A stretch of DNA of 64,000 bases, taken from contig JAJEKV010000003.1 in the NCBI GenBank assembly GCA_021234155.1, positions 11,036,413 to 11,100,412 on the forward strand, read 5' to 3'. Both the position numbers and the translations under genes were made by a program. Under the pieces are notes generated by a model. The model saw only the letters and a program-made list of their open reading frames with translations, was not told the DNA's origin and made no database searches. The stretch is from Isoetes taiwanensis (taxonomy: Eukaryota > Streptophyta > Lycopodiopsida > Isoetales > Isoetaceae). Every line of letters starts with the position of its first letter. The stretch's first letter is position 1. Positions 1-64,000 of the stretch are shown one piece after another.

Positions 1-789
1 AAAGCCTCGATTTGGCTTTGTTTTGCCTATGTGTTGAAAAGAAAGGTAGTGGAACATTTGCATCCCCTTCATTATCAAAAACAAAATCTAGATCCCTGTT
101 CCTTATTATAACGAAGTTACGATGCATCATTGAACATTCCAGGGACTATTTGCAGAAGAATCATAAGAGGGCAACTTATAAACTCTTTAAGAAATATTCC
201 CCAACAAATATACAAAATCAAGCAAATCAGAAGTAGCAGCCATAGCAGCTATAATGCTTAAACAGCTGTGGCAGAAATGGCAATATATCTTTGCTTCAGC
301 ACTAACCGAGTGCAATTAAATTGTTTAAGAGCCTGCCAACAACAATGGTTTACATGACAGAATTCATGATCTAGATGCACAGTTCATCATGTTTAATGCA
401 GAACATGACAGAAAATGTGATTTAACATGCATAAGAAATTTCGGTGCTAAGATTCCATTAAATTTGGGTGCAATTCAATGATAGCACATGATGGCATCCA
501 CGTGGTAGTTCTAATCGCCAGAATACAGATGGAACTTCTAGTTCACTAAAAAATGTAAAAATATTTGTGCATCGCATAAAAATCTCAGCAGAAGACCTTG
601 AATCTCAAATAAAATCTACTTACCTATACCAGAGCTTCTCAGGGTCATATCGGAAAACTTCGGTCTTCAATTTTGTATCTGTTCTTTGAAGTGATTATCT
701 GCCAGAAGAGAATGAAGAGCCGACCATCGAAGTTGCCCTTGCAAAGCCTTATAAAAGTCGGTTTTGCACATCATGCTGACCCCTTTTAA
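1..789. other. no clear gene; one possible small exon
   Basis: No convincing gene was found. On the minus strand a short stretch ending at 624 reads DTKLKTEVFRYDPEKLWYR and is followed at once by a plant-type splice donor (GTAAGT). It might be a lost exon, but there is a stop upstream in the same frame and I do not recognise the family. Confidence 0.3.
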
Positions 790-807
790 CTCTGCAAGGA
801 AAGTGAA

Positions 808-933
808 ATCAAATTTCAACTTACCCTAGTTGAAGGTGAAGAGGATCTGCCACTGGGATACGGCAAGGACATCAAATTTCAACTTACCCTAGTTGAAGGT
901 GAAGAGGATCTGCTACTGGGATACGACAAGAAG
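808..933. repeat. 63-bp tandem duplication, in frame
   Basis: Two adjacent 63-bp copies (808-870 and 871-933) differ at only a few bases. On the plus strand one open frame runs from 790 to about 1114 and both copies keep it, encoding a repeated 21-residue unit that contains VEGEEDL. There is no ATG. On the minus strand each copy also contains GGTAAGT, which looks like a splice donor. Whether it is coding or an exon-intron junction that duplicated is undecided. Confidence 0.7.
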
Positions 934-1410
934 AGTGAGGCTGAAACATCATCAGCATGTGATTATGGCAATCGTGGCATACATGCTCGCCAGCTGCAAT
1001 CGAGCCCAATAGGAATAGGAAAAGATAAGGAGCAAACAAAAAAGGGTCTGATTTTTGGAATATCGGAAAATTTCCCAGGCATCCAAACTCATCAAAACCT
1101 TAGCCAAATAAATTAAAAAGAATTCCAAAAAGTTTTTTTCCAAACCGGAAAATTCCAAATTAAAAGAGTTGATTGTATTGTCTCCTCAGTCTAATCTGAA
1201 TCTTAATCATGGATAATATTTCATGATAATGATGATGACAAGAAAAAGATCGCAGACAAATATAGGGGAAGGAATAGATTAGAATTGATTTGAATGTTCT
1301 TCTTATTCTCCACGGAGACCAGATGGCCTATGGACCCAACACAAGTAAACAAAGAATAGCGGACCGATTATGGCCCAGGATTAAGAAATCCCCGGCTGAA
1401 GGATTTTTTA
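934..1410. other. no gene seen
   Basis: AT-rich sequence. The plus-strand frame continuing from the 63-bp duplication ends near 1114. Nothing else is recognisable. Confidence 0.4.
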
Positions 1411-1495
1411 GGGTAAAACTCTAGCAGTAATAAGCTTGCTGATGAATTATACATTTTGCACATGTTAATATAATAATCAGGGGCACAATCAAGCC
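1411..1495. repeat. dispersed repeat, copy 1
   Basis: About 85 bp here align well with 51297-51380 (shared blocks such as AGCAGTAATA and TTGCTGAT, then TATACATTTTG). Both copies lie near LINE relics, though at different distances and sides, so they may be part of the same degraded element family. No coding potential is visible. Confidence 0.55.
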
Positions 1496-1995
1496 AGCAT
1501 ATCTAGTACGTCCTAAATATATGATACTAGTGTCCCTATTGAGGGCATGTTCATCACTACATGCAATGGTTCATTTGATGAAGTGAACCCGTCACATCAT
1601 GCCCGAATTGATGTAAAGGTTGGATAGTTCTAAAGAGTGTGGAATTCATCTTTAACCACTTTCAATTGGCAACGTTGGCAGATCTTGTTTTCTCACTCAT
1701 CCCAAGGCGATCTGTCTGTCTGAGACGTTGTATTCCTGTGCAAATGGATGCAATCGCTCTGCGCTTTTTCATGGATAAATCTGTTAGTAAGTACTATTGT
1801 GGTCCTCTGGCAAGTGTGGGATTAATCTAGTTTTTGTAGTGTGATGTCTTTACCAATTTCAAAGCAGTATTATCCCAAAGCTTACTTAGAAAACATGCGT
1901 CTAGGTACCGTTTCAGGTGATTATGATGCAGAGTGTCACAGGCCAAAACCCCACCCATTTTTATTTGTTATGCATATGTATGCACCCATATACCT
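1496..1995. other. no gene seen; probably degraded LINE 3' flank
   Basis: No ORF with recognisable content. It lies directly downstream (minus-strand sense) of a LINE reverse-transcriptase relic and may be its eroded 3' part. Confidence 0.3.
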
Positions 1996-2515
1996 TCACA
2001 TTTGATCTAGAGAACTAGATAGTTCGTTTTTCCTTCCAGGCTTTAAGCCATTGCGGACCCATGGCCATTGTGTAGGCGACCTTTGGAAGTCGTGTCTCCT
2101 ATGCTTACCAGTTTTTGGCAATATGTGACGTTCTAGAGCAACTGTTTGAAGAGGTAGGAACCCAGTCTCTTGCAAAAGAATTAGATATAAGACCTTGGAC
2201 TTGACTTCAAGTGCTCGAGTCAGAAAGACTTCCATTACTCGTTCCACCAAGTAAAAAGTGATAGCACTGGCACCATATCTCAATCTATACAGAAACACTG
2301 GCTCCAACAATGCCATGAACAAGTGCTACTGATGTGACTAGTCATAAAGCTCGGCTCTATTGCAATTATTCAACATTGCATAGAAAGCCTTCTAGCCTAA
2401 TGTCACCCGTTGCCTAATAAAACTGTTCCAATATGTGGCAGTAATGAACCCTATGCCTAGGTACTTAAATGTTTGCACTGCTTTAACCTCCTGTAACGCT
2501 CCCTACAGAATATAT
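1996..2515 (-). pseudogene. LINE reverse transcriptase relic (C-terminal part)
   Basis: Minus-strand reading from about 2515 gives the end of a LINE reverse transcriptase: TFKYLGIGF (the conserved YLG block), then RVTLG and KAFYAMLN with stops between, then LLEPVFLYRL and LILLQETGFLPLQTVALERH. The last two blocks match the LINE at 45260-45480 (LVEPILLYGVEVWG, ILLQETGFMPLQHAALDRH) almost residue for residue, so both come from one LINE family. At least three in-frame stops make this non-functional. The catalytic YADD region is missing, so this is a 5'-truncated or eroded insertion. Confidence 0.8.
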
Positions 2516-4586
2516 GGCACCCAGCCGCATACACTATAGGAAATCCCCCATCCGGCCCTTCGATTGCACGGATCCTCCGTCTATTCCGCACTCCAGGGTA
2601 TTCCTAGTGCTGGAAGGGGACACGAAGGTGTCTTGCGCGCCCTTCCCCTATGGGCTCCTATAACAGCGGAAGCATAAACAACGTCAGAACTAGCAACAAC
2701 AATACATCGAACTACCTCGAAGGGTAGCATATCCATACATCCAGAGGTACAATAGAGATAAACATAAGTCATAAAACATGAGTGCTCCTACCCAAGGCTC
2801 AAACTCATGGGGAGGTAGACTGACGGTTAGGCCACAAGAGAGAGCAGACTGAAGCATAACAATGGCGGGGCTGGCTATAGACAATGGCTCGGGTTGACTA
2901 CTCCATCCGTCCCTCCTGTGCATACTTTGCAGATGGGCTAGATCGGGCTCTGGTGTGACTCTAGCTTTCCAGATATGCAATCTCATGGTATCACCCATTG
3001 AGATTGCTTCAGGTTGCATCTCCCCGGTCCGACGAGGCAGGAAGGGTTCCATCTCCCCTTCCTGGGGTTTTCCACGGGCAGCTAGAGAATCGTGGCGACA
3101 CACGATTCTTACCCGACTTAACCCCCCAAAACAAGAGCCAGGCTGTCCCCTGCAGCTCTTGAGAGGCAGGGCGACACCATTGCCCCAGGAGGTGTCGAAC
3201 CCATGTCCGGCCCACTCGAAGTGAATGGCCATAGGCCTAGCCCGCTATGGGGTCCCCAATAGCCGCGCTCAGCAGGGACCCTCCCTCCGTTTCACCTCTA
3301 GTCCTGTTATCTGGTGCTGAGTCATATCATAGGCCCCGTAGCCCGGTGGGTTCCTATGCACAGGCCACAATATAATAGGAACTAAAGGGTCTAACTAGGA
3401 GCATCACTAAGTAACGGCTACTAGGTCTCTACCCCCCTTCCCAATACAAGAGGAGCAAACATGATCAACCAATATCACATATCCACATAACATGATAATA
3501 ATGAGAATAATATCTAAACCTAATCTTATACATCTAACTTACAGTTAGGTTCATTGATTAGGGTTTAAGATTTAGACTGAGGGTTCTAGAAAGGCTTTAC
3601 TAGAGACGCGAAATGCTAACTCATCTAGAGTCCTAACTTCCAGATGATCTACAAAGAACTCTAACCCAAATACCTGCTCCTGAGGAACTCCCTCCTACTC
3701 CCGGCGTCTCCATGGTCTTCAAGGTGGTCGAAGTAGCTCCCACTCCTACTGATGTGCATGCGCTCTGGGGGATGTTGTGTTATACTATGCCACAACAAAC
3801 AATTCTCGAAACGGAGTTTCGAGCGCGAAAAGGGTTCCCAGATTGTTGGAGCCGAAAAAATGGCCTAGGGTTAGGGTTTGGCCATTTATAGGTTAGGGTT
3901 GATGTCACATGCCGCGTGGCTCCAATAGGGTGCTTCCGTGTGGCGGGTGCCCAACAGGTTAAGGCCATGTGGAAAATGGTTTTACTCTAAGGTTGGCTAA
4001 GTTATGTGAATAACTTAGTCATGCACCGTATGCCACTAATCTATGGCATACAAGGCTGTGGTTAGTTTAGTTAATAAGTTTGTGGTTTTAGGGGACCACC
4101 CCCCTAATTACCTCCTTGAGCCGAACTACTAGCTCAAGATTATCCTACTACCTTGCACTCGATCATGGCCCCATAAGGATTTGAGCTTAAGGACTATTTA
4201 GGATGATCCTATCATTGCATATGATCAGGTGCTGCCTTGTACACGATCCCCCTTGATCGAGTACACCCACAGTGCCTCATGCCCCGGAGGGTTTAAGCTA
4301 GGGAACGTCTCACGATCCCATCATCGTGCATGATCACTCATACCCACCATGACCCCCCTATGGTCAGGTGTGCGTGTCGTGCCTCGTGGCATAGAGATCA
4401 TCCGAATGATGGTCCATCACCCACCATGCCACTCTTCCTCTCACATGACCCCACTGGTCATGTGAACTCTTGGTGCGTGCTGGCCTAGAGAATGCCCTTA
4501 GAGCGTATTTCATCATCGCCTACACTTCCAAGACTTTGGCATATGCACTCTACTAGCCCAAATGCACATGCCTCACTACTGCTATA
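2516..4586. other. region 3' of the chromovirus; possible LTR or SINE-like sequence
   Basis: This 2-kb stretch lies immediately downstream (minus sense) of the chromodomain of the gypsy element, where a 3' LTR would be expected. I could not find a matching second LTR on the far side, so an LTR call is not supported. On the minus strand near 3200 the sequence GGGTTCGACACC resembles a tRNA B-box and an A-box-like stretch lies upstream, so a tRNA-derived SINE is another possibility. Long open frames on the minus strand (for example 2690-3232) have no recognisable domain. Confidence 0.35.
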
Positions 4587-4811
4587 CTAAGACATGCAAC
4601 TTAGATAAGCACCTGGCAAGTCGGCATCGACTAGCTCGAAGATGACTCGACCGTCGAACTCCTTCATAAAGTTCGGGTATTGCTTCTCTAGATCCTGCTT
4701 CAATACCCAAGTTGCGCCTTCCACAGGCAAGTGCTTCCACTTGACCAAATATTGGAGGAATTGAGACCTTCTCGTCTTCTTGAATGCCTTGTCGAGGATT
4801 AACTCGAGCAC
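4587..4811 (-). pseudogene. chromovirus integrase C-terminus with chromodomain
   Basis: The fragment contains a chromodomain-like stretch: FLQYLVKWKHLPVEGATWV followed by LEKQYPNF. The aromatic Y..W pair and the acidic-to-Trp spacing (E-x-x-T-W) are those of chromodomains fused to Ty3/gypsy integrases, which steer integration to marked chromatin in this family. The domain ends after a further ~25 residues. It is separated from the integrase core by sequence with stops, so it is not translated intact here. Confidence 0.8.
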
Positions 4812-5305
4812 TACTTCAATCTATTTCTCTGTCATCTCCAACAAAGTTGGAGTTTCTAAAACCTCCTCCGGGTTTGGGTTGTGCCTCTTCAACAGGCTCA
4901 CATGGAAGACATTATGGACTTTAAGGTGTGCAGGTAAGTCGAGCTTGTAGGCTTCGCTCCCTGCTCGCTCTAAAATCTTGAAGGATCCTGCCTATCTAGG
5001 AGCAAGCTTCTTACAATTGCTGATGCAAAGCTTCACTTGCTTGACCTTGATCTTGAGCCACACATTGTCCCATACTTGGAACTCTCTTGCGGTCCTATGT
5101 CTGTCGGCTACAATCTTCTACCGACTCCTTGCTGCTAGAAGATATCCTCTCACTTCTTCCACTAGCTACTGCATATCAGATAACATCTGTTGAGAAACTT
5201 CAACCTTGGACACTGGATTGTGCCACATGTCTGGTGTTAAGCATTGATACCCGTAATTGATCATGAAGGGGAACATCTGAGAAGATTCTTGCTTGGTGCC
5301 GCCAA

Positions 5306-6100
5306 GTGAATGAAATCGTCCCACTTAGATTGCTTGTTCCAGACGTCGTTCCTCAACATATTTCCTGTGATTTGATCCATGCACTCCGTCTGCCCATCCG
5401 TCTGAGGATGGTATGCTGTATTCATCGACAGCTTCGTCTGGATGGTGGTGAAGAGATCTTGCCAAGAAAGATTTTCTTAGTGAACAACATGGCAGTATCC
5501 AGTGTCGTATCCGTGGTCCTGCATGGCACAAAATGTACCATTTTTTTACAATATGTCCACTACTACCATCACGGCCTCTTTGTCCCTTATGGTTCTCGGG
5601 AGCCCTGTAATGAAGTCCATGCTTATTACTTTCCATTTGGCATTTGGCACTGGCAATGGCTCTAACACTCTTGGTATTCGAAGTTGCTCTGCCTTCGTCT
5701 GCTGACATAGCTGACATTCCCGAATGTACTTGGCTATCTGCTTCTTCATGCCGGGCCAATAGTAGCTAGGTCTTTATAAATCCTGCATGGCCGACTATTG
5801 GGCTATTGCGTGTGTCGTAGAGTATTAACTTCCTGATTCTCGATGACTCTGATACACGCAATTTGTTCTTATGATACAATAGGTTACTTTCCTTCTTAAA
5901 ATTCTTTGTCCGTTCTTGCCTCCTTAGAGAGACTTGCCCAAGCTTCCTTGAAGTCTCGGTCCGATGGCAACATTTCTTCTATCTTCTTGCCAAACTCACT
6001 GGTGACTGTTGATATGACATTGCAATGGACTCTCGTCTCCAATGGCCTTCTAGAGAGAGCATCTGCAACCACGTTCAATTTCCCCGACTTGTAGACTATC
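5306..6100 (-). pseudogene. gypsy integrase core and RNase H-integrase linker, broken
   Basis: Going 5' to 3' on the minus strand, the linker reads NVVADALSRRPLETRV (the conserved ADALSRR block at the end of RNase H), then the zinc-binding half IRECQLCQQTK, then MDFITGLP, which carries the first catalytic Asp of the DDE core. Downstream the frame is interrupted (stop after VVVDIL) and continues in another frame. The second catalytic residue region is altered. Integration activity is therefore lost. Confidence 0.8.
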
Positions 6101-6138
6101 TCAAAGTCGTATTCCTCGAGGAATTCTATCCACCTCCT

Positions 6139-6505
6139 TTATCTCAAATTTAGGAATGGTTGTGTAAAGATATACTGAAGGCTCTGGTGGTCTGTGTCCA
6201 GTTGGAACTTCAAACCCAACATGTAGTGCCTCCAAATCCTCAGGGCTCTCACTATGGCCAAGAGTTCCTGGTCATGCGTGGAGTAGCGTTGCTCGGCGGC
6301 ATTCATCTTCGTTGAATCATAATCAACTACTCTTTCCTCCTTCATGAGGACTCCCCTTGTCTCTAGCTTACCAGCATCCATTGCCACCAACTTGTCCTTG
6401 CTTGGATCTGGGCGGGTAAGGACTGGTGCTGTTGTTAATGCCTCTTTGAGCTTCTCAAAAGAAGGTTGGATATTCTCAAGCCAATGTTGCACCCAATCTT
6501 TCACC
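6139..6505 (-). pseudogene. gypsy RNase H domain (3' side of the insertion)
   Basis: The open frame reads QPSFEKLKEALTTAPVL, then the RNase H blocks: MNAAEQRYSTHDQELLAIV, RIWRHYMLG and DTDHQSLQYIF. These are the canonical Ty3/gypsy RNase H motifs (usual form NYSTHEKELLAIV and TDHKSLKYLF). The segment starts directly after the insertion point and continues the RT frame found at 9384-9955, showing that the two pieces were one polyprotein. Confidence 0.88.
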
Positions 6506-6510
6506 TTCTT

Positions 6511-6949
6511 AACAATCATACCATTAACATTATTAACATAAACTATTGCATTTAACATATCTAGATTAAAATCCCCCTTAAACCCCCTTTGGTTTGGGTG
6601 CATATTCACACGGGGGGTTACTCCGGGCAACGAGAGCTGTCGGATGGGTATATTCGCCCTTTATTCCAAGATCTGGACCGTACATAGCGATCCTCGTTTG
6701 TGGGGTATGCATGTACAAGTTTTTGTATAGTGTATATTAAGGTTTGTAAAATACTATAAGGTTTGAGAGAATGTACTTAATGGTGTTAATTTTGTACATG
6801 TATTGTGAATATATTTTAAGGGCTCTCGCTGCCCTACGTAACCCCCTCGTGAATATGCACCCAAACCAAAGGGGGTTTAAGGGGGATTTTAATCTAGATA
6901 TGTTAAATGCAATAGTTTATGTTAATAATGTTAATGGTATGATTGTTAT
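6511..6949. repeat. foldback inverted repeat, ~130-bp arms
   Basis: The left arm (6511-6642) and right arm (about 6818-6949) are nearly perfect reverse complements; both start or end with AACAATCAT/ATGATTGTT. The ~175-bp centre is unrelated AT-rich sequence. This is the architecture of a MITE or foldback element. Just outside the right arm is the short palindrome GGGCCCTTCGGGCCC. Confidence 0.85.
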
Positions 6950-7275
6950 ATTAAAAAAATTTTGGGCCCTTCGGGCCCTAACTAAAACAAACATAGGTAA
7001 ATAAAAAGCACAATAACACGAAGACAAACAAATTATTTCCATGGCAAATGGATTCAATTGATGATTGCATGTATGCATTCTTATATACATGGCATTCAAG
7101 TATTACCCATTTTCCTCAAAACAGTCAATAAGCCGCTTAAGAATTTCCTAGCCGCTTAAGGAACCCCTGACGAGAGACACTGTTGCAATATCACAAATGA
7201 TTTCCTATCCTATATTGGCATTTATGGATTTTTCACGAGTCGGAGTATGATCTATGCATAATACAAGCATAGGCC

Positions 7276-7603
7276 AGGCACAAGCTAATCCTAGGCACAA
7301 GCTAATCCTAACCATAGCCAGGAAGCGTTTGTCCTCTGGTGAAGATACGTCTGAAAGTAGCAATGTCAATAATTTTTGGAACTCCTGTGGCAGATAAACA
7401 CTGCTCAATTCCTCATCCTTGCCCATAACCATTTCATTGTCACGACCTGCACTGCTCAATTCCTCATCCTTGCCCATAACCATTTCATTGTCACGACCTG
7501 CACTGACACACAGCATATCTTAGGTAAATGCCTTTTCCCCATAACCATTTCATTGTCACGACCTGCACTGACACACAGCATATCTTAGGTAAATGCCTTT
7601 TCC
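7276..7603. repeat. three consecutive short tandem duplications (17, 51 and 65 bp)
   Basis: A 17-bp unit is duplicated at 7276-7292/7293-7309, a 51-bp unit at 7400-7450/7451-7501, and an overlapping 65-bp unit at about 7474-7538/7539-7603. The 51-bp unit is in frame on the minus strand (17 residues including AGRDNEMVMGKDEEL). Three independent duplications within 330 bp point to a local replication-slippage or repair hot spot, or minisatellite birth. Confidence 0.85.
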
Positions 7604-7842
7604 AACTAGAAAGGGGAACAGATAAAGTTTACCTTTATGGACCTTGTCTTGTATAACAAATTGTAAACCGAGGCAATAACAAAAGAAGTAAGGCATTAAC
7701 CATAGATTTCAAGGAACTACCAATGACAAGATGGCGCCAAGAAGATTTGTAAAGATAGCAATTGCATGGCTAGCTGAACATCATAAGCTCGTGATTCACC
7801 AGTTTTCAATTTTTCTATGTTAATTGACGAGATAAATGACCA

Positions 7843-9156
7843 TCAAGTATCAAATTGTTCATTTCCCGGATTATGCAATCCTTGCCTTCTTTCCATGTGG
7901 AATCTCATCCCACCAAGGATGATTGCTGGCGATAACCAAATGAAGCAACTTTTCAAAGAATGCTTTCCTCGAGTAGCCTTTTGCATTATTATAAACCTGG
8001 TCATGATTGGCCATAGGGCATTCATTCACTAGGGATGATAGAGCCGATATTCCTATGAAAAAAAGCTGGCACGTTTCCTGCAAATCAAAACAATAGAATA
8101 CTTTCCACTTGCCCTTCTAGAAACAAGAATCCTAACAATATAAAACAGACCTCTTCAGTTGAGACGGACGGTGGACGGCCATGGAGAAGCATACAAAGAG
8201 CTAAATTACGGGTCTCGTTCATGGCCACAATATCAACACAAGGCTCATTTATCCGCTTCAACCCAATCGGATGATTTCCCAAGCATACTGGACAAAGTTA
8301 GCGTCCACATAAGTGCCACCGCCCATTGCTCCAAGGCTAATCGCCACTTCCTGAACTTGGCAAAGCTTAGGATTTACTGATTCGTGCAGAACTAGGTCAA
8401 TGGTGCCTCCGCCTATATCCACAACCATAAACTTATCACCATATTTTAAAGGAACTTCATGCAATCTTCCCTGGCAATACATAGAAGCGGCTTCTGGTTC
8501 AAGAACTATGCGCAGCAGATGTGGGCTGGAGCCAATGTCGCTGCAGTATTTGCCATGGACCATTCCAGCCATTTCGCAGCAGAGTTTCATTCTGTGCTTA
8601 GCCTTTTAATCCCTTGCAGGCACAGTTACACATCACTGAACATTAGACTTTTTCAGATTATTCCCATACCTGTCCTTGAGATTATCCATGGCAAATTCAG
8701 ACATGCATCTTAGGTAGTCAGAGATGAGTTTCTCTGCAGATAATCCACAAGGAAGATTTTGCGCATCATAATCAAGTGCTAGCATGAGCTTGAACTTGGT
8801 AACAAAATAGCCCACATCGTTTTACTTCTCAGTGATGTGCACAGCCTTGACGAAATCATCTTGCCTCGTCTCCCGACTAGAGAATTTGTAGGTCGCAGAT
8901 TGGTCCGGTTTGATGTGCTGCAGCGCCTTCGTATACTTGACCAAAGCAGGCCATCCCCATCCTTGGAGCTCCAAAGAGCTCCCAGATCCGGCCGCAAAAT
9001 CCTCAAGCCTGAAGGGACATTTAGCTTTGTGTTCCACAAGCTCTTCACGCGTCTCGAATGCCATGTTGCAAAACTTTTCCTGCGGCCTATAATCCAAGCT
9101 ACAGCTTGATCCAAGTCCCCCATAAAATCCTCAACTTTTATCATCCTTCCTATCAC
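7843..9156 (-). pseudogene. HSPA12-like Hsp70 pseudogene
   Basis: Minus-strand fragments form a colinear HSPA12-type Hsp70 ATPase domain. They read WGWPALVKYTKALQHI, then LKDRYGNNLKKSNVQ and a stop where Trp is expected, CVTVPA, CCEMAGMVHGKYC, IVLEPEAASMYC, and the phosphate-binding loop KFMVVDIGGGTIDLVLHE followed by GAMGGGTYVD. These are the diagnostic blocks of the HSPA12A/B subfamily, distant Hsp70 relatives. Stops and frame changes occur between blocks (for example at 8815 and 8590). The N-terminal start of the domain and the C-terminal part are missing or unrecognisable. It lies wholly inside the insertion in the gypsy element, so it was probably moved here. Confidence 0.8.
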
Positions 9157-9376
9157 TCAAGAGCACGCCCTAAACAAACCCTAAAGTTTGTGTAGCTTTA
9201 GATTTTTTTAAGGGTGGAAATCAAAAGAGAAACCACAGCCTCGCAAATCAACGGTTAAAAATTGATGCACTCTAGAAATACTATTTAGTATGCACACCCG
9301 AATACAGCAACAAAATCATAGAAAAACCATATAGAAAAGCGTATAAAATATCAAAAGTTAACCCCCTGTTATAATG

Positions 9377-10464
9377 CTACATATTCTTTGTGAGGTCCAA
9401 CAAAGGGGACGCCCACTTCGCGAAGTCCTTTACGAACTTGCGACAGTACCCTGCCAAGCCAAGGAAACTTCTTACTTGTCCCACATTCTTCGATGCTTTC
9501 CAATCCATTATGGCTTCTATCTTCACTGGATCCGTTGAGATCCCTTTAGCTGTAACTACATGCCCCAAGTATTCCACTCTACCTATTGCAAAGTGGCACT
9601 TTGAGAGCTTACCATATAGGCGATGTCGTCTTAGCTTCTCCAATACTCTTCTCAAATGTACGGCATGCTCTTCGATTGATTTGTTGTAGATGAGGATGTC
9701 GTCAAAGAAGACGATGACAGACTCATCCAAGAATTCTTTGAAGATGTCGTTCATTAGCCTCATGAACTTTGCTGGAGCATTTGAGAAGCCGAAAGGCATT
9801 ACCGTAAATTCATAATGACCATACCACGTTCTGAAAGCGGTTTTATGAATATCTTCCTTCTTGATCCTTATCTGGTGGTAGCCTGACCTTAGATCAATCT
9901 TGGAGAAGCCCTTTGCTCCCCACAACTGGTCCATCAAGTCGTATGCCCTAGGCAAGGCATATTTAGTCTTTACGCTTGCTTATTCAGTTGACTATAATCG
10001 ATGCACATTCTCAGACTCCCAACCTTCTTCTTCACAAAAAGGATTGGTGCCCCAAAGGGTGACACACTTGCCCTGATGAACCCGAGCTCATGCAGTTCTT
10101 GTAACTGCTTCTTGAGCTCAACCAGCTCTGGAGTACTCATCCTATAAGCGGCCTTGCTAGTAGGCTTAGCATCTGGTGCTAGTGTGATCTCACGCTCTAT
10201 GTCCCTATAGGGTGATAACTGATAGATTTCATCCGTAAACACATCATGGAACTCCTTGATAAGCCTTGCTACTGGCCTAGGCGATTGGTTCAAGCTTGGC
10301 TCACTCTTCTTCTCTTGACTGGGCTCAATTGCCTCTAGCCTAAGGATATACTCCACTCTATCCTTAATTATGCTTTTCTGCAATTGCTTTAAGGAGATGC
10401 ACTGCATGGCTGAAATTACTTTATTACCTTTGTCTATGAAGTGATTCCCGTCTGGTGTCGTCAT
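9377..10464 (-). pseudogene. gypsy reverse transcriptase, frameshifted
   Basis: Two frames cover the RT. The first (10464-9970) has [19 protein letters not shown] and CIDYSQLNK, and the second (9955-9384) has [31 protein letters not shown] and VFFDDILIY, then [19 protein letters not shown]. The usual catalytic box is F/V-x-D-D; here FFDD is intact. A one-base shift between the halves near 9960 breaks the polyprotein. The RT ends in DLTK, exactly at the insertion site. Confidence 0.92.
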
Positions 10465-10486
10465 AGAGATCTCGTTCCTATCGCGA

Positions 10487-10960
10487 TCAATGTTTGGCTG
10501 GCCTTAGGAACTCCATTCCCACTATTAGGTCATACTTCCCAATATCCATTACTTCTGCACCCATAGACCATTTGCTTCCACGAAGGTCTATGCCGAAACT
10601 GATTCTCCTCCCCTTAGTGTGGCGGATAGCACCACTTGCCATTTTGACTGGTCTTGGCTTGGATTTCAAAGTCTTGTTCTTCATGAGGGCAGCTAATCTT
10701 TGAGAGGCAAAATTATGCGAGCTATCTCTGTCTATTAGAACTACGTAAGACTTGCTATCTATAATTCCCTCTGCTGAAATGACTGTGGACTGATTCCTAA
10801 CGTCTCCTGACTCAAAATGTAATCCCGAGGTTCTTGCTGGCCGTCTTCCTCATCATCCCCTTCAATCGACGAGTCCCAGTCGATGAGCTCTGCTAATGCT
10901 GACTGTATAACAAAGGAGCAGTTGTGTGTGTGGTCCCCCGTTTAGAAACATTTGATGCAC
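10487..10960 (-). pseudogene. gypsy CCHC knuckle and aspartic protease, damaged active site
   Basis: The minus strand near 10945 reads a CCHC-like knuckle ending GDHTHNC with a stop inside it. The protease region follows, with VVLIDRDSSHNFAS where the family has LIDSGASHNF; the catalytic DSG/DTG is changed to DRD. Further on are MASGAIRHTKGRRISFGID and DIGKYDLIVGMEFL, the usual flap and the hydrophobic end of these proteases (normally D-V-I-L-G-M-x-W-L). Proteolytic activity is unlikely. Confidence 0.75.
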
Positions 10961-11044
10961 AACTTCTTTATACGTTCTTCTCTCTTCTCTTTCGGGATGT
11001 TGTCTAGAAAGAATCTTACTGATTTGCCCCCCTGGGTCTTCTTG

Positions 11045-12165
11045 CTATTTCTGCTCCCCATAAGACCCTTTTCTATCTGCCTTCCCTTGGTACTGGCTCC
11101 CCACTGGAGTAGAGGAAGCTTGCCTGGGTTGATAATGTCCTGCTGCTTTCCCTTTATATGGTAGTTGTTTCTGCCCTGAAGTTACTGACGCTTCCTTCAA
11201 GCTCAAAGCCTTATCCTCAGCCTCCTCAACTGTCTTTGGGTTAATGGCTCGTACCAACCTCTTAATGTTGCTATTCAGCCCTTTAATGTAGCCATCCACT
11301 GCTTGTCTTTCGTGATCCTCGGAACATTGAGTCTCAGCCTCATGAACTCTTCTGTGTATTTGGCCACGGATAAGTTCCCCTGGTCCAACCTATAAAATTG
11401 CTGGATCTGTCTGCTCATATGTGATCTCGGGACGTAATGCTTACGAAAAGCCTTACTGAATGTCCTGAATCTGCAATTATTTCTCCTTAACTTATTTGAC
11501 TTGGCATGACCTTTCCACCAAATCCTGGCTGGCCCAATTAGGTCCGTTGTTGCTACCTTGCCTATGTTCTTGTCCTTCATTCCATATAAATTCCCAAATT
11601 CTTCCGTTTCATCCAACCAAGCCTCTGCTTCCATTCTTGACCTATCCTTGCCCGAGAACTGGTCCAATTCCTTTGTTTTCCACACATTGCTCATTGCACT
11701 ATCCACCTTCTTTTGATAATCATCTGTCCTCCTGTTCTTATCCCTGCCCGGAGAAGTATCTGACCCACTTTTTGAACTACTTCGAGATTCACTCCATGTG
11801 GTGTCTGATCTGTTGGAGCTAGAGGGAGATGGACTCCTCCTACTTCTTCTTTTCCTCTTCTTGTTCTTCTCGGGCACCTGGACTTCTTCCCTCTCTGGCT
11901 GAGGAGCTTCATCTAGACCTCTTGATAGTGGAGATGGCATCGGTTCATATTCTTGGACGTGCATCAATGGTGTTACCCACTGTAACAGTTGTCGCATTTG
12001 GTTCCTCATTTGTGTCAATCTTGTGTTCACTGCTTCAACTGTCATCTCTTGCTCTTCATCCTGCTCTTGGCCGAACAAGTTTCTGAGCTGCCACTGATGT
12101 TGCCGACCCTGACCTTGGGACCCTAAGCCGGTGTTCCTGATTGCAAGTATTAGTCACCATGGTTG
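11045..12165 (-). pseudogene. gypsy gag
   Basis: The main frame (12078-11275) has an acidic/Ser-Arg-rich N-terminal part and then the Retrotrans_gag core: AEAWLDETEEF, GPARIWWKGHAK, FRTFSKAFRKHYVP and DQGNLSVAKYTEEFMRL. The frame continues at 11299-11045 with GLNSNIKRLVRAINP, the usual end of the capsid domain. Upstream of 12078 the frame stays open (LGSQGQGRQHQWQLRN) to near 12150. An ATG at about 12160 is in another frame, so a one-base shift separates it from gag. Confidence 0.85.
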
Positions 12166-12378
12166 TTATTTAAAGTTATACATCATATAACATCATTTAC
12201 AGATCAATTGTTGTTAGACGTAAAAGAAATCAAGTTGAAATTCAACTTACAAGTTAACAAAGGGCTATGATAGTTGATACTTTAGAAGCTTGTACATTAT
12301 AGAGAAATAGATAATAATACAAGAGAGTTTTGAAACATTTTTATACATATACAATAATACAGAGGAATAAGGGGTGTT
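12166..12378. other. no gene seen
   Basis: AT-rich sequence between the truncated gypsy gag and the next pseudogene. I looked for a primer-binding site and LTR end and found none. Confidence 0.4.
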
Positions 12379-13888
12379 TCATCGTTGAGAGCCTTTCATG
12401 GACTTGAAGAAATTCTTCACGTCCTTGAGTCGGAGGCCCTTGACGACGTTGTGTAGGATGCTCCTTGATGATCTACCTTCGAGAGCTCGATTTGAGGTGG
12501 TGGAAGTGGAGGTGTTGTCACCGCGACGACCATCATTGGTGCATCTCTTAGGTGACCCCTGGCAAAGTCGAGACTATAGAGTACCACGGGTCTCTTGAAG
12601 AGAATGATATGATCCATGTTGCTGCTCAACTTGGCGTGCTACTCGAACCCTGAGAGTGCTATCAAGAGCGCTAGGGCCTCCTCCTCTCGTGGGCTGAACT
12701 CCCTGTGGAAGACTATCATCTGGCCCTGACTGAGAACTGGGAGATAATATCGAAGCGTCCTCGCCAATCCCACCGCCCTTGATCATGTGCCCTTCCTTTG
12801 AGCGGCCCCGCCATAGTCGTCCAATGGTAGGAGGTCTTCATGATCCATCCACATCGTGGTTGCACTGTCTAGGTTGACGCTGTTGGATGCCTCCCGCATG
12901 CTACATGCTCAAACAGGTTGGCTATAGCTTGGGCCCCTCCTTGATTTGTATAACCTGCTTTGGATTGCTTGAAACTCCTCCTATGGGATGACTGGCAGCT
13001 GTCAATGATACAATTCCTTTATATACTCATATGCGGCGACGTCGGACATCGTCTCGCCGTCATAAGAGTGCCGCTTCGCTACCTCCCTTGGGACTTCTTG
13101 ATATGAGTAGTCGATGAAGTCGCTCTACTGCTTCTTTGCAATCAGACCCAACAGTTCGTCGATCCTGAGCCCTTCTTCTAAGCAGTATAGAAGGTGGAGG
13201 ATGTCATTTGCAAGGATGTACTCCTCCCCTTTGATCACTATCGGCGACAGGGCTGTAATGTCGGTTGGTAGTTCATTGCCCCCCTGATATCATCGTAGTG
13301 CCTTGCTATTTGCCTCTCTATTCTTGTTGCGTCCCTGCTCTCCAATCTTGATCTTCTTCCCCTTCCTGCTCATAACCTTGCACAATGTGAAATGCCCCAA
13401 TGCCGTGCCATGGTAGACATGCTCTGAGGATTGAATCTCGTGGATTTGGTCCTGCTCTACCCTGGTATTGAGTGGTGCTAGGTCCAAGGGTTGGATCGAA
13501 GGCTCACCCTGTTGACTGCCCTGTAATGCATAAACAAAGAAAGAGCTGCATGCGCCGAGACATGCCTATGCCTGTGAGCCATACAACTCATATAGTTAGG
13601 CATATTCTTCGTTCTATCCCACAACTGCCCCTTGACTCTGGATCCCCTGCCTATGATTTGACTTAACGACTCCAAGGATACCCACTTGCCTCCCCTTGGG
13701 GGAAGGCTGACTTATCAGGGTAAGACATGCTAGTCATACTGGCACACTATATCTGTGTAATAAGGGGTTCTAGTCAGGGTTGCATGGAGGTCGAAGAGAT
13801 GGTCAAAGACATGAAAGGCCTCTTTTGCAGGGAAATCATAGATGTGGTTGGCACTGTTGTACTATTGAACAAAGTTCGTGGGCGCCAT
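12379..13888 (-). pseudogene. ~500-codon pseudogene of unknown family
   Basis: A single minus-strand reading frame can be followed from ATG at 13888 (MAPTNFVQ) to TGA at 12379, through at least nine in-frame stops and a frameshift near 12470. Blocks between stops look like real protein: NHIYDFPAKEAFHVFDHLF, EPSIQPLDLAPLNTRVEQD, TALSPIVIKGEEYILANDI, LHLLYCLEEGLRIDELLGL, RTLRYYLPVLSQGQMIVFH, EEEALALLIAL and ILHNVVKGLRLKDVKNFF. Most stops are TAG at sites where CAG or TGG is one C-to-T change away. I do not recognise the family; it could be a host gene or a transposon protein. Confidence 0.65.
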
Positions 13889-14180
13889 TGAGCAGAGATG
13901 AGAGTAGAAAATGGTTTGGAAGGATTGATAAAAATCTAGAAAGTTGCCTAAGAGGATGAGAGCAAGTTTGGTGAAGAGAAAATGGCAATTGAGACCCCTT
14001 TTATAGACTACGGCTGCCTAGATTTCTGTGCCCAAGACTTCTTGATCAGATAGACCTATGTTCTAAGGCTATGAATCTCCAAATTAGTTAACATGAAGTG
14101 CAAACCTAAGCAAAACAAGTCAAGAAACACTACATGGCAGTTTGTTGGATCAAATTTGGACAAGTTTGATCAAACATGGT
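13889..14180. other. no gene seen; likely 5' flank of the pseudogene
   Basis: Sequence upstream of the pseudogene start at 13888. Nothing recognisable. Confidence 0.3.
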
Positions 14181-14530
14181 GGACTCGGGTCAACTCGCGC
14201 GAAAGGGACATGTGTTCGCGACGCATAGGCCATTGACACGGGGTGACCCGAGTGGGTCGATTTCTACCAAAAGTGGACATTTCTAGGAGGTATAAGACAC
14301 TAAAATGCATATTTGGATCAATTCTAGACTAACTAACAACTTATTTTATGCTAAAATGACATGAAAAAGTGCAATTATGGGTGACTTGAATCAACTCGCG
14401 CGAAACAAGCCTGCATTCGCGACGCAGAGGCCTTTGGCACGGGGTGACCTGATCGCGTGAAAGGGGTCTGCGTTTGCGACGTAGAGGCCATTTGCGCGGG
14501 GTGACCCGAATGGGTTGACTTTGACCCGAA
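14181..14530. repeat. three ~70-bp GC-rich direct repeats
   Basis: Units begin near 14181, 14381 and 14452. Each has the order ACTCGCGCGAAA (or TCGCGTGAAA), TTCGCGACGCA, AGGCC, then GGGGTGACC. The last two are adjacent and the first is ~130 bp away in AT-rich sequence. They are diverged copies of a GC-rich motif rich in CGCG. Confidence 0.8.
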
Positions 14531-14723
14531 TTTTAGTTTTTAAGGCAAAATTTTACACAGATTTAATAATAAGAACATTTTAACTAGAATATGAAAGGTT
14601 CTACAACAATTTAATTTATACAAAAACACTCTTAAGAGATTGATTTACAGAGGAAGGTACTTTTTTTATATATATAAAAATTTGACTTACACCAAAAAGG
14701 ATAGTTTTATATATAAACTTTAA

Positions 14724-14973
14724 CTAAGTACAACATTTTAAAGCTTCTAAGGCTTCTCCTTGCGGATCCTCCTCGCCAGATGAAGATCCTTGGGCATCAC
14801 TGTCATGGATGGCGCACAAATTGCCCTCCTCGAAAAGTTGGACCAGTTCTGCCTCTGCTGCCTCCTGTAGAGATCGGACCGTTAGGGGTGTGACCCTATA
14901 ATCGGTCTGAAACTCCTGCATGATCTAACGGAGGAGCCGTTCAACAGCGTCTTCCGGACCAGGAGATTATTGC
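14724..14973 (-). pseudogene. histone-H3-like protein, 3' half (after LINE insertion)
   Basis: Reading from the target-site duplication, the minus strand gives NNLLVRK, a one-base shift, then ERLLR, a stop, [39 protein letters not shown] and H. This aligns with the histone H3 fold (family: ELLIRKLPFQRLVREI, AQDFKTDLRF, ALQEACEAYLVGLFEDTNL, CAIHAKR). After CAIH the usual last helix is replaced by an acidic Ser-rich tail ([18 protein letters not shown]) ending at 14724. The stop (where Glu is expected) and the frameshift make this half non-functional. Confidence 0.85.
14958..14973. repeat. 16-bp target-site duplication, left copy
   Basis: ACCAGGAGATTATTGC here is identical to 22033-22048. It is followed at once by a run of eight T, the poly(A) tail of the minus-strand LINE. 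This marks the exact insertion site in the H3-like gene. Confidence 0.95.
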
Positions 14974-15190
14974 TTTTTTTTAATTGAAGGCTTAAGTGTA
15001 TATTAAGAGCATATTGTAAAGTACATAGTTCAAAAAAAGCTGTATGAAGCTTTTTTGAAAAAAAAGACCTTTAGGAAAGGGTAGGTCATAAACCCTGATG
15101 AAGTTAAACTAACCAAAATCATAAATATAGTTATAGCTTAAAAGTATTTGGTAGTTTCAAACAGTTAGATCAGCTCTGGAAGGGCAGTAA

Positions 15191-15538
15191 TCAATGTTCG
15201 CCCGAGTACCTCCTTTTCTTTGGCTCTCTTTTGAAATGGTCCTTTCTTCCCATGCCCTTGTTGGCAACAATGAACAGGCAGTAAGGGCATTTACACATAT
15301 GGGCCTTCCCTGGATTGAATCTGTCCTTCTTATCTTTGGCAGTACACAGAATGTATCTTCGTTCGTCCAAATAAGCGGTACAAGCACAGTTGCATTGATA
15401 TTTGTCCCCATGCTCATTGGGTATTTCAACCCCGAACTGTGTCAGCCATTGCGCATTCGCATGGAGATTCATCCTCCTCCACCTCAGTCTTTTGAACATG
15501 ATCAGAGTATTTCCTGCACACAAAGGCAAAACTAACAT
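15191..15538 (-). CDS. LINE 3' ORF, cysteine-rich, 115 aa
   Basis: This frame starts 20 bp after the ORF2 stop and ends ~215 bp before the poly(A). It contains YQCNCACTAYLDERRYILC and, after about 18 residues, MCKCPYC, so six or more Cys spaced like a zinc-binding module, and a basic C-terminus (GRKDHFKREPKKRRY). Plant L1 elements normally end after the zf-RVT domain, so an additional small nucleic-acid-binding ORF is unexpected. It may instead be a 3' extension of ORF2 separated by a stop. Function unknown. Confidence 0.5.
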   Translation of the reverse strand: MLVLPLCAGNTLIMFKRLRWRRMNLHANAQWLTQFGVEIPNEHGDKYQCNCACTAYLDERRYILCTAKDKKDRFNPGKAHMCKCPYCLFIVANKGMGRKDHFKREPKKRRYSGEH

Positions 15539-15557
15539 TAGATAAAGGGATTAGGAC

Positions 15558-16316
15558 TTATTTCTGATTCCCAAAGATTTCCAAAACCCAATTTATATCA
15601 TATTGGGCCTGCTTAATAATGACATTGGGCCAGATAATTTCTTCCTTGAAGATCAGGGTATTCCTCCCTTTCCACATTCTCCAAAGAAGAATGTATCTTC
15701 TCCATTCCACTGGGTTCTCAGGGAAGAAGATCTCCTCTATTGGCATGTTAGCCAATCCAGGAATGTTCAATCCAGTTTCTGCCAGCTCCAATGTCCATTC
15801 TGCCCATAGGCAGTTTTTAAAGAGGTGTGCTTCATCTTCCTGATCCTGCATGCACCTAACACATATATTAGAATCAGACATATTTAGCCTCCACCTTTTT
15901 CTGTTCGTGGCCAAAGCTTTATGCCAAAGCTGCCACATAAAGGCCTTGATCTTTGGATGAATTGGACTTTTCCACATGAATCTCAGGTTCCTTGAAGCTC
16001 TGTCAGGATCAATATTCCATTTTCTGTGGATAGAGCTTTCTTGGCCCCTATTGAGGTACATGTAAGCCAGGTTGACTCTATATCCACAGAATCCATTGAT
16101 GTGCCAAAGAACATCTGTATCATGCCAAACTCCAGCTGCCAGCCTTTGAGTGATACTGTTGAAAAGCTGCCTGGAGTCATCTCCTAAATTTGCTATGCTA
16201 GATTCCTGATAAACAAAATCATCAGTAATATCCTTTATATAAATTATTCCTTTGTTGGTCCATTGCTTGGCTAAAATAGGGAAATTAGTAGCCAGACAAA
16301 TATTAGGGTCATCCAA
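15558..16316 (-). CDS. LINE ORF2 C-terminal part with zf-RVT domain
   Basis: The frame has WKSPIHPKIKAFMWQLWHKA, RKRWRLNMSDSNICVRC and DEAHLFKNCLWAEWTLEL, the hallmarks of the zf-RVT domain at the end of plant LINE ORF2 proteins (C-x2-C, then H-x4-C). It is in a different frame from the RT (16368-18032), with a short gap, so a frameshift lies near 16340-16370. In an intact element it would be the C-terminal ~250 residues of ORF2. Confidence 0.85.
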   Translation of the reverse strand: MDDPNICLATNFPILAKQWTNKGIIYIKDITDDFVYQESSIANLGDDSRQLFNSITQRLAAGVWHDTDVLWHINGFCGYRVNLAYMYLNRGQESSIHRKWNIDPDRASRNLRFMWKSPIHPKIKAFMWQLWHKALATNRKRWRLNMSDSNICVRCMQDQEDEAHLFKNCLWAEWTLELAETGLNIPGLANMPIEEIFFPENPVEWRRYILLWRMWKGRNTLIFKEEIIWPNVIIKQAQYDINWVLEIFGNQK

Positions 16317-16367
16317 AATGAGAGAGGGACTCCAGAAAATTGGTTGATCTTGAGAAAGACCTTCTTT

Positions 16368-18032
16368 CTAAGTATACATACCCTTTACCTTTTGCCATGC
16401 CCTAATCCACTTTTTGATAATCAAAGGCACTGTAGTGGGAATGGTAAAGTCAAAGTAAATACTATGGGGCAGCTGCATTTTGAGATTCCTCCAACCAAAG
16501 GGGTGGCACTTACTGACATAATGGGAGATAAGAATGCTCACAGGGTGATTGATTTGGTTATTACAGGCTCTGTAAAAGTACTTAGCAGCCAGAGCAGTAG
16601 CCTGTTTCTCAATATTAATAACTCCCAGACCTCCCAACTTTTTGTGCTTGCAACACTCTTCCATAGAGATAGGAATCCAGCATCTCCTGCTTGACCCACC
16701 TACAATGAATCTACCAATAATCCCTTGCATTTTAGTCAGAACCTTCTTAGGGGCCATCATAATAGAAGATTGGTAAACCTGAGATGAGGAGATGACCGAA
16801 TTTGCCAAAATGGCTCTCCCATTTTTAGAAAGAAATTTAGAATTGAGGGAGTCTACCTTTCTGTAGAATTTATCAAGTAGATCATCCCAAAGCTCACAAG
16901 CATTAGTTCTAATAGCATAAGGGATGCCTAAAATTTTAGTTTTAGTAGTGGGAGAGAGGTACATACAACCCAAATTTGTAGCTGCTTGCTCACCCTCATC
17001 TTGATGCCTAGAAATAAGCTTGGTCTTGGCAGGGTTGATTTTGCATCCCGAGCACTTGCCAAAATCTTCTAAAATAACTTGGGTGTGCTGAATGGAGTGG
17101 GCTTCCAAATGAAGAAAAAGAAAAGTGTCATCTGCAAAGTGAACATTTAAGATTTCTCCAGCCTCCTGGGAGGGAAGGCTAAGACCTTTGATTAGATGTA
17201 AATCCTTAGCTCTCTTGAAATGGCTGTTCAGGCCTTCCATTACAATTAGGAAGAGGAAGGGTGCAAGGGGGCAACCTTGCTTAACCCCCCTTTTAATGTC
17301 AAAGAAAGGGCTACATTTCCCATTAATGAGAATAGCAGATCTAGAGTTGCTAAGAATGGCTTGGAAGACTGAAATTACACTATCAGAGAAACCAAGTTTT
17401 TTGCAACACCAGCAAAGGAAAGCCCAACTTACTGTGTCAAAGGCCTTTGTAATATCCAATTTGAGGAGGCCAATTGACTGGTTAGAATCTTTGGCCCAAG
17501 AGATTCCTAAAGAAGCAGCAGCAACATTATCTAGAATATACCTGCCTCTTAGATAGGCACTTTGAGTGTTGCTGATGACTTCTTCGAGGATGGGCTTGAG
17601 TCGAGCAGCAATGGTACCTGTAATTAACTTATAAACCACATTGGTTAGGGAAATAAATCTATAATCAGAAAATGTAGCTGGGATATCAATCTTTGGGATG
17701 AGAGCAATCAGGCTTGTATTGATCCTGCAGTCCAGCTTCTTAGTCATCAAAAATTCATTAGCAAGGGATACAATATCCCTACCTAGAATATCCCATGATT
17801 TCTTGAAGAATGCAGCTGGAAGACCATCAGGGCCTGGAGTTTTACCATTTTCCATTCCCCGAAGAACCTTTAGCATTTCCTCATAACTAAAAGGTCTGGA
17901 AAGTCTGTCATTCATCAGATCAGTAACTTTTTCCTGGATACACACAAAATTCTCGATATCTTCCCTTCTAATTTTTTCCTCAGTCCCCATAATCCTGGAG
18001 AAATGAGTTTTGGCAGCACACTTGAGCTGCAT
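16368..18032 (-). CDS. LINE ORF2 reverse transcriptase, 554-codon open frame
   Basis: This is an uninterrupted RVT_1 domain: GKTPGPDGLPAAFFKKSW, SDYRFISLTNVVYKLI, NTQSAYLRGRYILDNV, LLKLDITKAFDTVSW (first catalytic Asp), RGVKQGCPLAPFLFLIVMEG, VHFADDTFLFL (catalytic A-D-D), and KTKILGIPYAIR. The order and spacing match plant L1 elements. The F-A-D-D form is common in LINEs. The domain is followed by LNSKFLSKNGRAILANSVI, the usual thumb. The RT is apparently intact, though the whole ORF2 is split by frameshifts on both sides. Confidence 0.93.
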   Translation of the reverse strand: MQLKCAAKTHFSRIMGTEEKIRREDIENFVCIQEKVTDLMNDRLSRPFSYEEMLKVLRGMENGKTPGPDGLPAAFFKKSWDILGRDIVSLANEFLMTKKLDCRINTSLIALIPKIDIPATFSDYRFISLTNVVYKLITGTIAARLKPILEEVISNTQSAYLRGRYILDNVAAASLGISWAKDSNQSIGLLKLDITKAFDTVSWAFLCWCCKKLGFSDSVISVFQAILSNSRSAILINGKCSPFFDIKRGVKQGCPLAPFLFLIVMEGLNSHFKRAKDLHLIKGLSLPSQEAGEILNVHFADDTFLFLHLEAHSIQHTQVILEDFGKCSGCKINPAKTKLISRHQDEGEQAATNLGCMYLSPTTKTKILGIPYAIRTNACELWDDLLDKFYRKVDSLNSKFLSKNGRAILANSVISSSQVYQSSIMMAPKKVLTKMQGIIGRFIVGGSSRRCWIPISMEECCKHKKLGGLGVINIEKQATALAAKYFYRACNNQINHPVSILISHYVSKCHPFGWRNLKMQLPHSIYFDFTIPTTVPLIIKKWIRAWQKVKGMYT

Positions 18033-19210
18033 ATCATTGTCAATGCTATTGCCTTCCCAAAGAATACTGTAAATGTGATTTCTCTTAACCCTGCCCTTTG
18101 CTTTGATGAAGAAATATTTCGAATTGCTTCTCTCGTCTTCTTTAAGTTCCTTAACCTTTGCTTTAATTTTCTAGCCTTTGGCAATTCTGATCTCTTCTCT
18201 TTCTATTTGAATTTTGATTTCATCTCTGTGCTGATCCTGAGCTAAATCCAACTGGGATCTTAAATCCTGTAAATGAGCAGTGCTGCTTCTATGGACTTCC
18301 TTTCCCCAAACCTTGAGCCAATTCTTGATTCTTTTGGAAACCTTCACCCACCAATCCATCCAGCCTGTAATACCATTAGGTTTTCTCTCTTGAGAAACAA
18401 TCTGTTGCAGATTAGGCAAAAATTCATCGAGCTCAAGAAGATTAGTATTGAGTTTAAAAAAAGAATTTCTCTTCCTTTGAGCAGTGTTACCACAAATATT
18501 AATGAGCTGAGGAAAATGATCAGATATAGTATAGTTGGTTAAATTAGTGACCCTAGTGCTATTGTTCCAGAGGGCCTCACTGAGATAAAATCTGTCATGA
18601 AGGCAGCAGACAGGCTGATCCCTGTGGTCACTCCAACTATAAGAGTGGGGGGTAACCCTGGCTAGAGAGAGATGATGAGAGTAAAGGAGAGAATTCCAGC
18701 TTGCAAATTCATTATCAGTCAGGGGCCTAAAATTGGCACTTCTCATATAGCTATGGGTGACCATGTTGAAATCTCCTGCTAAAATACACTCATCATAAGG
18801 AATCCTCTCTAGACTCCTGTTGATGACCTCCCAAAGGCTGACTCTTTCCGGGGGTTGATGATAAGCATAAACATTAATAAAAGCAATCCTCTTGTCACCA
18901 ACCATCCCATGAATAATTTGCCATCTCTTGCTGTTATCATTTACCATCTGAATGTCAGCAAAGTTAAGCATGTTACTCCAAGCTATAGTAATTCCCTGTA
19001 AGTGTTGTTAGCTTTGAGAGACCAATGCTGAAAGTCAACAGGAAGAACATCTTTAATAATGGAATTAATGTTGTCATCATAAATCTTGTGCTCTTGAAAG
19101 AAAATGAAATCCAGATTCATGGAACAGAGGCAAACCTTCAATCTACCTCTTTTGATATTCGAATTGATGACTTGGATTTTCCAAGTTATACCTTTAAGAC
19201 TTATATCCAT
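18033..19210 (-). pseudogene. LINE ORF2 endonuclease domain, frameshifted
   Basis: ORF2 seems to start at ATG 19210 (MDISLKGITWKIQVINSNIK), overlapping the end of ORF1 by 17 bp. LDFIFFQEHK supplies the first metal-binding Glu of an AP-like endonuclease. After a shift near 18980 the next frame reads RIAFINVYAYHQPPERVSLW, CILAGDFNMVTHSY (catalytic D-x-N), HDRFYLSEALWNN and TISDHFPQLI (the SDH motif). These are the conserved blocks of plant L1 endonucleases. A second shift near 18170-18030 separates this from the RT. Confidence 0.88.
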
Positions 19211-21315
19211 TGGAGGGGGGGAGGATCTTTCTTGGTGACCTTCTTGGGGGTCCCAAAGAATATTCTTTGAAATTCTTTGACCTTCTGTTGTTGATTGTAG
19301 ACCAGGTCAGATCTTCCAGAGTGGAAGTCTTGCTATTGACTCGAAAGTCAAAGTCATTTTCTGAGTCTTCCTTCCTGGTTTCCTCATATTTGCCAAATTT
19401 GTCAAAGTCTAAGGTTGAGATACCAAGATCCATAGTTGAGATAGTCATATTAATGGGATCAACTCTAATCACCACTTTTGAGGGGAATTGGAATATAATA
19501 CCTTTATCTGAAAGATACTTACCTTGAGAATCACTGATATTATACTCAGCCTTGTCTTCCCTGATATCCCTTGTGCTGGTGTTACAGACAGCTTTGCTAA
19601 CACAATTGTCTTCCATATTCTTGGCCTTGGGCACCCAAACTTGCTTGACCTGATGGGTTTCCTCCTGTTTATGATGTGTTTCCTCCTGCTTCTGGATCTT
19701 AACATCTTTATGATGCTCTCTAGGGTGAGAACTTTTAGCCAGAGGCATTTTGGAGTAGGAGACTTTGAGATCAAAAAACCCCCTTTTAGGAATTTTGCAG
19801 GGGATACAGTCTTCCCAATTAGAATGAATTTTCTTTTGAATACAAACAGAGGGGAAACTGGTTTGGGGGATCGAGACATGAATGATTTCCCCCAGACTGC
19901 TGGCTATAGCACTAAGGTGAGAGACGGTCCAGCAGCCCATAGGGAGATTCAGACAAGAAATCCAGGTGGTGGTAGCTATCGTGGAGAAGTCTCCTGGAAT
20001 GTAGAGAGGGTCCCATTTCATTATATAAACTGGGAAACCTGAGATGAGGGTGATTTTTCTGGTAAGAATCATGGGGACATTCTTTTCTTCTCTACAAATG
20101 ATCTGATAGGTCTTGCTGTCCAGTTTAAGGATAGATAATATAGGAACCAATCCAATATTTAACAGTGCTAGTGGAAGGACAGCTCTGAGGGAAGTGGACA
20201 AGAATTCCATGATTAATATATCTGGTGTTGGCTGTATTATCCAAAATATTACCCAGGTCCAGAATATCCTCTTCTTTTTTAAAATCTTCTTTTTTAACAG
20301 AGTCATTGGCATCATTAACAGAATTTAAAGAATTGAGTAAAGCATTCTTGTAAGAGATACCATTGATTTTGTCGTATTTTCCCATGATGGGAACTGAAGA
20401 CTTCAAAGTTTGCTTGGAGTTGGAAACCTTTGTCTTGTTTTTGTCCAGGTTCTGCTCCTTGATGCTGGTACAGTTTTGGCAGTCACAGTTTGCACAGTCC
20501 GTCGGATGGAAGTAACCATTACTGTCAGCAATCTCGCATTTGGTGGGAACTTTGAGCGGGAGTTGGTAAGTTTTATAGTCCATTTCAACTTCCTTCAGAA
20601 GAGTATCAATGGCAAAAAAGGGAAGCCTTTTCTTGAATCCTTTTTGAAAATCTTCAATTACATGGTCATCTGCTTCCTCCCAAATTTTCACCAGTCGAAA
20701 TGAGGCGTTGGATTTCCACCCAAGATCCTCGAGTTCTTCAACAAGTCTTTTTGCTGCCCGTAGCATCTCTGTCATGGATCTCCTGAAGATCTGGTTCTTC
20801 AAGCTGCAGCAATCTTCTTTTGAATGCCCTGTTTTGACTCTTATGAGTTGATATAAAAGGTTGTCCATCTCCTGTATCTTCTGAAGCATTTGCCAGGCCA
20901 GGTCCCGATCATTGGCTTTGCCTTCCTTATACTGGTTTTCTAATCTCTGCATTTCAAGTTTGCATACCAAGATTTGTCCTTCCTTCTGAACTCCCATACA
21001 ATCTGCCGCTGATTCTTGCTGTTCCCTGATAATATCGAAAGCAGCTTTGAGCTCTTTCATTTTTATCCACGATTGATCTTTTTTGTCCTTTAGGACAAAG
21101 ATTTGGTCCCAACTTTGAATGATCAAAATTGGGTCCGCGTCTTTGTATTCATACGGGATCCTTGTTGATGAGGAGGACCCTCCCATAACCGGTTTGCTCG
21201 TCGAAGCCTTAGATCTCATGGTAACACAGAGGTTCAAGGGGGGAACGGAACAGAGAAAGAAGAAAATAAGAGTAAAGGGAAGCAAAAGAGGGGGGAAAGA
21301 ATAGGGAAAGAGCAA
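19194..21315 (-). pseudogene. LINE ORF1 with DUF4283-like domain, one frameshift
   Basis: The first frame (to 20125) begins at ATG 21315 or, more likely, ATG 21219 (MRSKASTSKPVMGGSSSS). It has a helical central part and a Cys cluster (CANCDCQNC). Near 20130 a one-base shift moves to the second frame, which continues colinearly: KTYQIICREEKNVP, GFPVYIMKWDPLY, and TTTWISCLNLPMGCWTVSHL. The last block is the DUF4283 signature of plant LINE ORF1 proteins (usual W.R..NLP...W). The total would be about 700 residues. The ORF ends at 19194 and overlaps the ORF2 start, suggesting translation by reinitiation. Confidence 0.82.
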
Positions 21316-21569
21316 AAGATCCGAAGATGGGGTAAATGATAAAGAAAAGGGGAAAAAGAATGATTGGAAAGAGAAGGGGGAAAGCTGCCTAGATAATGAT
21401 AGAGGACTGCTCGTACCCTGGACGACCTGCGAGGATCTAGTCAGGGGGAGAGGGTCCCGTCAATCATCAAGGAAGCATCAATTCCAAGAAATGGGAAAAA
21501 ACTAGAGGAAAAAAGAAAAGGAAAAGAATGGGGGGAACCAAGAGCACAGGAAATCAAGAACAAAGAGGA

Positions 21570-22016
21570 CTAATTCGCCACCCTGAACATCCACACCACA
21601 ATTCCAAGGTCATCGAAAACTTCTGCAGGCTGGAGATCAAAGAAGTCTGCCCAGTGATAGAGAGGATCAATCCCAAATTCTGTGGGAATCCCTAAAAGAA
21701 AGAGATTCCTTTCAAAGTTGTTGCCCAGGGCTAAGTAAGGCTGTGAATTATGAGTAGAAACCCTGAGGGAACCAACTCTGTCGAAACAAAGGATGCAGAG
21801 AAAAAACTTGTTGAAGAAATCAAAATCTGCTCTACAAAAACCTATTCTAGACTGATTACTAACAGCTAAACTGATCAGATCTTCAATGGCTTGAAGGGTG
21901 CTCTCATGGCCTTGGGGGGGGATGACAAAACCCAGCCCTTGGAGAACAGCTTCGAGCAAAGCCTCATCCATCAGGGCTGGGAGATGCGCGGATCCCGAGG
22001 CGCAGTGAGAGAGCAC
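21570..22016 (-). CDS. LINE 5' ORF (ORF0-like), 148 aa, unknown
   Basis: Starts at ATG 22016, 16 bp inside the LINE 5' end set by the target-site duplication, and runs for 148 codons; ORF1 begins ~250 bp later. It has ALMDEALLEAVLQGLGFVI and PLYHWADFFDLQPAEVFDDL. The composition is hydrophobic and acidic, with no motif I recognise. The position implies that it belongs to the LINE, not to the host gene. It could be an accessory ORF or the fused remains of another sequence. Confidence 0.5.
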   Translation of the reverse strand: MLSHCASGSAHLPALMDEALLEAVLQGLGFVIPPQGHESTLQAIEDLISLAVSNQSRIGFCRADFDFFNKFFLCILCFDRVGSLRVSTHNSQPYLALGNNFERNLFLLGIPTEFGIDPLYHWADFFDLQPAEVFDDLGIVVWMFRVAN

Positions 22017-22032
22017 TCATTCTCCAGGAACC

Positions 22033-22048
22033 ACCAGGAGATTATTGC
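22033..22048. repeat. 16-bp target-site duplication, right copy
   Basis: Identical to 14958-14973. Upstream (minus sense) is the H3-like coding sequence ending EIRHFQQCNNLL. Beyond it the LINE begins, and the interrupted frame reads a few foreign codons and stops. Confidence 0.95.
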
Positions 22049-22836
22049 ACTGTTGGAAGTGCCTAATCTCCTGGAATACACGGCGTGCCCGAAGTTCGCC
22101 CCATGGTGAACCTTCTTCGCTCTCCGGCCGTGGTGGCGGCGGCGGCTTGATTCTTGACCTCTGGCCCTTAACGCATTTGGCGCATGCGTTACGCTTCTGA
22201 TACCAGTCATTGTACCTCTTCCACCTACGGAGGTACTCCTGGTATATTTTCTTCCGCCTTTGGAATTCGTAGTCCTGCTTGAGCATGAACTCGCATTCAC
22301 CCACCTTTTGTTTCTTAACTATCTTCGGCGGCTTGGGCCTCTTTGGGTAGGGCGGGCGGGCGTCAGGGTTGGATGGTTCTCCAGCGTCCTCGGCCTCTTC
22401 CTCCTCCTGCCCGGCCGCCGCCGCCGCCGCCGCCTCCTCCCCCTCCCCCTCCTCCTCCTTTTGGGTAGGGTGGGCGGGCGTCGGCGTTGGATGGTTCCCC
22501 GGCGTCCTCGGCCTCTTCTTCCTGCTCCCTCTTGGATCTCTTCTCTCTCCTCTGTGCCTCCTTCTCCCTCTCCCTCTTCTTTCTTTGCGCCCGCTCCTCC
22601 GGCCATTTGGCCACTTTCTTCTTGCCCTTCTTTTTGAAGGTGCCGACTTCCTCCCGCCGCTGCCCCTCCTGGTGATGCTGTTGTTGCTACTGCTCCTCCT
22701 CTTGATCGCCCTATGGCTGCTCTTCCTCCTGGCTTCCCGCCGGCCAGCTGAGATTGACGGTCTCATCCGTCCTTTGGATAGCCACCGAGGAGCTGCTCTG
22801 TTCCCGCTCCTGGGAGGCGTGGAAGGTGTCGTCCAT
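22033..22836 (-). pseudogene. histone-H3-like protein with long N-terminal extension, 5' half
   Basis: From a candidate ATG at 22836 (MDDTFHASQEREQSSSSVA) the minus strand encodes a long Lys/Glu/Arg-rich region with two TAG stops at CAG-type positions. Two copies of an EEEAEDAGEPSN(A/P)DARPPYPK unit flank a GC-rich microsatellite that shifts the frame. Then come CEFMLKQDYEFQRRKKIYQ and YNDWYQKRNACAKCVKGQ, and finally RRVFQEIRHFQQCNNLL, the first helix of an H3 fold (family ALREIRRYQKSTELLI). The rest lies at 14724-14973. The typical ARTKQT tail is absent. It could be a divergent H3 variant or a non-histone protein with an H3 fold. Confidence 0.75.
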
Positions 22837-24046
22837 TGAAGTAGACAACTCCTCACGCTCCTCCTCAAAGCGAAACAATAAATAAAACAAAAAGAAAGAC
22901 GCGATAATCCAAGAGCAAAATCAATGATCATATCATGCAGTATGGAGGCCACTTACCTGCCCGTTTTGGCTTCATCCCTAGCCAATTTGCTACACAAATA
23001 ATAGCAAACAATCCTGTAATAATAGCAAAGATCTCCTATAGTAATTTAGGGCTTAGGCAATAAATGATTTGGGATGGTGGAACAAACGTACCTTTGTTGT
23101 AGATTATTCATGGCCTTGCCATGGGTATCAAACCGGAATGGGAGTTTGGTGAATATTCAATATCTCACTGATAACTTTCCATTTTGAAACAAAGTGACAT
23201 CCTTATATGCAGCAGATAAGTATGCAGCTAACCAACCACAATACAGGTTTAAACTCAAACTGGAATTTAATAATGCCTGACCATTACAAAACCTCTGTAT
23301 GAGCCCCGAACAAAGTGTTAAAAAGCTCCAAATAATGCGGGCATGATAATATCAAAGCCAAAGCCAAAGCTTCCAGCAACTGAAACAAAAATACTGATTC
23401 AAGATAGATAGATGGTCAAGGCGGAATTGCATAGAGGTAATCATAAAAAACTACTATTTTCTCTTCTCTACGCGTGTCTCATGCAGATTACATTCTGCAT
23501 CATCCTAATTCGGGGAAGCCATGCCTCCATATCCGGAAAAGCCCTAATCCGGCCCGTCTTCAGTGTGCAAAGCGCAAATGAAATCATAATAATAAAAAAA
23601 AAGAAAATTTGCGATTTTTGGAAATTGGATTTTTTTTTCAGGCGGGGAAAATCCCCAAAACCTTAGGGAAATGAGCCAAGCAAAAAACTAAATGAGTTTT
23701 TTTCCAGACCAGAAAATACAAATTTTAACAATAGATATATTCTAATGTATCTGCACTATTTGATCCTATGATTTTAAAGGCTAACTATCCTCTACTATAT
23801 TCTGCAATCCATTAAGAGCAAGCACATCACATTTTCTAGAACAAAATTAGCTATATTTCAATGTTTTCTTATTTTACTGTTTTTTTGGGTTGCCATTAAT
23901 GCTTGTTCAATGATATATATACTTAAGTCATATCAGTTTGGCCTTAGTATCAGAACTTTAAACTAAACCCCTTATTCCAAATCTACTGATCAGACCATCT
24001 TATTAATCTTATATTGCATTTTCCTATCCAATGGAAACATCACATG
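22837..24046. other. 5' flank of the H3-like gene; no complete gene
   Basis: On the minus strand possible splice signals are visible upstream of the H3-like ATG (a donor GCAG/GTAAGTGG at ~22958 and an acceptor ending TTTGAG at ~22867), so a 5'UTR or first exon with introns is possible. I could not join them into one frame. The rest is AT-rich with no recognisable gene. Confidence 0.35.
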
Positions 24047-24667
24047 TTAAGATCTAAGCATTAAGCATAAAAGGGAAACTACCCAATGGAAACATCTAAT
24101 ATTAAGATCTAAGCACAACTGGGCTTCTGGATTAACTTCCAGCCCCATAGCATTGCTTGTGGCTGCATTGGCCTCCTCAGTTGAGATTCCATGTCCATCC
24201 TTATTCTCAGCTTTGTCTATCAAGTCAGGAACCTTGTTAACATTCTTACCAAGATCATATTTCCCATCTACGAGATTCTCATTGCCAGCATCCCCTTTGC
24301 CATCAGAATTGCTGTTGCATACTGCTAATGCAGGGCCCTTGGCAGCTTTGTGAAAATAAAATATCTTCTTCCATTTTGGAGCACTAAGCTTTTCTGCTTG
24401 AATCTTCCTTCTGGTCGCCATATTGAGATCACCCTTCTTTCTACCCATACCAGGTATATGGGTCATTCTTGAAGTGCCAGATCTAAGATATAGATGCTGC
24501 ATGCAGCCTTATCTGCTTTTGTGCTTTATATAAATGAACAATAGGGTATAAAAAGGCTTACAAAGAGTGAACCGGTCCTTAGCACTGTCATCTGTAATGC
24601 AGGAGTACTTGGCCTCTATAAAAATATCATCTAACAAACTCTGTACCGTGTTTTTAGAAGGAACCAT
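24047..24667 (-). pseudogene. unknown gene fragment with LxLxL (EAR-like) motif
   Basis: Two minus-strand coding stretches are visible. The first starts at ATG 24667 (MVPSKNTVQSLLDDIFIEAK) and ends at a donor-like GTAAGC near 24558. The second (to 24047) has HIPGMGRKKGDLNMATRRK, KWKKIFYFHKAAKGPALAV and, near its end, PEAQLCLDLNI, which resembles an EAR repression motif (LxLxL). The two do not join in phase with the splice sites I can see, so exons are missing or the gene is broken. The family is not recognised. Confidence 0.4.
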
Positions 24668-27600
24668 TGGCCTCCACAATTGCTTGCTCTGTGCTCAGCT
24701 TGGTCGGAACCCTAAAGTCGTCAAGACAATCTGAACCCTAATGGCATCTCATGCATACTTTGTTTTTCACTAATATGATCAGAAAAGGAAGTAAAAATTA
24801 TAAAGTTACCATTTTTTGGAAAAACAAAAGATCGTTGCCCTAGTGCACCATTGAAAATTCTTGTTACATGTTGCAAATAACCAATCTCACACTTCTGGTT
24901 ATGCCCTTTTGCATTAAAATTTAATTGGTTTTCCTTGTTATCTATGTTCACTAACAGTCTAATAAAAAAAAAAAAAACAAACAAAAACAAGGTGTTGCGC
25001 ACGGAGGGTTGCCCTCTGTGACCCGAGAGTGAAATGGCTTAAATCACACTTCAAAGTCAACGTTTCGAGCATATACTGACATATACTTGGAATATGCCAC
25101 AAACCCACATGGATGAGGGTAAATATAATATAGCTGGCATAGGATCTGTAAGACCACAAGGAAAGCTATACCTCAAAGCCAATCAACTCTCAGTCTCCAG
25201 GATGGATGGATGGATGGAGCTAAAAAAAGCTAGCAGTTAAAAGAGCAGCCAAGCCAGTTGAAACTTTTGGCATAAGATGAAGTTTAAACTTTTTGTGGCA
25301 TGCGATGTAGTTCTTGTTTTCCTGGCAGTGGAAATGGCCTATATCTAAAATTTGCCTTTGAAGTACTTGAAGCAATAATCAAATGCTTCAAGTACTTGGT
25401 AGTAGATTGTTCATCTGTGTCAAGCATACTATTGTCCAGAAATATTTGGCATCCTAGGAATTGGTGCCCTAGTGGTGCATCGCTCATCTCTCAATAACCA
25501 AAATCTTTTCCTAGTCATTGTCATCATTGTTGTTATGGATAAGGTATGTCCGGGTTGCTTTTGTGTATCTATGGAAGCCCGTGGTACTCTCTGTGCTGGG
25601 TGTTGCTAATATTTCACAATTGCTAATTGAGCCCATGATATTGTAATAAAAATTATACTTATTTTTCTATGATGTCGAAATGTCACACAAATCCTCTATA
25701 CATCATCACATGTACATATATGCTATCGCATCTACATAGATGCTATGTAGACAAAATGAATTAATCATCATCCACAAGACTAATGGATATTGCAATCACC
25801 ACAATGAGCAAGGACTTTGCGAATAAAACAATAAGTCTCAATTCAATATGAGCCAGATCTGATCAACCTGTTTTGCATTTTTACGTATGTTCACTTTGGG
25901 CTTGTTAATGATGCATTATATTTATGGGCAATGTTGATGGCAAACGTCTAATTTATTGCAAACACTAGAAAAATAAGTGGTTTCTTAATTCATGATGTCT
26001 GTATTTTTGGCATTATTACACCTGTACTTTTTGGCATTGTTGTATCTGCAAATAATGTATCAAGAGACATAGCAAACATGTCGTTGTAATTAAGGAAGAT
26101 GAATCAAGTGAATTTTGCTAAACAAAATGGCATCTTTGTTGTCTAATTACTCCAATATTCTATTGCATCCATATACTCTATAGTGTCTCTATACCCCTAG
26201 CTATCAAGATATATTTAATATTTTTTGTAAGTTCTAATGCCTGAGGATCATCTTCAATAACCTCAAATATGGTAGTAAAAGAAGATTTGTATTGATGCAA
26301 TCTGTTGCAAGATGTCAAATCATTTATCATTTCATGTATCTGAAGAGGCTATATTCAAAGCTGCAAACTTAAAAAGGAATGAATACTGAACAACAAATGA
26401 GCAACACAATAATACACAGGATATAAACAGCTTGCATCACAGCCTTGAAAACTGACACCTCGATTAATGTTAGGTTGAAATAGGAATGAACAGGTCTTCC
26501 ATAGCCACGGATTTCACTAGGGGTAAAAGAACAAACAGGATTTAGGAAATCACACAATCATTTGTTGCTCCAAAATCGATCGCATAGTCGCTTCGTTATG
26601 CATTTGTAATGTGCAGCCCTAACTTGTTCCTTCACCAAGGGAATAGCAAAATTAAAAAAGAGCATAGCTGAACCTTAAACAATTACAAAGAAACCGGAAG
26701 GGCGATCGCAACCTGCTCACTGAAAAGTGCCCACTTTCAAACACAAAAATCTATCGCTTCTCAACATTGTATATCATATTTAAACTATAAATACTCCAAC
26801 ATTAGGACAACCTTTACGACAAAATTAGCTCTAGTTATTATGGAATTTGTCTTGCAACTCAAATTTTGACTTCTATTATAAGAGCCATAAAGATAAGTAC
26901 AATACACATCTCCAAGTTTACAAATGTTTCTTCTTCATTTATGAAGGGCGTTTCATTTATGGCCCAAAAATGTTGATGTAAAGCATCCGAATAAGATCCT
27001 CCCACAATATCTTGTCCAAAAGTTCCATAACCCTCCGAATATTATGCATCTATTTGCCAAGAGATCGTTCCTAAGAGAAAACATCATGAGTGTTGTGTCT
27101 TTCACAAAAGAGGCAACATGCCGAAGACAAAAACATCAAAAGCAGCCATGCAAAGGTGCGGGAATGGAAAGCAGACATTGCCTACATTGCTAAACAGCTC
27201 AAGGGCTTTAGCCACACCATCTGGTCTATAAAGCAGATGACAAAAGTTCTTATAGAGAAGAAAGTGCAATAACAAAGCAAAGATGAAAAGAAGAAATAAT
27301 CTAGTGGAGCTTACTTGGCTAATCATGAATCTTCAAAGTCAGGGGCTTACTCATTTAAAAAACATGCATAGGAAAATCGTCCCTTAGTAAGGGCAAGCTA
27401 GCAACATTCAAAGATTCAAGCAAACATTTCCGCGAATCGCTAGCATTGGCATACAAAAAATGCTCCCAGATCCGAGCTTCTCTAAAAGCGGAAAAGGGGA
27501 GTTAGTCGCAGGCGAAAATATCAACTACAAGATCCTTGGCGTAAAACAACTACAACGATACAAAAATAAGAAATCGCATAGATCTATTCCAATTTCGTGC

Positions 27601-28850
27601 ACAAATTCTGAGAAAACATGCAGGAAGCTTAACAAACCTAAAATGATCGCGTAAATGATTAGCTTGAAAGAAAGAAGATTGGATTTTTGCAACCGGAGTG
27701 TGTCCAAACCATCTCGCCTTCTCTCGCATGAATCTTGATAACACTGCGGGCAAGTAAAATCATGGCTAACCATCTTGAAGATTTAAGCAAAATCATGGCC
27801 ATGGATGGCCACAAACAACAATCCAAAATGGAAACAAAAAACATGCACAACACATACAAACGTAAGAAGCCAAATGCAAACCAACATGAAACAAACTGCT
27901 TTTCTTAGAACATTAGCATAGCTAACTAACAACTATGGATACATTCCATATTAAGCATCAACACCCAAGAAGATGTAAAGGAACTTTTACCGTCTGGGAT
28001 GTATTCTGTCAGTCATGAAATTATTCACACCATAAACCTTTGTGATGCATTCTGACAGCTAAATATCTATTCAGTTATGATGCACAGATGTCCAGGCAAG
28101 CAGGCTATGAAATGAAAGAAGATTTGACCTCTTTTCGACATTTTAGCGAACCGTAGTTCAAATTCGCAATGCAAATCGGTGATTGGGCTGCATTAAAAAA
28201 TCAAAGGACAAGGTCAAGGTAGCAAATCGCGTTTAGAGCGAAACAATCATCAAAATCAAAAACTTCGAAAATCAAGATAAAACCTTACCACAAACAACAT
28301 GCCAGTATTGGTGGCCTACTTTCCCCACGCATCATAGTTTGGCAGAGTCATCAATTCCTGCAAAAAGATGATCTCCGCATATATCAAAAGCCCGACTTCC
28401 TTCAACATCGTAGCATGAGTAAAAAAAGAAGCTTACCACAGGTGCATTTGCCAATCGGGGGTCCCATTTTTGCAAGCAAAAAAGGCAAGTAAAAATTCCT
28501 GTGTGTTTGATGGCATGATAAATAGCGCACATAGTCCCAACTAGAGCACTGCCACTTAAATATAGCCCATGTCCTTGCTGTTCTTAAGCCTAGACAATTG
28601 TCTCGAAGTTCTAGAATCAAGTATTCCAAATTAACATCACGATAAACCGAAATAATGTGTCGGCAACCTATTTTGGCTTTGCATATTTATCTGCATTATC
28701 TAAAAGTGGCTACATACCATAGATTTATCTGTCATACTGTGCATGCGATTGCAAACCACATATAGATGGTTTCGGCTCCATTCTTAGATCTTTTTTGACC
28801 ATATCGCAATTTTACGATTGGTGAGCATAAAGTAATCAATCAGTCTACCT
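24668..28850. other. 4.2 kb without a recognisable gene
   Basis: AT-rich sequence on both strands with only short frames of unlikely composition. It contains a poly(A) tract near 24963-24976, a (GGAT)n microsatellite near 25199-25217, and a ~50-bp motif at 25068-25110 (CATATACTTG-GAATATGCC-ACA) also present at 29738-29775. No RNA gene was seen. Confidence 0.4.
25068..25110. repeat. short dispersed repeat, shared with 29738-29775
   Basis: About 45 bp with AGCATATACT, GAATATGCC and ACCCACAT in the same order as at 29738-29775. Probably the end of a small repeated element. No target-site duplication could be assigned. Confidence 0.5.
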
Positions 28851-29240
28851 TTAAGTCTTCATCAAGCTTTCATCAATGGCAAAGGGCATCTTAGTTGCAA
28901 AAGGCAATCCCTTTACATTTAGTTCTCCTACAGTGGTGTTGGCAACAGTAAAGGATGCTGCATTTCAAAAGTAATCCTCAGGTAGATCTGGCAGCCTGCC
29001 TCTGCAGTTGATCAACATGGCAAGTGATGCGGTTATATCGCATCTTGCCTCACATATCTTCCGCCATATATGAGCAGAGACAATCTGGAATGAAGTGTAG
29101 TTGGAACCCCCAATAGATCTTAACCTGTTTATCTCTGCTCTGTCAAAGTTGAAACATCTTACAACCAAAGGTTCTGGACGGTCTTTGGCTCGAAACGCTT
29201 CAACACATCCGATTTCGGTTTGAATCCTACGGACCGCCTA
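28851..29240 (-). pseudogene. BAHD acyltransferase fragment
   Basis: The minus strand from about 29240 reads IQTEIGCVEAFRAKDRPEPL, VVRCFNFDRAEINRLRSIG, YTSFQIVSAHIWRKICEAR, LAMLINCRGRLPDLPEDYF, a stop, NAASFTVANTTVGEL and a stop at 28851. This is the centre of a BAHD (HCT-like) acyltransferase: the S-x-F-x-x-x-x-A-H-x-W block, then the R-x-R-x-x-P-x-L-P-x-x-Y-F-G-N block. The Gly of YFGN is replaced by TGA (one change from GGA). The catalytic HXXXD and the DFGWG motifs are absent, so this is a truncated relic. Confidence 0.78.
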
Positions 29241-31980
29241 CCATTTGATGTGCATATGCAAACCCTAAACCGATATCTCCACATGCAAATCGTAATCTGC
29301 TCCATAGATTATAGACTTTAGGGTTCATAGACGATAAAACATATCAAGAAAGCGAAAAGAATCCATACCGGATGAATAAAGGGAGCTTTCCGGGCCCATA
29401 GCCGGGTAGCATTATAGTCACCGCTTGGATGAGCCGAAAGCAGAAGAAAGAAAGAAGGGCAAAAATCTCCCAAATCGTCAAGAGTTGCATAGCCGAGATT
29501 AAGGGAGATGAGATTATGCCCTAGAGGGTATAAGGAAGGGATAAACATGTGCTCAACTCGCCGTAACCCCGGACGGAAGGCGAAGGGAGGGCGCGAATCC
29601 GAGGTGCGTAAGCCATAGCCAAGTCCGGCCGGATAGCGTTTGTGTAGCAGTCGATAATGGGGCCGGATGACCGACCATTTACGTGCAAAGCACCCGGTTT
29701 TAGCAGTCATCAGTATATGCTAGGTATATGCCAGCATATACTTGAATATGCCCACATACCCACATAAACGAAGGTTTGCCCCCCTAGGGGCAACCCCAAA
29801 AAAAACGGAGAAGCCTAAGGTACCTTTTGGCCCTTGCAAATTTACCCAGTCTATGGCTAAATTTGTATTGGTTGGCTGCAGGTATGTCCTCTTAATATTT
29901 TCTTTTGTCCAGTTTGTATTAGGAGTTCTTGGGAGTTTGGCATATGAATGAGACTGGAGCTAGTCAAAACTGAAGATTTCCTAGATGGTTACAAGTAAAC
30001 GGTAGTTACCGCTCATATGCGATGGCTGGAGCCTGTACCAAAACTCTTTGGTGATGTTTTCCTATATCTCACAACTACGGTGTTGATTTTGAAATATGCA
30101 TGTTACTTTAAGTAGTATATTTTGTTAAATACAGACCAATCTGAAAAACATTCCACTTCCACCACACCTACATCTTTTGATATTCCTACAGCTTCATCAT
30201 CTGCTCTCACCTATCCTAGTGCAGTACGCCTACCTTCGAAACTGAAATTTAATCCTTAGGAGGAAAAGAAGTTGGCAGATCAAACTACTCAAAAACTGGA
30301 AGAGTTCAAGAGATTTTATCTTATGGGGGTCAACTGGTTCACTAAAGTCAGTATTTTTGATTGTGAATCTGCACCGGCCAATCACAGAACTCGGTCCAAT
30401 GACCATGTCCAAACGTTACTGAGGAGTTTTAACTAGGAAATCTAAATTTGATTCTCATATTAAATCAGGATTTGTGGTAATACATGTGACTACATATAAA
30501 ATTGTGCTTTACTATTCGAACGAATCTTATAATATGAGAAATTCAAGACTCATGAACATAATAATGTATGACTGAAAAAACAAGTGAGTAAAAAATGAAA
30601 GATATTATTGATATTTGTGAAAATATATTTGTAAGAAAGTCTCTCTCTTAATAATAAAGGTGTTATATTTTCCTAGGTTCTTAATGAGCACAACATAGTG
30701 TACTGGTTACTCATGTAACCTTGTATTCTTGAACATCAATGATTAATAGTCCTACTGTATTTATTGGGCGTTGAGGAACATGACAATTTATGATACTTGA
30801 ACTTCAAGTTTTGTTTGAGTACGAATATACTATAAATCCTAGTAGTTAACTATTTTTCCTAGATTTATGGTACCACCTTGGATTGGAAAGTCCTTGTATA
30901 GCCAGATAAGACAGCGGAGGGATTGACCAATGCTGATGTTTGTGCTAGGCTTAACTAGTTCTAGCCAACTTTTTTATAATAACTCATTCAATTGTTTTAG
31001 GGATATGGTCTATAGTCTTAGAAATGGTGATTTATGCATCCATATCAAATCCCCTTGGAACCCTCAGTTATTGTGCTACATCATGTGGTTTTATATCACG
31101 GTGAATGGCAATTCCTTGGGTGTACTCCCTATTTTAGGTGTTGGGTTCTTTCCGTAATAACTTGGCTCTCAAGTTTTGTCGCTGAGATCAGATCTCGCCA
31201 TTGGTTGTAGTGGTGTTACCCACCAGTAACACACTTGAGGGCCCATAAACACCTAGTTTGTTATGCTAAATGGCCATAATCACCTAGCTTGTTATGTAAA
31301 TCACAACCACCGTAAAGCTCTCGGGCCCAGTTTGTTAAGGCAGATAACACCCTAGAACTCGAGTGTTTATGTCCTGCTATAACGATCTCAGGCCTCCGCC
31401 ATCGATTGTTATAATAGGGCATAACACCCTCGTTCAAGGGTGTTATCCCTCTTATCCCGGTGGCTGTGAATGGATGATTCTTGACATATTCTGGATTCTA
31501 TTGGCTGAGACTTATTCATAATGAGATACCCACACAACCATGATGGAGCAACTATGTGCAACTTGCGTAACTCATTTCCTGGAAATTCCAGTCGAGAATA
31601 CGTATCCCAAAGCGGAAAGGACAAGTTCTTTGTGTGAAAGAGCCCTATATCATGTGTCCCTAAACCCCAACGCATCGCCGAGCTTATTGCTATTTTGACA
31701 CTTGGTCGTGGCTATGGCAGATGCCTTCTGCTCCGGCGATCGGCTAAGCCGTCTTCGGATGCAGCATCGCCGTACAACCTTTCTTAGATCTCCATAAACC
31801 CATTCATTTCTTTTCCCGTTTAAGTCGCTAAATGCGCCTTTTTTGCTTTCTATTTGAGCTCGGGAAGCTGGATCGGGCGCTGGTAATGAGAAGCTGTTCC
31901 CCGGATCGAACTACCATTTTGGGCGATTACTAAGTTTTTTGGGTCCGTTTTGGAGATTAAGATAAGTCACACTTAGTTGA
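29241..31980. other. no complete gene; possible exon remnant and PP2A promoter
   Basis: A plus-strand frame at about 30130-30430 reads TTPTSFDIPTASSSALTYPS, a TAG, then EEKKLADQTTQKLEEFKRFY and NWFTKVSIFDCES; it may be an eroded exon. The minus-strand ORF at 29318-29710 has no recognisable domain. The last ~300 bp before 32012 should hold the promoter and 5'UTR of the PP2A gene. Confidence 0.35.
31414..31451. repeat. short hairpin near the PP2A 5' region
   Basis: GGGCATAACACCCT and AGGGTGTTATCCC form an inverted repeat with a 6-bp loop. The surrounding 250 bp has several further short GTGTTA/TAACAC pairs, suggesting a MITE remnant. Confidence 0.55.
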
Positions 31981-32011
31981 ATCGCATTTTGAAGCTTTTT
32001 GTTGGGCAGCC

Positions 32012-34482
<2,471 letters not shown>

Positions 34483-35391
34483 AGATATCTGCCAAGGCAT
34501 AGGTTTTGGAAATTATTTTTAATGTATAGTGTTAAATTTTAGAACGCATTTTTTTTACTGCCGAATGGTTTATTTATTCATTCTGCATCATCTCTCTTCA
34601 TTATGTGTCTTTATTTTTGAGATAAAGGCCTTGTAAAAGCTATTCATTATACTGTCATCTGTTTTTCACATCAACTGATGGTGGTCAGAAAGTGTTTGGC
34701 TGCAAAGGTTGCCAATGAACTGTTTTTGGTTTTGGCAGTAAAGGAAGTCTGTTTTGGTATTTACATTCCCTATGCTAGTTTGATACACTGAGATGCATGC
34801 TGTCTTCACTATGACTTTTAATTTCAGATTTGCAAGCTGTCATCATTGTCCTTGCAACCCTAAAAAGAAAATGAGAGTTGGTCCCGTTGTGGATAGATTT
34901 CTTTTTATTCATGTTAGCTTCTTAACGTGGTGCAGATAAAGCTGGTGGATTTCTGAAAAGTGGCCAGGAAAGCTTATCTGGAACATAACAAAAAGGCATT
35001 GTTAAATGTTTATAATCCTGCTGTAACGCACTACCGAAAATTAACAAGCTGTATGTAAAACAAATTGAAGCCTTCCCTGCTGTCTAACTTTAATGGAATC
35101 GACTTTCGTTCCCAGCTTTAATTTGGCAGTCTTAATTTAAATTTGTTTCATATTCTGCTAGTTTTAAATGGTCTGTACTTGGGGAGCGGTATCAAGCCCG
35201 AGCAGAGACCAAGCTTAAATCATTCAGTACTTTTTGGTTTTTTTGGGTTGTCCTACGATCAATCCTTGGGGGGTTGGGGGAGGGAGGCCCTTGATTTTAG
35301 AAAAACTTAGAATCTTTTTGATCAACGACCGCAGACTTTTGCGCTTCCAGTGATGCCTAGTGACAGTTAAACGGTGTGGATTTGATGGTAG
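34483..35391. other. PP2A 3'UTR and intergenic sequence
   Basis: AT-rich downstream sequence. No gene seen. Polyadenylation would be expected within the first few hundred bases. Confidence 0.4.
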
Positions 35392-35688
35392 TCAGTTGGA
35401 AGGTGGAGATTCAATCTTCGCTTCTTTTCTTTTCCAGACACTATTGCTTTCACATACCATCAGCAATCCGCATGGGTTTCCCGAAGCTATGTCTCCAATT
35501 CTTCGGGGACGAAAAAAGAGGTTCTGCCAGTGATAACAAGCATAAATGCTATAAGACAAAACATCGTTAGAACAGATTGCCACAAGGACTCCAAATTGAA
35601 AGCTTACTGAAGGTGCTGGCTTCCACTTCTTCGGGCTGCTTGACGCCAGATCAGATCTCGCACCCCACTTCTTAGATGGAATAGACAT
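35392..35688 (-). pseudogene. module gene 2 (Lys/Ser-rich, unknown family), copy A
   Basis: Exon 1 (35608-35688) encodes MSIPSKKWGARSDLASSSPK and a few more basic residues, ending in a GTAAGC donor. Exon 2 starts after an AG at 35549 and still aligns at DNA level with exon 2 of copy B (ITGRTPFFVIEGLETELLDT there). However, copy A has indels that destroy the frame, and the similarity fades near 35392. It is a decayed paralogue of the gene at 63485 (+). Confidence 0.65.
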
Positions 35689-35986
35689 GTCTTGCAAGCA
35701 GCACTGTGCGGCTCGAATGACCTTCCGAACTGCGCCTCTTTCGGGAGTTTATGATTTTGGAAATGCATGTAAAAAAGGTTCCGGCGTGTTCTTAAATTTG
35801 AAATTGAGATATACACTCATTGAAGGCAAAATAGCGGGGTGAGAGTATAGCACGGGCATCCTTATCTCGCCTAAACACAAATTCGAAAATCATCTTCTTT
35901 TTATGGAACTCAGTCCGAGGGGCACATAGGAGCTTATCGAATGCTAGTAGCCGGAGCTGCAGACAGATTTCTCTCGGCGGCTCGTG
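35689..35986. promoter_or_regulatory. shared divergent spacer, copy A
   Basis: 298 bp between two divergent start codons. It aligns with 63175-63484 (310 bp) including GGCGTGTTCTT, a TAGCACGG block and CAAATTCGAAA. Conservation of the spacer in both copies suggests a bidirectional promoter, but no core element is certain. Confidence 0.5.
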
Positions 35987-36547
35987 ATGGCGCCACAACG
36001 TTGTAAGCTCCTAACTTTGCATGAATCTATGGCTCCAACTAATTGAGGCTTTTGGTAAGACTAGTTGATTTGATCAATGTCTGTGGAGCCAAAGTAGCGG
36101 TGGGAGATGAGCTCGAGGACACGACCATTCTTCATTGCAATGCCATGGAGAAGGGATACATAAGAATCGCTTTAGTACAAGTTATTAATAGAGATGTCCC
36201 ATTGATGCGACCGACTGAAGAAGCAAAGACCCTCGGAGAGGCGGCGGGGTCTATGATACAATGGCCCAGGGAATATTTGCGAGAAGAAGTAAGTGCTTTC
36301 CACTTTTTTTATTTGGATGCTTGTTTTCTAGATCTTGTTAGACCTGCTTGAAAAGTTGAGAATGTGGAACTGCTCGGAAGCTCATTCGATTGCTTGTTTC
36401 CTTATTGAGCATATGTCAACGTCGATGAACTTTATGCTTTGGGAGGTGTTGAGTAAGGGAACAAGCAATCGGAGAGACTCCCAAACAGATGCACAACTCG
36501 AAGTTAGGCAGGGCCGATTTGATTACTTGTTTGGTAGATTGGCATAG
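35987..36547 (+). CDS. module gene 1, DUF8039-like domain, copy A
   Basis: Three exons (35987-36002, 36065-36288, 36332-36547) join in phase. The 16-bp first exon gives MAPQR. Exon 2 encodes DLINVCGAKVAVGDELEDTT, then EKGYIRIALVQVINRDVPLM and RPTEEAKTLGEAAGSMIQWP. The last part follows the DUF8039 pattern known from plant transposase-related proteins (P-T-E-E-x-K-T-L-G-E-A-x-G-S-x-I-x-W-P). Exon 3 gives LDLLEKLRMWNCSEAHSIA and ends with a stop. The ~155-residue product is shorter than transposon proteins carrying this domain and has no catalytic motif. The structure is shared with copy B at 62730-63174. Confidence 0.6.
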
Positions 36548-37259
36548 GTAAGACAAAGTGGGTTTCTTATATAGAGGACCTCTACCCAAACTAGGTCCCA
36601 AACCACCCCCAACACATCCCCCCAAAAGGAATAAATTACTACTCCTATATTTTAGTGTAGCCAAAATAGGTTTAGCTAAACTACTTTCAAATTGGGGCTA
36701 GAAGTTTCTAACACTTGGCTAAACTAAATGGCTTTTCTCCATCACAATTTCTTGCTTTTGGCTAAAGGCAAATATTAGCCATCACGCTATAGTAATTTAA
36801 AAAAATCCAAGCATTTTGGAAAAGACATTGAATTTATTATAAATACATAAATCAACATACAAACATACATGAACATATTCAAAAACCTAAAAAAAAGGAG
36901 AATACATTGTTTTTTTCTTCTAATGCTTCAACTTTATACTTGGAACAAGAAAGAAAGTGGAAAAAGAAAAAAGAAAAATATAAACCCTATTTGAAATTTC
37001 TTAAAGATAGTACATACATTGGTGTTGAATTTCGAGCTAATCTATCCATTTTTCCAAGCCCACTCTATCTTAGGTTTAGCTAATCGATGTCCTGATGGAT
37101 ATGTCTAGAGGTAAAGGTTTGGCTATTCAACCTAAAAACTCACTTGGGCGGCAAAAAAAAATTGGGTTAAAATTTTCTTTTTTTGGGCATTTTTTCCATT
37201 TACTTTAGCCGTTTTTCTTGGCAAAACTGCTACATAATAGCCATTTGGCTAACCTTAGC
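36548..37259. other. AT-rich spacer between module gene 1 and its array
   Basis: No gene. AT-rich sequence with scattered AAAAA runs. Module B has only ~130 bp at the equivalent position, so this may be an insertion in copy A. Confidence 0.35.
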
Positions 37260-38175
37260 CGTTATTTTATTCCATGCCCCCCTCTCCGCCTCACAAATTT
37301 TGAAGGGGAATGGTTCGAAGGAGAGTGCCCTCTTGAGCATGGGCGTGATAAAGAGAGGGTGTTTTGGTAGTGTTGGATGAATACTTTGGATTCCTCTGTA
37401 TTTGCCTTTGGGGGGCCATTCTCCACTTGCGAGTCGAGAATAAGCCTTCTCGACTTCGAGAAGGCCACCTTGTCCTCTGCATTTGCCTTTTGAATGCATT
37501 CTTGCATTGCTACTCGTAGAGGCCTCCACCCAAACTAACGTTTTGGTATGGTAAAGGGATGGTGTTGGCTGAATACTTTGGATTCCTATGTATTTGCCTT
37601 TTTGAGGCTTTCTCGACTCGGAGTCGAGAAGACCTATTCTCGACTCGAGGCCTTCTCGACTCGCAAGACGAGAATAGATCTTCTCGACTCGCGAGTCGAG
37701 AAAGCTCCCTTGTCTTCTGTATTTTCCTTTCGAATGCATTCTCGAGTCCCTGCTCACTAAGGCCTCCACCCAGTCTAGACCCCTCCCTTTCGCAAAATTT
37801 CAAGTAGATGGCTCGAAGGAGAGTGGCCAGACTGGGTAGAGGCATCCGCGACTTGAGAGTCGAGAATGCACTTTTGAGCAAGTGTGGTAAAGAGAGGGTA
37901 TTTTGGTATATTAAAGGGCGGGTGTTGGATGAATACCTTGGAGATTTGTCTTATGGGGGCTTGTCCTCTCTATTTGCTATTCGAATGCATTGGCGACTGG
38001 ACAACTCCGGACAAGGGATATTGAGAGAAAGGAGTCTAGTGTGGGGTGGTTGGCTTCAGTGGGAGAGGTGCGGGTGTTGGCTTCAATGGGGCATTCTCGA
38101 CTCGCCAGTTGGGAATGAATTCACCCAGACTAAGGCTTTTCCAACTCGCGAGTCGAGAATAGGCCGCCTCTCGCC
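37260..38175. repeat. hairpin/palindrome array, copy A
   Basis: Two full hairpins (about 37272-37342 and 37761-37842) have arms containing GGTTCGAAGGAGAG or GGCTCGAAGGAGAG pairing with CTCTCC or CCCTCCC blocks. About eight copies or half-copies of a palindrome with core CTCGACTCGCGAGTCGAG lie at, for example, 37420, 37610, 37680, 37850, 38093 and 38137. A further direct repeat (GGTAAAGAGAGGGT with GTTGGATGAATAC) occurs near 37345, 37545 and 37887. The array lies 3' of module gene 1, as in copy B. Confidence 0.85.
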
Positions 38176-39699
38176 TACCTCGAGAAATGCAGCCATGATG
38201 CTAATCTTGCAAGGGATAACGTATTCTGGGTTAGCTAGATCTGATAGTGCAATTTTTTAATTTCCCTGATATGTTTACAGATCAATCCAATAAACCCATT
38301 TATGGGTTCTTTAATGAAAATGCTTGTTCTTCAATCTTTTCCTTCTTTCGTCTCTTTCAGTTCCTTCTTTTAGTTGACACTTTTAGTTCCTCTTGCTTAT
38401 TGAAGGATCTGGGTAAATAAAACCAATAATCATGGTCTATTTAAACATAGTTCCTGAACTTGAGCTGCCTAAAAATAGTAAATGTAAACATAAAAAAAAT
38501 CGAGCCCAACTCTTTAAGAACGTACCTGTCGGATTTGCTCGAAAAAGAAGTAGGTTCCAAGGCTGCTTTATTCTTTAAATAGGAACTCGAAAACTACGAA
38601 TAGAGGTTTATCGGGCTGGAAATCTTACCAGAGGATAGTAAGATCCTCTAAATATTAGAAAAAAAACACGAAAATAAGAATACAGAAAGAGAAACAGTAT
38701 TTTATAGCAAAAAAGACTTACTACTAAACCCTCACTTTCTTCTGAGGCTGTAATGGCCTTTGGAAGAGATGATTTGGGCAAGGATCTGAGCACTGGATGC
38801 GTCACGATACGTGGACTAGGCGGCTGTCATAAGAAGAGATTGATTCCTGCGTTTCTAGTATTGGCCGGTCTGATTCGGCACGGAGGAAGATGGAGTGAGG
38901 AGAAGAGACAGACAAGAGAAACTGGGATCGAAAATGGATTAAAGTTGTGGAAATAATGGCATTTATTTTCGGCTCCCCCCTCAAACTTGGAGATAAAGTA
39001 ATGTAATTTATGCGGGTGGCATACGGTTTGACCGTATGCCACGTCGGCGAACACGAGGAGAAGCTGACACATGGCTGGTTTAATATTTTAATGCTTTACT
39101 GGCAGGGAAAAAATTAAGCATACTATATATTTTTATAGTTTAGCTATTTTTCAAAATTTTACAGTGCTTTATGATATACATTTGGCTAAAGTTATTATTA
39201 TTATACATTTATACAAGAATTTAGCGCTGGCTCTATGCACAATTGGCAGTCATCGGTAGTTAGCGGATATGAAGCAATATTTGGAAGCATGCAATTGAAG
39301 ACATTTACTTCGTTCAGTTTTATAGAATGGACTGCACGTGATTCATGTCTAAGGTTCTCGTCTTTCATTCGTCTAGGGTTAGGAAGTGTTAAATGATTCA
39401 TTGGTTTATACTTTACGTCAAATGTTTTTTTAATGTTTGCTAACCTATTGTCTATTGCCACGTCATCCTAAATGTTCATGCCATTGAAACTCGTTTGAGC
39501 CCATGATAGGATGGTGAACCAAACTATAAAACGAGTCCACGCTCATGAGATGGTGAAGCAACCCATCCATGCACATGAGATGGTGAACCAAACTTTAAAA
39601 CCAGTTGACTTATGTTGTTGTATTGTTATTTGAGAGGAAAGACCATGGCGTAGTGACTGAACCATAATGAGTGGCTTAGTGAGTGAACGATAATGACAT
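38176..39699. other. no complete gene; possible ribosomal protein L2 remnant
   Basis: The plus strand at 38753-38860 reads GRDDLGKDLSTGCVTIRGLG and GCHKKRLIPAF, which resembles the conserved RITxRHRGGGHKRxxR part of ribosomal protein L2 (organellar type). The match is short and diverged, so it is only a suggestion. The rest is AT-rich with no recognisable gene. Confidence 0.3.
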
Positions 39700-40295
39700 G
39701 AATGTGAGTATTTCAATTGAGTTTGAAGATATACACCATTTTTTTCAACCAAGGTATATCCGTCGCCATTGAACATACCCAGAAGCAGAGATGCTTGTGC
39801 TGCAGCATTCCCATTTAATGAAATGGAGCTAAATCCTTCCTTTTTTACCTCATCTCTCCATCTTTCAAACCTTGCTTCGCCGGATCTGGCAGGGCCCCCA
39901 ATTGCCGGCGGGTTCCCCTAACCAGGCCACTGCCCATAAGTCGTCGGCTCATTCTTCAACAGGCACGCGGCCAGAGATCCAATTCTCCTCCCACTGCTTG
40001 GAAGCTCACGGTTTCATGTTCTATTTCATCCCAATGGGGGTTCTTGATCTCCTGAGACAGTTGCTGCTGCTCCACCATGTGCCTCTCTGCATTGTCTGCT
40101 GGAAAGCTGGCTCCCAAAGAATCAAACAATGCTGAATAGTAATGCATAGCTTCTAAGAAACGACTCAGAAGTGACTCAGATCTTGCTCAAGTCTCAAGAT
40201 CCACTATAGTCACCACCTTGGGCTCAAGCTTTTTTATTAATTGTAGTATTCCATCCCCTGCTCTGATCCCCAAAATTGATTCATCCACATTCCCT
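39700..40295 (-). pseudogene. SCARECROW-type GRAS protein, C-terminal part
   Basis: Minus-strand reading from about 40295 gives NVDESILGIRAGDGILQLIK, KLEPKVVTIVDLE, a stop, [20 protein letters not shown] and [17 protein letters not shown]. After a ~120-bp insertion it resumes with [40 protein letters not shown] and GYTLVEKNG. These are the PFYRE and SAW regions of the GRAS domain, closest in wording to SCARECROW/SCL23 proteins. The final W-x-x-L-x-x-x-S-A-W residues are lost after a frame change near 39715. The 5' half of the same gene is at 46276-46873, beyond a LINE. Confidence 0.88.
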
Positions 40296-40331
40296 CACTC
40301 TCTCTCTAGCGCCCTCACTCTCTCTCTAGCG
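40292..40331. repeat. 20-bp tandem repeat at the LINE 5' end
   Basis: CCCTCACTCTCTCTCTAGCG is repeated twice head to tail, starting at the point where GRAS homology stops. It is probably the 5' end of the LINE. Confidence 0.75.
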
Positions 40332-40674
40332 CCCTCACTGCCCTTGCATAGAGCCCCCTTGATTTGCCCCTTTCTGGCTTTCTCTCTCTAGGGTTTACAG
40401 TCTCTCTCTAGCCCCAAAACCCCCAAACCCCCAAAAGGTGCTTTGACAGCGATTTTGGGTCCCCAAATTAGATTCTGAGCACACTTTTTACAGCCAGAGA
40501 CCCCATAGCCTTTGGAAGTCAGCGCACAGAATAATGTTGAGTTAGGCTCCAACATTTGCCCGACATTGCCATAGCCCAACCAACTGCCTCTTGGCCTTGC
40601 CTAGCCTGGCCACAGCCCTGCCATAGCCTGCCTAGCCCTGCCGGACCTGACAAGCCCCTGCCATAGCCTAAACC

Positions 40675-42274
40675 TTGCTTGACGTGCCATACCCCCAGTC
40701 ATGGCCACAGAAGCAGCCGTGTCCGGACTCACCCCTAGCAGGTGATCTTCCACAGGCCACAGCACCCCACTACGGGCAAACCCCCGCACAGCCTGCTGAC
40801 CTCCCGCAGGCCGAGCCTGCCTGGGAAAACCAAGAAGGGCCACCAAGGAAGCGGCCCCGTGCAGACGCAGTGGACAAGGGAGAGACATCCTCCATGAAGA
40901 AGGAGGCCCGGGCCAAGGCCCACACAGTCAGGCCGGCTCGGCAGCTGAAAGTTGGCTGCCCAGGCCCCACAGAGCCCCCTCTGTTGGCAGAACCTTGGGC
41001 CGCCATCCAAGCTGGGGTTGAGGGCAATAGTGCCCGCATTGCGGGCCTGGAGACGGAGATGGAGTCTGCAACATCTCACGTGTTGCGCAGACAGTTGGTG
41101 ATAGCGAAACAGCAGATCACTGAGTTGGAGACCCAAGCACACCGGCTGGACGACAGCATCCGATTGGTGCACTCTGAGAGGCAGCAAGACCGGCAGGTGC
41201 TCGCAGACATGCAGGCTCGCATGGATAACCTAGACGCTGCCAGGCAGGACAGGGACTGGGCAGAGCGCGAGACACTTGCACTCACGTCTCAACTCCGCAT
41301 CGAGGTTGATGAGGCCAACGACATAACGCGGACAGGCCACACTCCAGTTGGAAGTTGAGGAGGCTACCACTACAAGACAGAGGTTGCAGGCCGCCTTGGA
41401 GGTTAACCAGGCAGCACTGAGCGCCCTTCGGGAGAAGGATTTGGCACGGGATCGGGAAATGCAGGAGCTCCGATCTGTCATTGCCCAGCAAGGCAAGGGC
41501 CTCCAGGCAGAGGCGCATGAACAATGGCAGCACTGCATGTGGGAGATGGCAAGACAGGACCAAGCCTTGCAGCTGAGCTCCAGACTTCGGAGAACAGAAG
41601 CTGCAGCAAATGACACACAAGTACCGCAAGCCCAGCAACCTGCAAGATGTCAATCGGGGTCGCCTGGTCAACCTGAACGCCGGCAGCCACAGCCCCGCCC
41701 TGCCGCACCATCATCACGTGTGCCGCCACCAGGCCAAGTGCCCTCACTGGACGCTGAGCTCCGTGGGCGCAGGCGACGCAGCCACAACCTAGTAGTGCGG
41801 GGCCTGCCGGAAGAGCTGGGAGAGAATCTCACCCGGAAGATACACACACAGATCCTTGGGCGCGTGACGTTTCCTGGTCCAGGACCTGTTCAGGTTACGC
41901 GACCAGCCCGATGTGGGATCCAGCGCCCAGGCCACAGCCGAGTAGTGGTGTTCACGGTTGCGGATGCACGAGTTCGGGAGGCCATACTGCGACAGAGCAC
42001 ATCTCTGTATGTGAGCCAGGATCTTACTCCAGTGCAGCAGGAGGCACGCAGGAGAGAGTTCGCCAGGGTCAGGGACACCCGCAGTCGACCAAATGCTGCA
42101 GCTGCACCCGCTCAGCCAAATGACACCCCTGCTGCCTCTGCTCCTGACCCTTCACAATCTGCCCCTACAACCCGGTCTGCTCCCGCTCAGCCAAATGCTG
42201 CCCCTGCTGCCTCCGCTTCTGCTGGTCCGAAATCTGCCCTCGCAACTCAGCCTGCTCTTGCTGCTGCTCAATAG
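40675..42274 (+). pseudogene. LINE ORF1: coiled coil and RRM-like domain
   Basis: Two overlapping frames form one ORF1. The first (40675-41358) has a Pro-rich start, a basic stretch (PPRKRPRADAV), then a long Gln/Glu/Arg-rich coiled coil. A shift near 41345 moves to the second frame (41348-42274), which continues the coiled coil. It then has RRRSHNLVVRGLPEELGENL and HSRVVVFTVADARVREAILR, an RRM-like core with the N-L-V-V-x-G-L-P first strand seen in L1-type ORF1 proteins. The Ala/Pro-rich end is repetitive (SAPAQPNAAPAA). It is known to bind RNA and nucleate the LINE RNP in this class. Confidence 0.8.
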
Positions 42275-42299
42275 GAATTGTGCCTCCGGGTGGTGGTCT

Positions 42300-43795
42300 G
42301 GAACTGTCGGGGTTTCCCATGGCAGAAGGGTGATAGCCTCAATTCAGTAGCTGTGGACATGGACCATTAGGGTTTTTTTTAGATTAAAAAAGGGCCTTCA
42401 AAACATGCCAACTAAGCCAAATGAAGATAAATGAACCACCAATCAGAAATCAGAGCCTGACGGGTCCAGTCAGCAAAACTGTTATAACTAACTTACTGAA
42501 TCACGTTTTCTAGCATAACTGTTGATAGAAAAGTCCAAATGAGCTCTCGTCTAGTGCAACAGATAGATCTCGTTGAGATCTTTCCAATGTTAGGTGCTTT
42601 GCACATATTTTAACCACTTATGATTGTCAAAACTCCAAAAAATATGGTTATTACTATTTTTTACTATTCTACGGGGCTAAAAGATATGCAAACCACCCAA
42701 GGTTGGAAAGATCTCAATGAGATCTATCTATGGCACCAAACAAGAGCTCATTTGGATGCTAGAAAATGTGATCCAGTGAGTTAGTTATAACTGTTTTGCT
42801 GTCTGGATTACCAAGTCTGTTTTCTGATTGGTAGTTCATATAGCTTAGTCAGCAGTTCTTAGAAGGCCCTTTTATGATCTCAAAAAATCCCTAATGCTCA
42901 TCTTCCTCATGGAGACATGGGAACACCCAGGCCACAAGCTGCCTGATCTGCCAGGGTACCAGCATTTTTCAGTGTACAATGGTTGTACAGGGAGACGTGG
43001 GCACGGGGGGGTTGCCTGCTACTACCGGGTAGCCTTGGCACATTTGGTTTCCCTCCAGAAGACCGACAGACATAACTGCTACTTGTGGATCCGAGTGCAC
43101 CACCCTGGCGGGGATCCTCTCTTCCTAGCTGCTTGCTACTTTCCCCATGCAGAGAGTCCCTTCTATCACGGCCACCCGGAGGTGGACAGGATGGACCCGT
43201 ATGTCAATCTATATGATGACATACAGCAGTACAAGCGGATGGGCGGAGTTATGCTCCTTGGAGACTTCAATGCGCGGACAGGGGTGAACATGCCATGCGG
43301 CTAGCAGATGACGTGCTGCAGTTGCGTCCCGCAGAGGCCACACGGCGCTCAGATGATAGTCAGGTCACTCGCTTTGGCAGACAATTGCTCCTGATGTGCG
43401 GTATCTTTGACCTGCTCATATGCAATGGCCTACCACAATGGCCCTCTTCCCACGGGTACACTTGCAGACAGGACAATCACGGCGGCGGAACTAGTGTCGT
43501 GGATTATGTCATAGTGGCTGCGCAGGATGTACACCTTGTCAGCCATTTTCACGTCGGCACGGACAGTCGGGACGAGGAGGCCGACTCAGATCACCTCCCA
43601 CTCTATGTGAGGCTGGCCTGGCCAGCCGCTATGGCCCCCTCAGTAGCAGTACCTTGCCGACCTCGGTTGCGCTTGGATTATGAGCAGGCGGAGGGTTACG
43701 CTGACATGCTCGCAGAAGCCCTCCCGACAGTTCTGCAGGCCCACACGCTGGAGCGAAAAGAACCGACCAGGCGGTTGAGCTCCTCGTGGCGGTAG
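42300..43795 (+). pseudogene. LINE ORF2 endonuclease, split by a foldback element
   Basis: The start reads VVVWNCRGFPWQKGDSLNSV. It is then interrupted by the 42365-42896 foldback and resumes with IFLMETWEHPGHKLPDLPGY (metal-binding Glu), then GGVACYYRVALAHL and GGVMLLGDFNARTG (catalytic D-x-N). After a shift near 43300 it continues with LLMCGIFDLLICNGLPQWPS, GGGTSVVDYVIVAAQD and EEADSDHLPLYVRL (S-D-H). All blocks are those of AP-like LINE endonucleases. Confidence 0.85.
42365..42896. repeat. 532-bp foldback element with ~250-bp arms
   Basis: The ends are CATTAGGG and CCCTAATG. The left half (to about 42620) and the reverse complement of the right half align throughout: AAGGGCCTT, CCAATCAGAAA, AGCAAAAC.GTTATAACTAAC, ATTTTCTAGCAT, CAAATGAGCTC and GAGATCTTTCCAA all recur in mirror order. 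The middle is ~50-60 bp of AT-rich DNA. It interrupts the LINE endonuclease frame. A transcript would form a very long hairpin. Confidence 0.92.
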
Positions 43796-44425
43796 ACGGA
43801 TGCTTTGGGAGACCTCCCACACCCGTAGATCGAGACCGCAACCTTCCTGCAGAATGATGGTTGATACCGAGGTGTAAGGAACGCAAACGCCACTCCTGCC
43901 CTCATCATGGATCAGGACCCGGTGCCTCAGGCCACCAGCCATTCTTGTTGCCTTCCTCAAGGAAACAAAGGCAAGGTACCCGGCAAGGCACCGAGAGAAA
44001 ATGTTCTACCCTCGGGCGCCCGCCCAGAGCTTTAAGGCATGAGGGGTACTCTGCCGCCCGCCACGGCTGCGAAACATCCGCGGTGTTGCGATTAGGCGAT
44101 TACACGCAATAGCTTTATGGCCGGGAACAGGACGGATGTTCCCCGCAACATGGCCCCTGCCCAGTGATCCACGAAGAAGATGTCGAAGAGGTAATGCGGC
44201 CTTTGGCTAATGGGAAGGCGGCAGACTTGGATGGCACAAAGCGGAGTTGCTCAAGTTAGGCGGGGCGGCCCATGGTGCCCGTCATGGCTACTGCTTTGTT
44301 CAACAAAGTATTTGCAAGAGGGTTTTCCCGGTCATGGACCACAAGCGGGGTTGTTCTCGATCTACAAAGGCGGGGGACCCACACCATCCGGCTAATTACC
44401 AGAACCATCATGGTCATTTCGGTAT
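43796..44425 (+). pseudogene. degraded linker of LINE ORF2
   Basis: Between endonuclease and RT the plus strand has no continuous frame. Patches such as PAVMATALFNKVFARGFSRSW near 44280 resemble the region before RT motif 1. It is eroded by indels. Confidence 0.5.
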
Positions 44426-45418
44426 TTGCCAAGCTATCGCGGGGCATTCTCGAGAACGGCGGTAACCCGGATGGGCGGAGGCGTGAGTCGGGGGTCGCAC
44501 CCAGGCGGGCTTCGACCCGGACATTCGACCATTGATCACATCTTCACACTTTCGGGACCACAGGTCGAGGGCGGCCCGAACCGCGTCGGGAGGACTGTCT
44601 TCTTTGTATGTGGACTTTGCAAAGGCTTTCGACACAATTCCCCAGGAAAAGTTGTGGGCGAGATTGCACCATATGGGCTCCCTATGGATCTCAAGGAACG
44701 ATGTCTGAGCTTATCTGAGACCTGCCGCGAGCCGCATGCAAGCTGGAAGGATGATCATTTGCCGGTAGCATTGGAGTTAGGCAAGGTTGTCTCCTCTCTC
44801 ACCTACACTCTTTGGACTTTACATTGACCAGTTGGAAGCCTGGCTAGCTGCCAATGGGGGGGACGGTATACGGCTCTTGCACCAGGTCATCCGACAGCTC
44901 ATCTATGCGGATAATATGGACCTCTTGGCCCACACACCAGAGGGAATGCAGGCACACCTAGATGCCCTGGACACATTCTGCCAGGCGACGGACATGCGGG
45001 TCAACCTGGCCAAAACTAAGGTGGTCCTCATATCCTCCTCACGTCATCCGGCACCTCCGGCGCTCATTTACCAGGGGAAGATGGTAGAGGTCATACCCAG
45101 CTACAAGTACACGGGGTGGAATTCAGATCCTCAATGTATTGGGATGCATCCATTAAGCCTTCGGGTGACCGCAGTTGGAAAGCGCCTACCACAATGCAAA
45201 ACAATAGTCCGCAGGCGAGCCAGATGATAGGGCCACCAATCACATTTGTTCCCGAACCTTTGGTTGAGCCGATTCTTTTGTATGGGGTCGAGGTGTGGGG
45301 CCCAGTGGTGTCTTTGGCGACTTGGAACGACTTAGAGCAGGTCCAGAAGGCATTTTTGATGCGGGCACTTGGCGTCAAGCCCTCAGTTCCATATCAGATC
45401 TTGTTGCAGGAGACATGA
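44426..45418 (+). pseudogene. LINE reverse transcriptase, frameshifted
   Basis: Blocks in changing frames: STIDHIFTLS (RT motif 1), then SSLYVDFAKAFDTIPQEKLW (first catalytic Asp), then SPTLFGLYIDQLEAWLAANG, LIYADNMDLLAHTPEGMQAH and LVEPILLYGVEVWGPVV. The catalytic box is Y-A-D-N instead of Y-A-D-D, so it is inactive even if the frame were continuous. It is close in sequence to the RT at 52002-53585 (-) and to the relic at 1996-2515 (-). Confidence 0.85.
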
Positions 45419-45421
45419 TTC

Positions 45422-46084
45422 ATGCCCCTGCAGCATGCGGCCCTCGATAGGCACATTGTCTATTTCCAGAATGTGGCCAACATGGGCGACACTCGGCTCC
45501 CGCACTTGGCTTACGCTGTGGCGATGAGCCCGCAACGACTCAGGGATTGTTGGAAGGACAAGAGAGCCCAGTGGCTGGCGCGCTGGAACGTAGACGCACA
45601 TAGGTGCGTCCAGGTGCACACAGATGCCGGCCGGGATATGCTCTCTTGTTTCATGGGAAAGCTCTGGGACGACCATGCTCTGGAACAGGTAAAGGTGGCA
45701 CACTACAAACATCACATAAACCCCACCCTGGTTCGAGGCCCACAGCTCTACCTGCGTTCTCAGTTGCCCATGGAGAAGCGCAGGATTATCGCGTCCATTC
45801 GAACAGGGGCCCACCATCTTCGGCTTGAGACGGGTCGGTGGATTGGAGAGCCGCGCCAGGATAGGCTTTGTCAGTGTTGCCCGCTGGGGGTTGTTGAGGA
45901 TGAAAGCCATGCCTTCCAGAGCTGTCCAGCCTATATTCAGATTCGGGCTCGCTACATTCTCTTGGTGCGACCTGGTCTGCCCCTGCACGAGCTACTCAGT
46001 ACGTCATCAGTTCGATCCCTTGGCTCCTACCTCCAGGAGGTTTTGGATCTGCGGAATCACCTCTGCCCCCGGGCGCCTACCTGA
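45422..46084 (+). CDS. LINE ORF2 C-terminal region with Cys/His knuckle
   Basis: Continuous frame of 220 codons directly after the RT thumb: MPLQHAALDRHIVYFQNVAN, RLPHLAYAVAMSPQRLRDCW, then RRIIASIRTGAHHLRLETGR and a zinc-knuckle-like CQCCPLGVVEDESHAFQSC. The latter (C-x2-C ... H-x4-C) is the usual end of plant LINE ORF2. Only its attachment to the RT is broken, by a stop at 45417. Confidence 0.78.
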   Translation: MPLQHAALDRHIVYFQNVANMGDTRLPHLAYAVAMSPQRLRDCWKDKRAQWLARWNVDAHRCVQVHTDAGRDMLSCFMGKLWDDHALEQVKVAHYKHHINPTLVRGPQLYLRSQLPMEKRRIIASIRTGAHHLRLETGRWIGEPRQDRLCQCCPLGVVEDESHAFQSCPAYIQIRARYILLVRPGLPLHELLSTSSVRSLGSYLQEVLDLRNHLCPRAPT

Positions 46085-46275
46085 GGTGCCGGGAATTCAT
46101 GTGTATATATGTGTATTTGTACAGCTGCCAGCAGGTTTGTTGCTGCGACGGTTTTTCCCTCCTAAGGGGGGGTTTTTTAATCCGGGTAGCAACGGGCTTG
46201 CTGCACCCGTGTAATTTGGGTCCCATAGGCCGATTGGCCTCCGCGGACGATAAAAGAAACTTCCTTCCTTCCTTC
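46085..46275 (+). other. LINE 3'UTR with (TTCC)n tail
   Basis: 190 bp after the ORF2 stop, with GGGGGGTTTTTTAAT and a G/C-rich end, finishing in four TTCC-type units. GRAS coding sequence begins directly after it. Confidence 0.7.
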
Positions 46276-46873
46276 CATTGGCTGTGCTACTGGAATGAAC
46301 TCAAAGTTGAAGCTTAAAGACCGCGCAAAGTCCGATAATCTTCTTCCAGTATCCTGGAGTGCTTCAATTGACCTGCCAAGCCCAGTAATCCTCACTTTAG
46401 ACCTTGACTTAGTCCTTCCAGCAAGAATTTGGAAAAGAGCAGGCCACTGTAATCCCTGCATGATATCCATATCAATTATGTGGATGCTTTCCTGCCCCTC
46501 AAATGCTTCAGCCTTCAATAATGGCCTGGTTTGCTGTAAAATGCGAGAATTTGACAAAGGAACAAATCTCATTGAAGATCTGAAATGCAATACGAATATT
46601 TTTGCGGCTATTCACCTGGTAATTGTTAGGCAATGGGGAGCACATCCCAAGGCAAGAATTTACCAATCTTGATGCCATAGCTTCTGTTATATGCTGCCAC
46701 TCGCTGAATTGATGTTCCATATGGCGACACAAGTTCGCTAACTTGAGGAAGAATTGCATTTGCTTCCTGATATAATTCTCAATAGATAAAGCCTCGGCAC
46801 ATTGGAGAAGCAAAGCCACAATTTGCAAACCTTCATCACCAAATACTGACTCAGTCGTGACTTCGGGCTCCAT
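46276..46873 (-). pseudogene. SCARECROW-type GRAS protein, N-terminal part of the domain
   Basis: Starts at ATG 46873 (MEPEVTTESVFGDEG) without the long variable N-terminus of SCR proteins. DEGLQIVALLLQCAEALSIE is the LHR I start, and EWQHITEAMASRLVNSCLG follows. After a shift near 46510 comes [20 protein letters not shown], the VHIID motif in its SCR-specific form, then [20 protein letters not shown] and FEFIPVA. The frame then runs into the LINE. The C-terminal half is at 39700-40295. In SCR proteins this domain binds SHR and controls endodermis/stem-cell genes; here it is destroyed. Confidence 0.9.
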
Positions 46874-47677
46874 CTATGCGCTTTTTTCTTCTATTTTGTC
46901 TCCTTCTCTTTACCTTTTTGCACTTTGCTTGGCAAGCTGACCAGAACCAAGTCCAAACAAATTAGCAAACAAACTGCGGATGCAGACCTCAACGAAAACA
47001 GAGCGCATGTGGAAGAGCCCAAAAAGGAAATCTTATCACATGGCACACTTAGATTAATCAAAATAGCCACAAGTGTTACTGGAAATAGCCACAAGTGTTA
47101 CCGAAAAGTGGCCGGGAAAAGCATGCTAAAAAGTCAGTAATTCCAATTTTTTTTTTTTGCTAGTAATCATATATATAAGAAGGATATATTTGGACTTGGC
47201 GAAACTTTTGAATTAAGTACTGTAAAACTTTCACTTGGCTATTCTTTCTAACTGGAAAAAGGAGAAAATGTAAATTAAATTCTGTAGCTTTAGAAATATT
47301 GTACTACAATTACAAATAATAATCAACAATCAAGGAACATACAATAATATTAAAAAAGTTTAATAAAAGCTCACAACATAGCTTATAATATCCATAGTTT
47401 GAACGATATTCAATGCAACGACAATTTTAGATACGGTGATCATATTGCAGTTATCTCTAGCCCTTGAAAGAAGATGTTATGCAACCAACTCGAGCATCTA
47501 CAGGGATATTGGCCATCTCTTATAATTCCTTTTTTATAAAGATTCATAGTTTGGAAAACCACTATCACTTATGATAGTAGGTGAGGATGTGTAAAAGTCT
47601 ATAATAAGAGTTCATTATTGTTTGGCTATTAATGATTTAATAGATAAATATTGTAATATAAGAAAAGGCTAATTCCT
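46874..47677. other. 5' flank of the GRAS pseudogene; no gene seen
   Basis: AT-rich, including a poly(T) tract near 47150 and no recognisable coding sequence. Confidence 0.4.
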
Positions 47678-50669
47678 TTTTCCTTAACACTAGACCTGTC
47701 CCTGGAACCATTCCTGATCCATGGACCAGAACTGGCCCACATGACCTCTGCCACTTAAACTCATGTAACTCACGAAAGAAATTTCAATTTTATAATATAC
47801 CACCATCATTCGAGTCTTCACTTGTTTTTAATGACGACCTTTGAGAATTTCAAGACCAATGGGGTCACATATACCTTGTGGTGATTGCTCAAACATTGGA
47901 GAATTTGGCAGTTTCTGCACCAGTCCAGAACTGCTTTCTTTGATATTTCTAGCATAAAGTGACCTAAACCTTGCTAAAATTGGAGGTATTTACCTGTTTA
48001 TCATAGAACACATTGAGTTTTATGTTCCCATGTTTTTTTGCTATCATCTGACATCGGTGGAAGCCGCCAAACCCTATTTTGCTCAGAAAAGCTGCTTGAG
48101 GTTCAAGAATTGTTTCTCTCTCATTATAACAAGTTTTGATTTAATTCTTGTGGCCATGAGTTGCTAACTATACGAGCTATAGTTTCATGATTTTTTGAAG
48201 TGATTATAAGTCATGTTAACATCAATATTTACTAAAAGAATCTACTATACAGAATTCTGGACAAAAGTATATGTTAAAATGGTCCAATAACAACCATCTA
48301 TAATGCCATGTGGGTAATAAATGATGCGTTCTATTTATATCTACATAGAACATAACTCTTATCAACTTACATATAGTGTAACTAGGGTGTAACTATACAA
48401 TTTTTGGAATTCAAACATGATGTACAACAACCGAATTAACACATTAGAGCATAAAAAGTTGCTCCATAATTATAGGTCCAAAACACCACAATGATTAAGT
48501 TAGTGATGTTTGTTGATGAATTCAAGTGGATGTTATGAAGTTTAGCCATGACAATATATAAATAGACCACATAACATTTCATATATGCTTCTTTGGTTCA
48601 TAGACAGAGACACTACTTTTCCCCAAATATGCCTTTAAAATAGTTCAAAATGTGAGAAATGATATATTATAGAAATCTCTTATATAGGTTGTATGGTCTT
48701 ATTGAAAAAAATACCATGAAATCTGCTTATTTCTTACTAGCATAAACTTCATATCTGTGTTACTGCTATAAAGCATTGTCATCCAAGTAGAATAATATTA
48801 CATGTAAGTTATCTTTCATGTATATTATATTTTTTATGGATGCAGACCTTTCTTGGCAATAGAAATCTCTAGTTGCATGTTAAAGTAATATGTTATTTCT
48901 AAGGTTTTAATTTATATAAGCACGCATCACCATTTATGGTCCACGAGACCAATTGTATAGAGCATATATCTCTCACTAGCCTTATCCATTTTCTCCCATA
49001 GAATGATATTATGGCTTTTTAGCTTCGATCACATGATTTTTGAAAGGTGTAAGTGAAAGTCCATGTAGGTTCAATTGGTCATAAATACCCTATAAATTCG
49101 CAATTTTTTGTGCTTTAACCTTACCCTTAAATTATGCAAGCTAACCTAATCAATTAATTTTGTCCTATAGATAAGATAAGATAAGATAAGATAAGAAATT
49201 TTTACGTCCACGGGAACCCAACGGGTTATGGGACGGTACATGCAAGGGCAACAGCCCATCTAAAACCTGGGGACTAGGCCCCATCACCAAACACAATAAC
49301 CAAATATTAAAAGACTACCAAGAATAAGATAAGATAATGCTAATGCTAGTGGTAAACTTATGCTTCTAAAATTATCTAGACATGGCCAATCCAAGGATTG
49401 GAAGGCCATTGATCTAGAATAATTGCTGCACCTCCCCTGTACACTGCCCATTTCTTTTGCAGGCGGGCTGCCCTCACCTTGCAGAGCTCCTCCTTACGAT
49501 TACACAATTGAACACAAGTAAACTATATGTGAAAGTTGAGATCAAAATTGATTGTGGCACCATTAATGATTTTTAAACTTTCAGTCATTTGGACCAATGA
49601 TAGTCTGCACCTCGACTGCAGATAGCGGTCTATCTTGATTTTTTATGGTAAAAGCTTTTCATATTTTTCCTTGGTTCTTTTTGCATTGGTTTCTTGACAT
49701 GAGATATTTTGAGGATGTGATTTTGTAAAGTCACACCCTTGGGCACAAATCTAGAATAAACATTAAAGATATAATTGATGCTATCTATTCTAGTACAATC
49801 TTCAAGATAATGAGCAAAAAATATTTTTTGTGAACAAAGTGGTCTAAGAGCTACTTGTGTCCCAAAATTCAACTTGAAATGGACTAACATAAGGATATTA
49901 TCAATTTTTGAATGAACTATGGACCAGTAATGGGCAAGTACAGATATCGTTTTTGATTTTTTTTACCATGTCTTTTGCTCTTTCCACGAGCTTCTTTTTG
50001 CATTGGTTTCATATCCTTATAAACTTTCATAACGTGATTTTTTGGAGGACAACCTAGAGTCATATGTAGCAATGCTATCCATTTGTATAAATTACCTAGA
50101 ATTAAAAATAGAAGTAAAAGTCAAAACATCATATTCATACTCAACAAATATTTTTATAGGATGGAGGACTTCGTGAACTACTTATATGCCAAATTTGAAC
50201 TCAAATCTGATCTCTTTCTGAAAGTTGTTGTTTTTATGCTTGCTGGGAACAAGTACTGGTTCTCAGAAGGCAGAGGACAGTTTTGACCCTGTCATGTTTG
50301 AATTGCTCTATCTTCCTTCACAGACCTCGAATTGAGATGTGGTTTTTTGTGCCTTGCTCTATATCTCGTGTAGAAAAATCACATTATAACCAAAAAAATC
50401 AAAAAAATCTTTTCATCGAGACAGTTTTACTTTGTATGAACATGAAGCTTTTGGTACTTGACCCCCTTGGGTTTGCTAGAGCATAACTCACAAGAATGGG
50501 AGCTGATACATTTTTGTATATATTTTTATGTGAAGCATGACTGCCATATATGAACTCCTAGAAAGGGTTTGGCTAGTTTTTGTGTTCTTGATTTTATATG
50601 ATTTTTTTTTTGAACCTTCAAAATGCCCTTTAATGGTCCATCATGGGACAGGTCTAGTGTTAAGGAAAA
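47678..50669. mobile_element. ~3-kb sequence with 25-bp terminal inverted repeats, non-coding
   Basis: TTTTCCTTAACACTAGACC followed by TGTCCC (47678-47702) is repeated exactly in inverse orientation at 50645-50669, and similarity extends a few bases further out. The interior has no ORF with recognisable content. It contains a diverged internal repeat (TTTTTGCATTGGTTTC near 49679 and 49994) and a (GATAA)n tract. This would fit a non-autonomous DNA transposon. A target-site duplication was not identified. Confidence 0.6.
49169..49195. repeat. (GATAA)n microsatellite
   Basis: Five to six GATAA units. A similar AATAAGATAAGATAA occurs at 49323-49337. The ~130 bp between (GTCCACGGGAACCC and following) is GC-richer than its surroundings and may be a small insertion flanked by the microsatellite. 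Confidence 0.8.
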
Positions 50670-50728
50670 GGGGAAAAATAGTTTGGCTAATTCTAAAAAA
50701 ATAATGGAATACTTGTTTTAACTATGGC

Positions 50729-50759
<31 letters not shown>

Positions 50760-50931
50760 AATCTTCCTTCATAAAATTCGTTGCAAAAATTGTCTAGGCC
50801 CCTTAAAAAATCGCCATTTGGCTATTAATAGCCACTAATTTTTTCCATGTTTATTGGTTAATTGTTTAATGTTTAATGGTCTAAAGGTTAATGGTTTATG
50901 TAAAATTTAGCAAGGTTTACGAAGCATGGGT
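50670..50931. other. no gene; poly(T) tract
   Basis: AT-rich with a T run of 27 at 50729-50755 and short ATGGTTTAATG-like repeats at 50855-50900. Confidence 0.5.
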
Positions 50932-51135
50932 CTAGTGAACATGTTTGCACATTCTATCAGGAGAACCACTGAGCTTGCCACTCTTTCCAACAGGCTTTGA
51001 GGTGCTGCGGATGCATGGCCACTGTATAAGCCAGATTGGGGAGGCAACGTTGTCGAGTATGTAGTAGAGGAAAACTCTAGACATCCCCCATTTATTGATA
51101 TTTGCATACCACCCTTTCAAGTTGTTCTGTATCAT
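50932..51135 (-). pseudogene. LINE ORF2 C-terminal relic
   Basis: The minus strand reads LPNLAYTVAMHPQHLKACWK then EWQAQWF, against LPHLAYAVAMSPQRLRDCWK and DKRAQWL in the LINE at 45496-45570; upstream is KGWYANINKWGM. It is a short remnant of the same LINE family, in two frames. Confidence 0.8.
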
Positions 51136-51296
51136 AACACAAAAGGAAATCTATCTTCACTCATACCATGTATCTCAACAAAAAAATTGACATGTTAGAT
51201 GAACCCTACTTCAACAAGCATGATAGCATATGGGATTTTTATCCTTAACCTTATTCTTGATAATTTTATTCCTGATAGGCTCCAAAGGGTTTTTGG
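51136..51296. other. no gene seen
   Basis: AT-rich, probably degraded LINE sequence. Confidence 0.3.
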
Positions 51297-51380
51297 GGGA
51301 AAATCTTTAGCAGTAATAGGTTTGCTGATAAACTATACATTTTGTACATTTTAATGTAGTGACGAAGGACACAACTGAGT
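51297..51380. repeat. dispersed repeat, copy 2
   Basis: Counterpart of 1411-1495, same orientation on the plus strand. Confidence 0.55.
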
Positions 51381-51486
51381 TGTCCATCTCATGGAGGTAT
51401 GATGATAGTACCCCATTGAGCTCCCTCCAACATCACATGCAGCTATTGGCTAGGCATAACCACCTGGTATAGTGCCTCCTAATAGA

Positions 51487-51645
<159 letters not shown>

Positions 51646-51698
51646 GAAATGAAATGTTTGTATTATCACGTCTGCAGACCACCAGGTCTATGAGACGT

Positions 51699-53310
51699 TC
51701 AATAGGTACACTCAACGTTATAGAACATATCTTCTAATGCATCTTCCGACAAGAATGCATTAGACCCCTCCCAACTCTCATCATTCAGAATATCACAGTT
51801 CTTACCCTGTGACAACTGTTCTCTCTGTACTAATATTTCATTTAGATATTTTCCCACGAGTTTTCCAGGTAGGTCAAAAAACTCTAACAGCGTGTCTGAA
51901 AGGATACCATGCTCATGACGAGCCCCCGCGTAACATGGACATCTCAAAATCATATGCGCTTCATCTTCAACTTCCCCAGGTGTCACATGCCTTGCATAGC
52001 CTCAATTCATGGGGAATATCATTCCAACGCGGCCGACGATTTCAACTCCTAATCTATGGGAGCTGAGCCTCATCCTGCCTATCATATGCCTTGCTTTCTG
52101 CGATATCCCTTCCGTGAGGTACTTAGCCTCTTGGAGCGTGGGATTGATATATCGTCTATAAAATTCCTTCTTTGTTTCCGGGACTCTCCAATTGCGCCTA
52201 ATGAGGCATTGATGTATCCATTTTTCAATATTCGATCTATTCTCTTGCAAGCAATGAATATCCATACCCCATTTCCTCATCCAATCTACAATATCTGCAA
52301 ACCAGCCCTTGCCCCTTGTCTCCTCTAAGGCTCGCCTTGGTAGGCTATCATCTGCCATGTCAAAAAACACCTTGCAAAGGTATGTAAGAGTTCTGCATAA
52401 GGCTTCAGCCTCTAGTGGCATCATGCCGCATTCCACAAGCAGCATATCATAAGGCGTTTGGGCTTTAGCCCCAAGTTCCGTTCTCAGGAATTTCTTTTGC
52501 ACCTTCTCGATCTTTTTCCATGAATCTGCCGCTAGTCCTGGGCCCCATACTTCACACCCATACAATAGCACTGGTTGCACCAATGTGCGGAATAGCGTAC
52601 GCTTCAGGCCAAAGTCCCATATTTCTGCTTTACCACTTCTACGCTGCATGCTGTACAATGCTTTTAACCCTCCATTAACTCTATGCTCAACCGCAAGATT
52701 CCAACTCGGCCCTTTATCTACCTGTATCCCTAGATATTTGTATGAAGTCACAATCTCCAGCTGCTCCCCTTTGTAGTAAAATTTAAGGTGTTCTACCTTA
52801 TTAGCCCCAAAGACTATCATTTTAGTTTTTGACATATTTACCCGCATCCCCTTCTCCTCACAGAAACGGGCCAATGCATCTAAGTGCTTTTGTATGCCTG
52901 CAATAGAGCGGGATAGAAGAACAACATCATCAGCATATAAGAGCAATAATACCATATATCCAAATAAGGAGGTCCCATCTCCACCAAAATCCATCATCCA
53001 TGTCTCCAGCTGGTCTATGAATAGACCGAATAGAGTAGGCGACAGAGGGCATCCCTGTTTAACGCCTATATTACTTTCCACTATATCTATGCACTGGTAA
53101 GGTGAAGACAACTGAATTAACACTTTCTCATAGAGGATTTTTACTGCCTGCCTGAGCTCAACTGGTACTCCCAAGGTTTCCATTCTTTCCCATAAATTAT
53201 GTCGGGGTACTGTATCAAAGGCCTTAGCATAATCGACGAAGCATGCATATAGCGGTTTCTTCTTTCCCTTCACACTATCCATCATAGCGCGCAAAGTGAC
53301 CAAATGGTCT
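51699..53310 (-). mobile_element. third LINE: RT and C-terminal region, 5' truncated
   Basis: The minus strand from 53310 begins exactly at RT motif 1 (TIDHLVTLRAMMDSVKGKKK) and reads one open frame to 52002: YACFVDYAKAFDTVPRHNLW, IGVKQGCPLSPTLFGLFIDQ, LLYADDVVLLSRSIAGIQKH (intact Y-A-D-D), SYKYLGIQVDKGPSWN and LVQPVLLYGCEVWGPGLAAD. A shift near 52000 is followed by EVEDEAHMILRCPCYAGAR at 51699-51986, the H-x4-C half of the knuckle. The endonuclease and ORF1 are missing. The 5' end is fused to a purine/pyrimidine tract. The intact RT suggests fairly recent decay. Confidence 0.9.
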
Positions 53311-53566
53311 ATTGTGGAGAGAGAGAGAGAGAGAGAGAGAGGAAAGAAGAGAGAGGAGAGAGGGAAGAGAGAGGAGAGATAGGAGAGAGGAAGGAGAAGA
53401 GAGAGAGAGAGGAATAGAAAAGAGAGAGAAAGATAGAGAGAGAGGGGAGAAATAGAGAGAGAGGAGAGAGAGAAGGAAAAAAGGGGAGAGAGAGAAGAGA
53501 GAAAGGAGAGAGAGGGGGGGTAAACGACAAAGAGAAGAGAGAGAGAGGGGGGAGAGAGGAGAGACT
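53311..53566. repeat. ~250-bp purine tract, (GA)n-like
   Basis: Almost pure A/G on the plus strand (GAGAGAGAGAGG, GGAAGAGAGAGG and similar), broken by a short GTAAACGAC. It directly abuts the 5'-truncated LINE. It is open on the minus strand (Ser/Leu/Pro repeats) only because it is low complexity. Confidence 0.95.
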
Positions 53567-55711
53567 TGGTCATACATGTGGTCAAAAAGCCAACATTTCA
53601 TGCAACATGGTCAAAAAAGTGCAATAGTTGCAAAAATCCCTAAGGGAAATGACCAAAACTTAAGTGTGCCTTAGGGAATGTCAAAAATTGCAAAAATTGA
53701 CCAATGGAAGGCACATTATATGTGCCAAGTCACCATACATGTGCCAAATCACCATACACATCATCATTCCAATCTTTCCATGTCACATTTCCATTTCCAT
53801 GACCAAGGTCTAAATTTATTCCAAAACATCAAGTTTACACTCATAAGATGGTATATCACCTTGCCACATCATCATTGTCACTGCCACATCACCATCCACA
53901 CGTTACACACATCATATCCACATCACTTGCAACTTTGACTAGAAAGAATTTTCCAAGCCCAAGTTGACTGACATGTCATCATCACCATTTGCCACGTCTT
54001 GATTACCTTGCCTTGTCATCACCTCCACATGCCACATCATTCATTCCCTAGGTTATTCTTTGGACCAAAGTTGAAAGTGCTCTTTTGCAAAAAAAGATTC
54101 CATAATATTCCAGAATGCCAAAAAAGATTCCCCTTGAAAAAAAGAAAATTGAAAAATGGCCTTATTTTGAGCCTAATATCTGCCTTCTAGGGAATCGTGC
54201 CATAGGCCTTGGGGCATAAATTTTTTTTTCCTATCTACCCCCCCCAAGCCTATTTTCCTTTCCCAGCCAACCCCCCCATGCCACGTGGAACATCCGAGCG
54301 TGTGGGGCGGTTGAGGTACCGGATCCCACGTGGATATTGCACGTAATAATCAAGAAATATTGGACTTTATTTTCGTTATATACCTTGTCGCCAAAACCCA
54401 GTTAAGCCTGGATATTGATCTTTGAACTGCCAAGAACCCTAAATCTGGAAACCGCCAAGATCCGTCCAATTCTCTCGAAACAACCATGCAATCATGATCT
54501 TTAATGGCCGAATTACCCTGTGTAATGTCAAGAAGGTGTCAGAGAAGCAAAAAGACAGAGAATTGAATTGAATAAGCCAAGAACGCAACAGAACAGGGGA
54601 ATTTCAAAAGGGGCTTTCGTGCACAGAAGAAATTCGAGGGCTTTGAGGCAAAGAAGTGATTCCTGGCTTTGAAGAAGGACCGGCTTGATGATCCTGAGCT
54701 TGTTCCCGACCTCCAATGTTCATCTCTGATCCGGATTATTGACTTAATTCTCTGGATTGTTTGAATGTTCACCTATTTGATTCTGTGCCCAAGACCATGA
54801 GCTTGGGATATTGTATTGTATCTCTTGAGTGTTTGATTCAATTGAAAATCCGACCTTTGTAGTCATCTGTTTGTGTTGCATTGATATCCATCTCCAAAAA
54901 AAAAAAAAACAATCATCAGAGGCTAAGCGCGTTGTTTTGCCCTGATCGTCAGATACAAGTAGTCTGCCTATTTAGTATGTCTTAGGCAGAAGCTAAGCTC
55001 CTGTCAAAATTAGACTTCAATAGTGCTTTGAGTTGACATGTCTAGATCCAATTGTGTTGCATAACAAGCATTGAGCATAAAGGAGCAACCTTTTGAACAT
55101 TAATCTTGCCAAGCAAGATATGTTGAGCAAGGCAATATTAGATACACGTGTAATCCTCCTCTATAAAGCATCTTCTTTCAGAATTGTTCACACCTTACAA
55201 TTCTAGGTAAAAAAGCATCCAAAGAAAAAATTAGGTTCCCTTTAGGCAAAAGGAAGATTTGGCCCTTATTGTGCAGGTAAGTATAAGCAGAATAGAAGTG
55301 GCAAATCCTAAAAATTCCTTGTCAACATCGAGTTTTAAATTTTAGCTCTCTGCCAGGGATATTGACTAAAAATTGACTGGGTCAGTGATCAGATTTTGGC
55401 CTATCTAGCCTTGTCAGACCTCACTGAGTTTTTGTAGTCTGTTAGTTACAAGTGTTGAGCATCTTGAGGAGGGATATCCACATCCAAAGCTTGATAGATC
55501 ACACGCTTCAAGTCTTTTTGTGAAGCAGATTTTTTGGCCTTCAGGGAAGTATACTCCCAGTGAAATTCTGTGCATTATTTCTGGAATCTTTGCACTCAGA
55601 GTGGTTGCCTCAAGCAACCTGGAGGTTCTAAACCACTGAGGTTGAAGGTTTTGCCAGGAACACCAACATTTTGGAGGTTCTACCGAGATCATTTTCCTGG
55701 AATCTGAACTC
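53567..55711. other. low-complexity and LTR-like region before a gag ORF
   Basis: At 53700-54050 there are diverged CA-rich repeats (CACATCACCAT, TGCCACATCA). From about 54230 the sequence has longer blocks of unique DNA, a poly(A) at 54896-54909, and the leader of the downstream gag ORF. An LTR retrotransposon 5' LTR and leader would be expected here. I found no matching copy downstream of the ORF, so no LTR can be called. Confidence 0.35.
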
Positions 55712-56671
55712 ATGGCACCCAAAAGAACTAATGAGGCGTCTGAGCCTGCTGAAGCACAAGACAACCATGAAGCTGCTGCAACACCTACTGTCACTATACA
55801 AGCAAATGCAGGTATACCTTGTCAATACTTTGAGCTAAACATGCCTATTCCAGTCCCTACTTTTGATCCGAGCATGAATGCCAACAATTTCCTCAAGACT
55901 TTTGAAGAGTACTACCAAGAATATGGTTACAAAAAGGGTTGTAAGTTCTCTGAGTTTAAGAAATGTTTCAAAAATGATGAAGTCAGGGCTTGGTTAGAGT
56001 ATGTTATAAGTTTAGGTGCCAACTCTTGGGAAGAACTGGTTAAAAAGTTTTTAGCACGTTTTGGAAAGGTCTTGGATCCCCAAGATTTAATTTTTGAGTT
56101 GCAAACTTTTTGCATTAAGCATGGTGAGAGTGTGCACCAATATGTGGAAAGATTCAATCTCTATCTTGTCAAATGCCAAGTTAATCATGTTCCTAACTAT
56201 ACCTTACATCTAGTGGCTTCTTTTATCAGGGGATTAAGCAGCAGACCGAGGATACACAGAAAGCTATTGAAGATCCAAAAACAAGAGGGATTTGACACAA
56301 TACACAAGGCTTTTACCAAGGCTACTGAAATTGCAGATATGATATCTTATTTACCAGATGATGTGCACCCACCAAGTGATCCCTTTTTTTCAGATTATGA
56401 GCAAGAGTATATGGGAGCAGCACCTGTACCTGTTTATGCTGTCCAAAAGGAGAAAAAGAAGGTAAAGATGGAAGATGCTGAAGCTCCTGCTGCAGATGTA
56501 AGAGCAGAGATCACCAAAATGTCTGAGGCACTGGTTGAGGTAACCAGACAACTTCAAGAACTGAAAAGCTCAAAATTTGAAAAAGAAAAAAAGCTGTGGG
56601 ACATTATGAGGATAGATGCAGTGTTAAAGAGTATTTTGCCAGACAAGAAAAATCCAAAAAGTCGTATTTAA
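55712..56671 (+). CDS. retrotransposon gag, stand-alone ORF of 319 aa
   Basis: Intact frame from ATG (MAPKRTNEASEPAEAQDNHE) to TAA. Residues ~60-200 are a Retrotrans_gag domain: ARAWLEYV-type block (VRAWLEYVISLG), SWEELVKKFLARFGK, ELQTFCIKHGESVHQYVERF and ASFIRGLSSRPRIHRKLLK. The C-terminal 80 residues are charged and probably helical (VTRQLQELKSSKFEKEKKLW). There is no CCHC knuckle, protease or RT after it. It may be a non-autonomous gag-only element or a domesticated gag. The intact frame among so many broken ones is notable. Confidence 0.8.
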   Translation: MAPKRTNEASEPAEAQDNHEAAATPTVTIQANAGIPCQYFELNMPIPVPTFDPSMNANNFLKTFEEYYQEYGYKKGCKFSEFKKCFKNDEVRAWLEYVISLGANSWEELVKKFLARFGKVLDPQDLIFELQTFCIKHGESVHQYVERFNLYLVKCQVNHVPNYTLHLVASFIRGLSSRPRIHRKLLKIQKQEGFDTIHKAFTKATEIADMISYLPDDVHPPSDPFFSDYEQEYMGAAPVPVYAVQKEKKKVKMEDAEAPAADVRAEITKMSEALVEVTRQLQELKSSKFEKEKKLWDIMRIDAVLKSILPDKKNPKSRI

Positions 56672-56854
56672 TTAAAGTGGGACAAATCTTGCATTTTGGG
56701 ACTCGGACTGAAAATGGGACTCACACACCATAATTTTTTTTTTTGAATTGATTGCTTGAATAGAATTACAGATCACACACAAAGAATTGGGTTACTTGTT
56801 TTCCTCACAAATTTTACAAACCACTAGTTGAGAAAGTTTTCAAGCTTCTCAATA
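56672..56854. other. spacer with poly(T)
   Basis: Contains T12 at about 56731-56743, likely the edge of the element carrying the next pseudogene. Confidence 0.4.
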
Positions 56855-59526
56855 TTATCTACCCTCATACAATGATATAGCATGGAGGTTGCTCATGGCT
56901 TTGTCCATCTCCCTTTTTGGGATCTTGTGTGTGTTGTCCTTTGCAGTGTGAGAACCTGGATATGACCATACCACACACTCCACCAATTCCCTCCTTTGAG
57001 GATCAGCATAATTTGCCCTCCACTTCTTCTCCCAGCAATCGGTGTATTGCTCCTTCAAGTTGCCCTTCTTGTGTCTCCCAATGGGCTCCCAATATTGAAT
57101 TTGGAATCCGGGGACGCAACTCCTCTCCATCGAGCATAGTGGTGGTTACATCGAGAGAGTGCCACCCCTAACCATATTGGACCAGTCCTCATCATCGGGC
57201 CTTACTAGCACAAAGTATCCTTCCTTGATGTCCTCAAAGGGATCCCACTCAGGAAGATCAAACCACTTCGGCTTTGAGGCCTTACTTCCCACAAACCACT
57301 TGGAACCCTTGTTAGGACCCAAGTGAACATTCTTAGATGTGCTTGCTCCTTGAGAACCCTCCCATCTTGACTCTGGCAAGAACCCGTCTCTTAGCTTCCT
57401 CCCACATGGTTGTTCAGTTTCTAAGCATGTCACAACTTTCTCCCAGTACTTGATTAGGGAGTCCATTTGATTTTTCTTAAGAGTGGAGGTGTGCTTTCCA
57501 TTTCGAACATCATCCCAGTGCGTTATGTAATCCTTGATGCCCTTCACTAGTTGGCTAGAGTCTTTGACAGTCTTGAAGGGAGGTAGTGGTTTTGGCTGCC
57601 CTTTAGGAATGAGAACTTCACCAGCAGCACCCCTTTGCCACAACTCGATTCCTTGTACAGGCATCCACAACTTGTCACCTGGTCTCCACTTATATTGCAT
57701 GATTGGTATTCCATCCCTAACCCAAAACTTGAACTGAAGTGGCTTAGTGTGTCCTGTCAACTGGTCCTTACCATCTAGCAAGTATCCCTCTACAAATGAT
57801 TTCCAATCTGCAACCTCATCCATCAAGAAAGCCATTGGGTTGGGGTCAATGCAGCTCTCAAACACATCCATTAGTTCAGGGAGACTAGTCACGTTTTCTC
57901 TCTTGAGCTTGGTGGAGAAAGTTCCAAAGAATCCATCTATATCATCATGCGTATGCCCAACCATCATGAATCCCACTTTCACAACTTTGAATACTCCCCT
58001 TCTAACTGTCAAGTATGATTGCCCCCAAACATCCATCTATTCTTGTTTTCTTTCCAACAGTTGTCCAATTGAACACATAACTCCTCGGTGCAAAGTGGTT
58101 TCTCAAGTAAGGGAAATCATCCCAAGTCCTCCTTGATTCACTAGACACCTTGGATGTGAGCTTTTTATCTGCCTTTGGTAACAAAGCGGTTGATCATCCA
58201 TCAAAGCCTCAAAAATGGGTCTTTGAAGGGGAATACCTCCTCCCTTCTATCGATCCTTTCTCTAGTGTTCTCAAGCACTTGAAAATAGAGCTCACATGGA
58301 AGTTTGGATCATCCCTCCATAGATCTAGCACAAAATGACCATATGTTCCAGTTCCATGACCATGTGTTAAGACACCCGCCAGACTTACTTTCATCTGAAA
58401 AGCGTTTTGACAACGCTTGGGTAAAGGATCTAGCTTTGGCAAGAAAGTCTTGTGTTGGTCCATCTTATCATGAATTATACACAAAAATTTGTCCGGCTGC
58501 ATCTCAGAAAATGTTCTCCACTTTGCCAATACAACCGTCTACATGATATTTGGTCCCTTTGGTGATCTGCAAATTGCTCCCTAATTGCCATTCTTTCTTT
58601 CTCTATTGCAGTTGATGCAAGTGTATCCTTGAGTTGAATGCAAGTGTTGCACTTTGAGAATGGCATGTGTTGCAGGACACTCACGTCTGAGAAGTGAGTG
58701 CTCCATAACTTGCTGAAATGTGATTGAGAAAGAGGCCTACCTCCAGTAGTTTCTAGGATGGAGTTGACCTCTTTAAGGCACTCCTTTTGGATATAGTGTT
58801 GTGGCAACACCCTTTGCACCACTCGCTTTGCACCGCTCGTTCACCTTCGACTTGTGGGGCATAGATTGAGACATGTATCTCACAAAGCTCTCAAGACCTG
58901 CAATGGCCTTGAGAGTATTTGCTCTAGGTTTCAAAGTGAGTGCATTACCATGTTGGAACAAACTGTGCCCTTTTCTAACCTGCTCCCAGTATCTGTAGAA
59001 TGAAGACTTGCTCACCCCAAGAATCCATTTCAATGCTCTCATACATACCCTCATGCCCCTCGATTGATATAGTAGCCTTCCTGTGTTTTCATCATAGCTG
59101 GAATTCTTACACAAGAAGTAGATGAAATTAATCCTATCTTTTTGAAGCTGTCCAATGTCTTTGGGACCTTATCTGCACGAGGTCATCCACACTGTACTGC
59201 ACTGTGCAATCTAGGTTGCAACACTCTTGTCCCCTAATTGCCTCTAGGTTTTCTTTGGTTGGGGCCATACTTTCCATCCTTTCTAAATATTTGTCACTTC
59301 TAGGCCTCTTGGGCACCCTTGGCTGCCTTTTATGAAAAACATAACGTCTCTTCCTAGTGATCAAAGGATGCTCATCGACCACCAAATCTTCCACATGGCC
59401 TTGAGTGGGTCTTGGGGTATGTAGTTGAGTAGGGGATTCCAGACTATCACCATTCTTGTGTGTAATATATCTAATTGGCCATCTCAACTGACTTTGGGAC
59501 TCCAGCAACCCAGAGCACCAATGCAA
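56855..59526 (-). pseudogene. DUF7869-like protein, broken into seven frames
   Basis: Consecutive minus-strand frames (59526-59134, 59114-58773, 58822-58475, 58529-58209, 58184-58002, 58036-57146, 57130-56855) are colinear pieces of one ~850-residue protein. Visible blocks are GQECCNLDCTVQYSVDDL (Cys cluster), INFIYFLCKNSSYD, GVSKSSFYRYWEQVRKG, FSKCNTCIQLKDTL, CIIHDKMDQHKTFLPKL, GVLTHGHGTGTYGHFVLDLW and VGFMMVGHTHDDIDGFFGTF. The D-K-M-D-Q, G-H-G and V-G-H-T-H-x-D-I-D signatures are those of the DUF7869 family, often considered transposase-derived. One-base shifts separate the frames. No terminal repeats were identified. Confidence 0.72.
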
Positions 59527-59805
59527 TCACTAGAGCTTCCACGGGACATAATTGTATCAACTTCGATAAGAAGCTTCACAATGCCAACTCCAAGATGATC
59601 ATCTCCCACCTTTCATCATTCACACTATCAAAGGATCAACTGCAGCTTATTATGCCCTCTGCAAATACCGTCTCGTTGCAAGGGTGCAACAACAAGCAAC
59701 CCATCTTCCTCCATTGGAGCCTAGGGCAATGGCACATCGCTGGACTTCCTTGGCTCCATTTTACTCATCTCACATGCTCCCTGAATGAAAAAGCACACAT
59801 TAAAA
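59527..59805. other. 5' flank of the DUF7869-like pseudogene
   Basis: Plus-strand frame 59475-59813 includes DKKLHNANSKMIISHLSSFT and FLHWSLGQWHIAGLP, vaguely Copia gag-like, but too short to call. Confidence 0.3.
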
Positions 59806-60040
59806 CCATATAGCCCCAAACACCACAAATATGACCATATAAACCATATAAAACCATACAAACATATTAAATATAAACCATACAACCGTATATAACCACC
59901 AAAATCATATAACCATATTAAACCATACAACCATATTCAATGTAAACCATATGTAAACATTAAAACCACATATAACCATTGAAACTATATAACCATATTA
60001 AATACACAACATAACACAACATATATAAACATACAACATA
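59806..60040. repeat. AT-rich minisatellite, CCATATAA units
   Basis: About 20 diverged units of 10-13 bp with the pattern (A)AACCATATAACCATATT. Probably replication slippage. Confidence 0.9.
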
Positions 60041-60652
60041 ACCTTTAATATCTTGTCATGGCCACGTGTAAGCCTCTCTCGAGGCGATAGGATGGCCATG
60101 TCAAGAACTCCCGCTTGCCCGTCCCACGTCACGGAGGGCATGGCCCACACGTGACAGATCCTTATTATTGCACTTTTACGAGGTTCGAGGGTGCAGCCAG
60201 AATTAACTGCACCCTCTTCCTCTCCCCACCCGACCATTCTTCCTCCCCTGTTTTCTCTGATCACTCTTCGCTCTCTGTTTTCCTTAAAGCCGGGTTTTCC
60301 CCATCAGGCGATCGAGCGGCAAGCCATTCCAAGGCCATCATATGACAGGCAGCTTGGTCGACGGATCGGGGCAGCGCATCCAACACCGAAGTTTTAGCGC
60401 TTGATTGAGTGTTCGAGCGGGGCTTCGCTGAGAAGAAAGTGAGGTTCTTCTCTGTAAGTTTTAGGCTTTTTCTTTGCTTCTTTTTAGTTTTCTGTAAGTC
60501 CTTTAATGCATTTTTACTTATATTACATTTGTTTCTTGGTCTTATTTTTGCTCTTATATTTTTACTTATATTTTTCTTTGCTCTTATTATTGCACGATAC
60601 AATTTCCAGCCCGACAAATCCTTATTCACGCTTTTAACACTTTTGTAGCCAC
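60041..60652. other. no gene; possible promoter and leader of the next small gene
   Basis: GC-richer stretch (60060-60420) followed by T-rich sequence. Nothing recognisable. Confidence 0.35.
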
Positions 60653-61002
60653 ATGGAATCGAAGACGGGAGCTTCCTCCTCATCCAACAAAATCTTCCGG
60701 TATGTTTTTGTAATATCATACCCTTTTTAATCTTATTTGTCTCTCTTTGTTCTATGTTTTCTCATTAATCTCATTAATCTCTCACATTATCTGTTTTCCT
60801 TTTGTATTGTTTTACTGTTTTGTTATCTTTTTCTTAGTTGTTGTTGAATTGAATACATTGCCGCAGGGCACAAGTGAGAATAGTGGTAAGAGTAGTAGCA
60901 AGCAACCGAGATAGAAATCATCAGAGACAGGTGTTAGGAAGTAAGATATTGCAGAGCATTAACAGAACATTACTAGGAATGATTCACAAAAGAAATTGCT
61001 AA
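60653..61002 (+). CDS. possible two-exon small gene, unknown
   Basis: Exon 1 (60653-60699) encodes MESKTGASSSSNKIF and ends at a GTATGT donor. Exon 2 (60867-61002) begins after TTGCCGCAG and in the joined frame gives RAQVRIVVRVVASNRDRNHQ and further residues to a TAA, 60 residues in all. Alternatively the second exon in its other frame (GTSENSGKSSSKQPR) ends the protein early. Splice signals are good, but there is no similarity I recognise. Confidence 0.25.
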
Positions 61003-61139
61003 ACTGTCTATGAATGTTTAATAACAGAACATAACTAGGAATCTTTTTTCCTAACTATCAACTAAGAATAGGAATTGCTTCACAGAATCTGCAATTCTAA
61101 CGAGATATCCTCCCTTTGCGGGAGAGATGCGAGAGGGGG

Positions 61140-62600
61140 ATCGGCTTTCTCGTGGCGAGTTGAGAATACCTCGGCTTGCCAACAATCCGGGGAAGTCTGA
61201 GGCCTTCTTCTCGACTCGCAGTCGAGAATTTCTCGACTCGCGAGGCGAGAAGAGGGAATGTACACTCTGGATTGTTGGCTGGTTGAGGAATTCTCGACTC
61301 GCGAGTCGAGATTGCACACAGCTACCCAACGTCTTCACATTCTTTTCCAGCCTGCTGCAGCCTTCACATTCTTTTCCAGCCTGCTGCAGCCTTCTCGACT
61401 CGTGAGTCGAGAATGTGATACCCTGTCAATGGCCCTTTGTGCGGTCGCAGGTGCCTCCACCCAGTCCGAGCCGCTCTCCTTCGAACCATCATCGAATATT
61501 GCGAAGGGAGGGACGGACTGGGTGTGGAGGCCTCCCAATAAAACCACGAGGGTGCTGGCTGCTTTCTCGACTCGTGAGTCGAGAAAACGCAGGCTCTAGT
61601 GCATTCTACAGGTGCCTGCAGACAGTCTTAACCACTCTCCTTCAAACTATCTTGCTCGGATATTGCGAAGGGAAGTGGTTTTGACTGTCTGCAGGCCAAC
61701 TCTTAGCAAGCCAATTCTCCTGTGTATGGTCGCAGTGGCCTCTACCCAGTCAGAGACCGTCTCCTTCGAAACATCTTCGTCGAATATTGCGAAGGGGATG
61801 GGCTCGGACTGGGTGGAGGCCTCTACTACTAACCACAGGGAAACCACGGAGCTTGCTGTCTGCATTCTCGGCTCGCGAGTCGAGAATGCCTTATCCAGCC
61901 GGCACTCCATGTGTACTATCTGGAGTTCTCGATGGCTAAGGCATTCTCGACTTGCGAGTCGAGAATGTAGACAGGAAGCCAACACTTGCATTCTCGAGAA
62001 TCCCTTAGCCAGCCAATTCTCCTGTGTATGGTCGCAGTGGCCTCGACCCAGTCAGAGCCACTCTCCTTCGAACCATCTTCGTCGAATATTGCGAAGGGGA
62101 GGGGCTCGGACTGGGTGGAGGCCTCTACAACTAACCACAGGGAAACCACAGAGCTTGCTGTCTGCATTCTCGACTCGCGAGTCGGGAATGCCTCAACCAG
62201 CCAGCACCACATGTGTACCATCTGGAGTTCTCGATGGCTAACGCATTCTCGACTTGCGAGTCGAGAATGCAGAGAGGAAGCCAAGGCTTGCATTCTCGAC
62301 TCGCAAGTCGAGAACCCCTTAGCCCGATCCCACCTGCATTCTCCAGGTGCCTGCAGACAGTCTGAGCCACTCTCCTTCAAACTATATTGCTCGAATATTG
62401 CGAAGGGAAGTGGCCCTGACTGTGTGCAGGCATTTGGGTCTTAGCACAGGTCTCTACAACTAAGCACTCTGTATTCTCCTGTCTTTAGTCCCAAGTGCCT
62501 CTAGCCTGTCCGAGCCACTCTCCTTCGAACCATCTTCCCCGAATATTGCGAAGAGGAGTGGTTCCGACTGGGTAGAGGCCTCTCCGACTAACCACAGGAG
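61140..62600. repeat. hairpin/palindrome array, copy B (six hairpins, ~9 palindromes)
   Basis: Six ~85-bp imperfect inverted repeats lie at about 61450-61532, 61611-61697, 61735-61822, 62037-62124, 62346-62431 and 62493-62580. A typical one has arms with CCAGTCxGAGCCACTCTCC and GGGGAGTGGCTCGGACTGGG around a loop containing TCGAATATTGCGAA. Between them are palindromes with core CTCGACTCGCGAGTCGAG (for example 61290-61313, 61391, 61565, 61865, 61942, 62165, 62244, 62289). A ~302-bp higher-order unit is duplicated (about 61711-62012 and 62013-62315). The array is 3' of gene 1. Confidence 0.92.
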
Positions 62601-62729
62601 GATGCATTTGAACCGCATCTCCTGGGCCTTAGACCTAGCCTGATCTATATACAACATTCCAAGAAAAAATACACCTAAAACGGAACTGTTCAAGTTTACC
62701 CCCGATTCATTGTTTCCGTGCCGAGCATC

Positions 62730-63174
62730 TCTCAACCCAGAGAGTAATTCATCTCTCGAAGCTGAGAAATGCTCGACAAGGAAACAATAAATCCGTCGAG
62801 CTTATGAGCAGTTCCATGATCTAAACACAGACGGCATGTTCTATACAAAATAACACAGGCATCTCTGAAACTCACCTCTTCACGCAGTAATTCCTTGGGC
62901 CATTGTATCACAGATCCCGCAGCCTCTCCGAGAGTCTTTGCTTCTTCTGTCGGTCTCATCAAGAGTGCATTCGCATCTAATACTTGTATCAATGCGATTC
63001 TCGTGTATCCCCGTTCCATGGCGCAGCTAGAGTTCCCGTGTCTGGCAGCTCCTCTCCGCTTCCTACCTTAGCTCCGTGCTCATCGATCAAATCAACTGCT
63101 TGCAATAACACACACGATCAGAAAAAATACACAGAGCAAGGCGCTGCGAGGAGCTTACCGCGTCGCGGCGCCAT
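62730..63174 (-). pseudogene. module gene 1, DUF8039-like domain, copy B
   Basis: Exon 1 (63159-63174, MAPRR) ends at GTAAGC. Exon 2 (63095-62876) encodes VDLIDEHGAKVGSGEELPDT, a one-base deletion near 63030, then MERGYTRIALIQVLDANALL and RPTEEAKTLGEAAGSVIQWP. Exon 3 starts at 62840 and has a TAA (WNCS-stop) where copy A reads WNCSEAH. It then remains open and similar to A (CFLVEHFSASRDELL). The frameshift and the stop disable this copy, but intron positions equal those of copy A. Confidence 0.7.
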
Positions 63175-63484
63175 TCCGGAAGTCACTTACAGTCGATGCT
63201 CGCCTCCCAACTCAAAGTCGCCAATGCCGCAATGAAGATAATCTACACTCCGCTCACTAAGTCCCTGGATGTGATTCAATTTCGAAATGGTGTTTGGGCG
63301 TGCTAAAGCCGACCGTGCTGTACCCTTAGCCCGCTTTTTTTCTTAAATGATTTGCATGTCCTTAAATTCAAATTAAAGAACACGCCCGATCTTTTTTACG
63401 TGCAGTCCTAAAACCTACAACGCGCGGAGGAAACTTAATTTACAGAAGGGTTCGAGCAGGAAGAAGATGCGGGGGCATACAGAC
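63175..63484. promoter_or_regulatory. shared divergent spacer, copy B
   Basis: 310 bp between the start codons of the two divergent genes; aligns with 35689-35986, including GGCGTGTTCTTTAATTTGAA (minus sense). Likely bidirectional promoter. Confidence 0.5.
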
Positions 63485-63887
63485 ATGGCGACTCCGTCCA
63501 AGAAGCGAGGCGCTGGAACAGAAGCTGGTTCTAGCGGCAGCAAGAAGAAAAAGACAGGCGCTCCAGGTGAGCTCTGAGGTTTTTCTTTGGTCGGAATACC
63601 TTTACTGATCCATCCTTTGGTCTTGCAGCATTCACCGCGGACTCACTAGTGATCACTGGCCGAACTCCGTTCTTCGTCATCGAGGGACTAGAGACAGAGC
63701 TTCTTGACACACCAGCAGATTCTTGGTGGTATGTCGAGGTATCAGCAAGTGGGAAGGAGAAAGATCTGTTTCTCCACCAGAGGGACAAGAAGAGCTCCGG
63801 AGACAAGTACAAAAAGGTCGGTGTTGTGCTCTCCGTCTCAGCGCCCGGTCAAGCATCTAACATTTCATGTGGAGGACTGCCAGAAGA
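63485..63887 (+). CDS. module gene 2 (Lys/Ser-rich, unknown family), copy B, 3' cut off
   Basis: Exon 1 (63485-63566) encodes MATPSKKRGAGTEAGSSGSK and then KKKTGAP, a basic nuclear-localisation-like start, and ends at GTGAGC. Exon 2 (63629-63887) continues in phase: FTADSLVITGRTPFFVIEGL, WWYVEVSASGKEKDLFLHQR and a basic DKKSSGDKYKKVG. It ends at a GTAAGT donor (63888), and the next exon lies beyond the window. The frame is intact, unlike copy A. I do not recognise the family. Nuclear DNA- or chromatin-binding would fit the composition, but that is a guess. Confidence 0.6.
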
Positions 63888-64000
63888 GTAAGTTCTACCA
63901 CACGAAAAAATTATCAGTTTCAAATTATTCTCACTCTTCAATGAGCAAGGCGAAGGGCACCGAGAAAAGACCGGCGCCTTTAAATTGTCAGAACCTTGGG
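63888..64000 (+). other. intron of module gene 2, continuing past the window
   Basis: Begins with GTAAGTT. No acceptor followed by a plausible exon is seen before the window end. Confidence 0.4.

Follow-up and report, generated by a model that had tools for sequence, protein, structure and literature searches.

Two look-alike modules, A and B, are found in the window (the whole stretch of DNA that was analysed, 64,000 nucleotides in length), and their features are collected in Table 1. As an earlier note on this DNA had claimed, each module holds a pair of divergent genes: an alignment of 1.1 kb (A 35423-36472 against B 63764-62702; 64% identity, E 8e-94) spans both starts and the spacer between them as well as gene 1. 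The borders of the gene 1 exons are common to both modules (16 nt for exon 1 in each; for exon 2, 224 nt in A versus 220 nt in B, which has lost 4 nt); the spacer between the starts, 298 bp in A and 310 bp in B, includes a stretch of 136 bp that is 76% identical. The homology picks up again past the array (38598-38720 against 60627-60504) and continues weakly to about 38835/60340, so that the common block amounts to approximately 3.4 kb. The structured array is real as well: 14 matches to its palindrome (≤3 mismatches) were observed in the window, all of them within A or B, as compared to 0 in 100 shuffles. An Rfam search over the whole 64-kb window gave 0 matches at the gathering score.

Table 1. 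Features of modules A and B (positions are those of the window; gene models are putative).
Feature	Positions	Strand	Remarks
A, decayed relative without TIRs	35425..39102	+	limits of match with relatives C (contig C919) and D (contig C1047)
A, decayed start of gene 2	35395..35688	-	by eye
A, gene 1 exon 1	35987..36002	+	
A, gene 1 exon 2, open frame	36065..36288	+	
A, nested dispersed repeat of ~650 bp	36628..37276	.	unrelated to the module; 37 further copies scored; C and D lack it
A, palindrome/hairpin array	37300..38175	+	
A, block past array	38598..38835	+	homologous to B 60627-60340
B, transposon, part within window	56659..64000	-	aligns over its full length with copy E; abrupt stop at either end in each copy
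B, TIR AAGTCGTATTTAATTAAAGTGGGAC	56659..56683	+	3' end of element in gene 1 orientation; mate at 69866-69890
B, exon 3	56855..59780	-	DUF7869 part; frameshifted/stopped in B
B, intron 2	59781..62875	-	~3.1 kb, holds array; splice sites read in B, acceptor also in copy E
B, array	61150..62600	-	22-bp palindromes TTCTCGACTCGCGAGTCGAGAA and ~90-nt hairpin units
B, conserved hairpin in intron 2, close behind exon 2	62659..62819	-	30 copies aligned
B, exon 2	62876..63095	-	N-terminal domain; 4 nt missing in B copy
B, exon 1	63159..63174	-	16 nt, start codon; conserved in A
B, spacer between divergent starts	63175..63484	.	310 bp
B, first exons of gene 2	63485..63888	+	start of long divergent coding region leaving window

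The limits first assigned to module B (61140-63887) proved to be the middle of a 13.2-kb element, the true ends of which are at 56659 and 69890 (13,232 bp); the right end lies outside the window. The alignment of B with a second copy, E (contig C1046:4541503-4554149), runs from about 69890 to 56659 (12.6-13.2 kb), with long blocks at 93-96% identity, and in both copies AAGTCGTATTTAATTAAAGTGGGAC forms perfect 25-bp inverted ends. A match to Retrotrans_gag (E 7.8e-9, on 55646-56668) flanks B, and the gag-like frame stays open when the flanks are joined across the element (phase counted by hand), which indicates that B is an inserted DNA transposon. B is a member of a class II family with terminal inverted repeats (TIRs).

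The source genome (1.658 Gb, 1,110 contigs) was searched for further members of this family. Exact AAGTCGTATTTAATTAAAGTGGGAC was found at 2,217 places (1,102 forward and 1,115 reverse), and a reversed control pattern at 0; with B as the query, 278 matching stretches were obtained from 40 scored candidates, the longest of them at 75-93% identity. The same 25-bp ends bound two more full-length copies, F and G, and five short copies, all chosen by exact AAGTCGTATTTAATTAAAGTGGGAC. Among the first 100 places listed, 30 pairs of TIRs face inward at a distance below 30 kb (12 of 3.5-5.8 kb, 14 of 11-14.8 kb and 4 of 23-27 kb), the two main size classes of the listed pairs being 11-15 kb and 3.5-6 kb, the latter non-autonomous. 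As 40 of these 100 ends have no inward-facing partner within 30 kb, the number of intact copies is probably below half the count of ends (2,217).

Terminal repeats and target-site duplications (TSDs), which the earlier note had proposed to look for at the outer edges, were both found in the family. Twenty end pairs were picked from those listed, half of them about 12 kb and half about 4 kb in size; an exact 4-bp TSD was present in 18 of the 20, as compared to 2 of 380 mispaired ends. The exceptions are the pairs on contigs C16, with 5 bp, and C6, with none; one of the 18, on C79, lies in poly-A. Copy E is flanked by TACA on both sides, and a matching 4-bp TSD was not found at the flanks of B.

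Four full-length copies were read (B, E, F and G). Their layout is common to B, E and F; G is missing most of the ORF found at 2864-3742 in E, and carries approximately 0.8 kb, absent from F, before exon 3. The indels between full-length copies are mostly not multiples of three, indicating that these copies have decayed. The 4-kb class has essentially only the ends and the palindromic stretches in common with E.

The exon 3 region of B matches DUF7869 (PF25273) at 57149-58036 (E 1.4e-23, 83.9 bits against a cut-off of 26) and at 58212-58538 (E 1e-4), and its read-through yielded 93 relatives at E≤1e-3. In 8 of the 93, proteins of 847-1,074 aa, PF26133, which we take to be DUF8039, is placed beside DUF7869 by precomputed annotation; hmmscan of four relatives so annotated gave no match to PF26133 at E≤0.1. 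The DUF8039 domain previously attributed to gene 1 was not recovered by hmmscan at E≤1. Independently, the gene 1 peptides show strong homology to such proteins: a profile of 18 of 34 gene 1 loci (the ones in which the exon matched completely and had no stop) was aligned by hhalign to the N-termini of ten single-protein DUF7869 relatives at 97.7% (E 2e-12, 73 columns), whereas six other blocks of the relatives' proteins, used as controls, gave at most 0.3%. As a separate observation, the N-terminal domain weakly resembles Transposase_23 (E 6.6e-4 and 19.9 bits for the protein P0003, with a cut-off of 21; E 0.23 for gene 1).

Exons 1 and 2 of A add up to 240 nt, so that exon 3 would be entered in frame. 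The N-terminal homology, the acceptor at 59781 and the frame together argue that gene 1 and the DUF7869 stretch are one gene; exons 1-2 are most likely spliced to exon 3, with the array inside the 3.1-kb intron 2. The earlier note had gene 1 as a complete gene with the array 3' of it. The array stands, but gene 1 appears to be the 5' part (exons 1-2) of a gene that goes on past the array with exon 3, the DUF7869 part. The longer form of exon 2 is present in 15 of 29 other B-type rows of the alignment, and the remainder differ in length or align partly.

None of the four full-length copies has an intact exon 3. A copy on contig C907 has a stop-free exon 3 stretch of 830 aa, including some 23 residues that precede the acceptor and not reaching the end of the exon, which shows 34% identity with P0001 and 36% with P0008. 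Differences in the exon 3 core are commonest at the third codon position (positions 1/2/3: E versus F 2/7/11, E versus G 4/2/9); no such excess was seen in exon 2 (E versus F 14/14/17, E versus G 16/11/13). Acidic residues D515, D518, D676, D716 and D718 (P0008 numbering) are nearly invariant among the relatives. We infer that the DUF7869 protein is most likely the transposase, with a catalytic role. A comparison of the DUF7869 profile with solved structures gave 4 matches at E≤10, the best of which (E 0.016) is not credible.

On the other side of the spacer, three large ORFs of E (element positions 4570-5199, 2864-3742 and 2092-2934) show an excess of third-position differences from F. At positions 1/2/3 these number 28/31/44, 27/32/71 and 31/28/52, respectively, as compared to 62/68/68 in an intron control. 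None of the three has a Pfam match at E≤1. The ORF next to them, which makes up the far end of the divergent side, has a match to the NIF phosphatase family (PF03031; E 2.6e-9, 37.4 bits against a cut-off of 21.8). HAD phosphatases usually carry the motif DxD; while the far end resembles the NIF/FCP1-like members in its match to PF03031, its motif is FDVNG, so that the second Asp appears to be replaced. Here the third-position excess is weak (third versus first and second position: 33 versus 22 and 19 in F, 28 versus 26 and 25 in G, 6 versus 3 and 7 in B). Searches for relatives returned none at E≤1e-3 for the divergent coding region among 7,059 candidates, selected by length and shared words, and none for the phosphatase-like part among 318 candidates selected by length; no solved structure matched the latter at E≤1. 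The divergent region would encode one or more putative accessory proteins.

The palindrome TTCTCGACTCGCGAGTCGAGAA occurs exactly at 3,678 places in the source genome, as compared to 0 for its control. At ≤3 edits, E has 19, B 17, F 9 and G 7, and 20 shuffles of F had 0. An indel-free search at ≤4 mismatches detected two in G and none in F, in which the palindromes were missed because of one-base indels. In E they form groups at 2014-2066, 3788-4462 and 6999-8180, none of which overlaps the three large divergent ORFs; the group at 2014-2066 lies within the stop-free frame of the phosphatase-like part, in its upstream end. The palindrome is linked to the ends of the element: among the 50 places listed (contigs C1-C78), 29 have an exact TIR no more than 13 kb away, where about 3.5% would be expected, and the same holds for 19 of 30 clusters. 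It was also present (≤3 mismatches) in all five non-autonomous copies read, on both sides in three of them (L085, L087 and L088), on the left only in L086 and as a single palindrome on the right in L089. In these copies the palindromes lie approximately 0.5-1.3 kb from the ends, and in the autonomous copies read they are internal. The earlier proposal of a transposon family with a second gene and structured repeats is thus upheld, except for the subterminal position of the repeats, as the main array of the autonomous copies read is in intron 2 and smaller groups are in other gaps.

The larger hairpins were examined for maintained pairing. In the hairpin adjoining exon 2 (30 copies), 96.5% of cells are paired, as compared to 32-52% in slid controls, and 8 of 30 pairs have changed on both sides, as compared to 2.4 in shuffles. 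The array units of about 90 nt (139 distinct units from 31 sequences, some loci overlapping) have a median fold of -45 kcal/mol, versus -25 when shuffled. When the first unit's fold was applied to all of them, a test that leans towards that structure, 87.0% of cells were paired (83.7% shuffled, 38-50% slid) and 128 cells had a double change (at most 82 in 300 shuffles, and up to 90 in slid versions). The number of array-unit pairs with a double change, 17, did not exceed that in the controls (mean 16.5 and maximum 22 in shuffles, 13-18 in slides), and RNAalifold found no structure in the gapped alignment of the 139 units. Covariation counts of this kind are inflated by shared ancestry, and both hairpin structures were derived from the same sequences that were tested. 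These data support a maintained complementarity, which seems clearer in the hairpin adjoining exon 2 than in the array units, and do not single out any one role.

Module A is a truncated, decayed relative of the family of B. Its gene 2 has stops in the frame used by B (by eye), and no TIR was found at A. C and D are its closest relatives (79-88% identity by piece), and of the region compared (33000-42000) they match only within 35425-39102. The match stops ahead of exon 3, and D runs into exon 3, to approximately B 58497.

Taken together, the observations are very probably explained by B being a high-copy plant DNA transposon with a DUF7869 transposase, an accessory region and palindromes that may serve as dimer-bound sites, and by A being its truncated relative. 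The autonomous element would be some 11-15 kb in length, with 25-bp inverted ends and a 4-bp target duplication. Its three-exon gene (a DUF8039-like N-terminus and a DUF7869 core) would make the transposase, which may bind the ends, excise the element and insert it elsewhere in a cut-and-paste manner; the divergent second coding region would supply the accessory protein or proteins. The 22-bp palindromes and the larger hairpins could be sites for a dimeric protein encoded by the element, gathering its ends or tuning its expression. For the palindromes this role is a prediction from sequence that we put at not quite an even chance.

Two other readings concern the palindromes and hairpins and leave the transposon as it is. 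They may be selfish or slippage-prone repeats that pile up in non-coding parts of the element and have no function for it. The tandem duplication of about 302 bp inside the array of B, the variable number of palindromes among the four full-length copies and the 21 of 50 listed palindromes (contigs C1-C78) that are not near an exact TIR all agree with such a passive origin, which we consider rather doubtful: the array occupies the same place after exon 2 in A-type and B-type modules, which are about 36% divergent, no non-autonomous copy read is devoid of the palindrome, and its link to the TIR is strong among the places listed. Alternatively, the repeats may act as RNA, controlling the splicing of the transposase transcript or feeding small-RNA silencing. 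The position of the main array within the inferred intron, the pairing kept by the hairpin adjoining exon 2 and the stable folds and double-change cells of the array units would fit this possibility. Nonetheless, palindromes are present outside the intron too, in further gaps and in non-autonomous copies lacking the gene; the slid versions reach 90 double-change cells, kinship and the origin of the structures weaken the covariation, and the 22-bp motif, a perfect palindrome with no loop, fits a protein dimer better than an RNA hairpin. Since the double-change pairs of the array units did not rise above the shuffles, a role as RNA was weighed lower, and regarded as unlikely, and a passive origin was weighed higher.

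It is very improbable that A and B are instead two copies of an ordinary host locus produced by segmental duplication, as the earlier note had also considered. C and D, which share at least 8.1 kb, more than the module, at 97.4% identity, would be in line with such an event. B, however, stops abruptly at exact TIRs that it has in common with more than 2,000 other ends in a family with TSDs, and it sits inside a gag frame that resumes on its far side; outside the module, the surroundings of A and B share few matches, short or LINE-like. For B and for those TIR-bounded copies that were read, an origin as a host locus is excluded; A is a truncated remnant. The large syntenic duplication that had been raised as a counter-argument was not observed for A and B.

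With the transposon reading, a domain of unknown function, DUF7869, gains a likely job that can be tested against precise ends and a precise target-site size, and the 2,217 exact element ends of a single plant genome are traced to one family. The design of its cis-elements would also be unusual, with thousands of identical palindromes, some of them in the putative transposase intron, that are kept by defective relatives.

Among known systems, the CACTA/En-Spm elements have CACTA...TAGTG ends, a 3-bp TSD, a TNP2-type transposase and subterminal repeats bound by an element protein. The family of B is similar in being a large plant TIR element with two coding regions and arrayed repeats as candidate protein sites, and in the weak likeness of its N-terminal domain to Transposase_23; it differs in that the repeats are internal in the autonomous copies read. 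Membership in CACTA is excluded: its ends are AAGTCG...CGACTT, its TSD is 4 bp in 18 of 20 pairs and 3 bp in one (the poly-A pair), and a Pfam scan of ORF pieces of B and E gave DUF7869 and NIF and no CACTA transposase. Sola1, with a TSD of 4 bp, and Academ, with 3-4 bp, are both TIR elements of broad host range; they resemble the family of B in the TIR and the 4-bp TSD. Curated Sola1 and Academ elements of bivalves are reported to average 5.4-5.6 kb (PMC10294476), as compared to 11-15 kb here.

A close likeness is also seen to the DUF7869 (PF25273) proteins themselves, which have the same domain in a colinear protein and are 22-43% identical to the gene of the element; organism names attached to 5 of the 93 relatives are Ceratodon, Riccia and Mercenaria. 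A full-text literature search, with Repbase Reports and most subscription journals outside its scope, found nothing on DUF7869, DUF8039 or the motif HTHEDID, and a wider one, covering titles and the openings of abstracts, found no element of this kind. We tentatively suggest, as a possibility that falls well short of an even chance, that DUF7869 defines a transposase superfamily undescribed in print, spanning mosses, liverworts, vascular plants and animals, the large plant members of which carry a divergent accessory region and a private palindromic binding code, located in the intron and in other gaps of both autonomous and non-autonomous copies.

Copy B, the transposon with 25-bp inverted ends, is an insertion into a retrotransposon-like gag frame, which stays open once the two flanks of the element are joined; the joined flanks show no 4-bp duplication. 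At C907:9795113-9797602, on another contig of the genome, 830 aa of exon 3, the DUF7869-encoding exon of the putative transposase gene, can be read without a stop, so that some element copies may, judging from sequence, still encode a near-complete protein. Full-length copies on small contigs (C16 and C22) contain one-base indels, some of them inside the 22-bp palindromes, and these reflect either real decay or assembly error.

Features located in and outside the window
Feature	Position	Remark
Retrotransposon-like gag frame	55646-56668, resuming past 69890	host sequence of B insertion
Full-length element copy	C16:327873-339935	small contig
Full-length element copy	C22:321970-334031	small contig
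Nested dispersed repeat, ~650 bp	36628-37276	within A

As judged by eye, exons resembling a PP2A catalytic subunit gene (31961-34310) end immediately left of A, the truncated relative of B, and an ORF at 46180-46873 (-) resembles a GRAS-family protein. An ORF adjoining D (L010 reverse complement, 964-1578 (-)) resembles, again by eye, a Helitron helicase in its N-terminal portion. C and D, the closest relatives of A, may have been carried together, as they are 97.4% identical across at least 8.1 kb. The repeat nested in A is absent from C and D. A genome search, in which 40 of 2,283 candidates were scored, yielded 37 further copies at 89-93% identity; with termini read by eye as GGAATAAA...TTTATTCC, the repeat is MITE-like.
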